From Malania oleifera (taxonomy: Eukaryota > Streptophyta > Magnoliopsida > Santalales > Ximeniaceae): a DNA stretch of 64,000 nt. A model generated the notes under the pieces. It searched no databases, had not been told where the DNA came from, and saw only the letters and a program-made list of their open reading frames with translations. Below are positions 1 to 64,000 of the stretch, piece by piece. Position 1 is the stretch's first letter, and each line of letters begins with the position of its first letter. Both the position numbers and the translations under genes were made by a program. The DNA is taken from contig NC_080424.1 in the NCBI RefSeq assembly GCF_029873635.1, forward strand, positions 1,577,501 to 1,641,500, given 5' to 3'.

Positions 1-644
1 CTTAGGCTTCCGTTTTATGTTCTGATGTATCCGTGGTACCCATGGATCCAGGTGGATTATGATCTGCTGAGCTGAGATTTGTGATATTGAATTTATTATA
101 TTATGAAAAAAAAATGTAGAAATTAAGCAAGTCGTCACAATATTGACTCGAGCCAAGAGCGGGTAGCTCAAATAAAATCACTCAGTGATGAGATAGACAT
201 GGATGGAGCTATTCCTAGTAGAAGATAATCTCAAAGTCACTTTAACCAACTTCAGGTCCATATAAACAACTCGATTAAGCCATTTTCAAAGGAAATTCAC
301 TTAAACTCTCTCGGTTGGCTCTGGTAGAGCCACGTCCATTAAAGAATATGACTTAACTTGAGTCTCATAATAATAAAATGACTTATAGTAAATGTAATAT
401 ACTTTCGAGTAAAAAAGGTAACTCTAAAACTCGAGAATGAGGGGACAATTGATATAATCTAAAAAAGAGACCCAAACATTAAACACGACATTAATTTACA
501 TAAGACCATAAAAGGAAAAGACATCAAAGGATGAATAAACAAAAGATAGTGTCCATTAATTAAATCAAGTGGATAGCACACAAATCTTTACTCCCTAATA
601 ACATATTCATAGCCAAAATGTAACCCTTATGATCCAAAGAAAAG
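1..644. other. Unassigned AT-rich intergenic DNA
   Basis: No open frame with recognisable protein similarity, no RNA gene and no clear repeat boundary can be seen. It is the left flank of the repeat that begins at about 645. Confidence 0.5.
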
Positions 645-1618
645 TGTTGATTTTGGTGTAATCCCAAGAGGGGGGTGAATTGGGTATTTTAAATTCTTTC
701 AAACTTATTTACCAATTAATCCCTACTTCTATATTTAACTAATTAATGATAGGGATTTGAAGCTGATTTAAATTACTATATCAATGACTCCCTTTTTACC
801 CAATTAAGTGTGTGTGAAGTTATTCAACATACACAAGCAAGCTAGATATTGAAATGCAATGCGGAAAATAAAGAGATAAGGGAAAAGAGAATGCAAATGC
901 AGTTTTTACGAGATTCAGCTAACCCAACTTATGTCCTCGCCTTGAGCAATCCGCTCAAGGATTCCACTATAATCTTTGCTCCTAAATTTGGGATGAAACT
1001 TCCCTTACAATCCGCTGCTTACAAAAGATACAACTTACTCCTAATTCGCTACTTACAAGAGATACAACTCTCTCCTCAAACCCCGTTCACAACCCGAATC
1101 GTGAATACAATGAAATCTGTAAAACACTCAAAATTGCTTCCAACAAAAGCTAGTGAGTACAATTCAACTTCCTAATACATAATCATATGATGAAATTTGA
1201 AGTTCGGAATGTATGAAACGATACAATCATTTAATGAATGATATATGCTTCAACAACCAATTCCCCTTTTTACCAAAACTCTCAAGTGATGATATAATTA
1301 AAAACTTTGTAGAAAATTTGGGTTATAGTTCACTTTGCGAAAATGCATGAATATCTAATGTGAACTTATTCAAAAAACTTTGTCTTGAATATTAGATCAT
1401 TCAAAATCAACAACTTTTTTTCAAATATTCAATCACACAATGATCTTTATAATATGCCAATACATATATATAATATGATTTCCAAAATTCACAAACTAAA
1501 TATAATGTTTTCCAGAAGATATCCCTCAATAAAATAAACAATTTTGAACACTAAGGATATTCAATCAAGTGTTTTAATATATCTAAATAATAAATCCTTT
1601 AACTTAACACACACTTGA

Positions 1619-4206
1619 TGTAATAACCCGAAAAAAATAAAAAAAAAATAATTAATTAAAATTATTAATTAATTAAGTGGTTAAACACTATTAAATTAAT
1701 GTATTAAATACACAAATAAAAAATAAATAGTATGAAAAAAAATTAATTAATTAATTAATAAATTAAATGTTATTAAATTAAAATAAATAAATAAATAAAT
1801 AGTAAAAAATAAAATATATATATATGTATATATATAAAAGTTAAAGTATAAGTTATATATATCTTATAAGTTAAGTAAGTAAGGTAAGTTAAGAAAAAAA
1901 AAAAAAAGGAAAAGAAGATAAGAAAGCTGAGCTTCCAGCGCAGAGAAGAAGGAGAGTTCAGGCTCTCCGTCGCCGTCTTCATTTCCGTCTCCATCTCCTC
2001 TCTCTCTTTCCTCATTTTTTGACGAATATTCAACCGATCGGGAAACAGAAGGTGTCGTTGGGTTCCTAACTCCGCCACCGACATTTCTACTGGAGCAGAT
2101 TTTTCATAAGAACGACTTAGACACTGCTTCTAGAGAAAAGTAATTTTTCCCCAATTTCTCAATTTCTGTTTAAATCTGCTCTTGAATCGACGATCAGGCA
2201 CCACCACGGGGTCCTAAACGTCGTTGTCGTCATTTTGACGTAGGTAATTTTTTAATTGGGTTTTCTAGGCCCTACTCCAAAGCGAAAGTGGGATTTGAGA
2301 AATTTGGCAATTTGACTAAATTTAAGGGTATATTTATTTATTTAGGAATTATAGCCCTAGGAAATATTTAAATAATATTTTATTCAGTAATAATTTATTG
2401 GAGTTAGGAAATTTTGATTCAGGGTCTGGGTGAGCGCCACAGGTATTTTTCAGAGTCCTTATTGGCGTAATTCAAGAAACTAGGTAAGGGGAAAAATATA
2501 TATTAAATCATAATTTTTATGAATTTAATGGAAAAATAAATTGTGTTATATGTACGTGTATATGTTTTGGTATGGGTAAAATGCCAACTGTTTAAATTAT
2601 TTTTTTTTCGAGTTTAGGGCTATTTATTAAATATGTATATGCAAAAATGAACTGATAAAAGTGGGAAATATTTCCAGGATAATTAAGTAAGAAATGAAAG
2701 GTATTTTTAGTATATAAACATTAAATGTTGGTTGGCTTATTTTACAGGCAGTGTATGAATTTTATTACTAAATTGTGTGGCATGAGATTTTGTGCAAATA
2801 TATGTTAAATGTATGATATGCAGGCTAAGTAAGTAAAGCAATGAAAATAAAATATGATATGGACAATGTTGCCTGTGTATGTTAAATGCAACCATGTAAA
2901 TGTAAGACAGCTGAAAGACAGCCATGTTAGCAGATCTAGCACACTTCTGTGTAGACTAACTGATGACAGCTAAAAGGAGCTGTGTTAGCAGATCTAGCAC
3001 GTTTCTACGTAGACTAACTGATGACAGCTAAAAGGAGCTGTGTTAGCAGATCTAGCACGTTTCTACGTAGACTAACTGATGATGGCTAAAGACCAGCTGT
3101 AGTATGAAGTAATGAAATGAAATGTTATGCAATGAAATGACGAAGAAATGACAATGAAATGAAATGACAAAGGTAAATGATGTAAATAGGAAATAGTCAT
3201 TTAAAGTGAAACGAAATGCAAAGCTAAGTTATGAACATGAATGAATGTGCATGAATGTATAATGACAGAAAAGAATGATGTATTATGATATTAGAAGTAT
3301 GTATGTACGTAGAACATGTTACGATTGGGCGAGGCATATCTTTCGCCTGAGGGCTTGCTGAGTAAGGCGAGTGCACTAATAGCTTCAGATGTGGCAGTGG
3401 CTGCATAACGCACTAGGGCAGAGGGAACCTACTTGTATGGGCGGGTAGAATTCCCTATCCTTAGGGCCTTTGCTGGTAAACTATTGTTGAATGCATGAGT
3501 ACGGGATTAATTTAACACTTGAGGGCTTACTGAGTAAGGTAAGTCCCCTGGTATGCTTAAACTGTGACCTTCGGGTTGCTAAATGTATTAGAGCAAAGGG
3601 ATGCTACTTGTATGGGCGGGTAATCACCCCTATTCTCAGGTAATCTCGTGGGTTAAACATTTGTTTGTGTTTGTTTAGGATCAGAAAATGACTTTCAGTA
3701 TTATGTTAATGATTTGCAAATATTATAAAATGATATGTATAATCTCATGATGGCGAGACGCTGAGTTTAATATATTATTTATTCCTTTACTGAGATGTGT
3801 CTCACCCGAATATGAATTCTTTTTTTTTCAAGATTTCTCAGGATCGAACTTTGAGAGCTTGAGATTTTATAACATTTTTGGAAGATATAAGAAAAATGGT
3901 ACATTTTTATGTTAATTCTTATATGTATATTTTATGTTTTATATCTTTATGTTTTAACTCAGTTATGAAAGGATAGTTGTGAAACATACTAGTATTAGTG
4001 GATAATGTTTTGGAGACATGTATATATTTGAATACTAGTGGATGATTAATTTATTATGGTTGGTAGTTAGAATTAGTTAACTCTAGTATTATGTTATATG
4101 GAGATTATGATTATATTTCCGCTGAATATATTATGGATTATGGATTATCAGGGATTTTATCAAGTATAACGCGTCGGACCCAGGTTTAAAGGTTCGGGGC
4201 GTTACA
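1619..4206. mobile_element. Solo LTR 1 (Ty3/gypsy-like), 2,588 bp, TSD CTTGA
   Basis: Starts TGTAATAACCCGAAAA and ends GGTTCGGGGCGTTACA, i.e. TG...CA. It is flanked by a perfect 5-bp duplication CTTGA at 1614-1618 and 4207-4211. Neither edge adjoins a primer-binding site, polypurine tract, gag or pol, so this is a solo LTR left by LTR-LTR recombination. The TGTAAYAACCC/GGGCGTTACA termini and the 2.6 kb length are typical of long plant Ty3/gypsy LTRs (established knowledge); the lineage is inferred. It carries a 58-bp tandem repeat at about 2906-3101 and a conserved block at about 3785-3815 (TTACTGAGATGTGTCTCACC) shared with the three nested LTRs at 6721-14431. Confidence 0.9.
2906..3101. repeat. 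58-bp tandem repeat inside solo LTR 1
   Basis: Units begin at 2906, 2965 and 3023, with a partial unit at 3081. Each starts GACAGCT and contains GTTAGCAGATCTAGCACGTT and CGTAGACTAACTGATG. The spacing is 59, 58 and 58 bp. The same array is shorter in the LTRs at 7030-12550 (about 8660-8790) and 9784-12424 (about 11180-11310), and absent from the outermost LTR. Confidence 0.85.
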
Positions 4207-4729
4207 CTTGAATCAAAACTGGTTAACCTATGGCAAAAACCTTTCTTAAGTAGTGATCTTATTTAAATAACCTATACATAAATGCACTCAAGATCAATCA
4301 ATCAACTTATGTTCAATAACTGATTTAGATATGAAAAGTTCTTTGCAAGATATATATATCAAAAGACAATCTAGCAATCATTGTGCACTCCTTTTTCATG
4401 TTTATTCTCATAAGAGTTTTTCATATATACTGATTTGCTTATTGATATATATATAACGAGGTAGTCTTAGTTCAGATTCGATGTAAGAACTTGAAATCCC
4501 AATCTAAAGTTTCAGCGGTGTGTTCAAGTTGAGATAGACGTGCAATCTCCTCAAGCGAGTGCCAAAGGTTTGTTCTCCTCTATTCTCAATGATCTTAGCT
4601 TACGCACTAGGGTTTAGATGTTCAATATATAGGTGTCTTACCCTTAGAATTAATCTTGACCGTTTGATCAAAAAATATCTCGTGAGTTCTCTTATTAAAA
4701 ATTAAAATTTTAAGTTTTCCCGCGAGTTT

Positions 4730-5035
4730 AAACGACTAAGGTCAAAAGCCCAAATGACTGAAGTTCCTTAAAGTTTCAAAAAAATAACCTAGACACAGGG
4801 TCAAACGATTGAAATGTTCAGACGACTAAAGTGTCGGGTTTAGATGACTGAAGTCTGAGTTCAGTCTTCTAAGGTGCTTTTGTCAGGTTTTGTATTTCAC
4901 CATTAATTCTTCAGGCGACTGAACTTAATCTTCGGTCTTCTGAAAAAATGCTTCAGATGACTAAGGTTATCTTCAGTCTTCTGAAATGGCAATTTCAGGC
5001 GACTGACTGCTGAGTTCGGTCGTCTAAAGTACCTC
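4730..5035. repeat. Degenerate short direct/inverted repeats (GACTGAAG / CTTCAGTC type)
   Basis: Motifs such as GACGACTAAAG, GGCGACTGAA, CTTCAGTCTTCTG and TTCGGTCGTCTAAAG recur every 20-40 bp in both orientations. This looks like a decayed array able to form small hairpins. It lies within the TGTTGA...TCAACA repeat; function unknown. Confidence 0.5.
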
Positions 5036-5473
5036 TTTCCTGAATTTTTTTTTATACTTTGAAAAATTGATTTCCTCTCTTTCTTGGCTCTTTTATAAAA
5101 ATATTTTTTGAAATTTTAAAAATATTTCTAAGTCCATGAATGTCGCCTAATGGTGTACATGAAATGCATGAGTCATAAGGTCATTCTAGATTATGATTTG
5201 AGCTTCAAATTAAATCATAGAAAAATATAAATGCACGAGTTCTAAGTATCCATTCCCATGACGCTCTTGAACTTGTTGCTTACATTTTCATTCTTGTACT
5301 CTTTAAGTTCCATGGATTTTGCGAAGATATGTATGTTTTATTCTTTATGGCTTCTGTGACTTGTTATCATTTCGTGCATGTTTAATATAGGTCATGTTCA
5401 CTATCTCAATGCACATATCAAATACCAAGTGATTTGATATTGTCAAAATAAGATTGAACTAATAGAGTCAACA

Positions 5474-6715
5474 AATAAAAAAATCAATAAAGAGGTATAT
5501 TGAATGGTTATAAAAAGGGACCCCATTAGGAAGACAAGACATCTCATTCACACTCATTCCTTTATTATTATGATCACATAATCCTTCCCAATCTTTTGAC
5601 TTAGGCATCAAAGTAAACTCTTGGAGTATACCTCGGGTCCTTTAAGTTGTCTTTATCTCATTATTGACAGGTGATCGAAGTCGTGATTTATCCAAACTCT
5701 ATCGAACAAATTTTGGCAACAACGACGAATGAAATTTATTTTAAAATTTATAAATGTTGAACATCTCTTGTTTGGGAGTTGACTATAATTTTTAAAATTA
5801 ACTTGATTACTTGAATATTTAATTTTCAAATTTGATTGCGGCATCGTGTGTGTAAAAAATTATCATATCCCTTGTATTTGTTCAACATTTATATTTTGCT
5901 ACAGAAAGGAAAAATGAAAATATTCAACCAATAAAAGTTTATTCTAAAATTTAGGAGTTTTCAAAAAAATCCATACTTAGGAAAGAACGTGGCTACATAT
6001 TTTTTGAAATTTACTTGACTGCCATATCTTTTAATTTTCAAAATTGTCTTGATTCTCGTCAAATTTAGTACTGCACATTTTATTATTTATATTTAAAACA
6101 CATTTTAATGATAATTAGTCAACAAAACAGGAAAATAAAATTTTAAGTGAATAAAAATCTAATTTAAAAATTTAAAGATTAAAAAATATTTGGTTTGTAA
6201 AATATCCCAATTACCTTTATTTTTTGAAATTAATTTCATTTAATGTTCAAAATTGACTAAATTCTCGACCAAATCAACTGAATCGAATCGATATTATTTA
6301 TTTTTGGCTAACTTTAGCATTATATAGTGGCAATTACATTAATATTATTTTTAAAAATAAATGTAATAATAAATAGTCAATAGAATAGAAAACTAAAATT
6401 TGTCAAATAAAAATTTACTTAGTTAAAAAATGTCAAAATTCATGTTTATGAAAGATCATGGTAGCCTTTGAGTTTCGAAACTAAATCCATATTTCGTGTA
6501 ACAAGAAATAGCCAATAATGATTTAAAAGTCATATGATTAATTATTCAAATTCCAAATTCATGTTAATTATGCAAAAAATTTTATCTAACAAAATTAATA
6601 GTTAATAATATCTTACAACTTTGAGATATTCGCTCTAGTCAAAAAATAAATATAGTTAATATGGATATATTTGACAATAATAGTCTCATTAATAAAAAAC
6701 TAATTGTGCATAGCT
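5474..6715. other. Unassigned AT-rich DNA between two repeat blocks
   Basis: Strongly AT-rich, with no recognisable coding segment, RNA gene or bounded repeat. The small reverse-strand frame near 5653-5844 has no protein features I recognise and is treated as chance. Confidence 0.5.
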
Positions 6716-7226
6716 CCGGATGTAGTGATCCAAAAAGAAAAATAAAAATAAAAAAAAATAATTAAATAAAATTAAAAATTAAAAAATTAATTAAAAAATA
6801 ATATTTATTAATTAAATAATATAATATAATATATTGTAATAAAAGATTATATATATATAAAAATATGTAAAGGATGCTGACGCCACTCCTCCGTCTCTCT
6901 TCTTTCTTTCCTTAATTTCTCGACGGATATTCGGCATATCGGGAAATGGAAGGTGTCATTGGATTCCTAATTCTACCATCGATATTTCTATTTGAGCGGA
7001 TTTGTCATGGGAGCGGCTTAGGCACTACTTCTAAAGACCCGAAAGATTAAAATAATTAAGAGAAAAAAATATATAATTAATTAATTAATTAAAATTACTA
7101 ATTAACTAATTAGTTACACATTATTAAATTGATGTATTAAATAAATAAATAAAAAGAATAATAATAATAATTGAAATAAGAGATATATATAAATATATAT
7201 ATATAAAAGTTATGTAAAAGTTAAAG

Positions 7227-7229
7227 TTT

Positions 7230-7272
<43 letters not shown>

Positions 7273-7308
7273 TTGAAGATATCATAGATGGATAAGTAAA
7301 AGTTAAAG

Positions 7309-7352
<44 letters not shown>
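7227..7352. repeat. Two long (AT)n arrays in LTR B
   Basis: Pure AT runs at about 7229-7266 and 7313-7352 are each followed by a GTTTGAAGATATC segment, showing that the array and its flank were duplicated together. The frame 7310-7552 reads through one of them and is not a gene. Confidence 0.8.
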
Positions 7353-7355
<3 letters not shown>

Positions 7356-9783
7356 TGAAGATATCCTGAAGCAAAAGCTTCAGAAGAAAGAAAGATTTTT
7401 TTTTTCTCTAGAGAGGAGCGTCGCTTGAGAGTTTTTCCTGCGCCCTCCGCTTGCTCTCCGTTTTCGTCTCTCATTCTCTCAATTTCTCGACGAATTTGCA
7501 GCAGATCGGAAAACGGAATGTGCCGTTGGATTTCTGATTCTACTGCCGACATTTCTATTAGAGTAGATTGGTCGTGGGAACGACTTAGACACTGCTCTTG
7601 TGGAAAGGTACTATTTTCTCATTTTCTCAATTTTGCTTTAAATCTACTGTTAAATCGGCGAACGGGTACCACTACATGGTTCTAATCGTCGTCGCCGTCA
7701 TTTTGACGTAGGTAATTTTTCAATTGTGATTTTCTAAACCCTACTCCAAAGCGAGAGTGAGATTTGAGAAATTTGACAAATTAATTAAATTTGCGGGTAT
7801 AACTGTAAATTGAAAATTATGATCCTAGAAAATATTTAAATAGTACGTTATTTAAAAATAATTTAAATGGAATTAGGATTTTTGAATCAGGGACCGAGTA
7901 AGCGCCGCGGGTGTAATTTTGGGCCCCGCAAACATAATTTAGAAAATTAAGTAGGAGTATTAAATATTAGTTTAAATGTTAATTTTAGGTGTGTGGAGCC
8001 TAGGGAAGGCTAGATTGGGTAGTATTTTGGGGAAATAAATTAATTAATTTAGGAAATTTGGTAATTTGGTTATATTTAAGGATATATTTATTTATTTAGA
8101 ATTTATGGGCCTATAAAATATTAAAATGATATTTTGTTCGGGATTAATTACATGGGATTAGAATTTTTGATTCAGGATCCGAGTGAGCACCGCAGGTATT
8201 TTTTCGGAGTCCCTGTCGGTGTAGTTCAAGAAACAAGGTAAGGAATAAATTTATATATTAAATTAGGTTTTTCATGAATTAAAAATGAACATGTGTTATT
8301 TATGTATATATGTTTTTTTATGTGGGTTTAAAATGTTAGCCATGAAATTTATATTTTCTGAACTTAGGATTGTTGATATAGTTATGTATGTGTGAAAGTA
8401 AACAAATGAAAGTGAAAGAAATTTTTTAAGGAATTATGTAAGAAATGAAGTGTATTTTGAGCATGTAAATGTTAAATGTGGGTTGACTTATTTTATGAGA
8501 AATATGCATGAATTTTACTGCTAAATTGTGTGGCATGAGAATCTGTGCAAATTTTATATTAAATGTATGAGATGCAGGTTAAGTAAGTAAAACAATGAGA
8601 ATAAAATATGATATAGACAATGTTGCCTGTGTATGTTAAATGCAACCATGTAAATGTAAGACAGCTGAAAGACAGTCATGTTAGCAGATCTAGCACACTT
8701 CTGTGTAGACTAACTGATGACAGTTAAAAGGAGCTGTGTTAGTAGATCTAGCACGTTTCTACGTAGACTAACTGATGATGGCTAAAGACCAGCTGTAGTA
8801 CGAAGTAATAAAATGAAATGTTATGCAATGCAATGACGATGAAAAGACAATGAAATGAAATGACAAAGGTAAATGATGTAAATGGGAAAAAGTCACTTAA
8901 AATGAAACGAAATGCAAATTTAAGTTATGAACAGGAATGAATGTGCATGAATGTATAATGACAGAAAATAATGATGTATAATAATATTAGAAGTATGTAT
9001 GTACATAGAACATGTTACGATTGGGCGAGACGTACTCTTCGTCTGAGGGCTTGCTGAGTAAGGCGAGTGCACTAGTAGTTTCAGATGTGGCTGCAGCTGC
9101 ATAACGCACTAGAGCAAAGGGAACCTACTTGTATGGGCGGGTAGATTTCCCTATCCTTAGGACCTTTGCCGGTAAGCTATTGTTGAACAGTGTGAGTACA
9201 AGAATAATTTATCACTTGAGGGCTTACTGAGTAAGGTGAGTGCCCTAATATGCTTTAACTGTGACCTTTGGGTTGTCAAAAATATCAGAGCAAAGGGGTG
9301 CTACTTGTATGGGCGGGTAATCACCCTTATCCTCAGGTAATCTCGTAGGTTAAACATTTGCATGTGTTTGATTAGGTTCAGGAAATGATTTCATAAATTA
9401 CGTTAACGATTTTCAAATGTTAAATAATATGTCATATATAAACTCATGTTGGCCACACACTGTTTTAAAATATGGTTTCTTCCCTTACTGAGATGTGTCT
9501 CACCCGAATAAGAATTTATTTTTTTTTCAGGATTTCTTCGAGATTGAGCTTAGAGAGTTCGAGATTTTTATCGCATTATTGGGAGATATAAGAAAAAGGG
9601 TATAAGTATTTTAATGATGTTTTCACAGAAAGTAAATATCTAAATTTTATGTCTTTATGTTTTAAGACTATTGAGTAAGGAATTGTTGTGAAAATACTGA
9701 AATGCTTTTAGAGATGTATGTATATATGGAAATGCAGGTATTGGATGGATACTTTGGATTATAAATAGAAATTAGTAAACTCT

Positions 9784-10071
9784 TGTAATAACCTGAGAAA
9801 AAAAAATTAAAATAATAAAAATAATTAATTAATTAATTGGTTAAACACTATTAAATTAATGTATTAAATAAATAAATAAAAATAAATAGTATAATACTAA
9901 TAATAATTATTAATTAATTAATGAATTAATTAAATGTTATTAAATTAAATAAATAAATAGTAAAAAATAAGGAATAAAGATATATACATATATATATATA
10001 TGTAATATATATATATATAAATATATATGTAAGCTTAATATATATATATATATATAAAGTATAAAATATAA

Positions 10072-10119
<48 letters not shown>

Positions 10120-12424
10120 AAGTAAAGTTAAGTTAAGGTAAGTTAAAGAAAGAAAAAAAAAAAGAAAAAAAAAAAAAAAAACAAGATAAAGAAGCTTGCT
10201 GAAGCTTCTTCTGCAAATGGGAATTGTAGAGAGCTTTAGCTCTCTCTCGTCGTCTCGCCTCTCCATCTTCATCTCTCTCTCTTTCCTCATTTCTTAACGA
10301 GTTTGCGGCGAATTGGGAAACGGAAGGTGTCGTTGGGTTCCTAACTCTGCCACCGACATTTCTATTGGAACAGATTTTTCATAAGAATGACTAAGGCACT
10401 ACTCTTGGGGAAAGGTAATTTTTCCTCAATTTCTCAATTTCTGGTTAAATCTGTTGTTGAGTTGACGATCAGGTACCACCACGGTGTCCTAATCGTCGTT
10501 GTCGTCATTTTGACATAGGTAATTTTTCAATTGGGGTTTTCTAAACCCTACTCTAAAGCGAGAGTGAGATTTAGGAAATTTGGCAATTTGACTAAATTTA
10601 AGGGTATATTTATTTATTTAAAAATTATGGCCCTAGGAAATATTTAAATAATATTTTATTCAAGAATAATTTATCGAACTAGGAATTTAATTTCAGGGTC
10701 CGGGTGAGCGCCGCAGGTATTTTTTGGAGTCCTTGTTGGCGTAGTTCAAGAAATCAGGTAAGGGAAAAAATATATATTAAATCAGAATTTTTATGAATTT
10801 AATGGAAAAATAAATTGTGTTATATGTACGTGTATATGTTTCAGTATGAGTAAAATGTCAACTGTTTAAATTATATTTTTTTGAGTTTAGGGCTGTTTAT
10901 TAGATATGTATATGCAAAAATGAACTGATGAAAGTGGAAAATATTTTCAGGATAATTAAGTAAGAAATGAAAGGTATTTTTAGTATATAAACATTAAATG
11001 TTGGTTGGCTTATTTTACAGGCAGTGTATGAATTTTATTACTAAATTGTGTGGCATGAGATTCTGTGCAAATATATGTTAAATGTATGAGATGCAGGCTA
11101 AGTAAGTAAAGCAATGAAAATAAAATATGATATGGACAATGTTGCCTGTGTATGTTAAATGCAACCATGTAAATGTAAGACAGCTGAAAGACAGTCATGT
11201 TAGCAGATCTAGCACATTTCTGTGTAGACTAACTGATGACAGCTAAAAGGAGTTGTGTTAGCAGATCTAGCACGTTTCTACGTAGACTAACTGATGATGG
11301 CCAAAGACCAGCTGTAGTACAAAGGAATGAAATGAAAATGTTATGAAATGAAATGACGATAAAATGGCAATGAAATGAAATGACGAAGGTAAATTATGTA
11401 AATGGGAAAGAGTCACTTAAAGTGAAACGAAATGTAAAGTTAAGTTATGAATATGAATGAATGTGCATGAATGTATAATGATAGAAAAGAATGATGTATT
11501 ATGATATTAGAAGTATGTATGTACGTAGAACATGTTACGAATGGGCGAGGAGTACCTTTCGCCTGAGGGCTTGCTAAGTAAGACGAGTGCACTGGTAGCT
11601 ACAGATGTGGCAGTAGCTGCATAACGTACTAGGGCAAAGGGAACCTACTTGTATAGGCGGGTAGATTTCCCTATCCTTAGGGCCTTTACTGGTAAACTAT
11701 TGTTGAACACATGAGTACGAGATCAGTTTAACACTTGAGGGCTTACTGAGTAAGGTGAGTGCCCTGGTATGCTTAAATCGTGACCTTCGGGTTGCTAAAT
11801 GTATTAGAGCAGAGGGGTGCTACTTGTATGGGCAGGTAATCACCCCTATTCTCAGGTGATCTCGTGGGTTAAACATTTGCATGTGTTTGTTTAATATCAG
11901 AAAATGACTTTCAGTATTATGTTAATGATTTGCAAATATTATAAAATGATATGTATAATCTAATGATGGTCACACGCTGAGTTTCATATATTGTTTCTTC
12001 CCTTACTGAGATGTGTCTCACCCGAATATGAATTCATTTTTTTCAGGATTTCTCAGGATCGAGCTTTGAGAGCTCGAGATTTTATAACATTTTTTGGAAG
12101 ATATAAGAAAAAAGGATATATTTTTATGTTAATTTTGATATATATATTTTGTGTTTTATAATTTATGTTTTATGTTTTATAAGATATGGATGGTTGTAAA
12201 ACTTACTGGTATTAGCGGATAATGTTTTGGAGATATGTATATATTTGAATACTGGTGGATGATTAATTTATTATGGTTGGTAGTTAGAATTAGTAAACTC
12301 TTGTATTATGTTATGTGGAGATTATGGTTATATTTTCTGCTACATATATTATGGATTATGGATTATCAGGGATTTTATCAGGTATAACGCACCGGACCCG
12401 GGAATAAGGGTTCGGGGCGTTACA
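9784..12424. mobile_element. Solo LTR C (youngest, innermost), 2,641 bp, TSD ACTCT
   Basis: Starts TGTAATAACCTGAG and ends AGGGTTCGGGGCGTTACA. It is flanked by a perfect duplication ACTCT at 9779-9783 and 12425-12429. Immediately downstream the last 121 bp of LTR B resumes, which proves the insertion order C into B into A. It resembles solo LTR 1 (1619-4206) closely throughout, including two 58-bp units, and includes an (AT)n array near 10078-10116. No internal retroelement domain remains. Confidence 0.9.
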
Positions 12425-14436
12425 ACTCTGGTATTGTGTTATATAAAGATTTTATTTATATTTTCCGCTGCATATGATATTGATTATGGATTATCGAGGT
12501 TTGTCACGTATAACGTGCCGGACCCGGGATTAAGGGTTCGGGGTGTTACACTACTCATGGGGAAAGGTAACTTTTCCCCATTTCCCTAATTTCTCCTTAA
12601 ATATGCCGTTAAATCGACGATCGGGCACCACCACATGGTCTTAGTCGTAATAGTTATCATTTTGGCGTGAGTAAATTTTCAATTAGGGTTTTCTAGGCCA
12701 CACTCCAAAGCGAGAGTTAAATTTGGGAAATAAGTAAATTGACTATATTTGAGGGTATAATAATTAATTTAGAATTTATGGGCTTAGAAAATATTAAAAT
12801 AGTATTTTATTTAAGGTTAATTTAATGGAACTAGAATTTTTATGTCAGGGCTCGGTTGAGCACTGTAGGTATCTTTTCGAGGTCCCTATTGGCGTAGTTC
12901 AAGAAACTAGGTAAGGGGAAAATATATATATTAAACCAGAATTTTTATGAATTTAATGAAAAATGAATTGTGTTATATATACGTGTATATGTTTCAGTTT
13001 GGGTTTAAAATGTCAACCTTTTAAATTATGTTTTCCGAGCCTTTAGCTATTTTATTAGATACTTATATGTGAAATTGAACTAATTAAAGTGAAATATTTT
13101 TCAGAATAATTATGTAAGAAATTAAAGGTATTTTTTTTTCTAGTATGTGAATGCTAAATGTGGATTGACTTATTTTATGGGAAATATATATGAATTTTAC
13201 TGCTAAATGCTGTGAAATGAGTAAATAGGAATGTTGTGTGGAAATATGTTATATGTATGAGATACAGGATATGCATGAAATGAACTGAGCATAAAAATGT
13301 TTTATGAAATATGCTGCATGTGAGTGTTAATGCAACCATGTAAAACAACTGAAAGATGTTGGGTATGAAAATAGAAATGAAATGTGAAATATGAACAATG
13401 TAAAATGGGAAAGAGTCACGTAAAGTGAAATGAAATGAAAAGTAAAAGATGAAAACATGAACAGTTGATAAATGTAGAATAATGACAAACAAAATAATGT
13501 ATTATGGTATTATCAGTATTTATGCTGGTAGAACATGTTACGTTTGGGCGAGACAAACTCTTCGCCTGAGGGCTTGCTAAGAAAGGCTAGTGCCCTGGTT
13601 GTATCAAATGTAGCAGTAGGCTACATAACGTTGTAGGGCAGAGGGAAACTACTTGTATGGGCGGGTAGATTTCCCTATTATTGGGAGCCTTCGCAGGTAA
13701 ACTTTTGGTATGAACTATGTGAGTGCGAGATTAATCTATCACTTGAGGACTTACTGAGTAAGGTGAGTGTCCTGATATGCTTTTGCTGTGACCTTTGGGT
13801 TGCCTAATGTATCAGAGCAGATGGGTGCTACTTATATGGGCAGGTAAGCACCTTTATCCTTAGGTAATCTCGTGGGTAAAATACCTTACATGTATTTGAA
13901 TAGGATCAGAAAATGATTTCATAAATTATCTTAATGATTTACAAATGATGAATAATATGTTATATACAAACCTCGTGTTGGCCACACACTGTTTTATTAT
14001 ATTGTTTCTTTCCTTACTAAGATGTGTCTCACCCGAATATGAACTTATCTTTTTCATGACCTCCACGAGATTGAGCTTAGAGAACTTGAGCTATTATAGC
14101 ACTTTTGAGGAAAATGGTATAATTTTGATAATATTTTAGGATGTAAATATTTTATATTTTAAGTCTTCTGAAAAATGGATGGTTATCCAACATACTGTGT
14201 TTGTGAATACTGGAAGTGTATGTTATGTTTTGGAGATATGTATATATGTGAATACAGGTGGAAGCATGGTTTATTATGGTGTGTAGATAGATTTAGAAAA
14301 CTCTAGTATTATATTTGTTGGAAGATTATATTTATGATTTATGCTGCATAAATGATATTAGAATGTGGATTATCAGATAAATGAATGGATTGGTAGCACT
14401 CTAGGCCCACGTAGAGGGTCGAGGCGTTACATCGGA

Positions 14437-14711
14437 TCCCTATTTAAATAAAGAAACTACTCTACATACAAATTTGTATGGTATATCTTTGCTACTCCAT
14501 ACAAAAATGCACCCAAACCGATCAATGGATTCTATCTTACATGTATTCAAAAATTAGATTGAGATGATTGGAAAAAGAAAGGAATAATTTTTAATTTTAT
14601 TTATAGTTAAAATGAAAGCCGGTGTCAAACATAGCAAACAACTTCGTCAACTTACAACTTCAAAGAATCAATATCTTGGGACATTCGAAAGATGGCTAAA
14701 AAGCTATTATC
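14437..14711. other. Short unassigned spacer
   Basis: DNA between the right TSD of solo LTR A and the SINE. No gene or repeat boundary was recognised. Confidence 0.45.
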
Positions 14712-14730
14712 TTAGATTTATTTATTTATT

Positions 14731-14944
14731 TTTTGATAACTTGGGGACTCTAGCCACCATCGCGCCACTTTGTACTCTATGGTGCAGCACCAAACTTGGG
14801 GGGGGGGGGGGTAAAAGCCGTCCGCCCATTGACGCACCCTTGGTAATTCATTGAGGTATACTCTTAAGGGGGAATCAAACCCGTGACCTTGGGGTCACCA
14901 AAGTCACCAGTTGCCCTTACCACTTGAATGAACCTGACTGGGCA
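14731..14944 (-). mobile_element. tRNA-derived SINE, reverse strand, TSD TTAGATTTATT
   Basis: Read on the reverse strand, it begins with an A-box-like CAAGTGGTAAGGGC and a B-box-like GGGTTTGATTCC (Pol III internal promoter). It then has a body with GGTGCTGCACC and GGTGGCTAGAGTCCCC, and an A-rich tail TATCAAAAAATAAATAAAT. An 11-bp direct repeat TTAGATTTATT lies at 14712-14722 and 14945-14955. The body (GGTGCTGCACC, G-run, GGTGGCT.GAGT.CCC) is shared with the SINE at 33406-33675, so they are one family. A run of G residues sits at about 14799-14811. Non-autonomous, mobilised by LINE machinery. Confidence 0.75.
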
Positions 14945-14991
14945 TTAGATTTATTATTTGGCTTAGACAATGTCCAAGCTCCAATTGTCTA

Positions 14992-17260
14992 TGTAACAAC
15001 CCGGGATTCTTACACAAGGCCTCATTGACGAACATAGGGAATTCATTAATGAGTGCATAAGGGGACCTTGTCGACAAAGCCACGCCTCGTCGACGAGAAG
15101 ATACCAAGAAGGATTTTTGGGACAGTCTGAAATTCATCGACGAGAGAGAAAGTTCGTCGACGAAATCATTGAAGGACTCGTCGACGAGATGACGTGTCTC
15201 GTCAACTAATCTAGCCCTAGAAATAGCTAAAACTCAAATTTTAATCAAAACCTTTTCTCTCTCTCTCTCTCTCTCCTACGACTCCAGCAACCCTTTTCTC
15301 TCTCTCTCCTACGACTCCCTCCCCTTATCTCTTCGATCTTGGCCCCATTTCTCATCGGATTGAAGATCCGAGGACACCACGACGCTCCACACGAAGTTCT
15401 TTGCAAGTCTGCCGGAACAGATCGTGAGGAAAGTTGATTTGAAATTCATTCCAAATCCAGGGTAAGGTGTTTTATTACGATTATGCCTTCCTTGTAGTTA
15501 TGAGAAATGTTGTAGGTAAGGAAATACTGATATTTTGCTCTGGGGGATATTGTTTTCAGGATATTGAGTTAAGAATCCTGCGGGTATAGGGTCAGAATTT
15601 AATAGGGGCTTTTCAGAGTTAAGGTAAGGGAAATATGCTATGCTAGCAATTTTTATTATGTATACAGAAGATTATGAATGAATGTTTCAAGTATGTATAT
15701 CAGATTATTTTCCAAAGAATTATGAATATTATTTTTATAGCAGAAATTATAGAAATTGAGCATGAGACTACATTTATTCAAATGTGTGGCATGAGTTATT
15801 ATAGTACCCTACATATATAGATTTTACAGTATTTCAGATATACAGATATTCATATATTTTAAAATATTAGAAATGAATGAGACTTACAGTATTTTCAGAG
15901 AAAAACATGATTTTTAGACCATAACACTCAGATAGATTATACAGTGATAGTATCAAGATGTTACAGCAGATATACAGAGTACATAGATATTATATACAGA
16001 GCATAGAGATATTATATACAGAGCATACATATATTATATACAAAGCATACATATATTATATACATAGCACACGGATATTATATACAGAATTACAGAGCAT
16101 ACAGATATTATATACAGAGCATACAAATATTATATACAGAACACACATATATTATATACAGAACATACAAATATTATATACAGAGCATACAGATAATATA
16201 GCTCAGAAATATAGTGTTATGGTTGTTTTTGAAATCATGTTAAAAGCTGCAAGATGAGTATATATTTATTTATATATATAGTATTACACGATATCAGATC
16301 CCTGTGGAAATTACAGACAGATATAATTACAGCAGAGCACAGTACCGTTGCTAATTTCAGACACGTGCAACCACATGACTCATATAGTATGTGGATTCCG
16401 TTTAACCGTGTTAGGAGAGATTTGCAGTCTCCCCAGCATGCTGGGTTGAGGTAGCCGGTTAGACAATGATAGAGGTTTGAGATAGCCCGGAGTGATTGCA
16501 GTGGGCCAGGATCTACATAGATCATTACATAGTGGTAGATGATAGAGATTGACTTACTTGGAGGGCCGACCAGAGTAAGTCCAGCTTACGGGCCGCACAA
16601 CCCTATCATGAGGGGATATATCATGATATACAGATCCCAGGGTATAGCAGAAGTTCTTATGTACAGATATATCACATAGCAGCAATTTATATTATTATAC
16701 TAGCAGTACCTTCAAATAGCAAACTCAGATACACAGTCATATTTTAAAGATTACATGATAGATAAATATATTATGTACAGTTTATCAATTTTCTCAAATT
16801 ACAGTATTATTTCAGTATTTTAATTATTTAACTCAGCCGCCACACACTAGTAATATCATATTTCCATTTAGTGAGCGTTTGTCTCATCCCAGTGACTTAC
16901 CATTTTTCAGGAAATTCAGTTAGGCGAGCGGATTAGACTCGCGAGTAAAGATTGACTTGAGCTTTCCTTGTGGGAAGGATAAGTATTTTTGAGATAACAA
17001 TATTTTTGGGATAGTCTTCATATTGTAGTGACGTCACTGGGTATTTTGTATTGTAAATGTATTGCAGAGCAGTATAGTTTTTTAGTACTTTGTATTGTAT
17101 ATAGCAGTTCCCAGTTTGTATGTACCGCTGCATAGATATGTATGATAGACAGAGTTTCCTCAGTGCTCTTGAGCCTAAGATGTTATTTTCAGTATTTCAG
17201 ACAGACGACATTTATTATGTTTAGAAAAACAAAATATTGAATAAATAGCAGGTCGTTTCA
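14992..17260. mobile_element. Solo LTR D (second Ty3-like family), 2,269 bp, TSD GTCTA
   Basis: Starts TGTAACAACCCGGGATTC and ends AGCAGGTCGTTTCA. A perfect duplication GTCTA occupies 14987-14991 and 17261-17265. Near the 5' end it repeats the motif CGTCGACGAG/CTCGTCGACGA about five times (15060-15200). A CT-rich block follows (15255-15310). It is not closely similar to LTRs A-C inside, although the termini are alike. No PBS, PPT or coding region adjoins it, so it is a solo LTR. Confidence 0.87.
15960..16200. repeat. 22-bp tandem repeat inside LTR D
   Basis: About ten imperfect units of ATATTATATACAGAGCATACAG run head to tail. Because 22 is not a multiple of 3, the frame 15958-16257 encodes a shifting repetitive peptide (YIQ/LYTE blocks) and is an artefact, not a gene. 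The units are contiguous with no spacers, so this is not a CRISPR array. Confidence 0.85.
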
Positions 17261-17265
17261 GTCTA

Positions 17266-18238
17266 GTCAACGTTTAATTTATAAATATTGTTCAATTATT
17301 AAAGATTATTATGTTGTTACTATAAATTATTGAACACTTTAGTATCCATTAGATAGATTGCTCAAGTAATTTTTGTAATAATATTGTTGCATATAAAAAA
17401 TATCTTTTGCCCACAAGGCTCATGCATTCACCAATAGTATTAAAAATGATTTCAAAAAAAAAAAAAAAATGATTTCAAAAAATTAAAAAAGGTATTATTG
17501 ACATTATGAAATTTGTCCCATTAAAATATTTTTAGGAGTGGTATTTCATTATAAATTTGATCAAAAAAAGATTAATCTAGTAATATTTTATGTCTATGTA
17601 TTTCATGTTATTGAATATGATATTCAACACAACTCAGAAAAATAAACTTGGCTTCAAGTTTGATTAATTGATCGATCCCAATTGATTTTTCAAACTAAGT
17701 TTTTCCGTTACATTCTAAATTTTTAGTACATTTGAAAAAAGTAACAATGATTTTAGTGTCATATATATATAACAGTTCATTACTAACTACAAATCCCTAA
17801 AAAAAAATTTAACCAGATATTACTTGATTTTAGAATTTAACTATGCACTTCGAGTTTTTAGAAACATAAATCACATATAAGTGAAATAGATAACACGTAT
17901 TTTGATAATTATCAATTAATTAGATTACTTAGTTTGCAGGCCTATAATCGATTTACTTTTTGACAAAGAGTGAATGTCGTGTTTTATAATATAACAAATT
18001 TCAAAATATTATAATTTACTGATTAATTTTCTTAATTTAATTTATGAAATTGGAGTTTTATTTTTTAATTTATTTTGTCACAATTTTACAAAAAATGATA
18101 AAATTGTTATTGAAAAAACTCAAATGCTGCATTTAGGGACGTAATCTTAAATTTTAAATTTAAATTTAGATAATTTTAAATAAAGATTAATATAATTTTA
18201 TATTGTATTTTATTAAAATTCAACCCAAATTCATACAA
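17266..18238. other. Unassigned AT-rich DNA
   Basis: AT-rich, with a poly-A run and a duplicated ATGATTTCAAAAAA at about 17446-17480. No gene or bounded element recognised. Confidence 0.5.
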
Positions 18239-18260
18239 GAAAAGCATTATAAATTTTGCC

Positions 18261-18460
18261 CCTAGGGCGTTGTTTAGTTGGTTAAGTGAATTCTGAGAGT
18301 GCCTCTCACGAGGTTAGCGAGTTTCCCCCTCCTGGGTTCGATTTAACTCCTGGGCTCCTGAAAATTTACGCTCTCTAGGGACTGTGGAGCCAGCCACATA
18401 GGACGTGAGATTAGTCATGGACGTAAAATGGTCATGAATACCAAGGACGTACCTAAAAAA
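18261..18460 (+). mobile_element. tRNA-derived SINE just upstream of WHY2, 22-bp TSD
   Basis: The head GGGCGTTGTTTAGTTGGTTAAG resembles a tRNA A-box region, and GGGTTCGATTTAAC is a good B box, so Pol III origin is clear. The tail is A-rich (ACCTAAAAAA). The 22-bp flanking repeats at 18239-18260 and 18461-18482 differ at two positions. The body (GGAGCCAGCCACATAGGACG) differs from the SINE pair at 14731 and 33406, so this is a second family. It ends about 300 bp before the WHY2 start codon and may overlap the promoter. Confidence 0.85.
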
Positions 18461-18482
18461 GAAAAGCGTTATAAATTTTACC

Positions 18483-18765
18483 ATAAAAATATTACCTAGA
18501 CATGGCAAATTGCGCCAAGGCGAGCACCGATAGCTTAACTCACGGAGGCACAAAAACTTCGTGAGTCCGGATAGAAAAGGCCAAAAGGGCCAAGCAACGC
18601 AAGCTCCATCAGGGTGCACCAAAAATACGTGCAACACCTATCCCTGTCCCTGCGCTCCCCCTCGGGTGTTCCCGACAATAACCCCGAAAACGACTCCCAA
18701 AACCTCTCGACTCCCCACAAAACCAGAGCCCCAAATTCTCTCTCTCGCGGTCTGGGCGAGGAAAG
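18483..18765 (+). promoter_or_regulatory. Probable WHY2 proximal promoter and 5' leader
   Basis: A locally GC-richer, C-rich stretch between the SINE and the WHY2 start, ending with a CT-rich leader (TCTCTCTCGCGG). No convincing TATA box is visible. The role is inferred from position. Overlapping short frames on both strands here have no recognisable features. Confidence 0.35.
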
Positions 18766-21700
18766 ATGATGAAGGTATCACGCTTCTTGCAGTCAAGGTA
18801 TGACTTCAAGCTAAAACCCTTGTTATACCCTTTGTTTCGCACTGAGTTTCTGTCATTTGTTGCACTCCAAAGCGATTGAGACACACCACAATCTTTTTGG
18901 CTTATCATTTAATTTGTACGCACAGAAATTACTTCTGGGGTAACGCAGTTTCGGGCATCAATGGATGCATTTTTCCTGGTTTTCATTATTCCTTTCATTG
19001 TTTTGGCATTGTCGCAAATGGCTCGAGGGAATTTTTTTTCCCACTGGAAAACTGACCGGGTGTGGTAGTTTCTAGATGATGTTTGACAATGGAAGAGGGA
19101 ATAGGCAAATACGTATTGTAATATGGTAAAACACATGACGCATTTAGGCGCTCTTCAGTGTTTACTGCTTATCCTGTGAAAAAGTAGGAAGGTACAGTTT
19201 AGCTGCTTCACTTTGATTTTGCACCCCGCCCCCCTCCCTTTTTTTTTCTTTTTTTTCAGATTAAGGAATGCTATATTCGTGTGTTTAAAATATAGATTGG
19301 TTGATATTATAACATATTGCGCATGCACTTCTCTCTCTTTCAGTCACCTGAACTGTTATCAGGTCGTACCTCTGCTGCATTCACCCACTTTTACTTTTAA
19401 ATGTTTCTTGTTTTAGTTTCTTAAGTCTATCATTACTTTATTTTTTGAAATAGGACCCAGATGTCTAAACAACTAGTATTTGGGAGAACTTACGAAATTC
19501 ATGATGCTTTACGGGTACATGGTTTTGCATCCCAGACTGGAATTTCCACTGCCGGAGAGAATTTTCCTCTTAATGGTATCACTAAGTGATGTTTTCGCTG
19601 TACTCTAATTTATTTGTTTAATAATTTATTTTTGTTAGTATTAACCTTCAACCTATTACTTTGTCTTTTTGTTATTGATCTTGCAGTAAATTACTCAGAT
19701 CGAATATTTGCACCTTATTCTATTTATAAGGGCAAAGCTGCTCTTTCTGCTATCCCTGTTCTGCCCACATTCGCTAAATTGGATGTATGCGTATTCCTGT
19801 TGATGTTATACTTTATGAAATATACTCTTCCTATGCAGTTCAGAAATACTCACCTTGATTCGTATTTGTTCTGGATAGTCTGGCAGTGGTCTGAAAGTTG
19901 ATCGTCGTGGTGTTATGATGTTGAAGTTCTGGCCTGCTGTTGGGGAGCGCAAATACGATTGGGAACGGAGGCAGGTAATGTTGCTCATTTGATTCTTGCC
20001 CTCAATAGTAAAATCATAAGTTATGTTTTTTGTACTTTATTCTATGCGCATGAAAGAAGGTATTAAGGTTATCATGTCGTTTAGTTGCTTTTGAGATGCA
20101 AATGCAAGAATGCTAACTCATTTTAGCTGTGTGTGTGTGTAGCTTGACTGACCAATTTAGTGTACTGTTTCAGATGTTTGCTTTGTCACCAACAGAGGTT
20201 GGGTCTCTGCTAAGTTTAGGTCCCCATGATTCTTGTGAATTCTTCCATGACCCGGCAATGAAAACAAGGTTAATTCTATTATTTTGTTGAAGCATATGTT
20301 GTCTCTAGACTCAACATGTGGTGGCAAGTTTGTTTAACTTGCAAAAGAATTACATTTTTTAGGCCTAAAGCATCTCCCCCCTCCCCCTTATTGTGTGGGC
20401 TTTCTGGTTCAAATAATGAATGTTGTATATGACATTGCAATCATTGCTGCAGTAATGCTGGCCAAGTGAGGAAGAGCTTATCAGTTAAGCCATATCCAGA
20501 TGGTACTGGATATTTCATGTCTTTGAGTAAGTACTCCATTCATTTATATTCGTGTTAATATTAGTACCATCTTCCTAGTGCGTGTATGCACACATTTCCA
20601 TCAACCGGTTTCATCAATAAGGTTTTGTTTAATGTTTCTGAGCTTTTAATTGTAAACAAGCACTGCTGTGATAGAGTTATTTCTCTGGAACTGCAGAAAT
20701 TATATAAATTGTTTTGCTGTAATTAGAACTGCACAACTGTTAAATTATTTTTGTTACTTGTTTAATTCGTCAAGACACAATTGATGCTGCATTTTTTTTC
20801 ATTTTGTATTGTTATGGAAGTCTCACTATGCTGTATTCTGAAATTCAATGTTATCTGCAATTATTGCTGCTAAAAGTTGTAACAACCAGGAAAGTACAAA
20901 TATTTTAGGCATTAACTTAGTGGGATGGTTATGGAGTAGGATCTGTAAGGCAGGTAACTAAGCTACTTTTCTTACATATTATGATATAATAAGATTTTGC
21001 CTACCTGTTAGTGATTTGTTGTAGCTTGGGTTATTCCATTCAGTGCTTGAGTCCTCTATTTTAGTTTCTGGAGGCTCAATGATTATGAGTGAAGTATGAA
21101 AAAGGTGTGGGATTATCTCTACACTATATTTGTTGCATTTGGAGGGAAAGAAACAGGAGAGTACTTAAGGTGGAGGAGCTTTACATCCAGAATTAAAGGC
21201 TATTATTTTGCATACACTTATTTTTTTGAGCTGTAGAAATTTTATACAAGATCTCTATGCTTGGGCTGGAATTTTTGATCTATAACTTTGCACAGTTCAT
21301 CTGAAGCCTTTGTAAAGGGGCTGGCAGTCATGTGGTGCCCTTGAAGGTTGTTTGGTATTGTTTCTATTTTTCTTTTTTCTCTTTCTGTTGTAGCATGATC
21401 TAGAAGTGGAGAAGAATTGAAAATAGTATTTCTTGTCACTTTTAAAATAAGGTACAATCTGAATGTCTTATAGACTATAAGGATAATCTAAAAGGAAAGA
21501 ATAATAAAGGAAAGAATAACAAAAGGAAAGAAAGACAATTGCTAACAAATCTCCTAGAATATCTCCTAAGAATATATCCTTGAATATCTCCTTAGAATAT
21601 TTACATAATTACAGAAATTTCTCCTATAATCAAGGAGAGTTGACTGGATAAATTTGGAAACTTTCCAACACTCCCCCTCAAGCTGGTTTGAAGATGCATT

Positions 21701-24700
21701 CCATAGTCAGCTTGCTGATCAAATTTTCAAATTGCTTCTTTGGTAGTCCTTTTGTAAGTATATCTGCTACTTGTTCAATAGTAGAGATATAGGGTAAACA
21801 AATCAGACCACTGTGCAGCTTCTCCTTTATAAAATGCTTGTCGACCTCAACATATTTTGTTCTATCGTGAAGCACTGGATTGTGAGCAATGGCTGTGGCA
21901 GATTTGTTATCGCAATACAGTCTCATGGGTAGTGGATTAGTGACTTTCAATTCTTCCAATAATTTTTTAATCCACAACACTTCACAAATTCCATGAGCAA
22001 CTGCTCTAAATTCTGCCTCTGCACTACTCCTAGCTACCACATTTTATTTTTTGCTTCGCCATGTAACCAAATTTCCACCAACAGAGGCACCGGTTATACT
22101 CCCACGCTAATCAGCATCAGTGTGTACCTCAACTTGTAGATGTCTATGGTCTTCAACCAATAGACCTTTTCTTGGAGTTCCCTTTAAATATCTCAGGATT
22201 CTATAACTGCATCAAAGTGGTCAGGCACTGGTGAGTGCCTGAATTGGCTTACCATACTGATAGCAAAGGCTATCTCAGGACGTGCATGTGATAGATAAAG
22301 TAGCCTTCCAACCAATCTTTGGTACTGATCTCCATTGGTTATTTCTTCATGCTTGGCAGGTTGTAGTTTAAGATTAGGCTTTATAGGTGTCTCAGCTGCT
22401 TTACACCCTAGTAAACTTGTTTCTCCAAGCAAGTCAAGCACATATTTTCTTTGTGAAACAAAAATACCTTTTCTCGACCTTGTAAATTCCATACTAGAAA
22501 ATACTTCAAGTCACTGAAGTCTTTAGTCTCAAATTCATAGACAAGCATTTGTTTTAATTTCTCAATTTCCTTGCTGTCATTACCTGTCAAGATAATGTTG
22601 TCAACATAGACAACTAGAATAGCAACCTTCCCTTCACTTGAGTGCTTATAGAACATGGTGTGATGAGCTTGACCTTGGCTGTAACCATGACCCTTTACAG
22701 CCTTTCCAAAGCGTTCAAACCAAGCTCTCGGAGATTGCTTGAGCCCATACAATGATTTTTTCAATTTACACACCTTTTCTCAGCCAATATTACCTTCAAA
22801 ATCTGGTGGTAAATCCATAAACACTTCATCCTCTAGATCTCCATTTAAAAAAGCATTCTTTACATCCAACTGGTGTAAGGGCTAGTTAGAATGTGCAGCT
22901 AAGGAGAGTAACACTCGGATTGAGTTTATCTTGGCCACTAGAGCAAAATTTTTTGATAGTCAATTCCGTATGTTTTTGTAAACCCTTTTGCGATGAGTCT
23001 CACCTTGTGTCTCTCTATATTGCCATCAACCTTGCATTTAACTGTAAACACCCACTTGCAACCTACAATTTTCTTTCCGTAGTGCATTCATCTCTTCAAG
23101 AACTGCTAACTTCCAATATGGATGATCCATGGCTTCTTGAATGATCCTTGGAACAAATAAGTGAGAAATATTGGATGTAAAGGCCTTATGATTATGAGAG
23201 AGTATATGGTATGATAAATATTTGGCAATGGGGTGTGTGGTACAGGTTCTAACTCCTTTCCTAATGGCTATAAGTACATCAAGGTCAGTAGATTGATCAA
23301 CTGTAATTGTAGTAGAAGGATTACCTGGGATTTCCAAATGACTAGTTTTTGGAGGCGATGATTGATTCTGCTATGAAATTGTGGGATGATCCTTGGTATT
23401 AGAATGATTCTTGCCTCTAGTATAAACACGAAGCTCAGAAGAGGGATTATTATGTAGCAATTCTCCCCCTGTTTGTGATTCCCTTATGCTTTGTACAAGC
23501 AGATTGGGATTTCCATTTTTTTCACTGTTTAAAATTTCAGTTCCTTGAATGTTTTGTGGAGGGATGTCAATGTCAAAGAAAACATTAGGGATTGGTATAG
23601 AAGTTTGCCAAAACTAATCTTCACTACTCCCCCCCCTCGAGGTGAAGATAAGTTTGGTTAAGGTAAGATTGATTTTCAAAATGACATCCATACTGATGTG
23701 AATTTTTTTTGTTTTTGGATTCAAACATTTGTACCCTCTCTTAGTGGGAGCATATCCAAGAAACACACATTTTTCAGCCCTAGGATCAAGTTTAGATATA
23801 AGATGAGCTAGTATATGAACAAAAATAGTGCATCTAAATACCTTTAGAGGCAAATAAGAAATTATCCTATTATCAGGAAAGGAATTTTTTAGGCATGCTA
23901 AGGGAGTGATATACTGCAGCACACATGTAGGCATTCTATTAATAAGGTAACAAGAAGTTAGAATAACACCCCCCCCCCCCACCCCACAAATATTTTGGAA
24001 TATGCATAGAAAACATTATAGTCTGTGCAATCTCAAGTAAATGACGATTTTTTCTTTCAGCGATGCCATTTTGTTGTGGGGTGTCACGACACGTGGATTG
24101 ATGTTGAATCCCTCTTTATTTCAAAAAATTTCCCAAAACTTGGTTGAAATATTCTATACCATTATCCATACGAAGTATGCTCATTTTTGTGAGAAATTGA
24201 TTTTCGATCATACTATAAAAATTCTTGAATAATATTTCAACTTCAGATTTTCCATTCATCAAATACACCCAACAAATCTGAGTATGATCATCTATAAAAG
24301 TCACAAACCATTTTTTCCTGGGTAAGGTAGTAACCTTAGAGGGACCCCAAACATCACTATGAATCAAATAAAAAAGTTTTGATGCACGGTAGCCTTTTGA
24401 ATTATAAGGAACTTGATGACTTTTTGATAAATGACAAACATCACAATGAAGAGAAGTACAATCCAAATTTTTCAACAGACTAGGCAACAAATATTTTAAA
24501 TAAGAAAAGCTAGGACGCCCTAATCTAAGTTGCCAAAGCATTATTTGATCACGTATAGGGATTGAAGTAGACTACCACTCAAGCCCTGAGCTTGTTTATT
24601 GCTAAATAGGGTATCATCAAAATAATAAAGGCCCCGAGTTCTGGTCCTGAAATTCACTGTGAGAATCAAAGAATATGATACCAACAATTAGAATCACGGG

Positions 24701-27700
24701 ATAATCTACTAATAGATAGAAGATTGCAAGTAAGTTTAGGAACATGAAGGACATATTTAATTCTATTTTCTCGGAGATTCTAATTGAACCTGCACCTGCA
24801 ATGGATGAAAGACTCCCATCTGCAATCCTCACCTTTTTATTACCTGGACAAGAATAATACGATTGAAACAATTGAGATATACTGGTCATATGGTCGGATG
24901 CACTTGAATCAATAATCCGTGGTGCAAAGGCTAAAGAATTGGAATAGGCACTCGACATATTATCTGTTTGGGTCAAGGAACCAATAGAAGTACCGGATAT
25001 CGGATTGGATTTCAGCAGTTGAAGAAGTTGATCCATCTGCTCTGAACTTAGAAGATTGGTTTGGGCTTCATTTGCTCTAGGAATCACTTGGTTGTTTCCA
25101 GGTCCAGGTTTGCTGCTCTTCCATTTTGCTGGTTTTCCATGTAGTTTCTAGCAGATTTTTTCGGTATGACGTGGCTTATTACAATAGTCACACCATACTC
25201 GAGATTTTTGATTGGGATATGACCGCTGTATAGAGGCATTAGCAGTAGCCAAAACAGTAGGATTAGCAACAACCAAAGCTGAGTTCTTCACTGTTCCATG
25301 AGCCCCTTTTTTCTTTAGCATAACATTCCAATGACAATCTTCACGTCTCACTTCAGAAATACCTCTCCAATTGGAGGTAGAGGTTGTCTACCAATAATCC
25401 TCCGCCCAACCTCATCAAACTCATCATTGAGTCCAACCAAGAATTTAAAAATTCTTGCATTTTCCACCCTCTTCTTGTTGTAGTTGCAATCATCAGGGGT
25501 CTTCCATTCATAATCATTGAATAGATCCAAGTCCTGCCATGGTCCCTTAAGGACATTAAAATATTTAGTCACACTGTCTTCCCCTTGTTGGGTCTTGCCA
25601 ATTTTTTGTTGCAATTCATAAATCCGAGAATTTTCCAAGGTCAGAATACATCTGACTAACATTAACCCAAAGTTCTTTTGTAGTAGGATAGCACATGTAA
25701 TTAGCACTAATATCTTCATTCATTGCATTCACAAGCCAAGCCATAATCATGGAATTTTGAGCATCCCATATAGCATATGATGGGTTTGCTCTATCAGGGA
25801 CTTTGGTTTCACCAGTAAGGTACCCAATCTTACCTCTCCCACGGATGTGCATTTGAACTGACTGAGACCATCTCAAGAAGTTGGCTTCATTGAGACGGAT
25901 ATTTGTGATTTGGACTGAATGGGGTTCGGTATGGGCTACTTTGGTTTCAGTTTTGGTATTGACCACAGGTTCAGGTCTGGCCATGGTCTTAAATTTTCAC
26001 GGAATTGTCGAAATTTCCAATTTCCGTCACCCTAGAAATCAAAATGGTGGGCGATTTTTGACTTGTATAATTTCCATCGAAATCTCAACGAATGAACTGA
26101 AATTTATTGAAATCTCGAAATTTTAGGGAAATTTGTCAAAATTTTAACTATAAAATGAACTTTCATCGGAATTCAAATGAGAGATTTAGGAGTGAAGTGA
26201 AATTTCTCTTTTAATTTAATTTATTTTATTTTATCGAAACAAAAGATCATTACAAGTGTTTTTGAAATTATATAAAAAAATAAACTTACAGTAACATTTT
26301 ATTTAGCTATTTATGTCTAAATTATCATTATTTTTATAATAAATAATATTTAAATGATTTATGAATTTCATTTGTATTAATTAAATATGTTGTACATTAT
26401 CTTACAAATGTGTTTGATACACATACTATTTTACAACTTTTCCCCCTAATACGAAACGTAGGTGTATTTAATTTGAAATATATTAGTCCTAAAACTTGTA
26501 TTATTATGTTTGTTAACCATTTCTAAAGTTTCACAAAGAATTCCATGATTTACTACTAATTTCCGTTATTTTTTTCAAATCCAAATCGAAATCGACATTG
26601 AAATCGAAATTCCTGTCAAAATTTTTGTACTTTTAGAGCTTCGAAATTTGAGTCGAAATCGAAATTTAAGACCTTGGGTCTGGCCATGGTGGAAGTTTCA
26701 GAAATTTCAGACATAATGGAAGCTGAACAGGGTTAAGGCAATAAGGCCTAGGTTTTAGAGGCTATAACTGCCGAAAGCAAAAGAAAACTAGGCTCTAATA
26801 CCATCTAGAAGTGGAGAAGAATTGAAATATTATTTCTTATTATTTTAAAATAAGGTACAAATGTACAATCTGAATGTCTTATAGACTACCAGGATAATCT
26901 AAAAGGAAAGATTAATAAAGGAAAGAATAACAAAAATTTCTAGCAAATCTCCTAAGAATCTATCCTAGAATATCTCCTAAGAATATTTACATAATTACAG
27001 AAATTTCTCCTATAATCAGAGTGAGAGTTGACTGGATAAATTTGGAAACTTTCCAACACATGATAAAGAAACTAGTGGCAACATGTATGTGTGTGTTGCT
27101 AGTTTTTAGTTTATGTTGTTGGTTTTTGGCTGTCGTGGTGACAATTGTCTGGTTTTCAGTTGTTGACACAACTTGTTGACATAGTATTTTAATATTTGGA
27201 ATTCACTTCCGTGGATTAAATTATTATATGAACAGATTTTTTAATGAAAAATTAAAATAAACTTGCCATGTGAATTTAAAATAAAATAAATAAATTCTAA
27301 AAATTTAAAGGTTATAAAAATCATTCAAAAATATCAGCAATTTTTATCTTTCATATACAATAGTATTATTCTCGGAGAATTAGAAAGGGAGTTAAATTTT
27401 TCTCATGATGCAACTCTTCTCTCCTCTCCCTTTCTGATGTGCTTTAGTGTTATCTTCCTCAGCCTTATTGTGACTATGATGGAGCAGGATATCCAGAGGA
27501 TAGTGCCTTTTATTTAAGATAGGAAAAAGTCAGGAAAGGGGCATTTTGTTTAGGTTAGAGTGCAACCTAAGTCACAATCAGTATATCTTCATGGGCAGCA
27601 AAGTTGTTTTCATTTGAGATTTTGTTGGTCTTTGGTAGGTAAGGAGGTTTTTCAGTTGCACTAAAAAATTGGTGGGAGCTGTATTGATGGTGATCAGGCT

Positions 27701-30700
27701 TACGAAGATGGGAAAATCCTTGGAGTTAAGGTTGGGTTGGAACATCAAGAGATTTTCAGTTTTTGTTCTGGGAGGGCTAAAGGGAAAACGGTGGAGAGGG
27801 TTTGTGCAAATGTTTTGCATGCTAGCTATTTCAATGAACCCATGAGTTGATGGCACACAAACTGAGCAATTTACTTGTTCATGAAGTGAGGCAGTGCACC
27901 AGCCTGCCTTTTATTTTTTATTTTTTATTTTTAAAAGGAAGTGAGGTAGTCTTGGTGAGACAGAATACTTAGTGCTCATGGTGTGGTGGTGCAATGCGCA
28001 TGGAGAAGGAGAAGCAGGCTCTTCACATCACGCAGGTAAACATAACTGGTTTTGCAGGGAGTACATTTCCAGGTTCAGAGGTGACTAGGTTTTGTGTGTG
28101 TGTGTGTGTGTGTGTGTACGACTGTATGTATATTATTGAGCGCAAAGAATCATAGAGATAAAAAACAGCAATATTGTAGAAGACAAAAGTTCAAAGAAAA
28201 TAAAAAAAAAGATTAAAACAGAAAGGTAGCAAGTTGAAGGACAGTTTATCCTAGAATCAAATTTGCCGCCACTTCGATGTAGGGGGTGTGACATTTGATC
28301 ATTTGGATTTGACAGACAAGCCAACTGACAAGCTGCCACATAACTAATGTCTGTGAACTCAGCCTAATTTTGAATTAAGTGCAAAGCTAAAAGATATTGG
28401 GGGAGAAAATAAAGACACCTATATATAGTTCTAGGAAGAGGTAACTGCTGGCTCAAATTAAATCCAGATATAAATATAGAAAATAAATTGAAAAACTGAC
28501 AAATGAAACCAAAATTAACCAAAAATTGAATGGAATTAATAAATCATTGCTGCGATAATAGTTTCAATTGACGATGAAGAAAGAAAATTCTTGGTTCAGT
28601 TCTCCACCTTGACGACAGAAAAAAAGGATTGGTCAAATTCTATTGAGTCTGATCCATAATGATCGTTTATCAAGGAATGACTTTGGTTATCAAATGATTG
28701 AACAACCGGGAGCAATTTACTTACGATACTACATTCATAAAAAGTATCTAATGAATTATGAGTTCAACACATCTTGTTTAGTAGAAAGACGGATATTCCT
28801 CGCTCATTATCAGACAATCACTTATTCACAAACTTCGTGTGGGGCTAATAGTTTTCATTTCCCACATCATGTAAAACCCTTTTCGCTTCGCTTAGCCCTA
28901 TCCCCCTCTAGGGGTATTTTAGTGATAGGTTCTATAGGAATTGGATGATCCTATTTGGTCAAATACCTAGCGACATACTCCTATGCTCCTTTCATTATGG
29001 TATTTCTGAACAAGTTAGAAGAAAATATAAAAGAAAGATGCAAAGTTATTTTATTAAATGATGTAATAAAACCAGGTAGAAGGCTCAAACTTCAAATAAC
29101 GAACGAGGAAAATGCTAAAAATTTTGAGATTTATCTATTGGATCAGATGACATCCCAATAGAAGTTCAGAAATGCTTGGGAGATAACAAAATAATATGAT
29201 TAACTTGTTTAAAATTATTAGGACTAGGAAGATGCTTGATGAATGAAGGAAAAACACTTTAATACATGTATACAACAATAAAGGAGATGCTCAAATTTAC
29301 GATAACTGCTGTTGAATTGAATTATAATTTATAATGAGAATTTTGGAAGAGGGTCGAACAAAGGCTAAGGTTAGAAATGAGGGATTTTCAAGATCAGTTT
29401 GGTTTTTGGCCCATGAGATCAACTGTTGAAGCTATATACCTTTAAGAAGATTATTAAGAAAGGGAAAAGAAGAGGGATTTGCGCTTGGTTTTTGTTATCC
29501 TAGAGAAGGAAAGATCTATGGTGGGTTCTAGAAATTAAAATAAAATAAAATGAAGCATGTAGTTGATATATTGATGTCATTTAGGGTATATGCAGTGGGT
29601 TATGATCAGTCTTAGGATTAGAGTTAGAGAGTTTAGGGAATCCAATCACAATATGTGGACATTGAGGATCTGCTTTGAGTCATAATATTTTTGCATTAGT
29701 CATGGATGAACTTACTAGGAATATCCAAAAGGAGGTTTTGTGATGTACGCCATAAAATCTCGAGATTTTAAGATAAGTTAGTTGTAAGACAGAATACATT
29801 AATTGCAATTTTATTTATTTTGCAAGGAATATTGGAGAAAATATGAACTTGATGGTCAAGAATTTCTTAGCGCTAGTGGATTTAGGTGTCATGGATCTAT
29901 TATGCAAACTGATGGAGAGTGCATGGAGCTAGAAGTGGAGAAAATAGAGAAGCCCTCCAAGCTTGTGTGATTGTAAAATGCTGGTAAATTTGAAGCAAAG
30001 TTCATGACTAATAAATTATGTTATGTAGGTCATAGTGGAAGACAACTAAGAATCAAGATAATCAAGATGTAAATGTAGTTAGAGAATGCTAAGGTGGATG
30101 AGAGGTACGGTACTAGATTATTTAAGAAATGAGCACATCCGTGATAAGCTAGGCGAACCAGCTATAGAAGTTAAGGGTGAAGTGTAAGTATCGATAAGAT
30201 GGTTTGGACACTTGCGTTGTAGACCGAACAATGCACAAATAAGGAAGAATGGGTGAGTTAGCAGTAGTAGGATGGGGAGAAGCAGACATAGTAAGGATTT
30301 GATTGCACAACATTGTTTGGAGGATGTTGTACTAGATCATGTGGAATGGTTGACACAGATTCATGCAGCTGGCCCACGAGGCTTGTTTGTTCTTTGTTGT
30401 TGCCTCCTGTTTTCCTTGTAGATGGTCAGTTGAAAAGTTGATATAAGCCATTTCGTGTGGAATTTGTTGGCATTCTTGGTTTCATTCATGATCATGTACA
30501 AGCTTCTAAATTTCTTTTTTGCATAAAATAATTTGTGGTTTTCTTTCATTGTGTAAAGAGTTATGGTACATATTGATTCGATGAATGTATGCTTTAGCTA
30601 CTACTTGCTTATTTTAACCAATTTTTTGACCACCTTTATGCAACATTTTTTCAGCCGTTGCCAACAATATCCAGAAAACAAATGATCGACTTACAGTTCC

Positions 30701-31498
30701 TGTGACAACTGCCGAATTTGCAGTGATGCGCGCAGCTTTCAGTGTATGAAATTATGTACACTTATGTCTTCCTCATTTTTTTCAATGATCCTTTTTATAT
30801 CATCATTTATAGTGAAATATTAGATGTTGCTAGCCTTAAGTTGTGATATGGCCTTCCAAGAGACCCTCGCCTTGAAAATAAATGCCTCTTCTCTTATATC
30901 AAGGCAGTATTTGACAAAGTTCTGCCTTTCATTTCTTTCAAAATTGAAAAATGGGACATGTACAGTGCAAAATGAAGAAGAGACGGAATTAATTTTATTT
31001 TATTTTTTGAGGATGGGAGATGGGTGAGGGAGGAAAATCCAATCTTCTTGGTGTGAAGTTGGACATATTGCTCTCAGATAGGATTGTTTTATGCATCCTC
31101 TTCAGGGATGACTAGTGCATACTGAAGATCTTTAGTAGGATATGGTTTGTCGTGATTCAGATATTGTTTTAGGAGTGCAATACCTGGCGAGTAAAGATTT
31201 CATGAAGTATGGATATATTCTGAAGTTTGAAATCTAACAGTATAGATTTCAGGTTTCTATCGTCTACATTTTGCCTATGCGGTCTCGACTGCTGTGTGAA
31301 TTGACACAACTCATTCTATTTCTAGTATCACAACTTCTATATGCACGTAATAAAATAAAAAAAGATTTCCATCGTTTGCAGTATGCCTTGCCTCGACTCA
31401 TGGGTTGGGACTATTACGGCACTAAGCCGCCAAGCAGCAGCGTGGGGAAGCCATCGAAGGTGGATCCACAACACTTAGACTTGGAATGGGATAGATGA
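18766..31498 (+). CDS. WHY2: WHIRLY2-type single-stranded-DNA-binding protein, organellar (8 exons, 240 aa)
   Basis: Exons: 18766-18797, 19454-19575, 19687-19784, 19879-19974, 20174-20268, 20453-20526, 30655-30743, 31382-31498; all introns are GT-AG and the phases agree. The protein starts [11 protein letters not shown], a basic presequence like WHY2 mitochondrial targeting peptides, and ends LDLEWDR, the acidic/aromatic tail of the family. The Whirly domain runs from about residue 55: [16 protein letters not shown] (KGKAALS at 66-72, the ssDNA-binding and oligomer motif), [75 protein letters not shown]. Length matches plant WHY2 (about 240 aa). Whirly proteins form tetramers that bind melted organelle DNA and limit microhomology-mediated rearrangement (family knowledge). 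Exon 4 uses the acceptor at 19877-19878, giving [12 protein letters not shown], about one residue longer than usual; the AG at 19885-19886 would bring a stop. Intron 6 is 10,128 bp and TE-filled. Targeting is inferred, not shown. Confidence 0.93.
20527..21393 (+). other. WHY2 intron 6, 5' part without recognised element
   Basis: Starts with a consensus donor GTAAGT. T-rich intronic sequence with no repeat boundary or coding signal up to the copia TSD (CATGA, 21394-21398). Confidence 0.5.
21399..21670 (-). repeat. 3' LTR of the copia element
   Basis: Direct repeat of 26804-27058. In element orientation it runs from TGTTGGAAAGTTTCC to CCACTTCTAGA. It contains a duplicated AAAGGAAAGAA stretch that the other LTR lacks. 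Confidence 0.9.
21678..25984 (-). pseudogene. Broken copia gag-pol polyprotein
   Basis: Fragments in several frames, interrupted by stops and frameshifts. Gag starts at 25984 ([32 protein letters not shown]). A CCHC zinc knuckle [14 protein letters not shown] lies at 25151-25192. The protease site reads DSSASDHMT (about 24880-24915), where DSGA is usual. The integrase region (24116-24541) has RLGRPSF in place of HLGHPSF, then [17 protein letters not shown] and [10 protein letters not shown]; its C-terminal part is at 23614-23982. RT (22193-23337) keeps [14 protein letters not shown], but the catalytic YVDD is YVDN (about 22590-22605). RNase H (21678-22040) has [13 protein letters not shown] and [14 protein letters not shown]. 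Loss of the RT aspartate and protease glycine plus the frame breaks make it inactive by inspection. Confidence 0.9.
25985..26676. mobile_element. MITE copy 1, 692 bp, 11-bp TSD GGTCTGGCCAT
   Basis: Termini GGTCTTAAATTTTC and (reverse complement) GGTCTTAAATTTCG form an imperfect inverted repeat, with an extra TTG at the right end. A perfect 11-bp duplication GGTCTGGCCAT lies at 25974-25984 and 26677-26687. The interior is AT-rich and full of GAAATTTC-type short palindromes; no transposase. The 9-11 bp TSD points to a Mutator-like origin (inference). A second copy is at 58760-59460. It inserted in the copia leader so that the gag start ATG lies in the duplicated target. Confidence 0.8.
26804..27058 (-). 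repeat. 5' LTR of the copia element
   Basis: Direct repeat of 21399-21670, followed in element orientation by the TGGTATTAGAGCC primer-binding site at 26791-26803. Confidence 0.9.
27064..28545. other. Unassigned part of WHY2 intron 6
   Basis: Intronic DNA between the copia element and the plastid insert. 27400-27900 is less AT-rich and could be an old retroelement relic, but I recognise no domain. A (GT)n microsatellite lies at 28093-28117. Confidence 0.45.
28093..28117. repeat. (GT)n microsatellite
   Basis: About twelve uninterrupted TG dinucleotides in WHY2 intron 6. Confidence 0.9.
28546..29016 (+). pseudogene. ycf2: Nuclear plastid DNA insert: fragment of ycf2
   Basis: Translates with interruptions to the ycf2 stretch containing [74 protein letters not shown] and [21 protein letters not shown], ending [19 protein letters not shown]. 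The match starts at ATTGCTGCGATA and stops abruptly at AACAAGTT. An A-run of seven at 28619-28625 shifts the frame, and the Walker-A-like GSIGTGR segment is broken by a TGA at 28946-28948. This is a dead transfer (NUPT) about 470 bp long, carried in WHY2 intron 6. Confidence 0.92.
29341..30365 (+). mobile_element. RTE-type LINE relic
   Basis: Broken frames match the plant RTE reverse transcriptase: [16 protein letters not shown] near 29395, [20 protein letters not shown]-like residues near 29690-29740, then [31 protein letters not shown] and [14 protein letters not shown] near 30085-30230, ending [18 protein letters not shown] and QIHAA before 30370. Many stops and frameshifts; the middle segment (about 29760-30050) is poorly preserved. 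It lies in sense orientation in WHY2 intron 6, about 290 bp before exon 7. Confidence 0.8.
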
Positions 31499-33387
31499 AG
31501 TAATGATGCTGTGCACATATTAAACATCGAGATGGAAGTTTTTGGTTTTGACTGATGAGGATGGCAGATATTTGAACATTTTTTTTGCCAGTATGATCAA
31601 TGCTACATGGATATTGGTATGTAGCAAAAATGACCAACTCTATGCTTGTGGGTGGGTGTTGTACTGTATTTTATGCCAATTAACATAGTTTAATTGTGAA
31701 AAATAGTTTTTATTTTGCGGTCGTTTTGTTGAATCAAGCTTGAAGACTACACATTAAATCTAGAATAATAACAAGGAGGCAACAATTCAACATTGTATAT
31801 GATATCTTGCATGGGGAAAGCACAAGAGACTTTGGGTGAGATCGTGTCGAGCAATGTGTTGCAGAGAACAATTTGGGATGCTTATTTGAAGCTAGTTATG
31901 TAACATTTGATGTTCTTTTTTATGTGGGTGGTGTTTTACTTTTGTTTACTAATGAAATTAACCCTTCGCCGTACCCTTTTCCTTTATATAAAAGGAGTCA
32001 CAGTAATATAATGTGTTTCTAGGATAGACATTATGCATACTATCATTCAATTTCTATATATTTGTGAAGGATCGTGCAACGATGTTTTGGAGGAATTGAA
32101 AATAGAATAAAATGTCAAAGGAAATTATGATTTGGAGGATGAATTATGAATATATTGGAGATGCTTTCCATAGGTAGTTTTCTGGCACCCATCCATGGGC
32201 TTCAACTACTTTTGGTAAGGTAAGTTCGAAGAATAAGAGGGAAAAAAGTTATATAGGTTTAGTGACTGGATTAGTGTTGTGATTGAAGATGCATTGATTT
32301 GGGAGTTATGATTGAAGATCAATGATTAGCTGATGAAGATATAGAGACTATGTATGATTAAAAGGCACAAGACAATGATAAAAATTGAATCCGATTGAAT
32401 GCTAACGGTTTCTTTGCTGTTGCAGATAATGAAAAAAAAGAAGAAGAGTGAAAATCATTTTCAGTTAGTTTTACTTTATAATTATTAGCTTTATTTGAGA
32501 TTGATATTTTGTGAGTTGTATTTTTTCTTGTTGAATGAACTTGTTGAGATTCACTATGTCTCAATCCTCATTCAAATTTTGGATGTGTATCATCAATGCA
32601 ATCTTTAATTTAACATTATGAACATATATATATATATATATATATATCTTTCATGTTTGGCCATCAATTAAGGAAAGTGACAGAAAATAAAACATAATTT
32701 TTTATTTTATTTTATTTTCATTTCTTCAAATAAAATCCTCAACCCAAATAAATTTTTATTCCTTAAAATTTGTTAGATTCATATATTTTAATGTATTTTT
32801 TTTGCAAAATAGTGGCATTCCATTTTGTTGTTGTATTTATTTACTGTCAAACAAGAGAATGGAAGTGAGAATGGAATGTCCATTCCATATTAATTGGAAT
32901 TGTATGTTTGCATCCAAATAATGGAATGTGAGAATGCTCATCCCATTCTATTCTCTATTCCATTTCATTACTTCTTCATTTCATTGCTACGTACCAAACA
33001 TAGCATTAACCTAGTGACTGACTATAGATACAATTCCAAAATGAAATTATGTATGTACTACAATGTAAGTGATTATACCCGAAGGTGGTATTTATATTAT
33101 ACAGTCAAAACATACACAATCTCGTTAAGGTCTTACACAATATGGGAGTGTGGTTGCTAGATGTGGTCAACATGCTTATTTTATGGATTGGTCCAAGCAT
33201 CTACTCAAGACGCTTAAACTTCAAAGAAGCTCATCCCAAATAAAATGAAATGTCTAGATAAAAAACAAAATGCGATTGGACAAAAATATTTCTAATGATT
33301 TGAGCATCCATCAAGATGCATACACTTCACAGAAATTAATCAAGACTATAATATTAAAATGTCTCTAAAACACATCATAATGAAACT
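31499..33387. other. WHY2 3' flank and intergenic DNA
   Basis: The first several hundred bases probably hold the WHY2 3' UTR; an AATGAA poly(A)-like signal is near 31950, but the true end is not certain. An (AT)n microsatellite lies at 32633-32648. About 32812-33005 has GGAATGGAAT/ATTCCATTCC-type repeats typical of small MITEs, but no TSD was identified. No gene recognised. Confidence 0.4.
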
Positions 33388-33405
33388 AAGAAACAAAATG
33401 TCTTA

Positions 33406-33675
33406 GCCCCCATGGGCATGGTACAGTGGAAAGGCATCAACATATAAGAATGAGCATTGGGGGTTCAATTTTTAGTAGATACACAATGTGTGTCTTGGGT
33501 TTAGGATTGACCAAACGTCCACCTGGTGCATGGAAGCCGTGTCCGCATCCGGACTTTACCCTGATCAGTGAGATCTAGGGGCGAGGACATTGATTTGTGG
33601 ATTTGGTGCTGCACCGGGGGGGTCTGAAGGGCTCGTCGGTGGCTGGAGTTCCCACGTCATCAGAAGAAAAAAAAG
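33406..33675 (+). mobile_element. tRNA-derived SINE, 18-bp TSD
   Basis: Begins GCCCCCATGGGCATGGTACAGTGG (A-box region) and has a B-box-like GGGGGTTCAATTTTTAG. The body contains GGTGCTGCACCGGGGGGG and GGTGGCTGGAGTTCCC; the tail is A-rich. A perfect 18-bp repeat AAGAAACAAAATGTCTTA lies at 33388-33405 and 33676-33693. Same family as the reverse-strand copy at 14731-14944. Confidence 0.88.
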
Positions 33676-33959
33676 AAGAAACAAAATGTCTTAATACTTT
33701 CAAAATGAAGTCAGATCAAAATGCCTTAACAATTTATAATGTGATCATAATCATATTTACATAAGTGCATGCATAGCACAATAAATAACAATAAAATTGA
33801 TAAATCCACATAATTCTTGAGAATGACATAATTACCAAAAAACAAAGTTTGCATATGCCAAATGATGTACTCCCACCAACCAAAAAACATTAATGGGATT
33901 GAATTAAACATATACTAGTTACATGTTAGTCGAATAGTGATTATTTGCTTGGTTGGAAT

Positions 33960-36480
33960 GTGCTATATTAATCATGAATCTTCTCTTTAACAAACAAAAA
34001 CTTTATGTCTATGTTTTGAGCATGAAAGAACTCTTGTTATTCTGAGAGAGGTTAACAGCAATAGTATTGTCACAATATAACAATGACACTCTTGCAATGG
34101 AATCAACAACACAAAGTCGTGTGATAAAATTGTACCAAAATATATGACATGTAGCCTCCTAGCAAGCCATAAAGTCTACCTCCATAGTTATGATAGTTGT
34201 ATGATTTTGTTTAAAACTATTCCAAGACATAATTCTTACCATAAAAACATAACATGAATTTTTTTATACCTCAAATAGAAGGGGCATCATAAAAATCCTT
34301 CATATCAAATTGTCATGACAATATTTGTTTTGTTTCATCCAAAAGACTACCATTATTGTTGGCAAACAATATATCATCAAAATTGAGTACAAAAATTACA
34401 AATACACGATCTTGATCTACTATGCAACAACAATTTGCTCTACTAATGATGTCACCATTTCTAAATGTAGAATTGAAAGTATTGTAGCAACAACATGTTC
34501 CTCTCAATAAGTCAATACTACATGACTATGAATTTACACTAAGATATCGTTTCAATGAAAATAGCTAGATCTGACTCAATCACTCTAATAGAGTGGGAAA
34601 AACAACAAAATTGGGAACTAGTGTAATAACTACTAACGCTTTAAGATCAAGCTTCTTTACTCGTGGCTTGTACGGTCTCACTTTAGTTTTTCCGCCCTAA
34701 AAAAAAAAAAAAAAGCCTCAAAACTAGGTTTCTTACTTGATCAAATCGTAGTTGTGCTAGACACTTGATTCTAAGTTTATAGATCAATCTTCAATGTACT
34801 ACCCAATAGAATTTTTGGCAATTTTAAGTGAATAATTATGCATCTTGCCTTATCTATAAAAGTGTTATTCCAATGCTCTAGGTAGTTCCAATCACGGTAT
34901 ATTGGACTTCTATACCACTTTTTCTAGAGGAACTTAGCAAAATGTTCAGGTTTCTACTAGTCTTATCATACTTTCCATAATACTATCATCCTTTGGTTGA
35001 TCTCACAATCTTGATGCTCTTCCTTATATTAACCTCAACTATGGCTTTGAATGCCATAGGTGATAAAGGTGAGTCAGATTTTTCATAAACTAGTTCAACA
35101 AAGTCATAACTGAAAAAGTCATCAATAAAGGTGAAAAATTATCTATTACCATCCAACATGAGTGAGTGTACCATTAATATATATATGAATTAATGTTAGA
35201 ATATGTTGACTTCTGCTAGCTCTTTTGTTTCTAGCCCTACATGTAAGTTTTCCTTTTATATAGTCAACACAAATTCCAAAAATAAAATAAAAAAGTCTAA
35301 ATAATCTAGAACACCCCTCCTTAATCAATACTCCCATTATCTCTCTTGAAACGTGCCTAGCCATTTGTGCCATAATATAGAAAATTTATCATTTAATTTA
35401 CCATTCTTACAACCAACAATAACATTCATCACGGAGAAAGAAAAAATTTAAAAAACACAAGATCCAAATTAACTTTCTATAAACCAACATAAAGAGATCC
35501 AGAACCAATCACAAAAAAGTTGAAGCTCAAAACAACTTTTTTATCACTAAAATGAAAAGAGTGATTATACTAGTCTAAAAGTGAAATGGAAATCAAATTC
35601 CTCTTTTTGGAGGGTATATAAGTAGTTGTGATACTCTGTAAAAGAAAGACTTAAAATGATTAGATGTTACTATCCATATCAACAAGATGCATATTTCTTT
35701 TCAGAAACCTTCCCCTAAGAACTCTATGATTAAGCGTGCTTGACTTGGAGTAATCTTAGGATGGGTGACATTTTGGGAAGTTTTCTCATGAAGTGTGTGA
35801 GTGAGGACAAAAAACACTGAAAAAAACACATGTTGGTCTATGGGGCTAGTCATTAGTCCGATAAGGTTCGTTTCCCTATTGTCTAGTCCAGGTAGAGGAG
35901 GAGAGACGCAGTACTCCCTGATAGACCTAGGTTGGGACGTTACAGTAGCGCTCTTTAATTCTAATACATGACCAAAAACTAACTAAATCCTAAAAATTCC
36001 CATCTACTTTTATTTTGACATTAACTTCATTTCCCATGCTTATTTTCAACACCTTATTTTGAATCTATTGGCTTTTAAATTCCCATAAGAATTTCATAAG
36101 ATTAATTATAGTGTGAGTATCCAACGACCAATAGTTTGAAGGTACATTAAAAATGTTTACTCATTATAGTTAAATCTAGAGGGTGCCTTCTTTCATACAA
36201 ATTCTTGAATTTCAAATAGTTGACGTTATTATGCTCGACAAAAATTGCATTTCCTCTCAAAGCCATATGCCTTGAGGAGGTTTCTCATAATCTTTCTTTT
36301 TCTTTGGAGCTCAATAATTACTCCTATAATTCTTGTCAAATTTTTTCTTCTCACCAATGAGAAACAACCTAAACATGGTTCATTTTGCCTTTCCTCATAA
36401 TATGTTCCTCTTGACTACAATTCCAATCATTAATTTACTACTTCATTCATCTACAACTCTAATCATTTAAATCTTTAGTT
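33960..36480 (-). pseudogene. Second, strongly decayed copia relic
   Basis: Reverse-strand fragments in copia order (RNase H at low coordinates): YCDNTIAVNLS near 34060-34090; an RT active-site region FVIFVLNFDDILFANN with LLDETKQ near 34320-34420; an integrase stretch CVDYIKGKLTCRARNKRAS with LIHIYINGTLTHVGW near 35150-35300; lysine-rich gag-like residues near 36280-36360. Full of stops, and no LTRs could be delimited. It hosts the Cassandra LTR at 35627-35944. Confidence 0.7.
35627..35944 (+). mobile_element. Solo LTR of a Cassandra-type TRIM carrying 5S rRNA-like sequence
   Basis: TG...CA unit of 318 bp from TGTGATACTCTG to GGTTGGGACGTTACA. Flanking 5-mers are GTAGT (35622-35626) and GTAGC (35945-35949), a TSD with one change. 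Positions 35719-35790 match plant 5S rRNA: GAACTC, TTAAGCGTGCTTG, GGAGTA.TCTTAGGATGGGTGAC and TGGGAAGT, with the Pol III internal control region partly altered. The downstream stretch GTGAGTGAGGACAAAA...TGTTGGTCTATGGGG is the known Cassandra LTR signature. No second LTR or internal domain follows, so it is solo. It sits inside the decayed copia relic. Confidence 0.88.
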
Positions 36481-36485
36481 TACTA

Positions 36486-37390
36486 ATTCATTAGTTCACA
36501 AAAGCACATTAAAATTTTATTTTAACTAAGCATTCCAAATAGTTATTATAAAATATAGTATAAAATAATAAAATTAGTGTGAAAATTGCCACATGATAGA
36601 TGGAGTGTTCTGTCATTTTTTTATTTCAATACAATGCTTTGAAAATATACACAAAAAATAACCTTTTCATACGAAGTGAAAAGTTATTTCAATACAATGT
36701 TTTGAAAATATTTAAATTGTGCCAAATATTTTTTTTTTATTTTTTTATTTTAAAAAATTATAAATATCATGACTTATTTTTTTAAGATTCACACTGAAAA
36801 AAAAGAAATAAAGAGTTTGTTTAGTTATATATAATAATTTTTTTATTTTTATTTTTACATTTCAAACTAATTAAGCAAGAAAACTTATTTTTTTTAATTT
36901 TTTAAAATATATAAGCTAGTATATGAAATTATGAATTTTTGGATTTGAATATACAATTTGTATAAATTTAAAAGAAATTCAAGTACATAATCTAAAAAAA
37001 TAGAGTTTAAAAATCAAATTTCACAGTGCGAAAAATAAAAAGGTTAGAAATTTAGAAAATAAAAAAAATATTTTTAAAATTATATATATAAATTTAAAAA
37101 ATTAACAAACACAATGATATTTTTATAATTATATAATTAGAAATAAACAATAAAAATAAATAATGTTAATTTTATTATTATTTATTTTATATTAAATTGG
37201 AAAGTTAACTATATTTTCATTTTTCTAAAAATTAGAATTCAAAAAATAATAAAATTAAAACGAAAAAATAATTTTGACTAAATTTCCTGTTTTAATAAAA
37301 TAGAAAACAAATTAATTGCTCATATATATTTTTTATTTTAGCAAATTTGTTTTTAAAAAAAAAGGAGAATTCAAATGCGGCTGAAGTCCT
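36486..37390. other. AT-rich intergenic DNA upstream of RH10
   Basis: Very AT-rich. It contains a 63-bp offset duplication (TTATTTCAATACAATG at 36621 and again at 36684). No gene recognised; the frame 36600-36785 reads through this repeat. Confidence 0.5.
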
Positions 37391-37400
37391 AAAGCCCATT
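37391..37400 (+). promoter_or_regulatory. Candidate site II (TGGGCY) promoter element of RH10
   Basis: AAAGCCCATT is the reverse complement of AATGGGCTTT and holds a TGGGCT core, the TCP-bound 'site II' element common in promoters of plant ribosome-biogenesis and growth genes. A second TGGGCT lies at about 37574 in the leader. The function is inferred from motif and position only. Confidence 0.4.
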
Positions 37401-37431
37401 GGACTCGATCGTTTAAGGGCTTAAGAGCTCG

Positions 37432-37641
37432 ATGCTTTCAGGTTTCGCTCTTTCCGCTGCGACCAACTCCTCTCCTCGCTCTTTTCTGCCGGCGGCCACC
37501 GCCTCCTCTCCTCTCTCTTTTGTGCCGGCGGCCACCGTCTGGTCTCTCTCTCTCTCTCTCTCTCTCATGCCCATTGGGCTTGGGGACTTCATTCAATTAA
37601 AGGCCACATTCCTTTTTTTGTGCATTGATTTTGCGCTTTGA
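37432..37641 (+). other. Possible upstream ORF in the RH10 leader (69 codons)
   Basis: The ATG-initiated frame starts MLSGFALSAATNSS and contains two copies of a 36-bp unit (37468-37503 and 37504-37539) encoding SSPRSFLPAATA / SSPLSFVPAATV. A (CT)n run coding SLSLSLSL follows. It stops at 37641, 90 bp before the RH10 start. It is Ala/Ser-rich and unlike helicases. It could be a uORF if the transcript starts upstream, or just GC-rich leader. Confidence 0.3.
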
Positions 37642-37731
37642 ACGAATATTTTTTTGGATAATTATCTTTTTCCGGTTATAAGTTTGAATCTCATGGTGCG
37701 TTTATATTCTTTTGTAGAGGAATTGCTTATA

Positions 37732-40700
37732 ATGGCGGATGAAGTTGAAGAATCGAAGTCATTTAAAGCGTTGGGAATCTGTGAGCAGTTGGTGGAGGCT
37801 TGCCATAATTTGGGTTGGAGAAACCCATCCAAGATTCAGGCTGAAGCAATTCCTCATGCACTTGAGGGTACATTGATTTATTTCTCTTATGCTTGAAGCA
37901 TCTTTTCAGTTGATTTCGTGCTTTACAGGCAGTTTTTCTGGATACTTATTTTTTGTATTGATCAATGAATTTGAGTTGACACAAAATTTGGATTAAAAAA
38001 AAAGGTTGTAATTTGGAGTATTTTTCCAAATTCAGGGGATTTCGGAGTTGAGAAATAAATGTTTGTTTACTTTATTATTAATTCAACTTAAACTTCTTGA
38101 TTAATTTAAATTTTAGTCATAAGTTTGGTCTAATAAGAAAATTTATGAATATAGACTGTTCAAGTTTTGTAAAAATTAAAAGCTTATTTGAGTTTGGATT
38201 TATAATGCCTTTCTAAGTTGAATTTTTAGTTCATGGCTTGAAAACCATGATTTGACATGCTGATCTACTTTATTGATTTTTGTATTTAGGGAAGGACTTG
38301 ATTGGGCTGGCACAGACGGGATCTGGAAAAACTGGCGCTTTTGCTCTTCCTATACTTCAAGCTTTGTTAGAAGCTACACGTCCACATGCATTCTTTGCAT
38401 GTGTGCTCTCTCCAACACGGTATGTTCTCTGATTTGTTGGCTTACTTTTTTGTAAAAAAAGCTAGTCAATTGAGCTTCTTTTGGCATAGGCAAAAGTTTA
38501 TTCAAGTTTTTCCTTTTATAATTTTTATTTTTATTTTTATTATTTTGCTGTATTCTCTCTCCTACACCCTTGCTCAAACTCCAGGGAACTTGCAATTCAG
38601 ATTGCTGAACAATTTGAAGCTTTGGGATGTGGAATTGGTTTAAAGTGTGCAGTGGTGAGTTTTTGCTAATTAGTTTGAAATTAAAGTCTGAGCTTTACTC
38701 CTTATTAAATATTGGTCAAAGGCTAGCACCTAGAGGCATTATTTTATAGGCACAAAATCGGCTAAAGGATGCAAAAGTGGTGTCAGTTTCACTATTGGGA
38801 GGGTTATGTAAAAAAAGAAGCAAATAGAACCATGAGGAAGCCACATTCCCTAAAAGTTTGACCAAGAATCAAAAGAAGAAAGTGATAGAATATTGCATCC
38901 AAATGCTTCATGATAAGTAGGACTTAGACATATTTTAATTATGGGATAGGAAATGATGGAATACTTATAAATAGTGATGGTCAAAAAGTACCTACAATGA
39001 TCTATTTCAATAATTAGAATCCATAAAGATGGAGGAATGGAAGATGATAGCACATAGGATTAAACTAGGTTGGTTGAAATGGAAAAGCATTTCTGGGAGA
39101 TTATGTGTTTGTAGATTGCTTATCAGTTGAAGGGGGAGCTCTATTGGATGATTATAATTCTGGTCATTTTGTATGGATATAGGCAATTAAGAAAACATAT
39201 GTTTAGAAATTAGGGAATTAAATTTAAATGAAATGAAATGTTGAGATGGATGAAGGGCATTTCTAAAATTTTTCTATGACTTCCAAAAATTTGCTTGATT
39301 GTACTGAGATGGAAAAGAGGAGTTAGTTTTGTCTTTGCACAAATTTGCTTGAAATTTATAGAGTGCTAGCAATTTTCTAGACTTCTTGGAATATTGTATA
39401 TATTGAAGAGATGTGGATGATATTTTCCTCATTTTTTATAGGCTTTCCTTTTTGGATGATTTCTTCCTTTTATGCTTCATTCGGGGATGGGATTTTTGAA
39501 GACTTCCATTTTCGTAGTCCTTTAATCATAGGGAGGTGTTGAAGCCTTCTTCTCTGTAGTGTTTGTTGGAAGATAGTTGTCCTTCTAGGAGGAGTGACTA
39601 TTGGTCGTGGGTTCTTGACTATTTAGGGGGATACTGCCTTTTGAGGCTTTATCTGGATGTAGTTTTGTTATGTTTTTTGAAATTTAAGAATCTGCTCTTA
39701 CTTGCTTGCTCATCATTCTTTATCATAGAGGGTCAGGAACAAATTACTTGGAGTTTTTAGAGAGAGTTGGGTTTGCCTGAAGTTGATAGAGGAGTTGTTA
39801 TCTATTTTGTTTAAAGATTTTGGAAAGAGTAGAGATGGTTTTCCACTTTGTGAAGGCGTGGGTTTTTCGTTGTCTTGTGGGGCATTTTGTTGGAGAGGAA
39901 TGCATGTATTTTTCTCTGGGCAGAGGCTATCTGGCGCTTTGATGCAGGATAGGATTCAGTATTTAGCTTTCCCAGCTGGTTGCTTTAAAGTGGTATCCTT
40001 TTGATGTTTTTTCTGCTCTTTTTTTTTTTCCAAGGATGATTTTTATGCTTCTTATTGTATTTTCTATTCTCTTTTGATAAAATTTATTCTTTTTCTCATT
40101 CACATTTTTCGGCCAATTCACACGATCCAGGGTATTTTCCTCAGTTAGCTTAAGAGCTATTAGATTCTTTCTCACTACCTTATTCCAAGTTATTTTAGGT
40201 CTACCTCTAACACTTCATTGCAATCTATATTTATATTTAATCAGTAAATGTGTTTTATTAACTGTTGTGCAGTGAAAATAATTTTTTTGATCAGTAAAAT
40301 GAAAATTGATTAAAAGGGCAAGTCCCAGTACAAGAAAAGAGTTTGTAAGATAAAAAAATGTTAAATCAGATATGACACAAGGGAATCCAAAAAAAAGTCT
40401 TTCTGGCGTATAGAGTCTGCTAAACCAAAGCTCTTGTGTTAATTTCTCTGCACAGAACTCAAAAAAGTTTTCATTGAGGTAAACAAGTATTTTTCCTCTC
40501 ACTGTTCATAGAATTACCCTTCTGGGCTCAGTTCTCCTTTTCTACTTTATCAGCTGTAGCTCTGTGCTGGCTAGTCAGAGCAGTGGCCAGGTTCCACAGA
40601 TTTCTTGTCCAGGGGCAGTGAAGCAAAATGTGGTCCACAGATATAGCATAATTTTTGCATTAGAAGCATCTGTTAACCAAAGCATACCCTTTTTTATCTG

Positions 40701-43700
40701 GAGGTTATTAACAGTGAGAATCTTCTGCAAAGTTGCCTCTCAAACAAAAAAAGCAACTTTGGTTGGTGCTAGAGTTTTCCATATAGCCTTCCTGAGGAAG
40801 CAGTGCTGGGTTCAAGTCTCATTATCTGTGTTTACCCCCATTATGCCTATGAGTGATTGTGTTTCTGTGAGTGGTTATGCATCTTCCTACATACTTATAT
40901 TGTTTTTGGAAACATGGATTGTGGGAATATTGAGTTTTGTCCAATGCCACGCAATACCAATCTGGGCCCCAATTTCATACTCTCAAAACAGCTTTATATT
41001 GCTAATATACATGTTAATTCTTTTTAGCAGACAAACCTTTACTTTCTAAGAAGTAAACCTTCATTCTAAATTTGTATATCTTGCTCTTACTAATTGTAAT
41101 GTGCTGCTGGACTTGCTACGTCCACGTCCCATTTTGGGCTCTATTTAGCAGTGACTGCATGCCTTAAAGCTCAAGTAATAGACAAGTTTGACACCTAGAT
41201 GCATATCCACACTTCACACTCCTACTTGAGTCTAAGCAATATAGGTACAAGTGATGCAGGCAATTGGTAACTTTGAGGGAGGTAAGTTCTTGGTCATATA
41301 AGTTTAGAAAGGAAAATCACTATGGAATGACTGTATAGAGGTTGGAATTTCACATTCAGTTGCTTTTGCTGTTGATAATTTTTACCTGGGTTAGATGTTA
41401 CCATGGAGTGACTGCTAAATTTTCTGTAGGTTGTTGGAGGCGTAGACCATGTTCAACAAGCAATAGCCCTCGCAAAGCGGCCACATATTGTTGTAAGTAT
41501 TAATTTTTCCACCATTGTTGTTTTTAAACTCTAGAAAAAAAATTTGCGCAGAAATGGGTTTAGACTTTAGAGAATCATTTTATATCTGCTTTTTTCATGT
41601 TTGACTATAGTTTACCGTGAGAAGAAACTTTCAATCCTTTCCTTGGTTCTAGCTTCAAAATTTTGTTTAAGTTGTTTATCATGGCTGCAGTTGGTGCTTG
41701 GGCTTAAATTCTGTCTTGCCTTAAATTTTAGTTGTCTAATGATATTTTTTCCTTGGTGAATGCACGAGGTCTTAAAAATTTTCCATTCACCCTGTTACAA
41801 CTTGTCATTGCTAAGTTACGGGAAATGTATGTATGTTATTTACTCAAACAAGAAGGAGTTGGCACTGTTGGAAAGAAACTTCCAGCTAGAAGCACCAAAG
41901 ATTTTAATACACCTAGAAAACTAGAGGTGTTTCAGCTAAGATAGTCAAACTTGGATGTATAAAGATTGGGGCCTTGTTTACTGAATCGTCTTCCTTAGGA
42001 GTAGAGAGTTTTCGCGACTCCTGGATTGTATTTTAGGAAAACAAAAGACTAGTTTCTATCATTAAGGATGCAGAGATGGAAAAGGAAGGGGATGTTTTGA
42101 GTGTGTAGGGTGGAGGGGCAAAGTAAGATTTCAAGATGAGGGTTATTAACTTGAATGTTCGGTAGTTGTGGGGATTCTTTAACCGTCATAAAATTAAGTA
42201 GGTTATTTGCAAGGCATATTGTAATATTGTTATGTTATTGAAATCTAAAGTAGAAGATATGGATGGTTTATTAATTATTAGTATTTGGGACTCTTGGTTT
42301 AAGGATACATGTTAGATGTTGAGGCAGCAGTCTGTGGCGTTTTACTTCAGTTTATGGGCTTACTGTCTAACGCTTATGGAGGTTTTTGTGCGAGAAACTA
42401 TTTGCAATGTATGGTTTATGTTCTTCTAATTGGTGTTAAGGGGGAAATTTTAATGTTATTTGAACCTTTGATGAGAAGTTGGTGATTGTTGGATTATGAC
42501 CAACTTGAAGGGTTTTGATATGTTTATTGGAGCGTGTGATCTGGATAATGCCCCTCTTTCAGTCTTTCTTATTCACAGTTCACTTGGTTTGTTTGTGATG
42601 GTAGGTCTATTTCTTCCTCTATTTGTAGATTATTGTTCACTACAAAATGGGGGGATTCTTTTATTTGTTTGACTTAGGAGGTGTTCCCTAGAGTAGATTC
42701 AGGCTTCACTCCATTGTCCTTATTGCTTGAGTCTGGTTTGGTGCAATGGGGACTTACTCCTTTTTGGTTTTTGAACACGTGGTTGAATTATTCTGGTTTT
42801 AATAGTTTGGTTAAGGAGTGGTAAGAATGGGAGTTTGAAGTATGAGAAAAAGAGAAACTTAAAAATGTGGAATGCAGAGGTATTTGGTGATGCACGACCT
42901 AAAGAAAGAGAAATTTTACGGGAGATAGGCATGTCAAATTGGTTAAAGGAGGTGGGTTCTCTCTCGGAGGATTTATCTTATAGAGCAACTTGATTGTTGA
43001 ATGAATTTGAAGAAGTTCTTATGTGAGAGGAGGCTAGTTGGAACCTTGGAGGTTTGAGACTAGAATGAAATGGGATAAGGATGGAGATTGTAACACAAGC
43101 CTTTCCATATGGTGGTTAGCGGTCAAAGCAGGGATTTTATTAAAGAACTGAAGAATGATGTAGGTGAGGTGACTAAGAACCTTGAATTAATTACTGAGAT
43201 GATCACTCACTTTTATCGGTATTTGTTTTTAGAAGAGGAAAAGGTTGGGTGGATCCATGATTGAGGGTTTGGATTGATATCAAGTCTCTGAGGGTAAAAA
43301 CTTCTTGGTTAGACCTAAGGACCTTTTTGAGGAAGATGGTTTTACTCTGACTGCCTACAGAGGCCTTTCGAGGAAGATGGGTTTGGAAGAGCTATGTTTG
43401 AAATGAAGAGAGATTAAGCCACTGGGCTGTGTGAATTTACAATAACATTTATTTTTTCAAGATCACTAGGACTTTTTGAAGGATAAACTTTAAAATTGTT
43501 TTAGTAATTTTTTTTGGCAACGCTGTTGCGGGTAGGAGTATTAATTTCACATTTATTACACTTGTTCCTGAGAAGGATTGTTCCACGAGGGTTAGGGATT
43601 TTCAGCTGATTAGTTTGGTGACAAGCGTGTATGAAATTCTGATCAAAGTTCTCTCTAATAGGTTGGCTAGAGTACTAAGGGATGCTTTCTCAAATTGAAA

Positions 43701-46700
43701 GTGCTTTTATTGGTAGTCATCAGATCTTAGATGAGGGAGGAAAGGCATTGTGTTGAAACTAGATTCTGATAAGGTGTATAAATGTGTTTGTGGGCTTATT
43801 GGATATGGTTAGAATGTAAGTTTTTGGTGATGAGATGGAGGAAGTGGATTAGAGGTTGCCTCGCTTCTATTGCTTTTCTTGCTTTCTGTGAATAGAGAGC
43901 CAAAGTCTTGGTTTAAAGCATTCACTATGTCCTTTACTGTTCCATTGTAGATGACGCTTTGAGTATGATGATTCTGATGGGAGTATTTAGTGGTTTAGTA
44001 GAGGGGATTAGGTTGGGTCATGGGTATATATTCTCTCATGTTTACAGTTTGCAGACGACACATACCTTTTTCTATTGAATGATGTGGATAGCTTTTCTAA
44101 TGTATTCACCATGCTACAGATTCTTGAGAAACTCTTGGGGCGGAGAATTAACTTTCGAATAGTGGGATGGTGGGAATTGGTTTAGAGTCATATGCTTTCT
44201 CTTATTTTGCTTGGATGGTAGTTCGTGGTTAACTTGGACTAGTGCTAGGGTGTTCCTTTTACTGGTAATGCTCCTTCGTCTTTTTTTCTAGACATGGTTT
44301 ATGGGAAAGTATTGAAGTTAGATGGCTGGAAAGAAGGCCTTATATATATAAACATTAGTGGGCTTATAAAACTAGTCCTCCTTCTATTCCTTTATTTTTT
44401 CTCACTGTTTAGGATTCCTGTGATGGTGGGTTGTAGGTTAGTGAAGTTGGTGGAGAATATTTTGTATTCAGGTTTGGGGGATAGGGTAATCTAGTAAATT
44501 GTAAGTTGGGAGACAGTTTGTAGGTCTAAGATGGACAGATGGTTGGGTGTCCAAGACATTTCCTTGGCAGGGAAGTGGTTAGGGTGATTTCCTCTTGTAA
44601 CCTGACCCTCTTTGGCATAATATAATTCCTCATAACTGTGAGCTTCAACAGAATGGTGATGCTAAAGCTGGAGCTATTATTACTTATTCCCCATCCAGGC
44701 TTCTTTATGGCTTGAGTCACTAGTTGTTGTGGCTTCCTCACCTCACCTCCTCTCTCCCTACTGCTTGGTGTGGTTCTACCACCCCACTCCCTTCCTCACA
44801 CCAAGATACACCCAAAAAGGAGGCTTCCTAATAAATGAGGAATCTTATTGAAAGTTTTCTGCTCTAGTTGGAAGTATAGTCTCCCAACCATTTCAAACTT
44901 CAAATAGGTGGGCATCACAGTGAATGGTGTGACCTTCAGTAAAATTAGGTTGAACTTTGGTGATAACCTATGCTAAACATGTCTTCTAAATCATTTTTAT
45001 CATATATGTATTTTGTTGACCTGTTTAAACACGTTTTGACATACAAAAAATGTGCTTATATTAGAATGACATGTAAGACACTTAACACCCAGCAAGATGA
45101 TGGATAATTCATTCGAAGGTGGGTATTTTTCTGGAAGGGAGGAATCAGGTTAGAGAATCATAGGCAGGAATTTATTTGAGTTCAAATATTATCACTACAG
45201 ATTTGGGAGTTAATTTTGCATGTTGAGGTATTTTTAGTAATTTATCATCGATGAGGGAATCTCTTGGTTAATTTTATTACGGGTTCAGCTTTAGACCTTT
45301 TGGCGTGTAGTGAGCACCTTGATCTTGGAAAGTTGTATCGCAAGGGAAAGAGCAACTTTGTGTTATAAGTGTGGTGCAGGTTTGCAACAAAATTCATATG
45401 GAACTGATGTGGGATAGTCAGTTTGACAACAAGAAAAGGTTGGTTTACTGCCTTATTACACAGAGGCTGCTAGGGTTTTGCAGGAGGCTCTATCTCTATT
45501 GTGTTAGATTTGGGCCTATTGTTGGGTCATTTGATTTCTTCTGGGTTAGCCCTATATTAGGCTCAAATATCAGCTCAGCTAGGTAATGAGGTCCAAGGTA
45601 ATATAAAGTTAAAAAACTCTCCATCTCAGGTCAAATTATCTCAACTGTGTCAAAGTTCTAAGTTATTTTAAAATGAAATTTTAGCAGGCCCAATGTTCAT
45701 CTCTGGCCCGGCAAGTAGGAACCAGCAGCATTCAAGCCCAAAGTTCAAATCAGGCCCATGTCCTCCATTTGTTTCGCAGTTGGAGAAAAAGTAGACAAAT
45801 ATCTTCTTGTCAAGAAGCCTTGATTCTTGAAGGTCAAGAGAAGGCAAAAGCTAGTTGTGAATCCATTAATTTTGGGAGTTTGGTTTTAGTTGGAGTGCAT
45901 ATGAGTGCAGAGCACAGAATTTCAAGTAAATCCTTAGTGGTGACTTTTGAAAAAGGGGGCACTACAAAAGATTTAGAAGTTGTTGTGTACAAGAATAATA
46001 GAGAAGATGGCGGTTTTTTTTTTTTTTTGGGAGGGGGGACCTAATGGTATAGGAATCATTCTGATAAATTTGAGGGCCAAAAGGTTTATGTGCGTCAGAA
46101 TGTGGCTCAAATGGGTCCGGGAACCAGGAAAATATATGAACTTATGAAGAGAAGAGAGAACACTCTGCTGAGACCTGAGATTGTGCCAAAGATCTTAAGG
46201 AGAGATTTAAAAAGAGAATTAAGTATTGTGGAAGATCTTTATGCTAAGAAGGTTATATCAGTGTATGAAGTGATAGGCTAGCAAAGGGAAGGAGTTAATG
46301 AAATGGGGAACCTCTCGAATAATGATATTGGGTTTCTCACTCTTTTGATGTACTTGGGGATTTATTGTATATGCATGTGTCCCCGTTGGAAGGATTTGAG
46401 GAGGTTTCCATCTTTGAGATGGTTTGGTTAAACAGTAGCATAAGGGTGGAATTTTGCCTGCACCTATAGGTAGTAATTATGTTTTTTTGGTGGTGGGGGG
46501 GGGGGTGTGGTGTGGTTGGTAGGCAGTAGATTTTTGGGTTGGGGTGGGGTGGGGTTGGGGGGAGGGGGGAGGGGAGAGCTTACGTATCAGTAAGAGGTTG
46601 CATTACTTTTGTCAATGCGGCTCTTTTTCTAATATTTCCATATATTTTTTCTCCTTCTCAAAATTCCAGCTAGGTGGGTGAAGCCTTTGGAGAGGATTAT

Positions 46701-49700
46701 GAGGGATTTTGTATGGTTAGGAGTTAGGGAGGGCAAAATAGGCCATCTTGTTAGCTGGGATAGGATTAGAAGACCTAAGTCTGAAAGGGGGGGTGTTTGG
46801 GACTTGGGAATTTGGTGTCTACATCTCGCTAGTTGGTAAATGGGTCAGGAGGTTTCTTTTGCGGGTTGATTTCCTTTGGCACATGGTAATTAGAAGTAAA
46901 TATGGTTCGCATCAGAATGGATGGGATGCCAGAGGAAGTGGATCTCCATCTTTATTCTCTTGCTTTTTCTAAATTTACAATATTCCATATTTTTATGAAG
47001 TAGTTATCTTAGTGATTTATTTTCTGTATGGTTAAAAGACACTCACCTCCCCTAAGGTTTGGCAAAAAGATAAGACCTCCCCTAAGGTTTCAAAAATTCC
47101 ATTGACTTCCCCTTAGGGATAAAAAATGCCACAAACCTCCCTAAAAAAATTTGTCTTTTTGCAAAATATAAAGGTAGGTTTGTGTCTTTTTGACAAATCT
47201 TAGGGAGGTCTTGGAATTCTTGAAATCTCAGTGGATGTCCTTGGAATTTTTGAAAATTCCAAATCTCAGGAGATATTAGTGTCTTTTTGCCAAATTGTAG
47301 GAAAGGTCAGTGTCTTTTGCCCTTTCTATATTGGACTCGCTAGAATCACTCTGGGTATTGTGTTGAATCTTTCATTAAAAAAAACAAAGATGCTGAAATG
47401 CATTGTGAAGGAAAGGAAGACCAAAATAAATTTTAAAGAAAAGAAACATATTACCGACTTCTTCTTTAGTAAGGGGTGATTGGAAACTAGCGTAATTTTT
47501 CCCTCTTGCTCTGTATTTGCTCCTAGTATATAATATATTGACGGAGACGGATGCAGAGAGGCACAATAAGGCAGTGGTCGTAAGATTTAGTAGCTGTTAG
47601 TTTGTAATGTGTGTTCATTCTACAGTTAAGGTTGGGTGAAATGTCTTCAATGTGAATTGAGTCAACACTGTAATGTTTCAGATCTTAGAGTTTGTAGGGA
47701 GGCATGTTTTCTTTATTTTGCTGAAGATAGAGGAGTTCATGGATTTTGAAAACATGGGGGGGATTGATTTGCAAAAAATGTTGAGGATTCAAAGTGGTGT
47801 TTAGGGGGTGGGCTGCTTCCTGGAGAAGGAGGTTGGGTTTCTTTTAGGTTGTAGTTAAATGGGAAGGGGAGAAATCTCTGCCTGGAGAAGGTTTTCAAAG
47901 CTGGGCATTGGGAGGCTCTACGCACCCCCTAGGGAAAGCATAGTGAAGGATGGCAAAGCTTCCTGAAGCGCTGTTGAATTTCTCAATTGGTCATGAAGAT
48001 GGTTCTGAAAATCCTAGATTGAGATGTTCAGATTGTGGTTCTTTGAACATCACTCGACTTGAGAAGTAGGAGATGAAGCAGAGCGTGCTCTTGAGGTTTT
48101 CATAGAATTGCTCATTCGTCGATATTGCCAAAGTAGTGCTAGAGAGAGGGGGGAGGATCTCTAGGAGGAGTGTAGTCTATGAATTGTGATTTTAAGTGTA
48201 AATTGGATTTGAAGTTGTGTGATCCGGGAGGAGATAAAGTGCACTTTGTTGGTGACAAAAATAGAATTAAAAAGGGTCAAAGGGAGTTAGCAAATTTGAA
48301 GTGTTTGGTGAATTACAACGGAGAAGGATTGAAAAGAGGATTCCTTGGCTAATGTAAATTTTTTTTTGTTCCTTTGGGTTGTTTCTTCACTTTCTGATTC
48401 AAATATACGTTTTCTTTCTTTTCTTTTTTGTTTTAAAAAAAGATTATTTCCTTTCCCCTGCTTGGATTTTGATTTTGTTTCCATTTATAAACTCAGCATT
48501 GGTGAGGAACCGTTAGGCCACGGTGGGCTGAGCAAATTAGCTTCCAAGTGGGTTGTTAAAGGCAAGGAGTTAATTGCATCTAGCCCAGCTTAGGAGGTTG
48601 ACTCGGGACCTTTTGGTTTAAAGGGGTTGGACGTAAATAAATTGGGCCCTACTAGAAAGGAAATCTTGGGTTGCGTTGGGAGGGAAAGATGAAAGGGAGT
48701 TGTTGAATGGGCTGTGTGCAGATAGCTGAAAACATTTTGAAGGGAGTTTGCCAATATAAACATCACCAAGAGGCTATGCAATTGAAGGAAAAGTGTATTC
48801 CTACCAAAGAAGAATACTAGGGTAGAGGAATTTTATTTGGCCAAATAGGTAGTTGTGTAGAATGTCAAGGTCATTTTGAAAGGAGTTGGGCAAGATTATC
48901 AGCAATAGAAGACTATGCAACTGAAGGATAATCATATTCCCATTGAGAAGTTCCTTCGAGTAGTAGGGAAGATGAATGTAATTCTGCCAAAAAACTTTGT
49001 TCTCCGCTACTGTCTAATCTTCCGGGGGGGGGGGGGGGGGGGGGGGTAATAAGGGGTGTGACTAGTGGATATGTGGAGGAGTTTTTAGATACGGAAGACA
49101 ATTTGAGCAACTTTTGCGATTTTGATAAGGTGTTGTTGATTGATCAGTTGAGAGTTGACTTAGATTTTGAAGGAGAGGACGATTCACGCAACTATTAAAG
49201 GGAGGTTTCATAAGTGAAGTAGAGGAATTGATTGGGTGGGAAGACAGTTCTTTAAAAGTAAACTCAGTAGTTTGGGGAAGAGTGTGCTCAGTCTCTTTTT
49301 GACAATGTGCAAGGGGTTGTAGACTTTTAAGCACAACTTAGACCAGATGAGAGCAATGATTGATAAGGGGTCTTTGTCCCCTGGTCTTGAGCCTATTCCT
49401 GAAACGGTGGGCGTTTTGATATCCATTCTAAAGTTGGGAGGGATGAAGATCTGGAGGAGTGTACCTTTGGTTTATTCAAATACTTATATATTTTGAATTT
49501 ATTTTAAGTTTAGAAAAAGTATTGTTGCCCTAAGCCCATTGTTTCTTTTGATGTTTTATGCCACTAGGAGGGTCTTGTTGGGGGTAGTGCTTTTGAATTT
49601 GGCCTAGGGGTTTGTGAGATAGACTATAGAGATCCAAACAAGCTCTTGGATGACATAGGCTTGAAATTAGTGAGTTTGGTTGAGGTTGAGGCGAGGCTGG

Positions 49701-52700
49701 CCTTTAGTTCTAGAATATATAAAAGGAAGAAGAAGAATGTTCAAAAACGAGTTAAAGAATTTTGTATCTTCTATCAGTTATGGGGTGGAAGGGTGTTGGT
49801 AAAAGAAGCAAACGTGTTAGATTATAAAGATTGTTAGTTGGAATATTAGAGTTGTGGGGGATTTTAGGAACTTAAGCTTGATTAGGGAAGTTCTGCGTAG
49901 ATATTCAGCAAATATTGTAATGATCTAGGGGACCAAACTTGAAAATATTGATTGGGGGGTGGTTGTTAGAGTGATTTGGGAAGGGCATTGTAGGGATTGG
50001 GCTTTTGTACCTTCTTGGGGTTTGGCTTGTCATATCCTTGTGTTGCGGGACATTGGCTCTATTCCTAGAGTGGATAGTCTCGTAGATTTTTTTTTTCTTC
50101 CATTTTTATCTTGTTAGAAGTGAGAGGTCGGGGTCAATGGTGGGCTCCTTTAGTGTATAATCCTTCTAGACCAACTCTTAGGATTTCTTTTCATGATAAG
50201 CTTTATTTTGTTTATGGTTTTTGTGCCCATGGATTGTGGGAGGTGATTTTAATGTTTTTAGGTTTTCATGGGAGAATAAGCGGGGGAGGCAAGGTTACTG
50301 CTAACTATGCAAAATTTTGATATGCTTATTAAGAAGCGTGGGTTGAGAGATCTTCCTCTGGGGAATACTAATTCTCTTGGTTTGTGGGTGGAGCAAGGGC
50401 AGTGACTAGCAGGTTCGATAGGTTCTTTTTCAATAGTGAGTGGGATGATGAGTTTCCTATTCTCTCCTATATTGTTTTACCCAGACCCACATCTGATCAC
50501 TTTCTTATCTTGTTGGAATCGAGTAAGGTTTCTTGAGGTTCTATTCTCTTCAGGTTTAAAAATTTGTGGCTGGTTCATGATTCCTTTCTGCCTTTGGTTA
50601 GGAATTCTTAGAGTGAGGACGCGGAGAAGGGTTGGGGAGGGTTTAGATGTATGAGGAGGTTGAAGAGGATGAAAGAATAGTTGAAAGGGTGGAATAGGGA
50701 GGTGTTTGGAGATATTGTGTTTAGAAAGGCTAGTATTTTAGGTGAATTGGATGTGTTAGGATGGAAGAAGTTGTTAATATCTTAGAGGTTGAGGAGGTGA
50801 ACAGGGTGCCATTGAAAAATGAAATGGAAGAGGTGTCAAGGAAATTAGAAGTTGGAAGCAGAAGACAGTTTAAATGGATTAAAACGGTGAATTTAATTAT
50901 GGATATTTCCATAGGATAGCAATGGGAAAAGGAGGAAGAATTTTGATCAAGGATTTGGATGTGTGTAGGGGGGATATTGTTTCTTATCCTAGTCAAATTG
51001 CCTCTGAGATCACCTAGTTTTAATATAATTTGTATACTAAGGATGATTCTTGGAGACTAGATTGTGGGATCCATTATTTGGGGACACGATGGCTTGGTTG
51101 GGAAGACCTTCCAAGGAGGAGGAAGTCAGGGCTGCTGTCTTTGGGATGGAGAGATATAGAGCTCTAGGGCTGGATGGATTTAATTTGGCCTTCTTTCAAT
51201 CTTTTCGGGAGGTGATTAACTGTGACTTGCTGAAGGGTTTTAGCCAATTTTATGGGATTTTGAGGAAGAGTATTAATTCCACTTTCATAACTTTGGTATC
51301 GAAGAAAAGTAGGCTTGTCAAGATCATAGATTATAGATCTATTAGTCTAGGTTCTAGTGTTATAAGATTATCAGCAAAATACTAGAAAATATTTTTAGTG
51401 TAGTTCTTGATAAGATTATTTCTAAGGCTCAAAGTGTGTTTGTGGGAGGTTGATAGGTTGTGGATGTGATTTTGATTGCTTCTGACATTGTAGATGATAT
51501 CGGGAGAAGAAAGAAAAAGAGGCTCATTTTTGACATCTTTAAACTGAAAACTTACATTAGAGAGAGTTGGAATTTCTTGAATAAAATTTTTTGTGAGGAA
51601 GGGTTTTGGAGAGAGATGGCGTCAATGGATGAGGGGATGTATGTCTAATGTGAGCTATTCTGTTTTAGTGTATGGTGAGCCTAAATCTTATCTTGGTTTA
51701 GAGCATCGAGGGGGATTAGACAAGGTGATCTTCTTTCCCCCCTTTTGTTTGTTTTAGTGGCTGATGTTTGGAGTAGGTTGGTTGATAGGGCAGTGGTAGA
51801 GGTTTGGTGAAAGGTTTGGATGTGGGGAGGTAGGGGGGTGATGGTTTCTCATCTTCAGTTTGCTGACAATAATATCTTCATTTTAGATGACCATAGGCCT
51901 TTTTCGTTTTGAATATTTTGGGTCTTCTCCATATTTTTGAGAGTTTATGGGCTTAAGATTGACATGGAGGAAGAGTGAGGTTTCTGCTAATCGTGTGTTT
52001 GATGAGCATGCAAGGGAGTTGTCTTTGGAGGTGGGATGCTGTTGTTGGATTGGCCCTTTTCCTATTTATCGGGTGGGTTATCCTAGATCTATTAGCTTTT
52101 GGATCTGGTCTTGGAGACGGTGGCTAAACGTTTGATAGGTGGAAGGGTGATCCTTTTTTTTTTTTTTGCCCCTCTAGGGGGCAGAATTACTCACTCGAGC
52201 TTGTCTTTCTAGTATCCCGTTGTATGATCTTTCTATGTTAAGACTCCTATGCGGGTTGCAAGCAAGATTTAGAAGATTATGAGACATTTCCTATGGTCAG
52301 GGTTTGCTTGTTTTAGGGATCATTTGGTGAGCTCAGCGGTTGTCTGTAGGCCTCAACAGGATGGTGGTTTGGGTCTTGGAAATTTGGTGTCTAAGAACAC
52401 TGCTCACTTGGCCAAATGGCTTTGACGGTTACTCCTAGAGAATTCTTCCTTTCACAATCCTCAAGGGTAGATGACTCTCAACTCTTTCTAGTTTGTTTGG
52501 TGGACTGTATATGCTGGACACTTTCACTTTTATTGGTTTTTTTAAATACCTTGTTGCACAACTGACATAACACTTTTTTGTATCTGTTCAGTTCTTTTCT
52601 TGTACCCGAGCAGTACCCTCTCAGTCCCTTTTTAATGATTTCCTCATTTTAGTGATAAAAAATTCAACTCCCATCCAGCCCATAATTATCTGGAAACTGA

Positions 52701-55700
52701 ACTAGACACCATATGTGAAGAATTATATGATCAACAATTTTGTCTGCTCAAGTTGATTTAACAGGGAAGGCTTCAAGTTGTTGGGGTTGTGGGTGTGTGA
52801 ATATTGGCTGCTGTGATAAGAGTGAATCTGTGGGGTGCTTACACAATTTATATGTTTCATAAGGAAAGAAATTAACATTTTTGTTGGTTTGGGAAAACAT
52901 TCATCTTCTGGCTTCTCTGTGGTGCATGGGTAATGGTAATTTCATGGGGATATGCTTCTCAGATATTAAGCGGGATTGGCTTTCTCTGTTGACTTCTTAG
53001 AATGTGCTGATTTTTTTGGGCTGCTTTTTACATCTTTTGGTTTTCTTATTTTGCTTTCCTTGGGGTTTTGTTAAGGAGGTGTCTCTCCTCCTGATTGTAC
53101 ATCCTTATTCTTTCTAATGAATTTCTTTTGTTATAAAAAAAAAGAAGTTTTGTAAGGGCAATGACAGTGGCTGGTGTGCTTCTCAATGTTTATTTAGTAA
53201 TCTTCACTGTAAGTTGATGGATGGTCTAGGAATAGTGTTGGTTATGTGTGCCAATAGTGAGTTTTGGCATGGCAAGGCAGGGGCTGTTAGCATTGTTGTG
53301 GTGAGTGGGGTTCGATTTGGTAAGAGGAAATTTCTTGCGCGATATTCTCACCCTAATTACAGATCCAGATCTAGTTTGACAGGTTTTGGCCTTATTTTGA
53401 TTTTAGTTCTTTTGCTTTTTGAATCGTTGACTAAGGATAGTTAGGAAAAAAAGTGAGCTAGGACTTATTAATGCTAATGGCTCTGAAATATATATTTTTT
53501 AATCAGAAAAGAAAATCTTATCAATGGGCATCAAGGGGATGCCTCTCAAGTACAACACACAAAAAAGATCATCCACACTGCAGGTTGTCACAAAAATTAA
53601 GAATTACAAGAGGGTCATTCAAGAAACAGTCCACTGTGCTAGCTTGTAACAGTAGTAATCCACTGGTCTGTACTAATCTGTATAGGTGTAGTCGATCCTT
53701 TGAAGGTTCTCCTTTTTCTTTCCTTCCAAACACACAAAAGTTGGAGAGGGGGATGAGATTCAAAACTTTCGTCTTCTCCAGTGGCTCAGCTTTCCAAGCC
53801 CAGAACTCCTCTTCCACTGAACTGGCTGTGGCCCCACTGCTGCCTGGTCAAGTTAAAGGCCATCCTTCAAAAGTTTCTCGTCCAGGTGCAGTGCAGGAGG
53901 ATGTGGAGAATGGATTCAGCATTATCCAAACTTAAAAAATGCCTGTTGGTGAGGGGCATCTCCCTTTTCTGCAGGTTATTAAGATTTAAAATCTTCCGTT
54001 AGAGGCCTGCTAAGCAAGAACAGCGTTCTTTGTGGGCACTACTGTTTTCCAGATGTGTTTCCAAGAGAAGTTGCTGCAGTTCATTCCTGGTGGGGAAGAG
54101 TTTCCTGTAAAAGGATCTCACCATGAATCTGCTATTACTATCCATTATCCATTTTGGTTCATTCTTCCAGTAATGGTACTTCTACAAACTTCTGTGAAAG
54201 TTTTTTAGATAATCAATTTCTGAATCAGAGATATTTTTAATCAACAGAATGTTCCAAAAGGTCCTTTGATCTGAAATATGAAGATGTTGACTGAAAAGGG
54301 ATTCCTTATCACATCCAAAACTGAAAACGGAAGGAAATTTAGCCCCAAGGGGCATTTGGCCACAACAAACATTGTGCCAAAAGAACACGCTGTCCACATT
54401 CCCCAAGCTAATGAAGGGGAAAAAGGCATTTCAAATTTTCCTGATAATCCTCTCCCAACATTAGTAGCTGGTCATTTGTGTGGGAGCTCATATTTAGAAG
54501 CAATAACTTCCTGCCAAAGGTGATCTTTTTCCTTCATGAATCTCTGAGACATTTCCTAAAAAGGGCTTTTGTGAAAGTAGAGAGGGATTTTGGCCCCAAG
54601 ACTCCTAAACGAATCAGTTCCTTAACAGCCTCCCTCTTGACAAAGTGGTATTTAAATTCCTCTGAGCTCCACCAAAGAAATCTCCTTTGAATTCATTCAA
54701 GCCTTTTTGGCAATTGAAACAGGCAAAGGAAAAAGGGACATATAAGAGACATTGAGGCTAGTCAAGGTGCTCTGGATGAGTTTAAGTCTCCCACCTTTTG
54801 TTCCTTTTCGAACTGCCCACTTCTTCTTGAACTATGCAATTATGGAAGGCCAATCTCTTTTATCTTTAAATTTGGCTCTGAGAGGGTGTCTGAGATACTT
54901 AATGGAGAAGGTACCAGTTTGCAGCCCAAAAATTCAGCAAGGAGAGGCCTCCTAGTGCCCCAATCCCAACTGGAATAACCTCACTTTTCTCCAGATTCAC
55001 CTGAGACCTGTGACTGCCTCAAACCCAACCAAAATGCATTGAAGTTCGAGGATTTGATGAGGGCCTTTCTTCAGAGGCTTATGGACTACAGATCAGTAGT
55101 GTAGGTCATCTTCTCAATTACTAACTATAGGGTTTGTAGAACGACAAATGACCATTGGCTCAAGTGGTCAAGCCCAAAGAGGCACACTTCTGTTTTCTTC
55201 ATCAAGTGGTTGGAGTTGCAGTTGACGTAGGTATTTTGAAAAGCAGAGGCTCTTTAAGTCGAAATCTTATGAGCGTGAGGTTGATGGCACTTGTCTGGCT
55301 GTGACTTGGTTCATAAATGAGTTGGATGGGCAGAGACGAGAATCTTTTTCTGGAGAAACAAACAACGTAATGTAAATTTTTGTGTGGGTTTGGGGGGGAG
55401 GGGTTGAGGGGGAGGGAGATGTGCTGACTCAAGGATGAGATGGTTTAGTTAGAACTTAGAAGAATATTTGTCCTGATCTAAAACAGACTTTTATGGATGC
55501 TCCAGAGAATGGGCACTTCGGTGTTCTTTCTGGCTTACTGGATCTTATTTTGTTGGAGGATGCTGATGTATAAGCTCACTGATGGCAGAGGATGAATTGG
55601 AGTTTGAGTTGGTGTCAGGAAGATAAGAAATGGTTAGACATTAAATTATGGTGAGCTTAATTCCCATAGGAGTATGAAGTCTGATTTAACATTAGTTTTT

Positions 55701-56505
55701 TTACTATTAGGTTTTGCCTTTTTTCTGTTGCTTTTCTCTTTAGTGTAGGATACCTCCTTTTCTGTGCTCTCTTCTTTCTCTTGATATGATTCTTTGTTTA
55801 TCCAAAAAAAGTATATTGTTATAATATCAGTGCTGCTGTATTGCATTTATTATCTTTTCTGTCTATTTTTAAATCCACTGTTTAATTTGTTTTTTATTTG
55901 TTTCATTGCGCCTTGTTTGTAGGTTGGAACACCTGGACGCCTTTTGGATCATCTTTCCAATACAAAGGGGTTTTCTCTTAATGCATTGAAATACTTGGTA
56001 GGAGAAGAAAGCTGTTTGGAGTTCTATTTTGTGAATTGCTATTTATAAGTAGGAATATGAATGTGCAAAAATGCATGTATGACCTGTGAATATGAGTGTG
56101 AATAGTGTCTTCTTTAACAGCATTCAATGGAGGTGATCCTAGGAGTAATTTTAGAGGATTCTGAGTTTGAGATACTACTAATCATAGAAGTGCACCCTCA
56201 AATGGCTGATAATCTTGAATTGACTTTCACATAGTTATCATATATCCTGTGTGCACCATATTGCTTTGTGGTTTTCTAGATATCCCAAAAAGGATAAAAA
56301 TGCTCTTTTTTCTGTATTCCATATTCTTCAATGAAATCTATTTTTTTTTCCGATAAAAAAAAATGATATATTTTTTATTGGACAGGTGTTAGATGAGGCT
56401 GATAGGTTGCTTAATGAGGAGTTTGAGAAAGCACTTGATGAAATTTTGCAAGTTATTCCTCGTGAGCGAAAGACATATTTATTTTCTGCTACTATGACTA
56501 AAAAG
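37732..56505 (+). CDS. RH10: DEAD-box ATP-dependent RNA helicase, RH10/DDX47/Rrp3 type (5' six exons; partial)
   Basis: Exons: 37732-37867, 38290-38419, 38585-38654, 41430-41492, 55923-55997, 56386-56505; GT-AG introns, phases consistent, 198 residues. Motifs: Q motif FKALG...GWRNPSKIQ (11-37), Walker [10 protein letters not shown] (53-61), SPTRELA (86-92), GG in VVGGVD (115-116), TPGR (136-139), VLDEAD (159-164), SAT (192-194), all intact. [19 protein letters not shown] and [10 protein letters not shown] are diagnostic of the DDX47/Rrp3 group, which acts in nucleolar pre-18S rRNA processing (family knowledge). Relatives are about 450 aa, so the second RecA domain (motifs IV-VI) must lie beyond the window; no matching exon was found in 56506-64000. 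Intron 4 is 14,430 bp and packed with LINEs; intron 3 is 2,775 bp. The start is chosen at MADEVEES, where relatives begin. Whether the gene is complete cannot be judged here. Confidence 0.9.
38940..39250 (+). mobile_element. RTE-type LINE fragment in RH10 intron 3
   Basis: Broken frame near 39030-39120 reads like the RTE segment GEIEEDV.HRIK.GWLKW (here [14 protein letters not shown]), followed by EMKCLRWMK-like residues near 39225. Highly decayed, ends undefined. Confidence 0.5.
39480..40104 (+). mobile_element. L1-type LINE 3' fragment
   Basis: Residues like [21 protein letters not shown] and a following SFPSWLL match the C-terminal tail of plant L1 ORF2 (WxERNxRIFE...LWDRVxFLASLW). T-rich 3' UTR-like sequence follows, ending near TGATAAAATTTATTC. 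Stops and shifts are frequent. Confidence 0.55.
40105..40225 (-). mobile_element. RTE-type LINE 3' end, reverse strand
   Basis: Reverse-strand translation gives [20 protein letters not shown] followed by [16 protein letters not shown], the conserved 3' terminus of plant RTE ORFs (RGRPK.TW..VVRKDL.AL.LTE...LDR.EW). Only about 120 bp is preserved. Confidence 0.7.
40260..41050 (-). mobile_element. L1-type LINE 3' fragment, reverse strand (zf-RVT region)
   Basis: Reverse translation contains [42 protein letters not shown] and [15 protein letters not shown], the reverse-transcriptase zinc-binding tail of plant L1 ORF2. The element 3' end is near 40276, after a T-run. The forward frame 40564-41049 is its antisense shadow. 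Confidence 0.75.
41493..42079. other. RH10 intron 4, 5' part, unassigned
   Basis: Begins with the donor GTAAGT. No recognised element. The frame 41732-41944 may be the decayed end of a LINE ORF1 but shows no diagnostic motif. Confidence 0.4.
42080..44500 (+). mobile_element. L1-type LINE relic (endonuclease to RT)
   Basis: At 42135 the frame MRVINLNVR resembles the endonuclease start (MKILSWNVRGLG), followed by [15 protein letters not shown] residues [32 protein letters not shown] and [10 protein letters not shown] lie at 43540-43690, [11 protein letters not shown] near 43720, and LQFADDT-like residues at 44045-44065. Dozens of stops. It lies in RH10 intron 4. Confidence 0.8.
44501..46580. 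other. Unassigned part of RH10 intron 4, with a G-rich tract
   Basis: Probably LINE-derived judging by its GC-richer, stop-containing frames, but no domain is recognised; the frames 45769-46044 and 46090-46281 have no clear match. 46489-46579 is an extreme G-rich tract. Confidence 0.4.
46489..46579 (+). repeat. G-rich tract with G-quadruplex potential
   Basis: Contains a run of about 11 G and then GGGTTGGGGTGGGGTGGGGT, GGGGGG, GGGGGGG and GGGG blocks on the sense strand of the RH10 transcript. Confidence 0.75.
46590..46985 (+). mobile_element. L1-type LINE fragment (C-terminal RT)
   Basis: Residues [40 protein letters not shown] and [20 protein letters not shown] with SKYG are the post-RT region of plant L1 ORF2 (I.RDFLW.G....HLV.W...C.PK..GGLG...KWLWRF..). 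Frames are broken. Confidence 0.75.
47034..47318. mobile_element. Fold-back MITE with long inverted repeats
   Basis: The left end AAAAGACACTCACC is mirrored by the right end GGTCAGTGTCTTTT. Further inside, CTAAGGTTTGGCAAAAAGA pairs with TCTTTTTGCCAAATTGTAG-type sequence, so the whole 285 bp can fold on itself. Internal segments repeat the theme 'CCTCCCCTAAGGTTT'. No coding capacity and no clear TSD. Confidence 0.65.
47320..49820 (+). other. RH10 intron 4; possible LINE ORF1 region
   Basis: This stretch directly precedes an L1 ORF2 and is where an ORF1 would lie, but I see no firm domain. It has a 139-bp-offset duplication (CATTTTGAA..GGAGTT at 48733 and 48872) and a 23-base G homopolymer at 49024-49046. 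Confidence 0.3.
49830..53143 (+). mobile_element. L1-type LINE relic (endonuclease-RT-tail) with A-run 3' end
   Basis: Starts with an endonuclease-like [29 protein letters not shown] and [17 protein letters not shown] follow (50160-50530). RT residues [25 protein letters not shown] and [20 protein letters not shown] lie at 51130-51335, RQGDLLSP-like residues near 51720 and LQFADNN near 51860. A post-RT segment [20 protein letters not shown] occurs near 52280. The 3' end is TTCTTTTGTTATAAAAAAAAAG near 53143. Many stops. Confidence 0.8.
53144..53494. other. Short unassigned intron segment between opposing LINEs
   Basis: No motif recognised. The frame 53214-53444 has no family signature. Confidence 0.4.
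53495..55115 (-). mobile_element. L1-type LINE 3' half, reverse strand
   Basis: Reverse translation yields, from high to low coordinates: [20 protein letters not shown] (RT tail of the FEAVSGLKVNLGKSELVPVG type) near 54960-55040, [19 protein letters not shown] near 54480-54530, [20 protein letters not shown] near 54350-54410, and a zf-RVT tail to about 53570. The 3' end near 53500 (ATCAGAAAAGAAAATCTTAT next to a T-run) is shared with the LINE at 57770-60830. Confidence 0.75.
55120..55922. other. RH10 intron 4, 3' part, unassigned
   Basis: Ends in a T-rich tract and the acceptor TTTGTAG. A few LINE-like residues, but no firm domain. Confidence 0.45.
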
Positions 56506-57769
56506 GTAAGCATACTAATTTTTTTCCATGTTCTCATAGCCTGTCTATTAATGTTGATTTTGAATTTATGAATGTTGAGATTTAAATCATGGAAAAGAGA
56601 ATTAAAAATAATGCATGTGGCCCGTTTGTTCTCCAATCCATGCTGCCTCACAAGACTTCTGTTTTGTTTTTATTTTTATTTTTTTAAGAAAATAAACTTA
56701 GCGCTTTTCATAATTGTGAACTATTCACCTCATTTGTTTCAAAAACATACTTCTCAGTTTCACAACGTGCAGGTAGGACTTTATATGTTAAGAGCAAGTT
56801 TTTTTTTTATCTTCTTTTTAGGACATAGTTTTTAGTAACACCCAGCTGAAATATTGACATATATTTGACATTAACTTGAAGTCATTGGATGCCTCAGCGG
56901 TGGGTTCATCGCATCTGCATTTCGAGTGACTCCTTTGCATCAAGGATACTACCTGATGCCACACATAGGGTAATGCTCATGTGGCTTTTATAAGAGATAG
57001 ATGCCCACATGGCATTAAATTAATCTGCGCAACCAATTTTATTGACGGTTTTCATGGGACTACATCATCGTTCTGATGAAAATTAAATGTAGCCCTTCAG
57101 GACTGTGGGAAAGTAGTTGTAATTACAGAAATAACAAAGGAGAGGGGTAAACCTGGTATTGGGTTAGATGGATGCATCAGGAGGATTGTTCCTTGTTCAT
57201 CTCATTTCAACTCACTCTGGTGGTAAGGATCTTTGATGGACACAGAGTTATGGTCATACCTGCACAAGTTGCTTGTAACTGGAGGATTTTGCAGTAAGTC
57301 TCAGACAGCGAGCTGTGTCGCCGAGAAGATGGGAAGAGGCAGAGGAAAATAGGAAGCCAGTGGTGTTATGCAAGATCAACATGCCAACCAAAACCATTGC
57401 TGTGGAGTAATTCCGCTGGAAGAAATGGTGGAAAGATGGAGCATGTCAATGGAACTGATTGTAGTTCTCCTCACCAGAAATAATGGCTGATTTTTAACAG
57501 CAACAGTTGCTCACCCCAGCCCCCCTACAAAAGATTGTGCTACCCTCTTATATAAATCAGAGATTGTCTATAGTTAGTGGGTTTTCAAGGTGCTGATGTT
57601 TCAACAGCAGTAAGAAATTTGTAAAGTGAGCATTACTTGTGCATGTGTGCATTTGGGTATGTGAAGGCCTTATGGAGTACCCAAACACTGGGAGGTACTA
57701 GAGCATTGCTGTGTGTGTACATGTGTATCTGTGTGTTGAAGATTTCATTTTTTTTTTTTTGTTTCTGTT
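56506..57769. other. Start of RH10 intron 6, unassigned
   Basis: Begins with the donor GTAAGC. I searched by eye for the next helicase exon (expected to encode a VRKLQRACLR-like peptide) and did not see it. No other element recognised. Confidence 0.5.
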
Positions 57770-60700
57770 TTTGTTTTTTGATCAGAAAAAAGAAAATATA
57801 TTAGCAAGGCATCAAGGGGATGCCAACTTGTGGTACAAAACATCAACCACTCTGAAGAGCGTCGCACAAACATCAAGGATTACAAAGTGATCATTAAAAA
57901 TTTTCCCACTAAGCCAGCCGGAGACAGCAGCAATCCATTGGTCTTTGAAGGTCTGAAGCGAAGTTGATGAATCTTTGAAGGCTCTCTTATTTCTTTCTTT
58001 CCAACCACACCAAAAGATGGCAAGAGGGATGAGGTTCAAAGCCTTTCACTTCTACTTTGTGGCTCTGATGCCTTTTCAAGCCCAAATCTCCCCTCCAACT
58101 GAATTTGCCGTAACCCTCAACTGCTCAAGCCAAGAAAGAGTCAAATTCCACAAGTTCCTTGTCCTGGGGCAGTGGAAAAGAATGTGGTTGACTTATTCTG
58201 CATAAGTCATACAGAGAAAACACCAATTTGTGACTGTAAGCCATCTTTTCTGCAGATTGTTGAGGGTTAAAATATTTCCATGTGTTGACTCCCAAGCAAA
58301 AAAAGGCAACCTTTGAAGGGGCTGCTGTCCTCCAAAGGTGAATCCAAGGGAGCTATTGCAATGTTCCCAACGGTGAGAGGTTCATATATAAAGATTTAAC
58401 AGTGAAAGCCCTATATTTGTCCAAAGTCCATTTTAGCTTGTTGGGGATGTTTTGGTGATGGAATTTGTTGAGAAATCTGTAGAAGTCAGAGACTATGTGA
58501 AGTTCCCAATCTGCCAGTCCTTGTAAAAGAAAAGTTCCAGAAAATTCCCTGATTAGTGATTTGAAGATGATGAATGATAAGGGCATTTCTGTCACAAGCC
58601 AAGCTGTAGATGGAAGGAAATGCAGCTCTAAGATTACGGTTATCATGCCACACATCATGCCAAAAATAAACATTGGCCCCATTCCCCACTTGAAATGTCA
58701 CAGATTGGAAAAAAAACGTCCCATCCTTTCCTGATGAATTTCCATACTCCCTCTCCCGTGGACTTAAATTTCCACGAAATTGTCGAAATTTCCTTTGAAA
58801 TTTCTGATTACCGTCACCCTTGAAATCGAAATGGTTGTCGATTCCGCTTTGTATAATTTCCTTTGAAATATCAATGAATCATCCGAAATTTATCGAAATC
58901 TCGAAATTTTAGCAAAATTTGTCAAAATTTTAACTATACAATGAAATTTTTTCAGAATTCAAATGAGAGATTTAGGAGTGAAGTGAAATTTCTCTTTTAG
59001 TTTATTTTATTTATTTTACCAAAACAAAAGATTATTACAACTGCTTTTGAAATTATATGAAAAAATAAACTTACAGTAACATTTTATTTAACCATTCGTG
59101 TCTAAATTATCATTATTTGAATAATAAATAATATTTAAATAATTTATAAATTTCATTTGTAGTAACTGATTATGTTTAATGTGCGTTATCTTACAAATAT
59201 GTTTGATACACATAATATTTTACAACTTTTCCACCTCATACAAAACATAGATGTATTTTTGTAATATATTTGTCTTAAAACGTATATTATTATGTTTGTT
59301 AACTATTTCTAAAGTTTCACAAAGAATTCCATGCTTTACTACTAATTCCGTTATTTTTTCAAATCAAAATTGAAATTGACATCGAAATCGAAATTTCCAT
59401 CAAAATTTCTATAATTTTGGAGCTTTGAAATTTGAGTCAAAATCAAAATTTAAGACCTTGGGCCTCTCTATAGGGACCCCTTCTATTGTGAGTAGTTCAA
59501 TCATTGTGCTCAAGCCAAAGGTGGTTTTTCTCCTTCGTGAACGTCCATAATCACTTCCTAAGGAGGGCTTTATTGAAAGTGAGGAGGGATTTTAACCCCA
59601 AACCTCCCGAACAAATGGTTTGTTTGATCACTCCCTATCTAACAAGGTGATATTTAAAGTCCTTCCCTAAGCTTCCCCAAAGAAATCTTCTCTACCTCAA
59701 AATCCTAACGACTACCGATAAGGGAAGGAGAAGTTAAGTAAATTGACAGATTCGTCAAAATGCTCCTGATAAGGATAAGAAATTTCTTTTCCACCTTGCC
59801 AATCTCCTTTCAAACATTTCAATAAAAGGGCCCCAAACTCCTTTATCTTTGAATTTGGCTCTTGGGGGGTTTTTTGAGGAGGGGGGGGGGGGAGACTGAG
59901 GTAATTAATGGGAAAGATTCCTATCCCAAAAGACCAACAAGTCCCCCCCCCCCCCCCCCATGTTCTCCCCAATTGGAATAAGATCACTTTTACCAAGGTT
60001 CGCTTTTAGGCCTGAGATGGCCTCAAACCCTAGCAAAATGCATTGGAGGTTGAGGATATGAAGATGGTGGGGTGGGTGGGCGGGGTTGAGGATATGAAAG
60101 GGCTCATCTTCACAAAAAATAATAGTGTCATCTGCGAAAAAAAGATGAGAAACTTCTGTAAGCCTTCCATTTTTGCCCACTTTTGAGACCTCTAAAGATC
60201 CTTCCTTTAGTAGCTTTCATTAGCATGAGTCTAAGCACCTCCATGGCTAAAATAAACAGAAAAGGGGACAAAGGATCTCCTTGTCTCAGGCCTCTCGAGG
60301 AGCAAAAGAAATCAAAAGAGCAGCCATTTGCTAGCATTGAGAAGCTTGGGGTTTTGATGCGTTGGGCAATCCTACACCATAGCTCCCCAAAGCTCATTTT
60401 CCTGAGGAAATAAATAAGGAAGTTCCTGTTGACATGATTGAATGCTTTCTCCATATCCAATTTGCACACTATTCCCCTTTTTCCCTCCTGCAGATAAGCA
60501 TCCACCACTTCATTAGCAATAAGGGCGGCATCTATAATCTGTCTTCCAGCCACAAATGCATCTTGATACTGACCAATGACTTCTGATATTGCTTTTTTGA
60601 ACCTCTCAGCTAGTACTTTGGCAATGATTTAATAAATGCTTCCCACCAAGCTAATGGGGCAAAAATCCTTGATGTTAGCAGCCCCAAATTTCTTTGGAAC

Positions 60701-60830
60701 AAGAGTGACAAAGGTGGCATTTATGCAACTGACAAATTTTCTGATCTATGGAACTCCTTAAACATGTTTAACAACAAGTCCTGTTTGTCAAATCTTTCTT
60801 TTCTGGATTTTCTATATTTTGCTGTCTTTT
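57770..60830 (-). mobile_element. L1-type LINE relic, reverse strand; best-preserved RT in the window
   Basis: Reverse translation of 60128-60760 gives [20 protein letters not shown] (with a frameshift), VAGRQIIDAALIANEVVDAY, GIVCKLDMEKAFNHVN and GLRQGDPLSPFLFILAMEVL, then FFADDTIIFCEDEP and FEAISGLKANLGKSDLIPIG (59990-60140). The catalytic FADD is intact, but stops and shifts break the frame. The zf-RVT tail (57960-58740) includes GNGANVYFWHDVWHDN. The 3' end lies at the T-rich tract near 57770. A MITE (58760-59460) splits it. Confidence 0.88.
58760..59460. mobile_element. MITE copy 2, about 701 bp
   Basis: Starts GGACTTAAATTTCCACGAAATTG and ends CAAAATTTAAGACCTTG, parallel to copy 1 (25985-26676) along its whole length. 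It interrupts the reverse-strand LINE, whose sequence resumes after 59460. Flanks CCCTCTCCCGT and GGCCTCTCTAT share only CCTCTC, so the TSD has decayed or is offset. Confidence 0.8.
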
Positions 60831-60834
60831 GTAG

Positions 60835-61255
60835 CAAGGGAAAAGGAAGAAATAAAATCTACTAAGTAGGGAAAGGGAAAGGAAGGAAAGTGGACTTTCC
60901 TTTTGTTTGGTTGAGCTAAGGAATGTGTATAAGGGAAACACAAATTAGTACTTTAATCAATTAAATTAATGTGAAGTCTCTTTATATTTTTCTCCCATTT
61001 TTGGAGGGTTTGATTTTGCGAGGGATGGGAAAAATATTTTCTTTCATCTTCCTTCTTACTCCTCCAGTGTACCAAATGAAGAAAAAAAATGCCACTTACT
61101 CATTTTTCCTTTTTTTTGTAATGAAAGAAATGTAGTAAGATAGAAGAAAAAGGGTTTATAACCTAAGAGAGGATAAGAGGTCCTGAATTGGAAAAAAAAA
61201 GTAAAAAAGAATAAATAAAACCTATCAAACTGCTAAATAAGAAAACCCTTTCCAT
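60835..61255. other. Unassigned intron segment, possibly a small DNA transposon remnant
   Basis: Purine-rich left part (GGGAAAGGGAAAGGAAGGAAAG) and pyrimidine-rich segments further right suggest a weak fold-back structure, but no TIR or TSD could be fixed. Confidence 0.3.
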
Positions 61256-61259
61256 GCTA

Positions 61260-64000
61260 AATAGGAAAGAGATTGAGGAGGGGCCTTCAGAAGATGAGGG
61301 ATTTAAGCGAGTTAGTTTTAAGGATGTGTTAGAGAGTGTATCTAAAGGGGGTTAGATGTTGGAGGCAAATATTGAAGTTAGTGGGTAAGGGAGGGAGATT
61401 GTAACTTTAGTTTTTTCAGGTGGAAAATGGCAAATGAGGTGTAATTATATTTGAGAAATGGAGTTGAGGACTGGGGAGTTAGTGGTTGTTGTTAGGATGG
61501 TAGCACTTAAAAAAATTGTATAGTGAGGAAGATTTAGAAAGACCCATAATTGAGGGGTTCCCCAGGTTGGAGTAGTGTCCTGTTTTGGATAAACAAATGT
61601 CTGTTGGAGAGGCCTTTTGAGGAGGAGAGGTAAGGGCAACTGTGTTTGGTTTGGAGAGGGACAAGGAGGGTTTTTATTATTTATTATTATTTTTTATATG
61701 AATTTCATGGAAATGGAAGGTTGGGAAAGTTTGTTAATTCTACCCTCATTACCTTAGTGCCTAAGTAGGTCGATTGAGGTGTCAGAGTTTCAGCCAATTA
61801 GTTTTTTATCCAGCATGCATAAGATCATTGCTAAGCTTTTTGCTTACAGGTTGAGCTCTGTCTTTAGTGTTGCCATTTCTTTTGCTCAAAATGATTTTTT
61901 TTTTTTTGGGTGGGTGGGGTGAGGCAGATTGTAGGTGCTACTTTAGTAGCTAATGATATGGTGGAGGATGTTCATCATAGAATGAGAAGGTTAATGATAA
62001 GATTTAGTTGTGAGTTTTTAGATAGGGCGTTTAGGAGGACAGTAGGTGGAGGAATTGGATGGGGGGTGGTTTTTTAATGCTTATTTTTTAGTGATAAACT
62101 GATAATGAATAAGGAAGCCGGAAGAGTGGTTTAGATCATGTGGGGTGAGGGTTAGGCAAGGGGATCCTTTATCCCTGCTTTTATTTTTCCCTGTGGTGGA
62201 TGTGTTGAGCAGGATGATAAATACGACTGTATACAGGGGGGCCTGTGAGGGGTATTAAGGTGGGTAGGCAGGACGTGCTATTGTCTTATCTGTCTCGCTA
62301 ACTACACTATTATTTTCTTAGATGACCATGTTAGCTGCTTTGTTAACGTCCTCACTATATTGCATATTTTTTAGAGGGTTCTGGTTGTAGAATTAATCTG
62401 GAAAGCCTATTTGGGAGTGTCACTGTGGGAGTAAAGCCACACTCTTTTGCTGGGATCAGGTGGTGATTAAGATAGTTAAGCGGTTGGATGATTGGGAAGG
62501 ATCATAGTTCTCCATAAGTGGTCGAATTACTCTCATGCAGGCCAACCCTTCTACTATCCCTCTGTATTTTTCTCGCTTTTTAGGATTGCAGGAGGGGCAG
62601 CTCAAAAACTTGACATGGTTATGAGGGATTTTCTTTGGCCAGGCATGGAGGAGAGGAGAGATCTTTTGGTTAAGTGGGAGGTGGTGTGTAGGTTCAAGGA
62701 AGGAGGGGGGTCGACCTGGTAAGTTAGTGTCTAAAAACAGTCCTTTCAACTAAATTATTGTCTGTTTCTCTTGGAGGGGAATTCCCTTTGGCAAAAAGCA
62801 ATAAAAAGTAAATATGGCATGCAAGAGAATGAATGGGATGCTAAATTGAGCATTAAAAGTTCTTTAGAGTCTTTGTTGGTTCATTTTACAGGTTTACTTT
62901 TTTTTTTCCCCTTCCTCTAATTTTCTAACAGAGTTTCAATTGGGTAGAGGCAATCATATGAGGTTTTGAGAAGATGTTTGGGTCTGGGGCTGCATTATTC
63001 TATTCCTTTACTCGATCGTATTATCTTTATTCATGCGACAACGATGTGATTACCTTGTATATTATTCTTGCTTTTCTTGGGACTTTCATTTTAGAAGGGA
63101 TTTAAATGATAAAGAGGTGGAATGGTTGTCTTCCTTGCTTATTGGAGAGTTGCGCTATCTCCCGGAGTGATCGTAGAGTTTGGCCTTTTTTTTTTCACTT
63201 TATTAAGGTTGATGTGGTTTTCCCTCTCTATCCATGTATTTTGCAGGCTAAAGTTTCTTCTAAGATAAAGGTGTGTGTTTGGCTGGTGGCACTTAATAGA
63301 GTTAAACACCAAATACCAACAATCTGCTGCCAAGCAGTAGGCCTTCTAAAGCTTTATCTCCCAATATGCGTCTCATGTGTGGGAATAGCTATGAGGATGC
63401 ATTTCATTTGTTTCTTCACCGTTCACCTGTATGGGGCTTGTGGAATACACTTTTTGGTGTTCTTGGAGAAGGTTGGGGTTTTGTCTAAAGTTGGTGAAGG
63501 AGTTCTTGACTATTTATTTTACTGGTTTGGGGAAGGTAAGAGGTTGTGGAGGTGTACTACATGTGCTATATTGTAGGCAATTTGACTGGAAAGGAATGCT
63601 AGATTATTATTATTATTATTGTTGTTGTTGAAAGGAGATTAGACTGTTTGTTATGGGCTATTTGGTGTGGCGTCAGGTAGTGGTTGGTGGGCCTTTGTCT
63701 TGCCTAGCTCTTCCCAAGGATGAGGCACTTGACCGGTCTCCCTTTGGAATTAGGAGTAGGTGTCTTGTCAGACCAACCTATTTTCTGATATTCATCTTAA
63801 TTTACTCCGCTTTTTTAAAGAAATTTTTTGTAGCATTGGCTGTAAAAATGTTTTGCAAACTATGCGATTTCTTATGATTAGGAACTTGTGATGGGAGGAA
63901 GAATCATTTGGTTGGTTGTGAGATTGTTAGCCCTCTTTAAAGCAGAGGTTTGGTTCAGTGTTTAAGACCTTTTCTTGGTAGGTAAATGGTTATGGAGATT
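61260..64000 (+). mobile_element. L1-type LINE relic running to the window end
   Basis: Forward frames give ISFLSSMHKIIAKLFAYRLS near 61800-61860, VGATLVANDMVEDVHHRM near 61930-61985, then FFSLFRIAGGAAQKLDMVMR, DFLWPGMEERRDLLVKWE near 62565-62685 and WQKAIKSKYGMQENEWDAKL near 62790-62850. A zf-RVT-like stretch MRLMCGNSYEDAFHLFLH lies near 63370-63420. Stops throughout. It is in RH10 intron 6 if the gene continues. Confidence 0.75.

Follow-up and report, generated by a model that had tools for sequence, protein, structure and literature searches.

Three related solo LTRs lie one inside another on the + strand of the window, the 64,000-nucleotide stretch of Malania oleifera DNA analyzed here: the innermost (C) is inserted in the middle one (B), which is inserted in the outermost (A), and each is bordered by its own 5-bp target duplication. 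The probability of this arrangement is estimated at about 0.93. A fourth solo LTR (D), which is un-nested and was absent from the first-pass annotation, is located 2.5 kb upstream of the nest in the same orientation. All four LTRs contain a tandem pair of ~150-nt modules for which one common branched RNA fold is predicted.

Borders and Target Duplications of the Solo LTRs

The four LTRs and their target duplications are positioned as follows (the duplications carry no strand).

6721..14431, +, solo LTR A, outermost; pieces 6721-7029 and 12556-14431, 2185 bp summed; ends TGTAGTGATC...CGAGGCGTTACA
6716..6720, left target duplication of A, CCGGA
14432..14436, right target duplication of A, TCGGA, one mismatch
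7030..12550, +, solo LTR B; pieces 7030-9783 and 12430-12550, 2875 bp summed; 5′ end TCTAAAGACC
7025..7029, left target duplication of B, CTACT
12551..12555, right target duplication of B, CTACT
9784..12424, +, solo LTR C, innermost, uninterrupted, 2641 bp
9779..9783, left target duplication of C, ACTCT
12425..12429, right target duplication of C, ACTCT
1619..4206, +, solo LTR D, un-nested, 2588 bp; CTTGA duplications at 1614-1618 and 4207-4211

The coordinates, ends and duplications assigned to A, B and C in the first-pass annotation proved exact when the sequence was re-read. The duplications match at all five positions for B, C and D and at four of five for A; given the local base composition, a fixed boundary would show five matching positions by chance with a probability of 0.002, and at least four with a probability of 0.026. 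The single mismatch in A affects the first C of CCGGA, which stands in a CCG (CHG) context and not in the CpG context that had been proposed; one mismatch in five bases is in any case no clock that could bear out the earlier statement that the duplications decay in the expected order. The terminal TG...CA is retained in three of the four LTRs (A, C and D), and B starts with TC (TCTAAA); because TG is absent from its 5′ end, the left border of B rests on the duplication together with the alignment. No interior sequence is present in A, B, C or D, and the LTR pieces fill the spans between the duplications. A BLAST search of the LTR pieces against the whole window gave no matches beyond these four regions, which share one strand.

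Continuity Across the Inner Junctions

Both inner junctions were checked by joining the flanks of the insert with one copy of the duplication and aligning the product to its relatives. At the site of B in A, the joined flanks align without gaps over 140 bp, with 109 matching positions to C and 107 each to D and to B itself, and at the site of C in B they align to C (67/80), to D (67/80, with one gap) and to A (102/139, with seven gaps). For segment 12430-12550, the BLAST identities are 82% with the 3′ end of C and 81% with that of D; segment 12556-14431 is matched piecewise by B, C and D at 74–79%. The refutation named in the first-pass annotation was a failure of these two segments to complete B and A; both were found to align as continuations, and BLAST and the joined flanks support its description of a three-layer nest of solo LTRs flanked by target duplications. 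An arrangement of three un-nested or overlapping repeats is ruled out by the joined flanks, which read through. The two inner insertion sites correspond to ~620 and ~2518 on the 2641-bp scale of C, which rules out a single insertion hot spot.

A composite element assembled in one event by template switching, instead of a stepwise nest, would recall elements known in the Triticeae (PMC1950507), and the fact that the closeness of B to C and to D varies from segment to segment could be taken in its favor. Such a composite predicts a single outer duplication, whereas all three LTRs are bordered by separate duplications exactly at their ends, and both inner sites can be rejoined cleanly; the inner duplications rule out this origin, to which a negligible probability is assigned.

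Origin of the Nest

In the proposed stepwise history, a first retrotransposon would have inserted at 6716-6720 and given rise to A, a related element would then have inserted into the LTR sequence of A to yield B, and a third would have inserted into B close to its 3′ end to yield C. The two LTRs of each element would have recombined with one another, with loss of the interior and one LTR, leaving a single LTR between intact duplications, and the same LTR–LTR recombination would account for D. What the sequence shows directly are the borders and duplications, the succession A, B, C and the lack of interiors. The recombination step itself is inferred, and it may have come before or after the next insertion. 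The order of insertion follows from the nesting alone, which gives the sequence of events, and no insertion dates are given because distances among different solo LTRs represent the divergence of their source copies; PMC7251063 likewise notes that nesting yields relative age and that LTR divergence can mislead. The earlier statement that the family targeted itself three times is valid for two self-insertions, that of B into A and that of C into B; the sequence around A has no other match within the 64-kb window.

Nested solo LTRs are an already known phenomenon. Nests three or four layers deep, some of them composed of solo LTRs, are described in PMC1950507, which ascribes these to LTR–LTR recombination within one element, and within-family nesting is treated in PMC11020628. 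Compared with the plant nests described in PMC1950507, the present one differs only in degree, in that every one of its three layers is a solo LTR, and these belong to related families and share one strand. It is a clean textbook case in which the layering provides the relative order of insertion without a clock.

Resemblance to Del (Tekay) LTRs

A mobile unit other than an LTR, namely a non-coding unit of 2.2–2.9 kb that moves as a whole and generates 5-bp duplications, would explain why only single units are found and why the window has neither paired LTRs nor a primer site or coding region for them. This explanation is considered very improbable, since the TGT...ACA ends, the 5-bp duplications and the size are in keeping with Del/Tekay LTRs of plants, the published U3 end TGTAACACCC is matched at 8/10 by C and D, and GGG is found at −8 to −10 in B, C and D. 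For the LTR reading, the lengths of the present LTRs fall inside the range of 1143–4831 bp published for Ty3/Gypsy Del (Tekay) elements in PMC4029996, the source of the U3 comparison. The GGG corresponds to the type A U5 described there and occurs in three of the four LTRs, A having AGG at −10 to −8; at U3 position 6, which is among the most conserved, T is found here in contrast to C in the maize/sorghum consensus. The LTR ends resemble the Del/Tekay type, a likeness that does not settle the lineage. The solo LTRs contain no coding region, and neither a full-length member nor a primer site or polypurine tract was found in the window. An exact pattern search of viral and genome contig collections, where plant nuclear DNA is not expected, returned no matches, and no paper presenting the string TGTAATAACC as an LTR or retrotransposon sequence was found in the open-access literature.

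Relatedness of the Four LTRs

The nearest relative of C is D (90%; pairwise identity 0.897), followed by lower values for B–C (0.796), B–D (0.789) and A versus B, C or D (0.736–0.757). Under the usual rule, one family is defined by 80% identity over most of the length. Only one of the six pairs, C–D, reaches this value, and by the rule A and B would be relatives outside the C–D family; the earlier description of A, B and C as one family is loose, given these identities. On 2069 four-way columns, the numbers of private changes are 255 for A, 179 for B, 49 for C and 69 for D, counts whose reading is limited in that A and B have no close sister among the four LTRs compared. They are in line with the nesting order, and also include the divergence of the source copies. 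Among the private changes, C-to-T plus G-to-A changes relate to the reverse changes as 25:9 in C, 30:18 in D, 61:46 in B and 63:66 in A, where the direction of change is unreadable because A is the outgroup.

The difference between B and C falls to 0.062 in the best 400 columns (~11060-11480 of C), compared with 0.204 overall, and in the same stretch the difference between B and D is 0.048, compared with 0.211 overall, contrasts reached in none of 1000 permutations. All six LTR pairs are uneven along their length (0 or 1 of 1000 permutations). These patterns would fit either exchange between source elements or uneven constraint. Local gene conversion between B and C inside the nest could also have brought B close to C at this stretch, as the permutation result for this pair would allow; B is, however, equally near to the un-nested D, so that the sharing looks older and appears to belong to the source elements, and the variation of all six pairs along their length can be explained in part by uneven constraint. 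Because B is as near to D as to C, conversion within the nest is not needed, and it is regarded as unlikely. Separately, B contains an internal repeat of ~110 bp at a spacing of 285–286 bp (7810-7919 and 8096-8204), which is single in A and C.

Predicted Structured RNA Modules

The eight predicted modules, two in tandem in each LTR, are located as follows.

13545..13695, +, RNA module 1 of A
13722..13874, +, RNA module 2 of A
9022..9170, +, RNA module 1 of B
9195..9347, +, RNA module 2 of B; own folding energy stronger on the − strand
11542..11691, +, RNA module 1 of C
11714..11866, +, RNA module 2 of C; consensus helices present in the single-sequence fold
3326..3474, +, RNA module 1 of D
3498..3650, +, RNA module 2 of D

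Like modules are ~80–93% identical, and module 1 and module 2 share 60–68% identity; they are richer in G+C (0.42–0.54) than the rest. RNAalifold predicted a branched structure for the eight modules, with 50 pairs when the flanks were included and 43 pairs on the core. In the 50-pair structure, 94.3% of the 400 pair cells of the eight copies are standard, compared with 39–46% paired in slid structures. The alifold energy is −39.3, compared with −14.9 in shuffles that preserve conservation classes, none of 300 of which is as low, and the z score is −8.37 on the + strand and −2.78 on the − strand. The cells changed on both sides number 27, compared with 14.1 in shuffles (reached in 0/500); the ten pairs with a double change are equaled in 55 of 500 shuffles, and the 35 further pair types in 487 of 500. 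All of these counts come from eight related rows, which contain few independent events. Between module 1 and module 2, 30 of the 43 pairs are the same, seven have changes on one side (one of them non-standard in one type) and six on both sides (five of them standard in both types).

G-U cells outnumber A-C cells by 89 to 7 of 344, in a structure that had been chosen on the + strand. A scan of the four-LTR alignment in 20 windows, covering those windows of alignment block 2 that had sufficient columns, gave the two lowest + strand z scores at the modules (−3.85 and −5.01, compared with −0.51 and −2.67 on the − strand); a module-free stretch, 10408-10563 of C, had a + strand z score of −3.68 in the same scan. 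Folding of the single sequences is uneven, with + strand z scores that range between −1.01 and −5.24; for module 2 of B, the − strand (−4.29) is stronger than the + strand (−1.01). Judging from the strand bias, the + strand is the probable sense strand. A covariance model search of the window recovered only the eight modules used to build the model. No Rfam family was found over the window at its gathering threshold, which rules out a hammerhead or other known RNA on this measure, and the six matches below threshold (E up to 5) in 1600-14500 include none over a module.

From these observations, it is very probable that selection preserved the branched fold during the active life of the source elements; solo LTRs have ceased to replicate, so such selection must have operated on the transcripts of active source elements. 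In the alternative view, an old duplication and G+C-rich sequence produced the fold as a by-product, without RNA selection. The higher G+C content of the modules, the small number of independent events and the two of five shuffle measures that lend no support to covariation are compatible with such an origin, which is nevertheless judged rather improbable, as class-preserving shuffles reach the energy in 0/300 cases, the − strand is much weaker and the pairs are kept in module types that are only 60–68% identical.

The modules are inferred to be a putative cis-acting element of the retrotransposon transcript, with mixed results in some controls. A more specific role in the transcript as a packaging, dimerization or leader element is the leading guess, and is put well below even odds. 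A broader proposal, tentatively advanced and put at slightly below even odds, is that a long-LTR plant lineage carries a duplicated ~150-nt branched module, kept by compensatory change as its two copies drifted apart to ~60–68% identity, as an undescribed cis-acting signal of its genomic transcript. No earlier report of the modules was found in the open-access literature, which does not prove their absence in print. Retrozymes (PMC4918200) similarly contain structured RNA within a plant LTR, but their LTRs are ~350 bp long, whereas the present modules would form a larger branched fold with no Rfam hammerhead match. The packaging and dimerization signals of BARE, cis-acting RNA signals of a plant LTR retrotransposon that are discussed in PMC3735527, would be parallels in kind, and quadruplexes have been described in plant LTR elements (PMC3902901). 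Should the modules prove genuine and widespread, defined RNA elements would be a feature of long plant LTRs, and a role in packaging, translation or reverse transcription would become testable.

Short tandem repeats of a 58-bp unit are positioned just upstream of the RNA modules in B, C and D.

2906..3090, +, 58-bp tandem repeat in D, ~3 units, predicted hairpin
8661..8791, +, 58-bp repeat in B, ~2 units; found by BLAST and alignment, not in the Tandem Repeats Finder output
11179..11310, +, 58-bp repeat in C, ~2 units

The repeat is absent from A in the four-LTR alignment. For the 58-bp unit, a hairpin of 16 pairs is predicted, two of which have a double change among seven hand-cut rows.

Other Repeats in the Window

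A degraded Copia-type element occupies 21398-27059 on the − strand, with broken open reading frames matching RVT_2, gag_pre-integrase, rve and Pol_BBD, and its LTR-like ends (21398-21671 and 26803-27059) are 83% identical. A LINE-type reverse transcriptase fragment (RVT_1) was identified at 60128-60628 on the − strand. A direct repeat of 0.7 kb (25981-26681 and 58756-59465, 86% identical) has one copy within the Copia-type element and the other adjoining the LINE-type sequence. Regions 53495-55063 and 57774-60067 share three collinear stretches that are 67–77% identical on one strand, and are probably two copies of related elements. At 15970-16200 lies a minisatellite whose unit is 22 bp long and which also shows higher-order periods.
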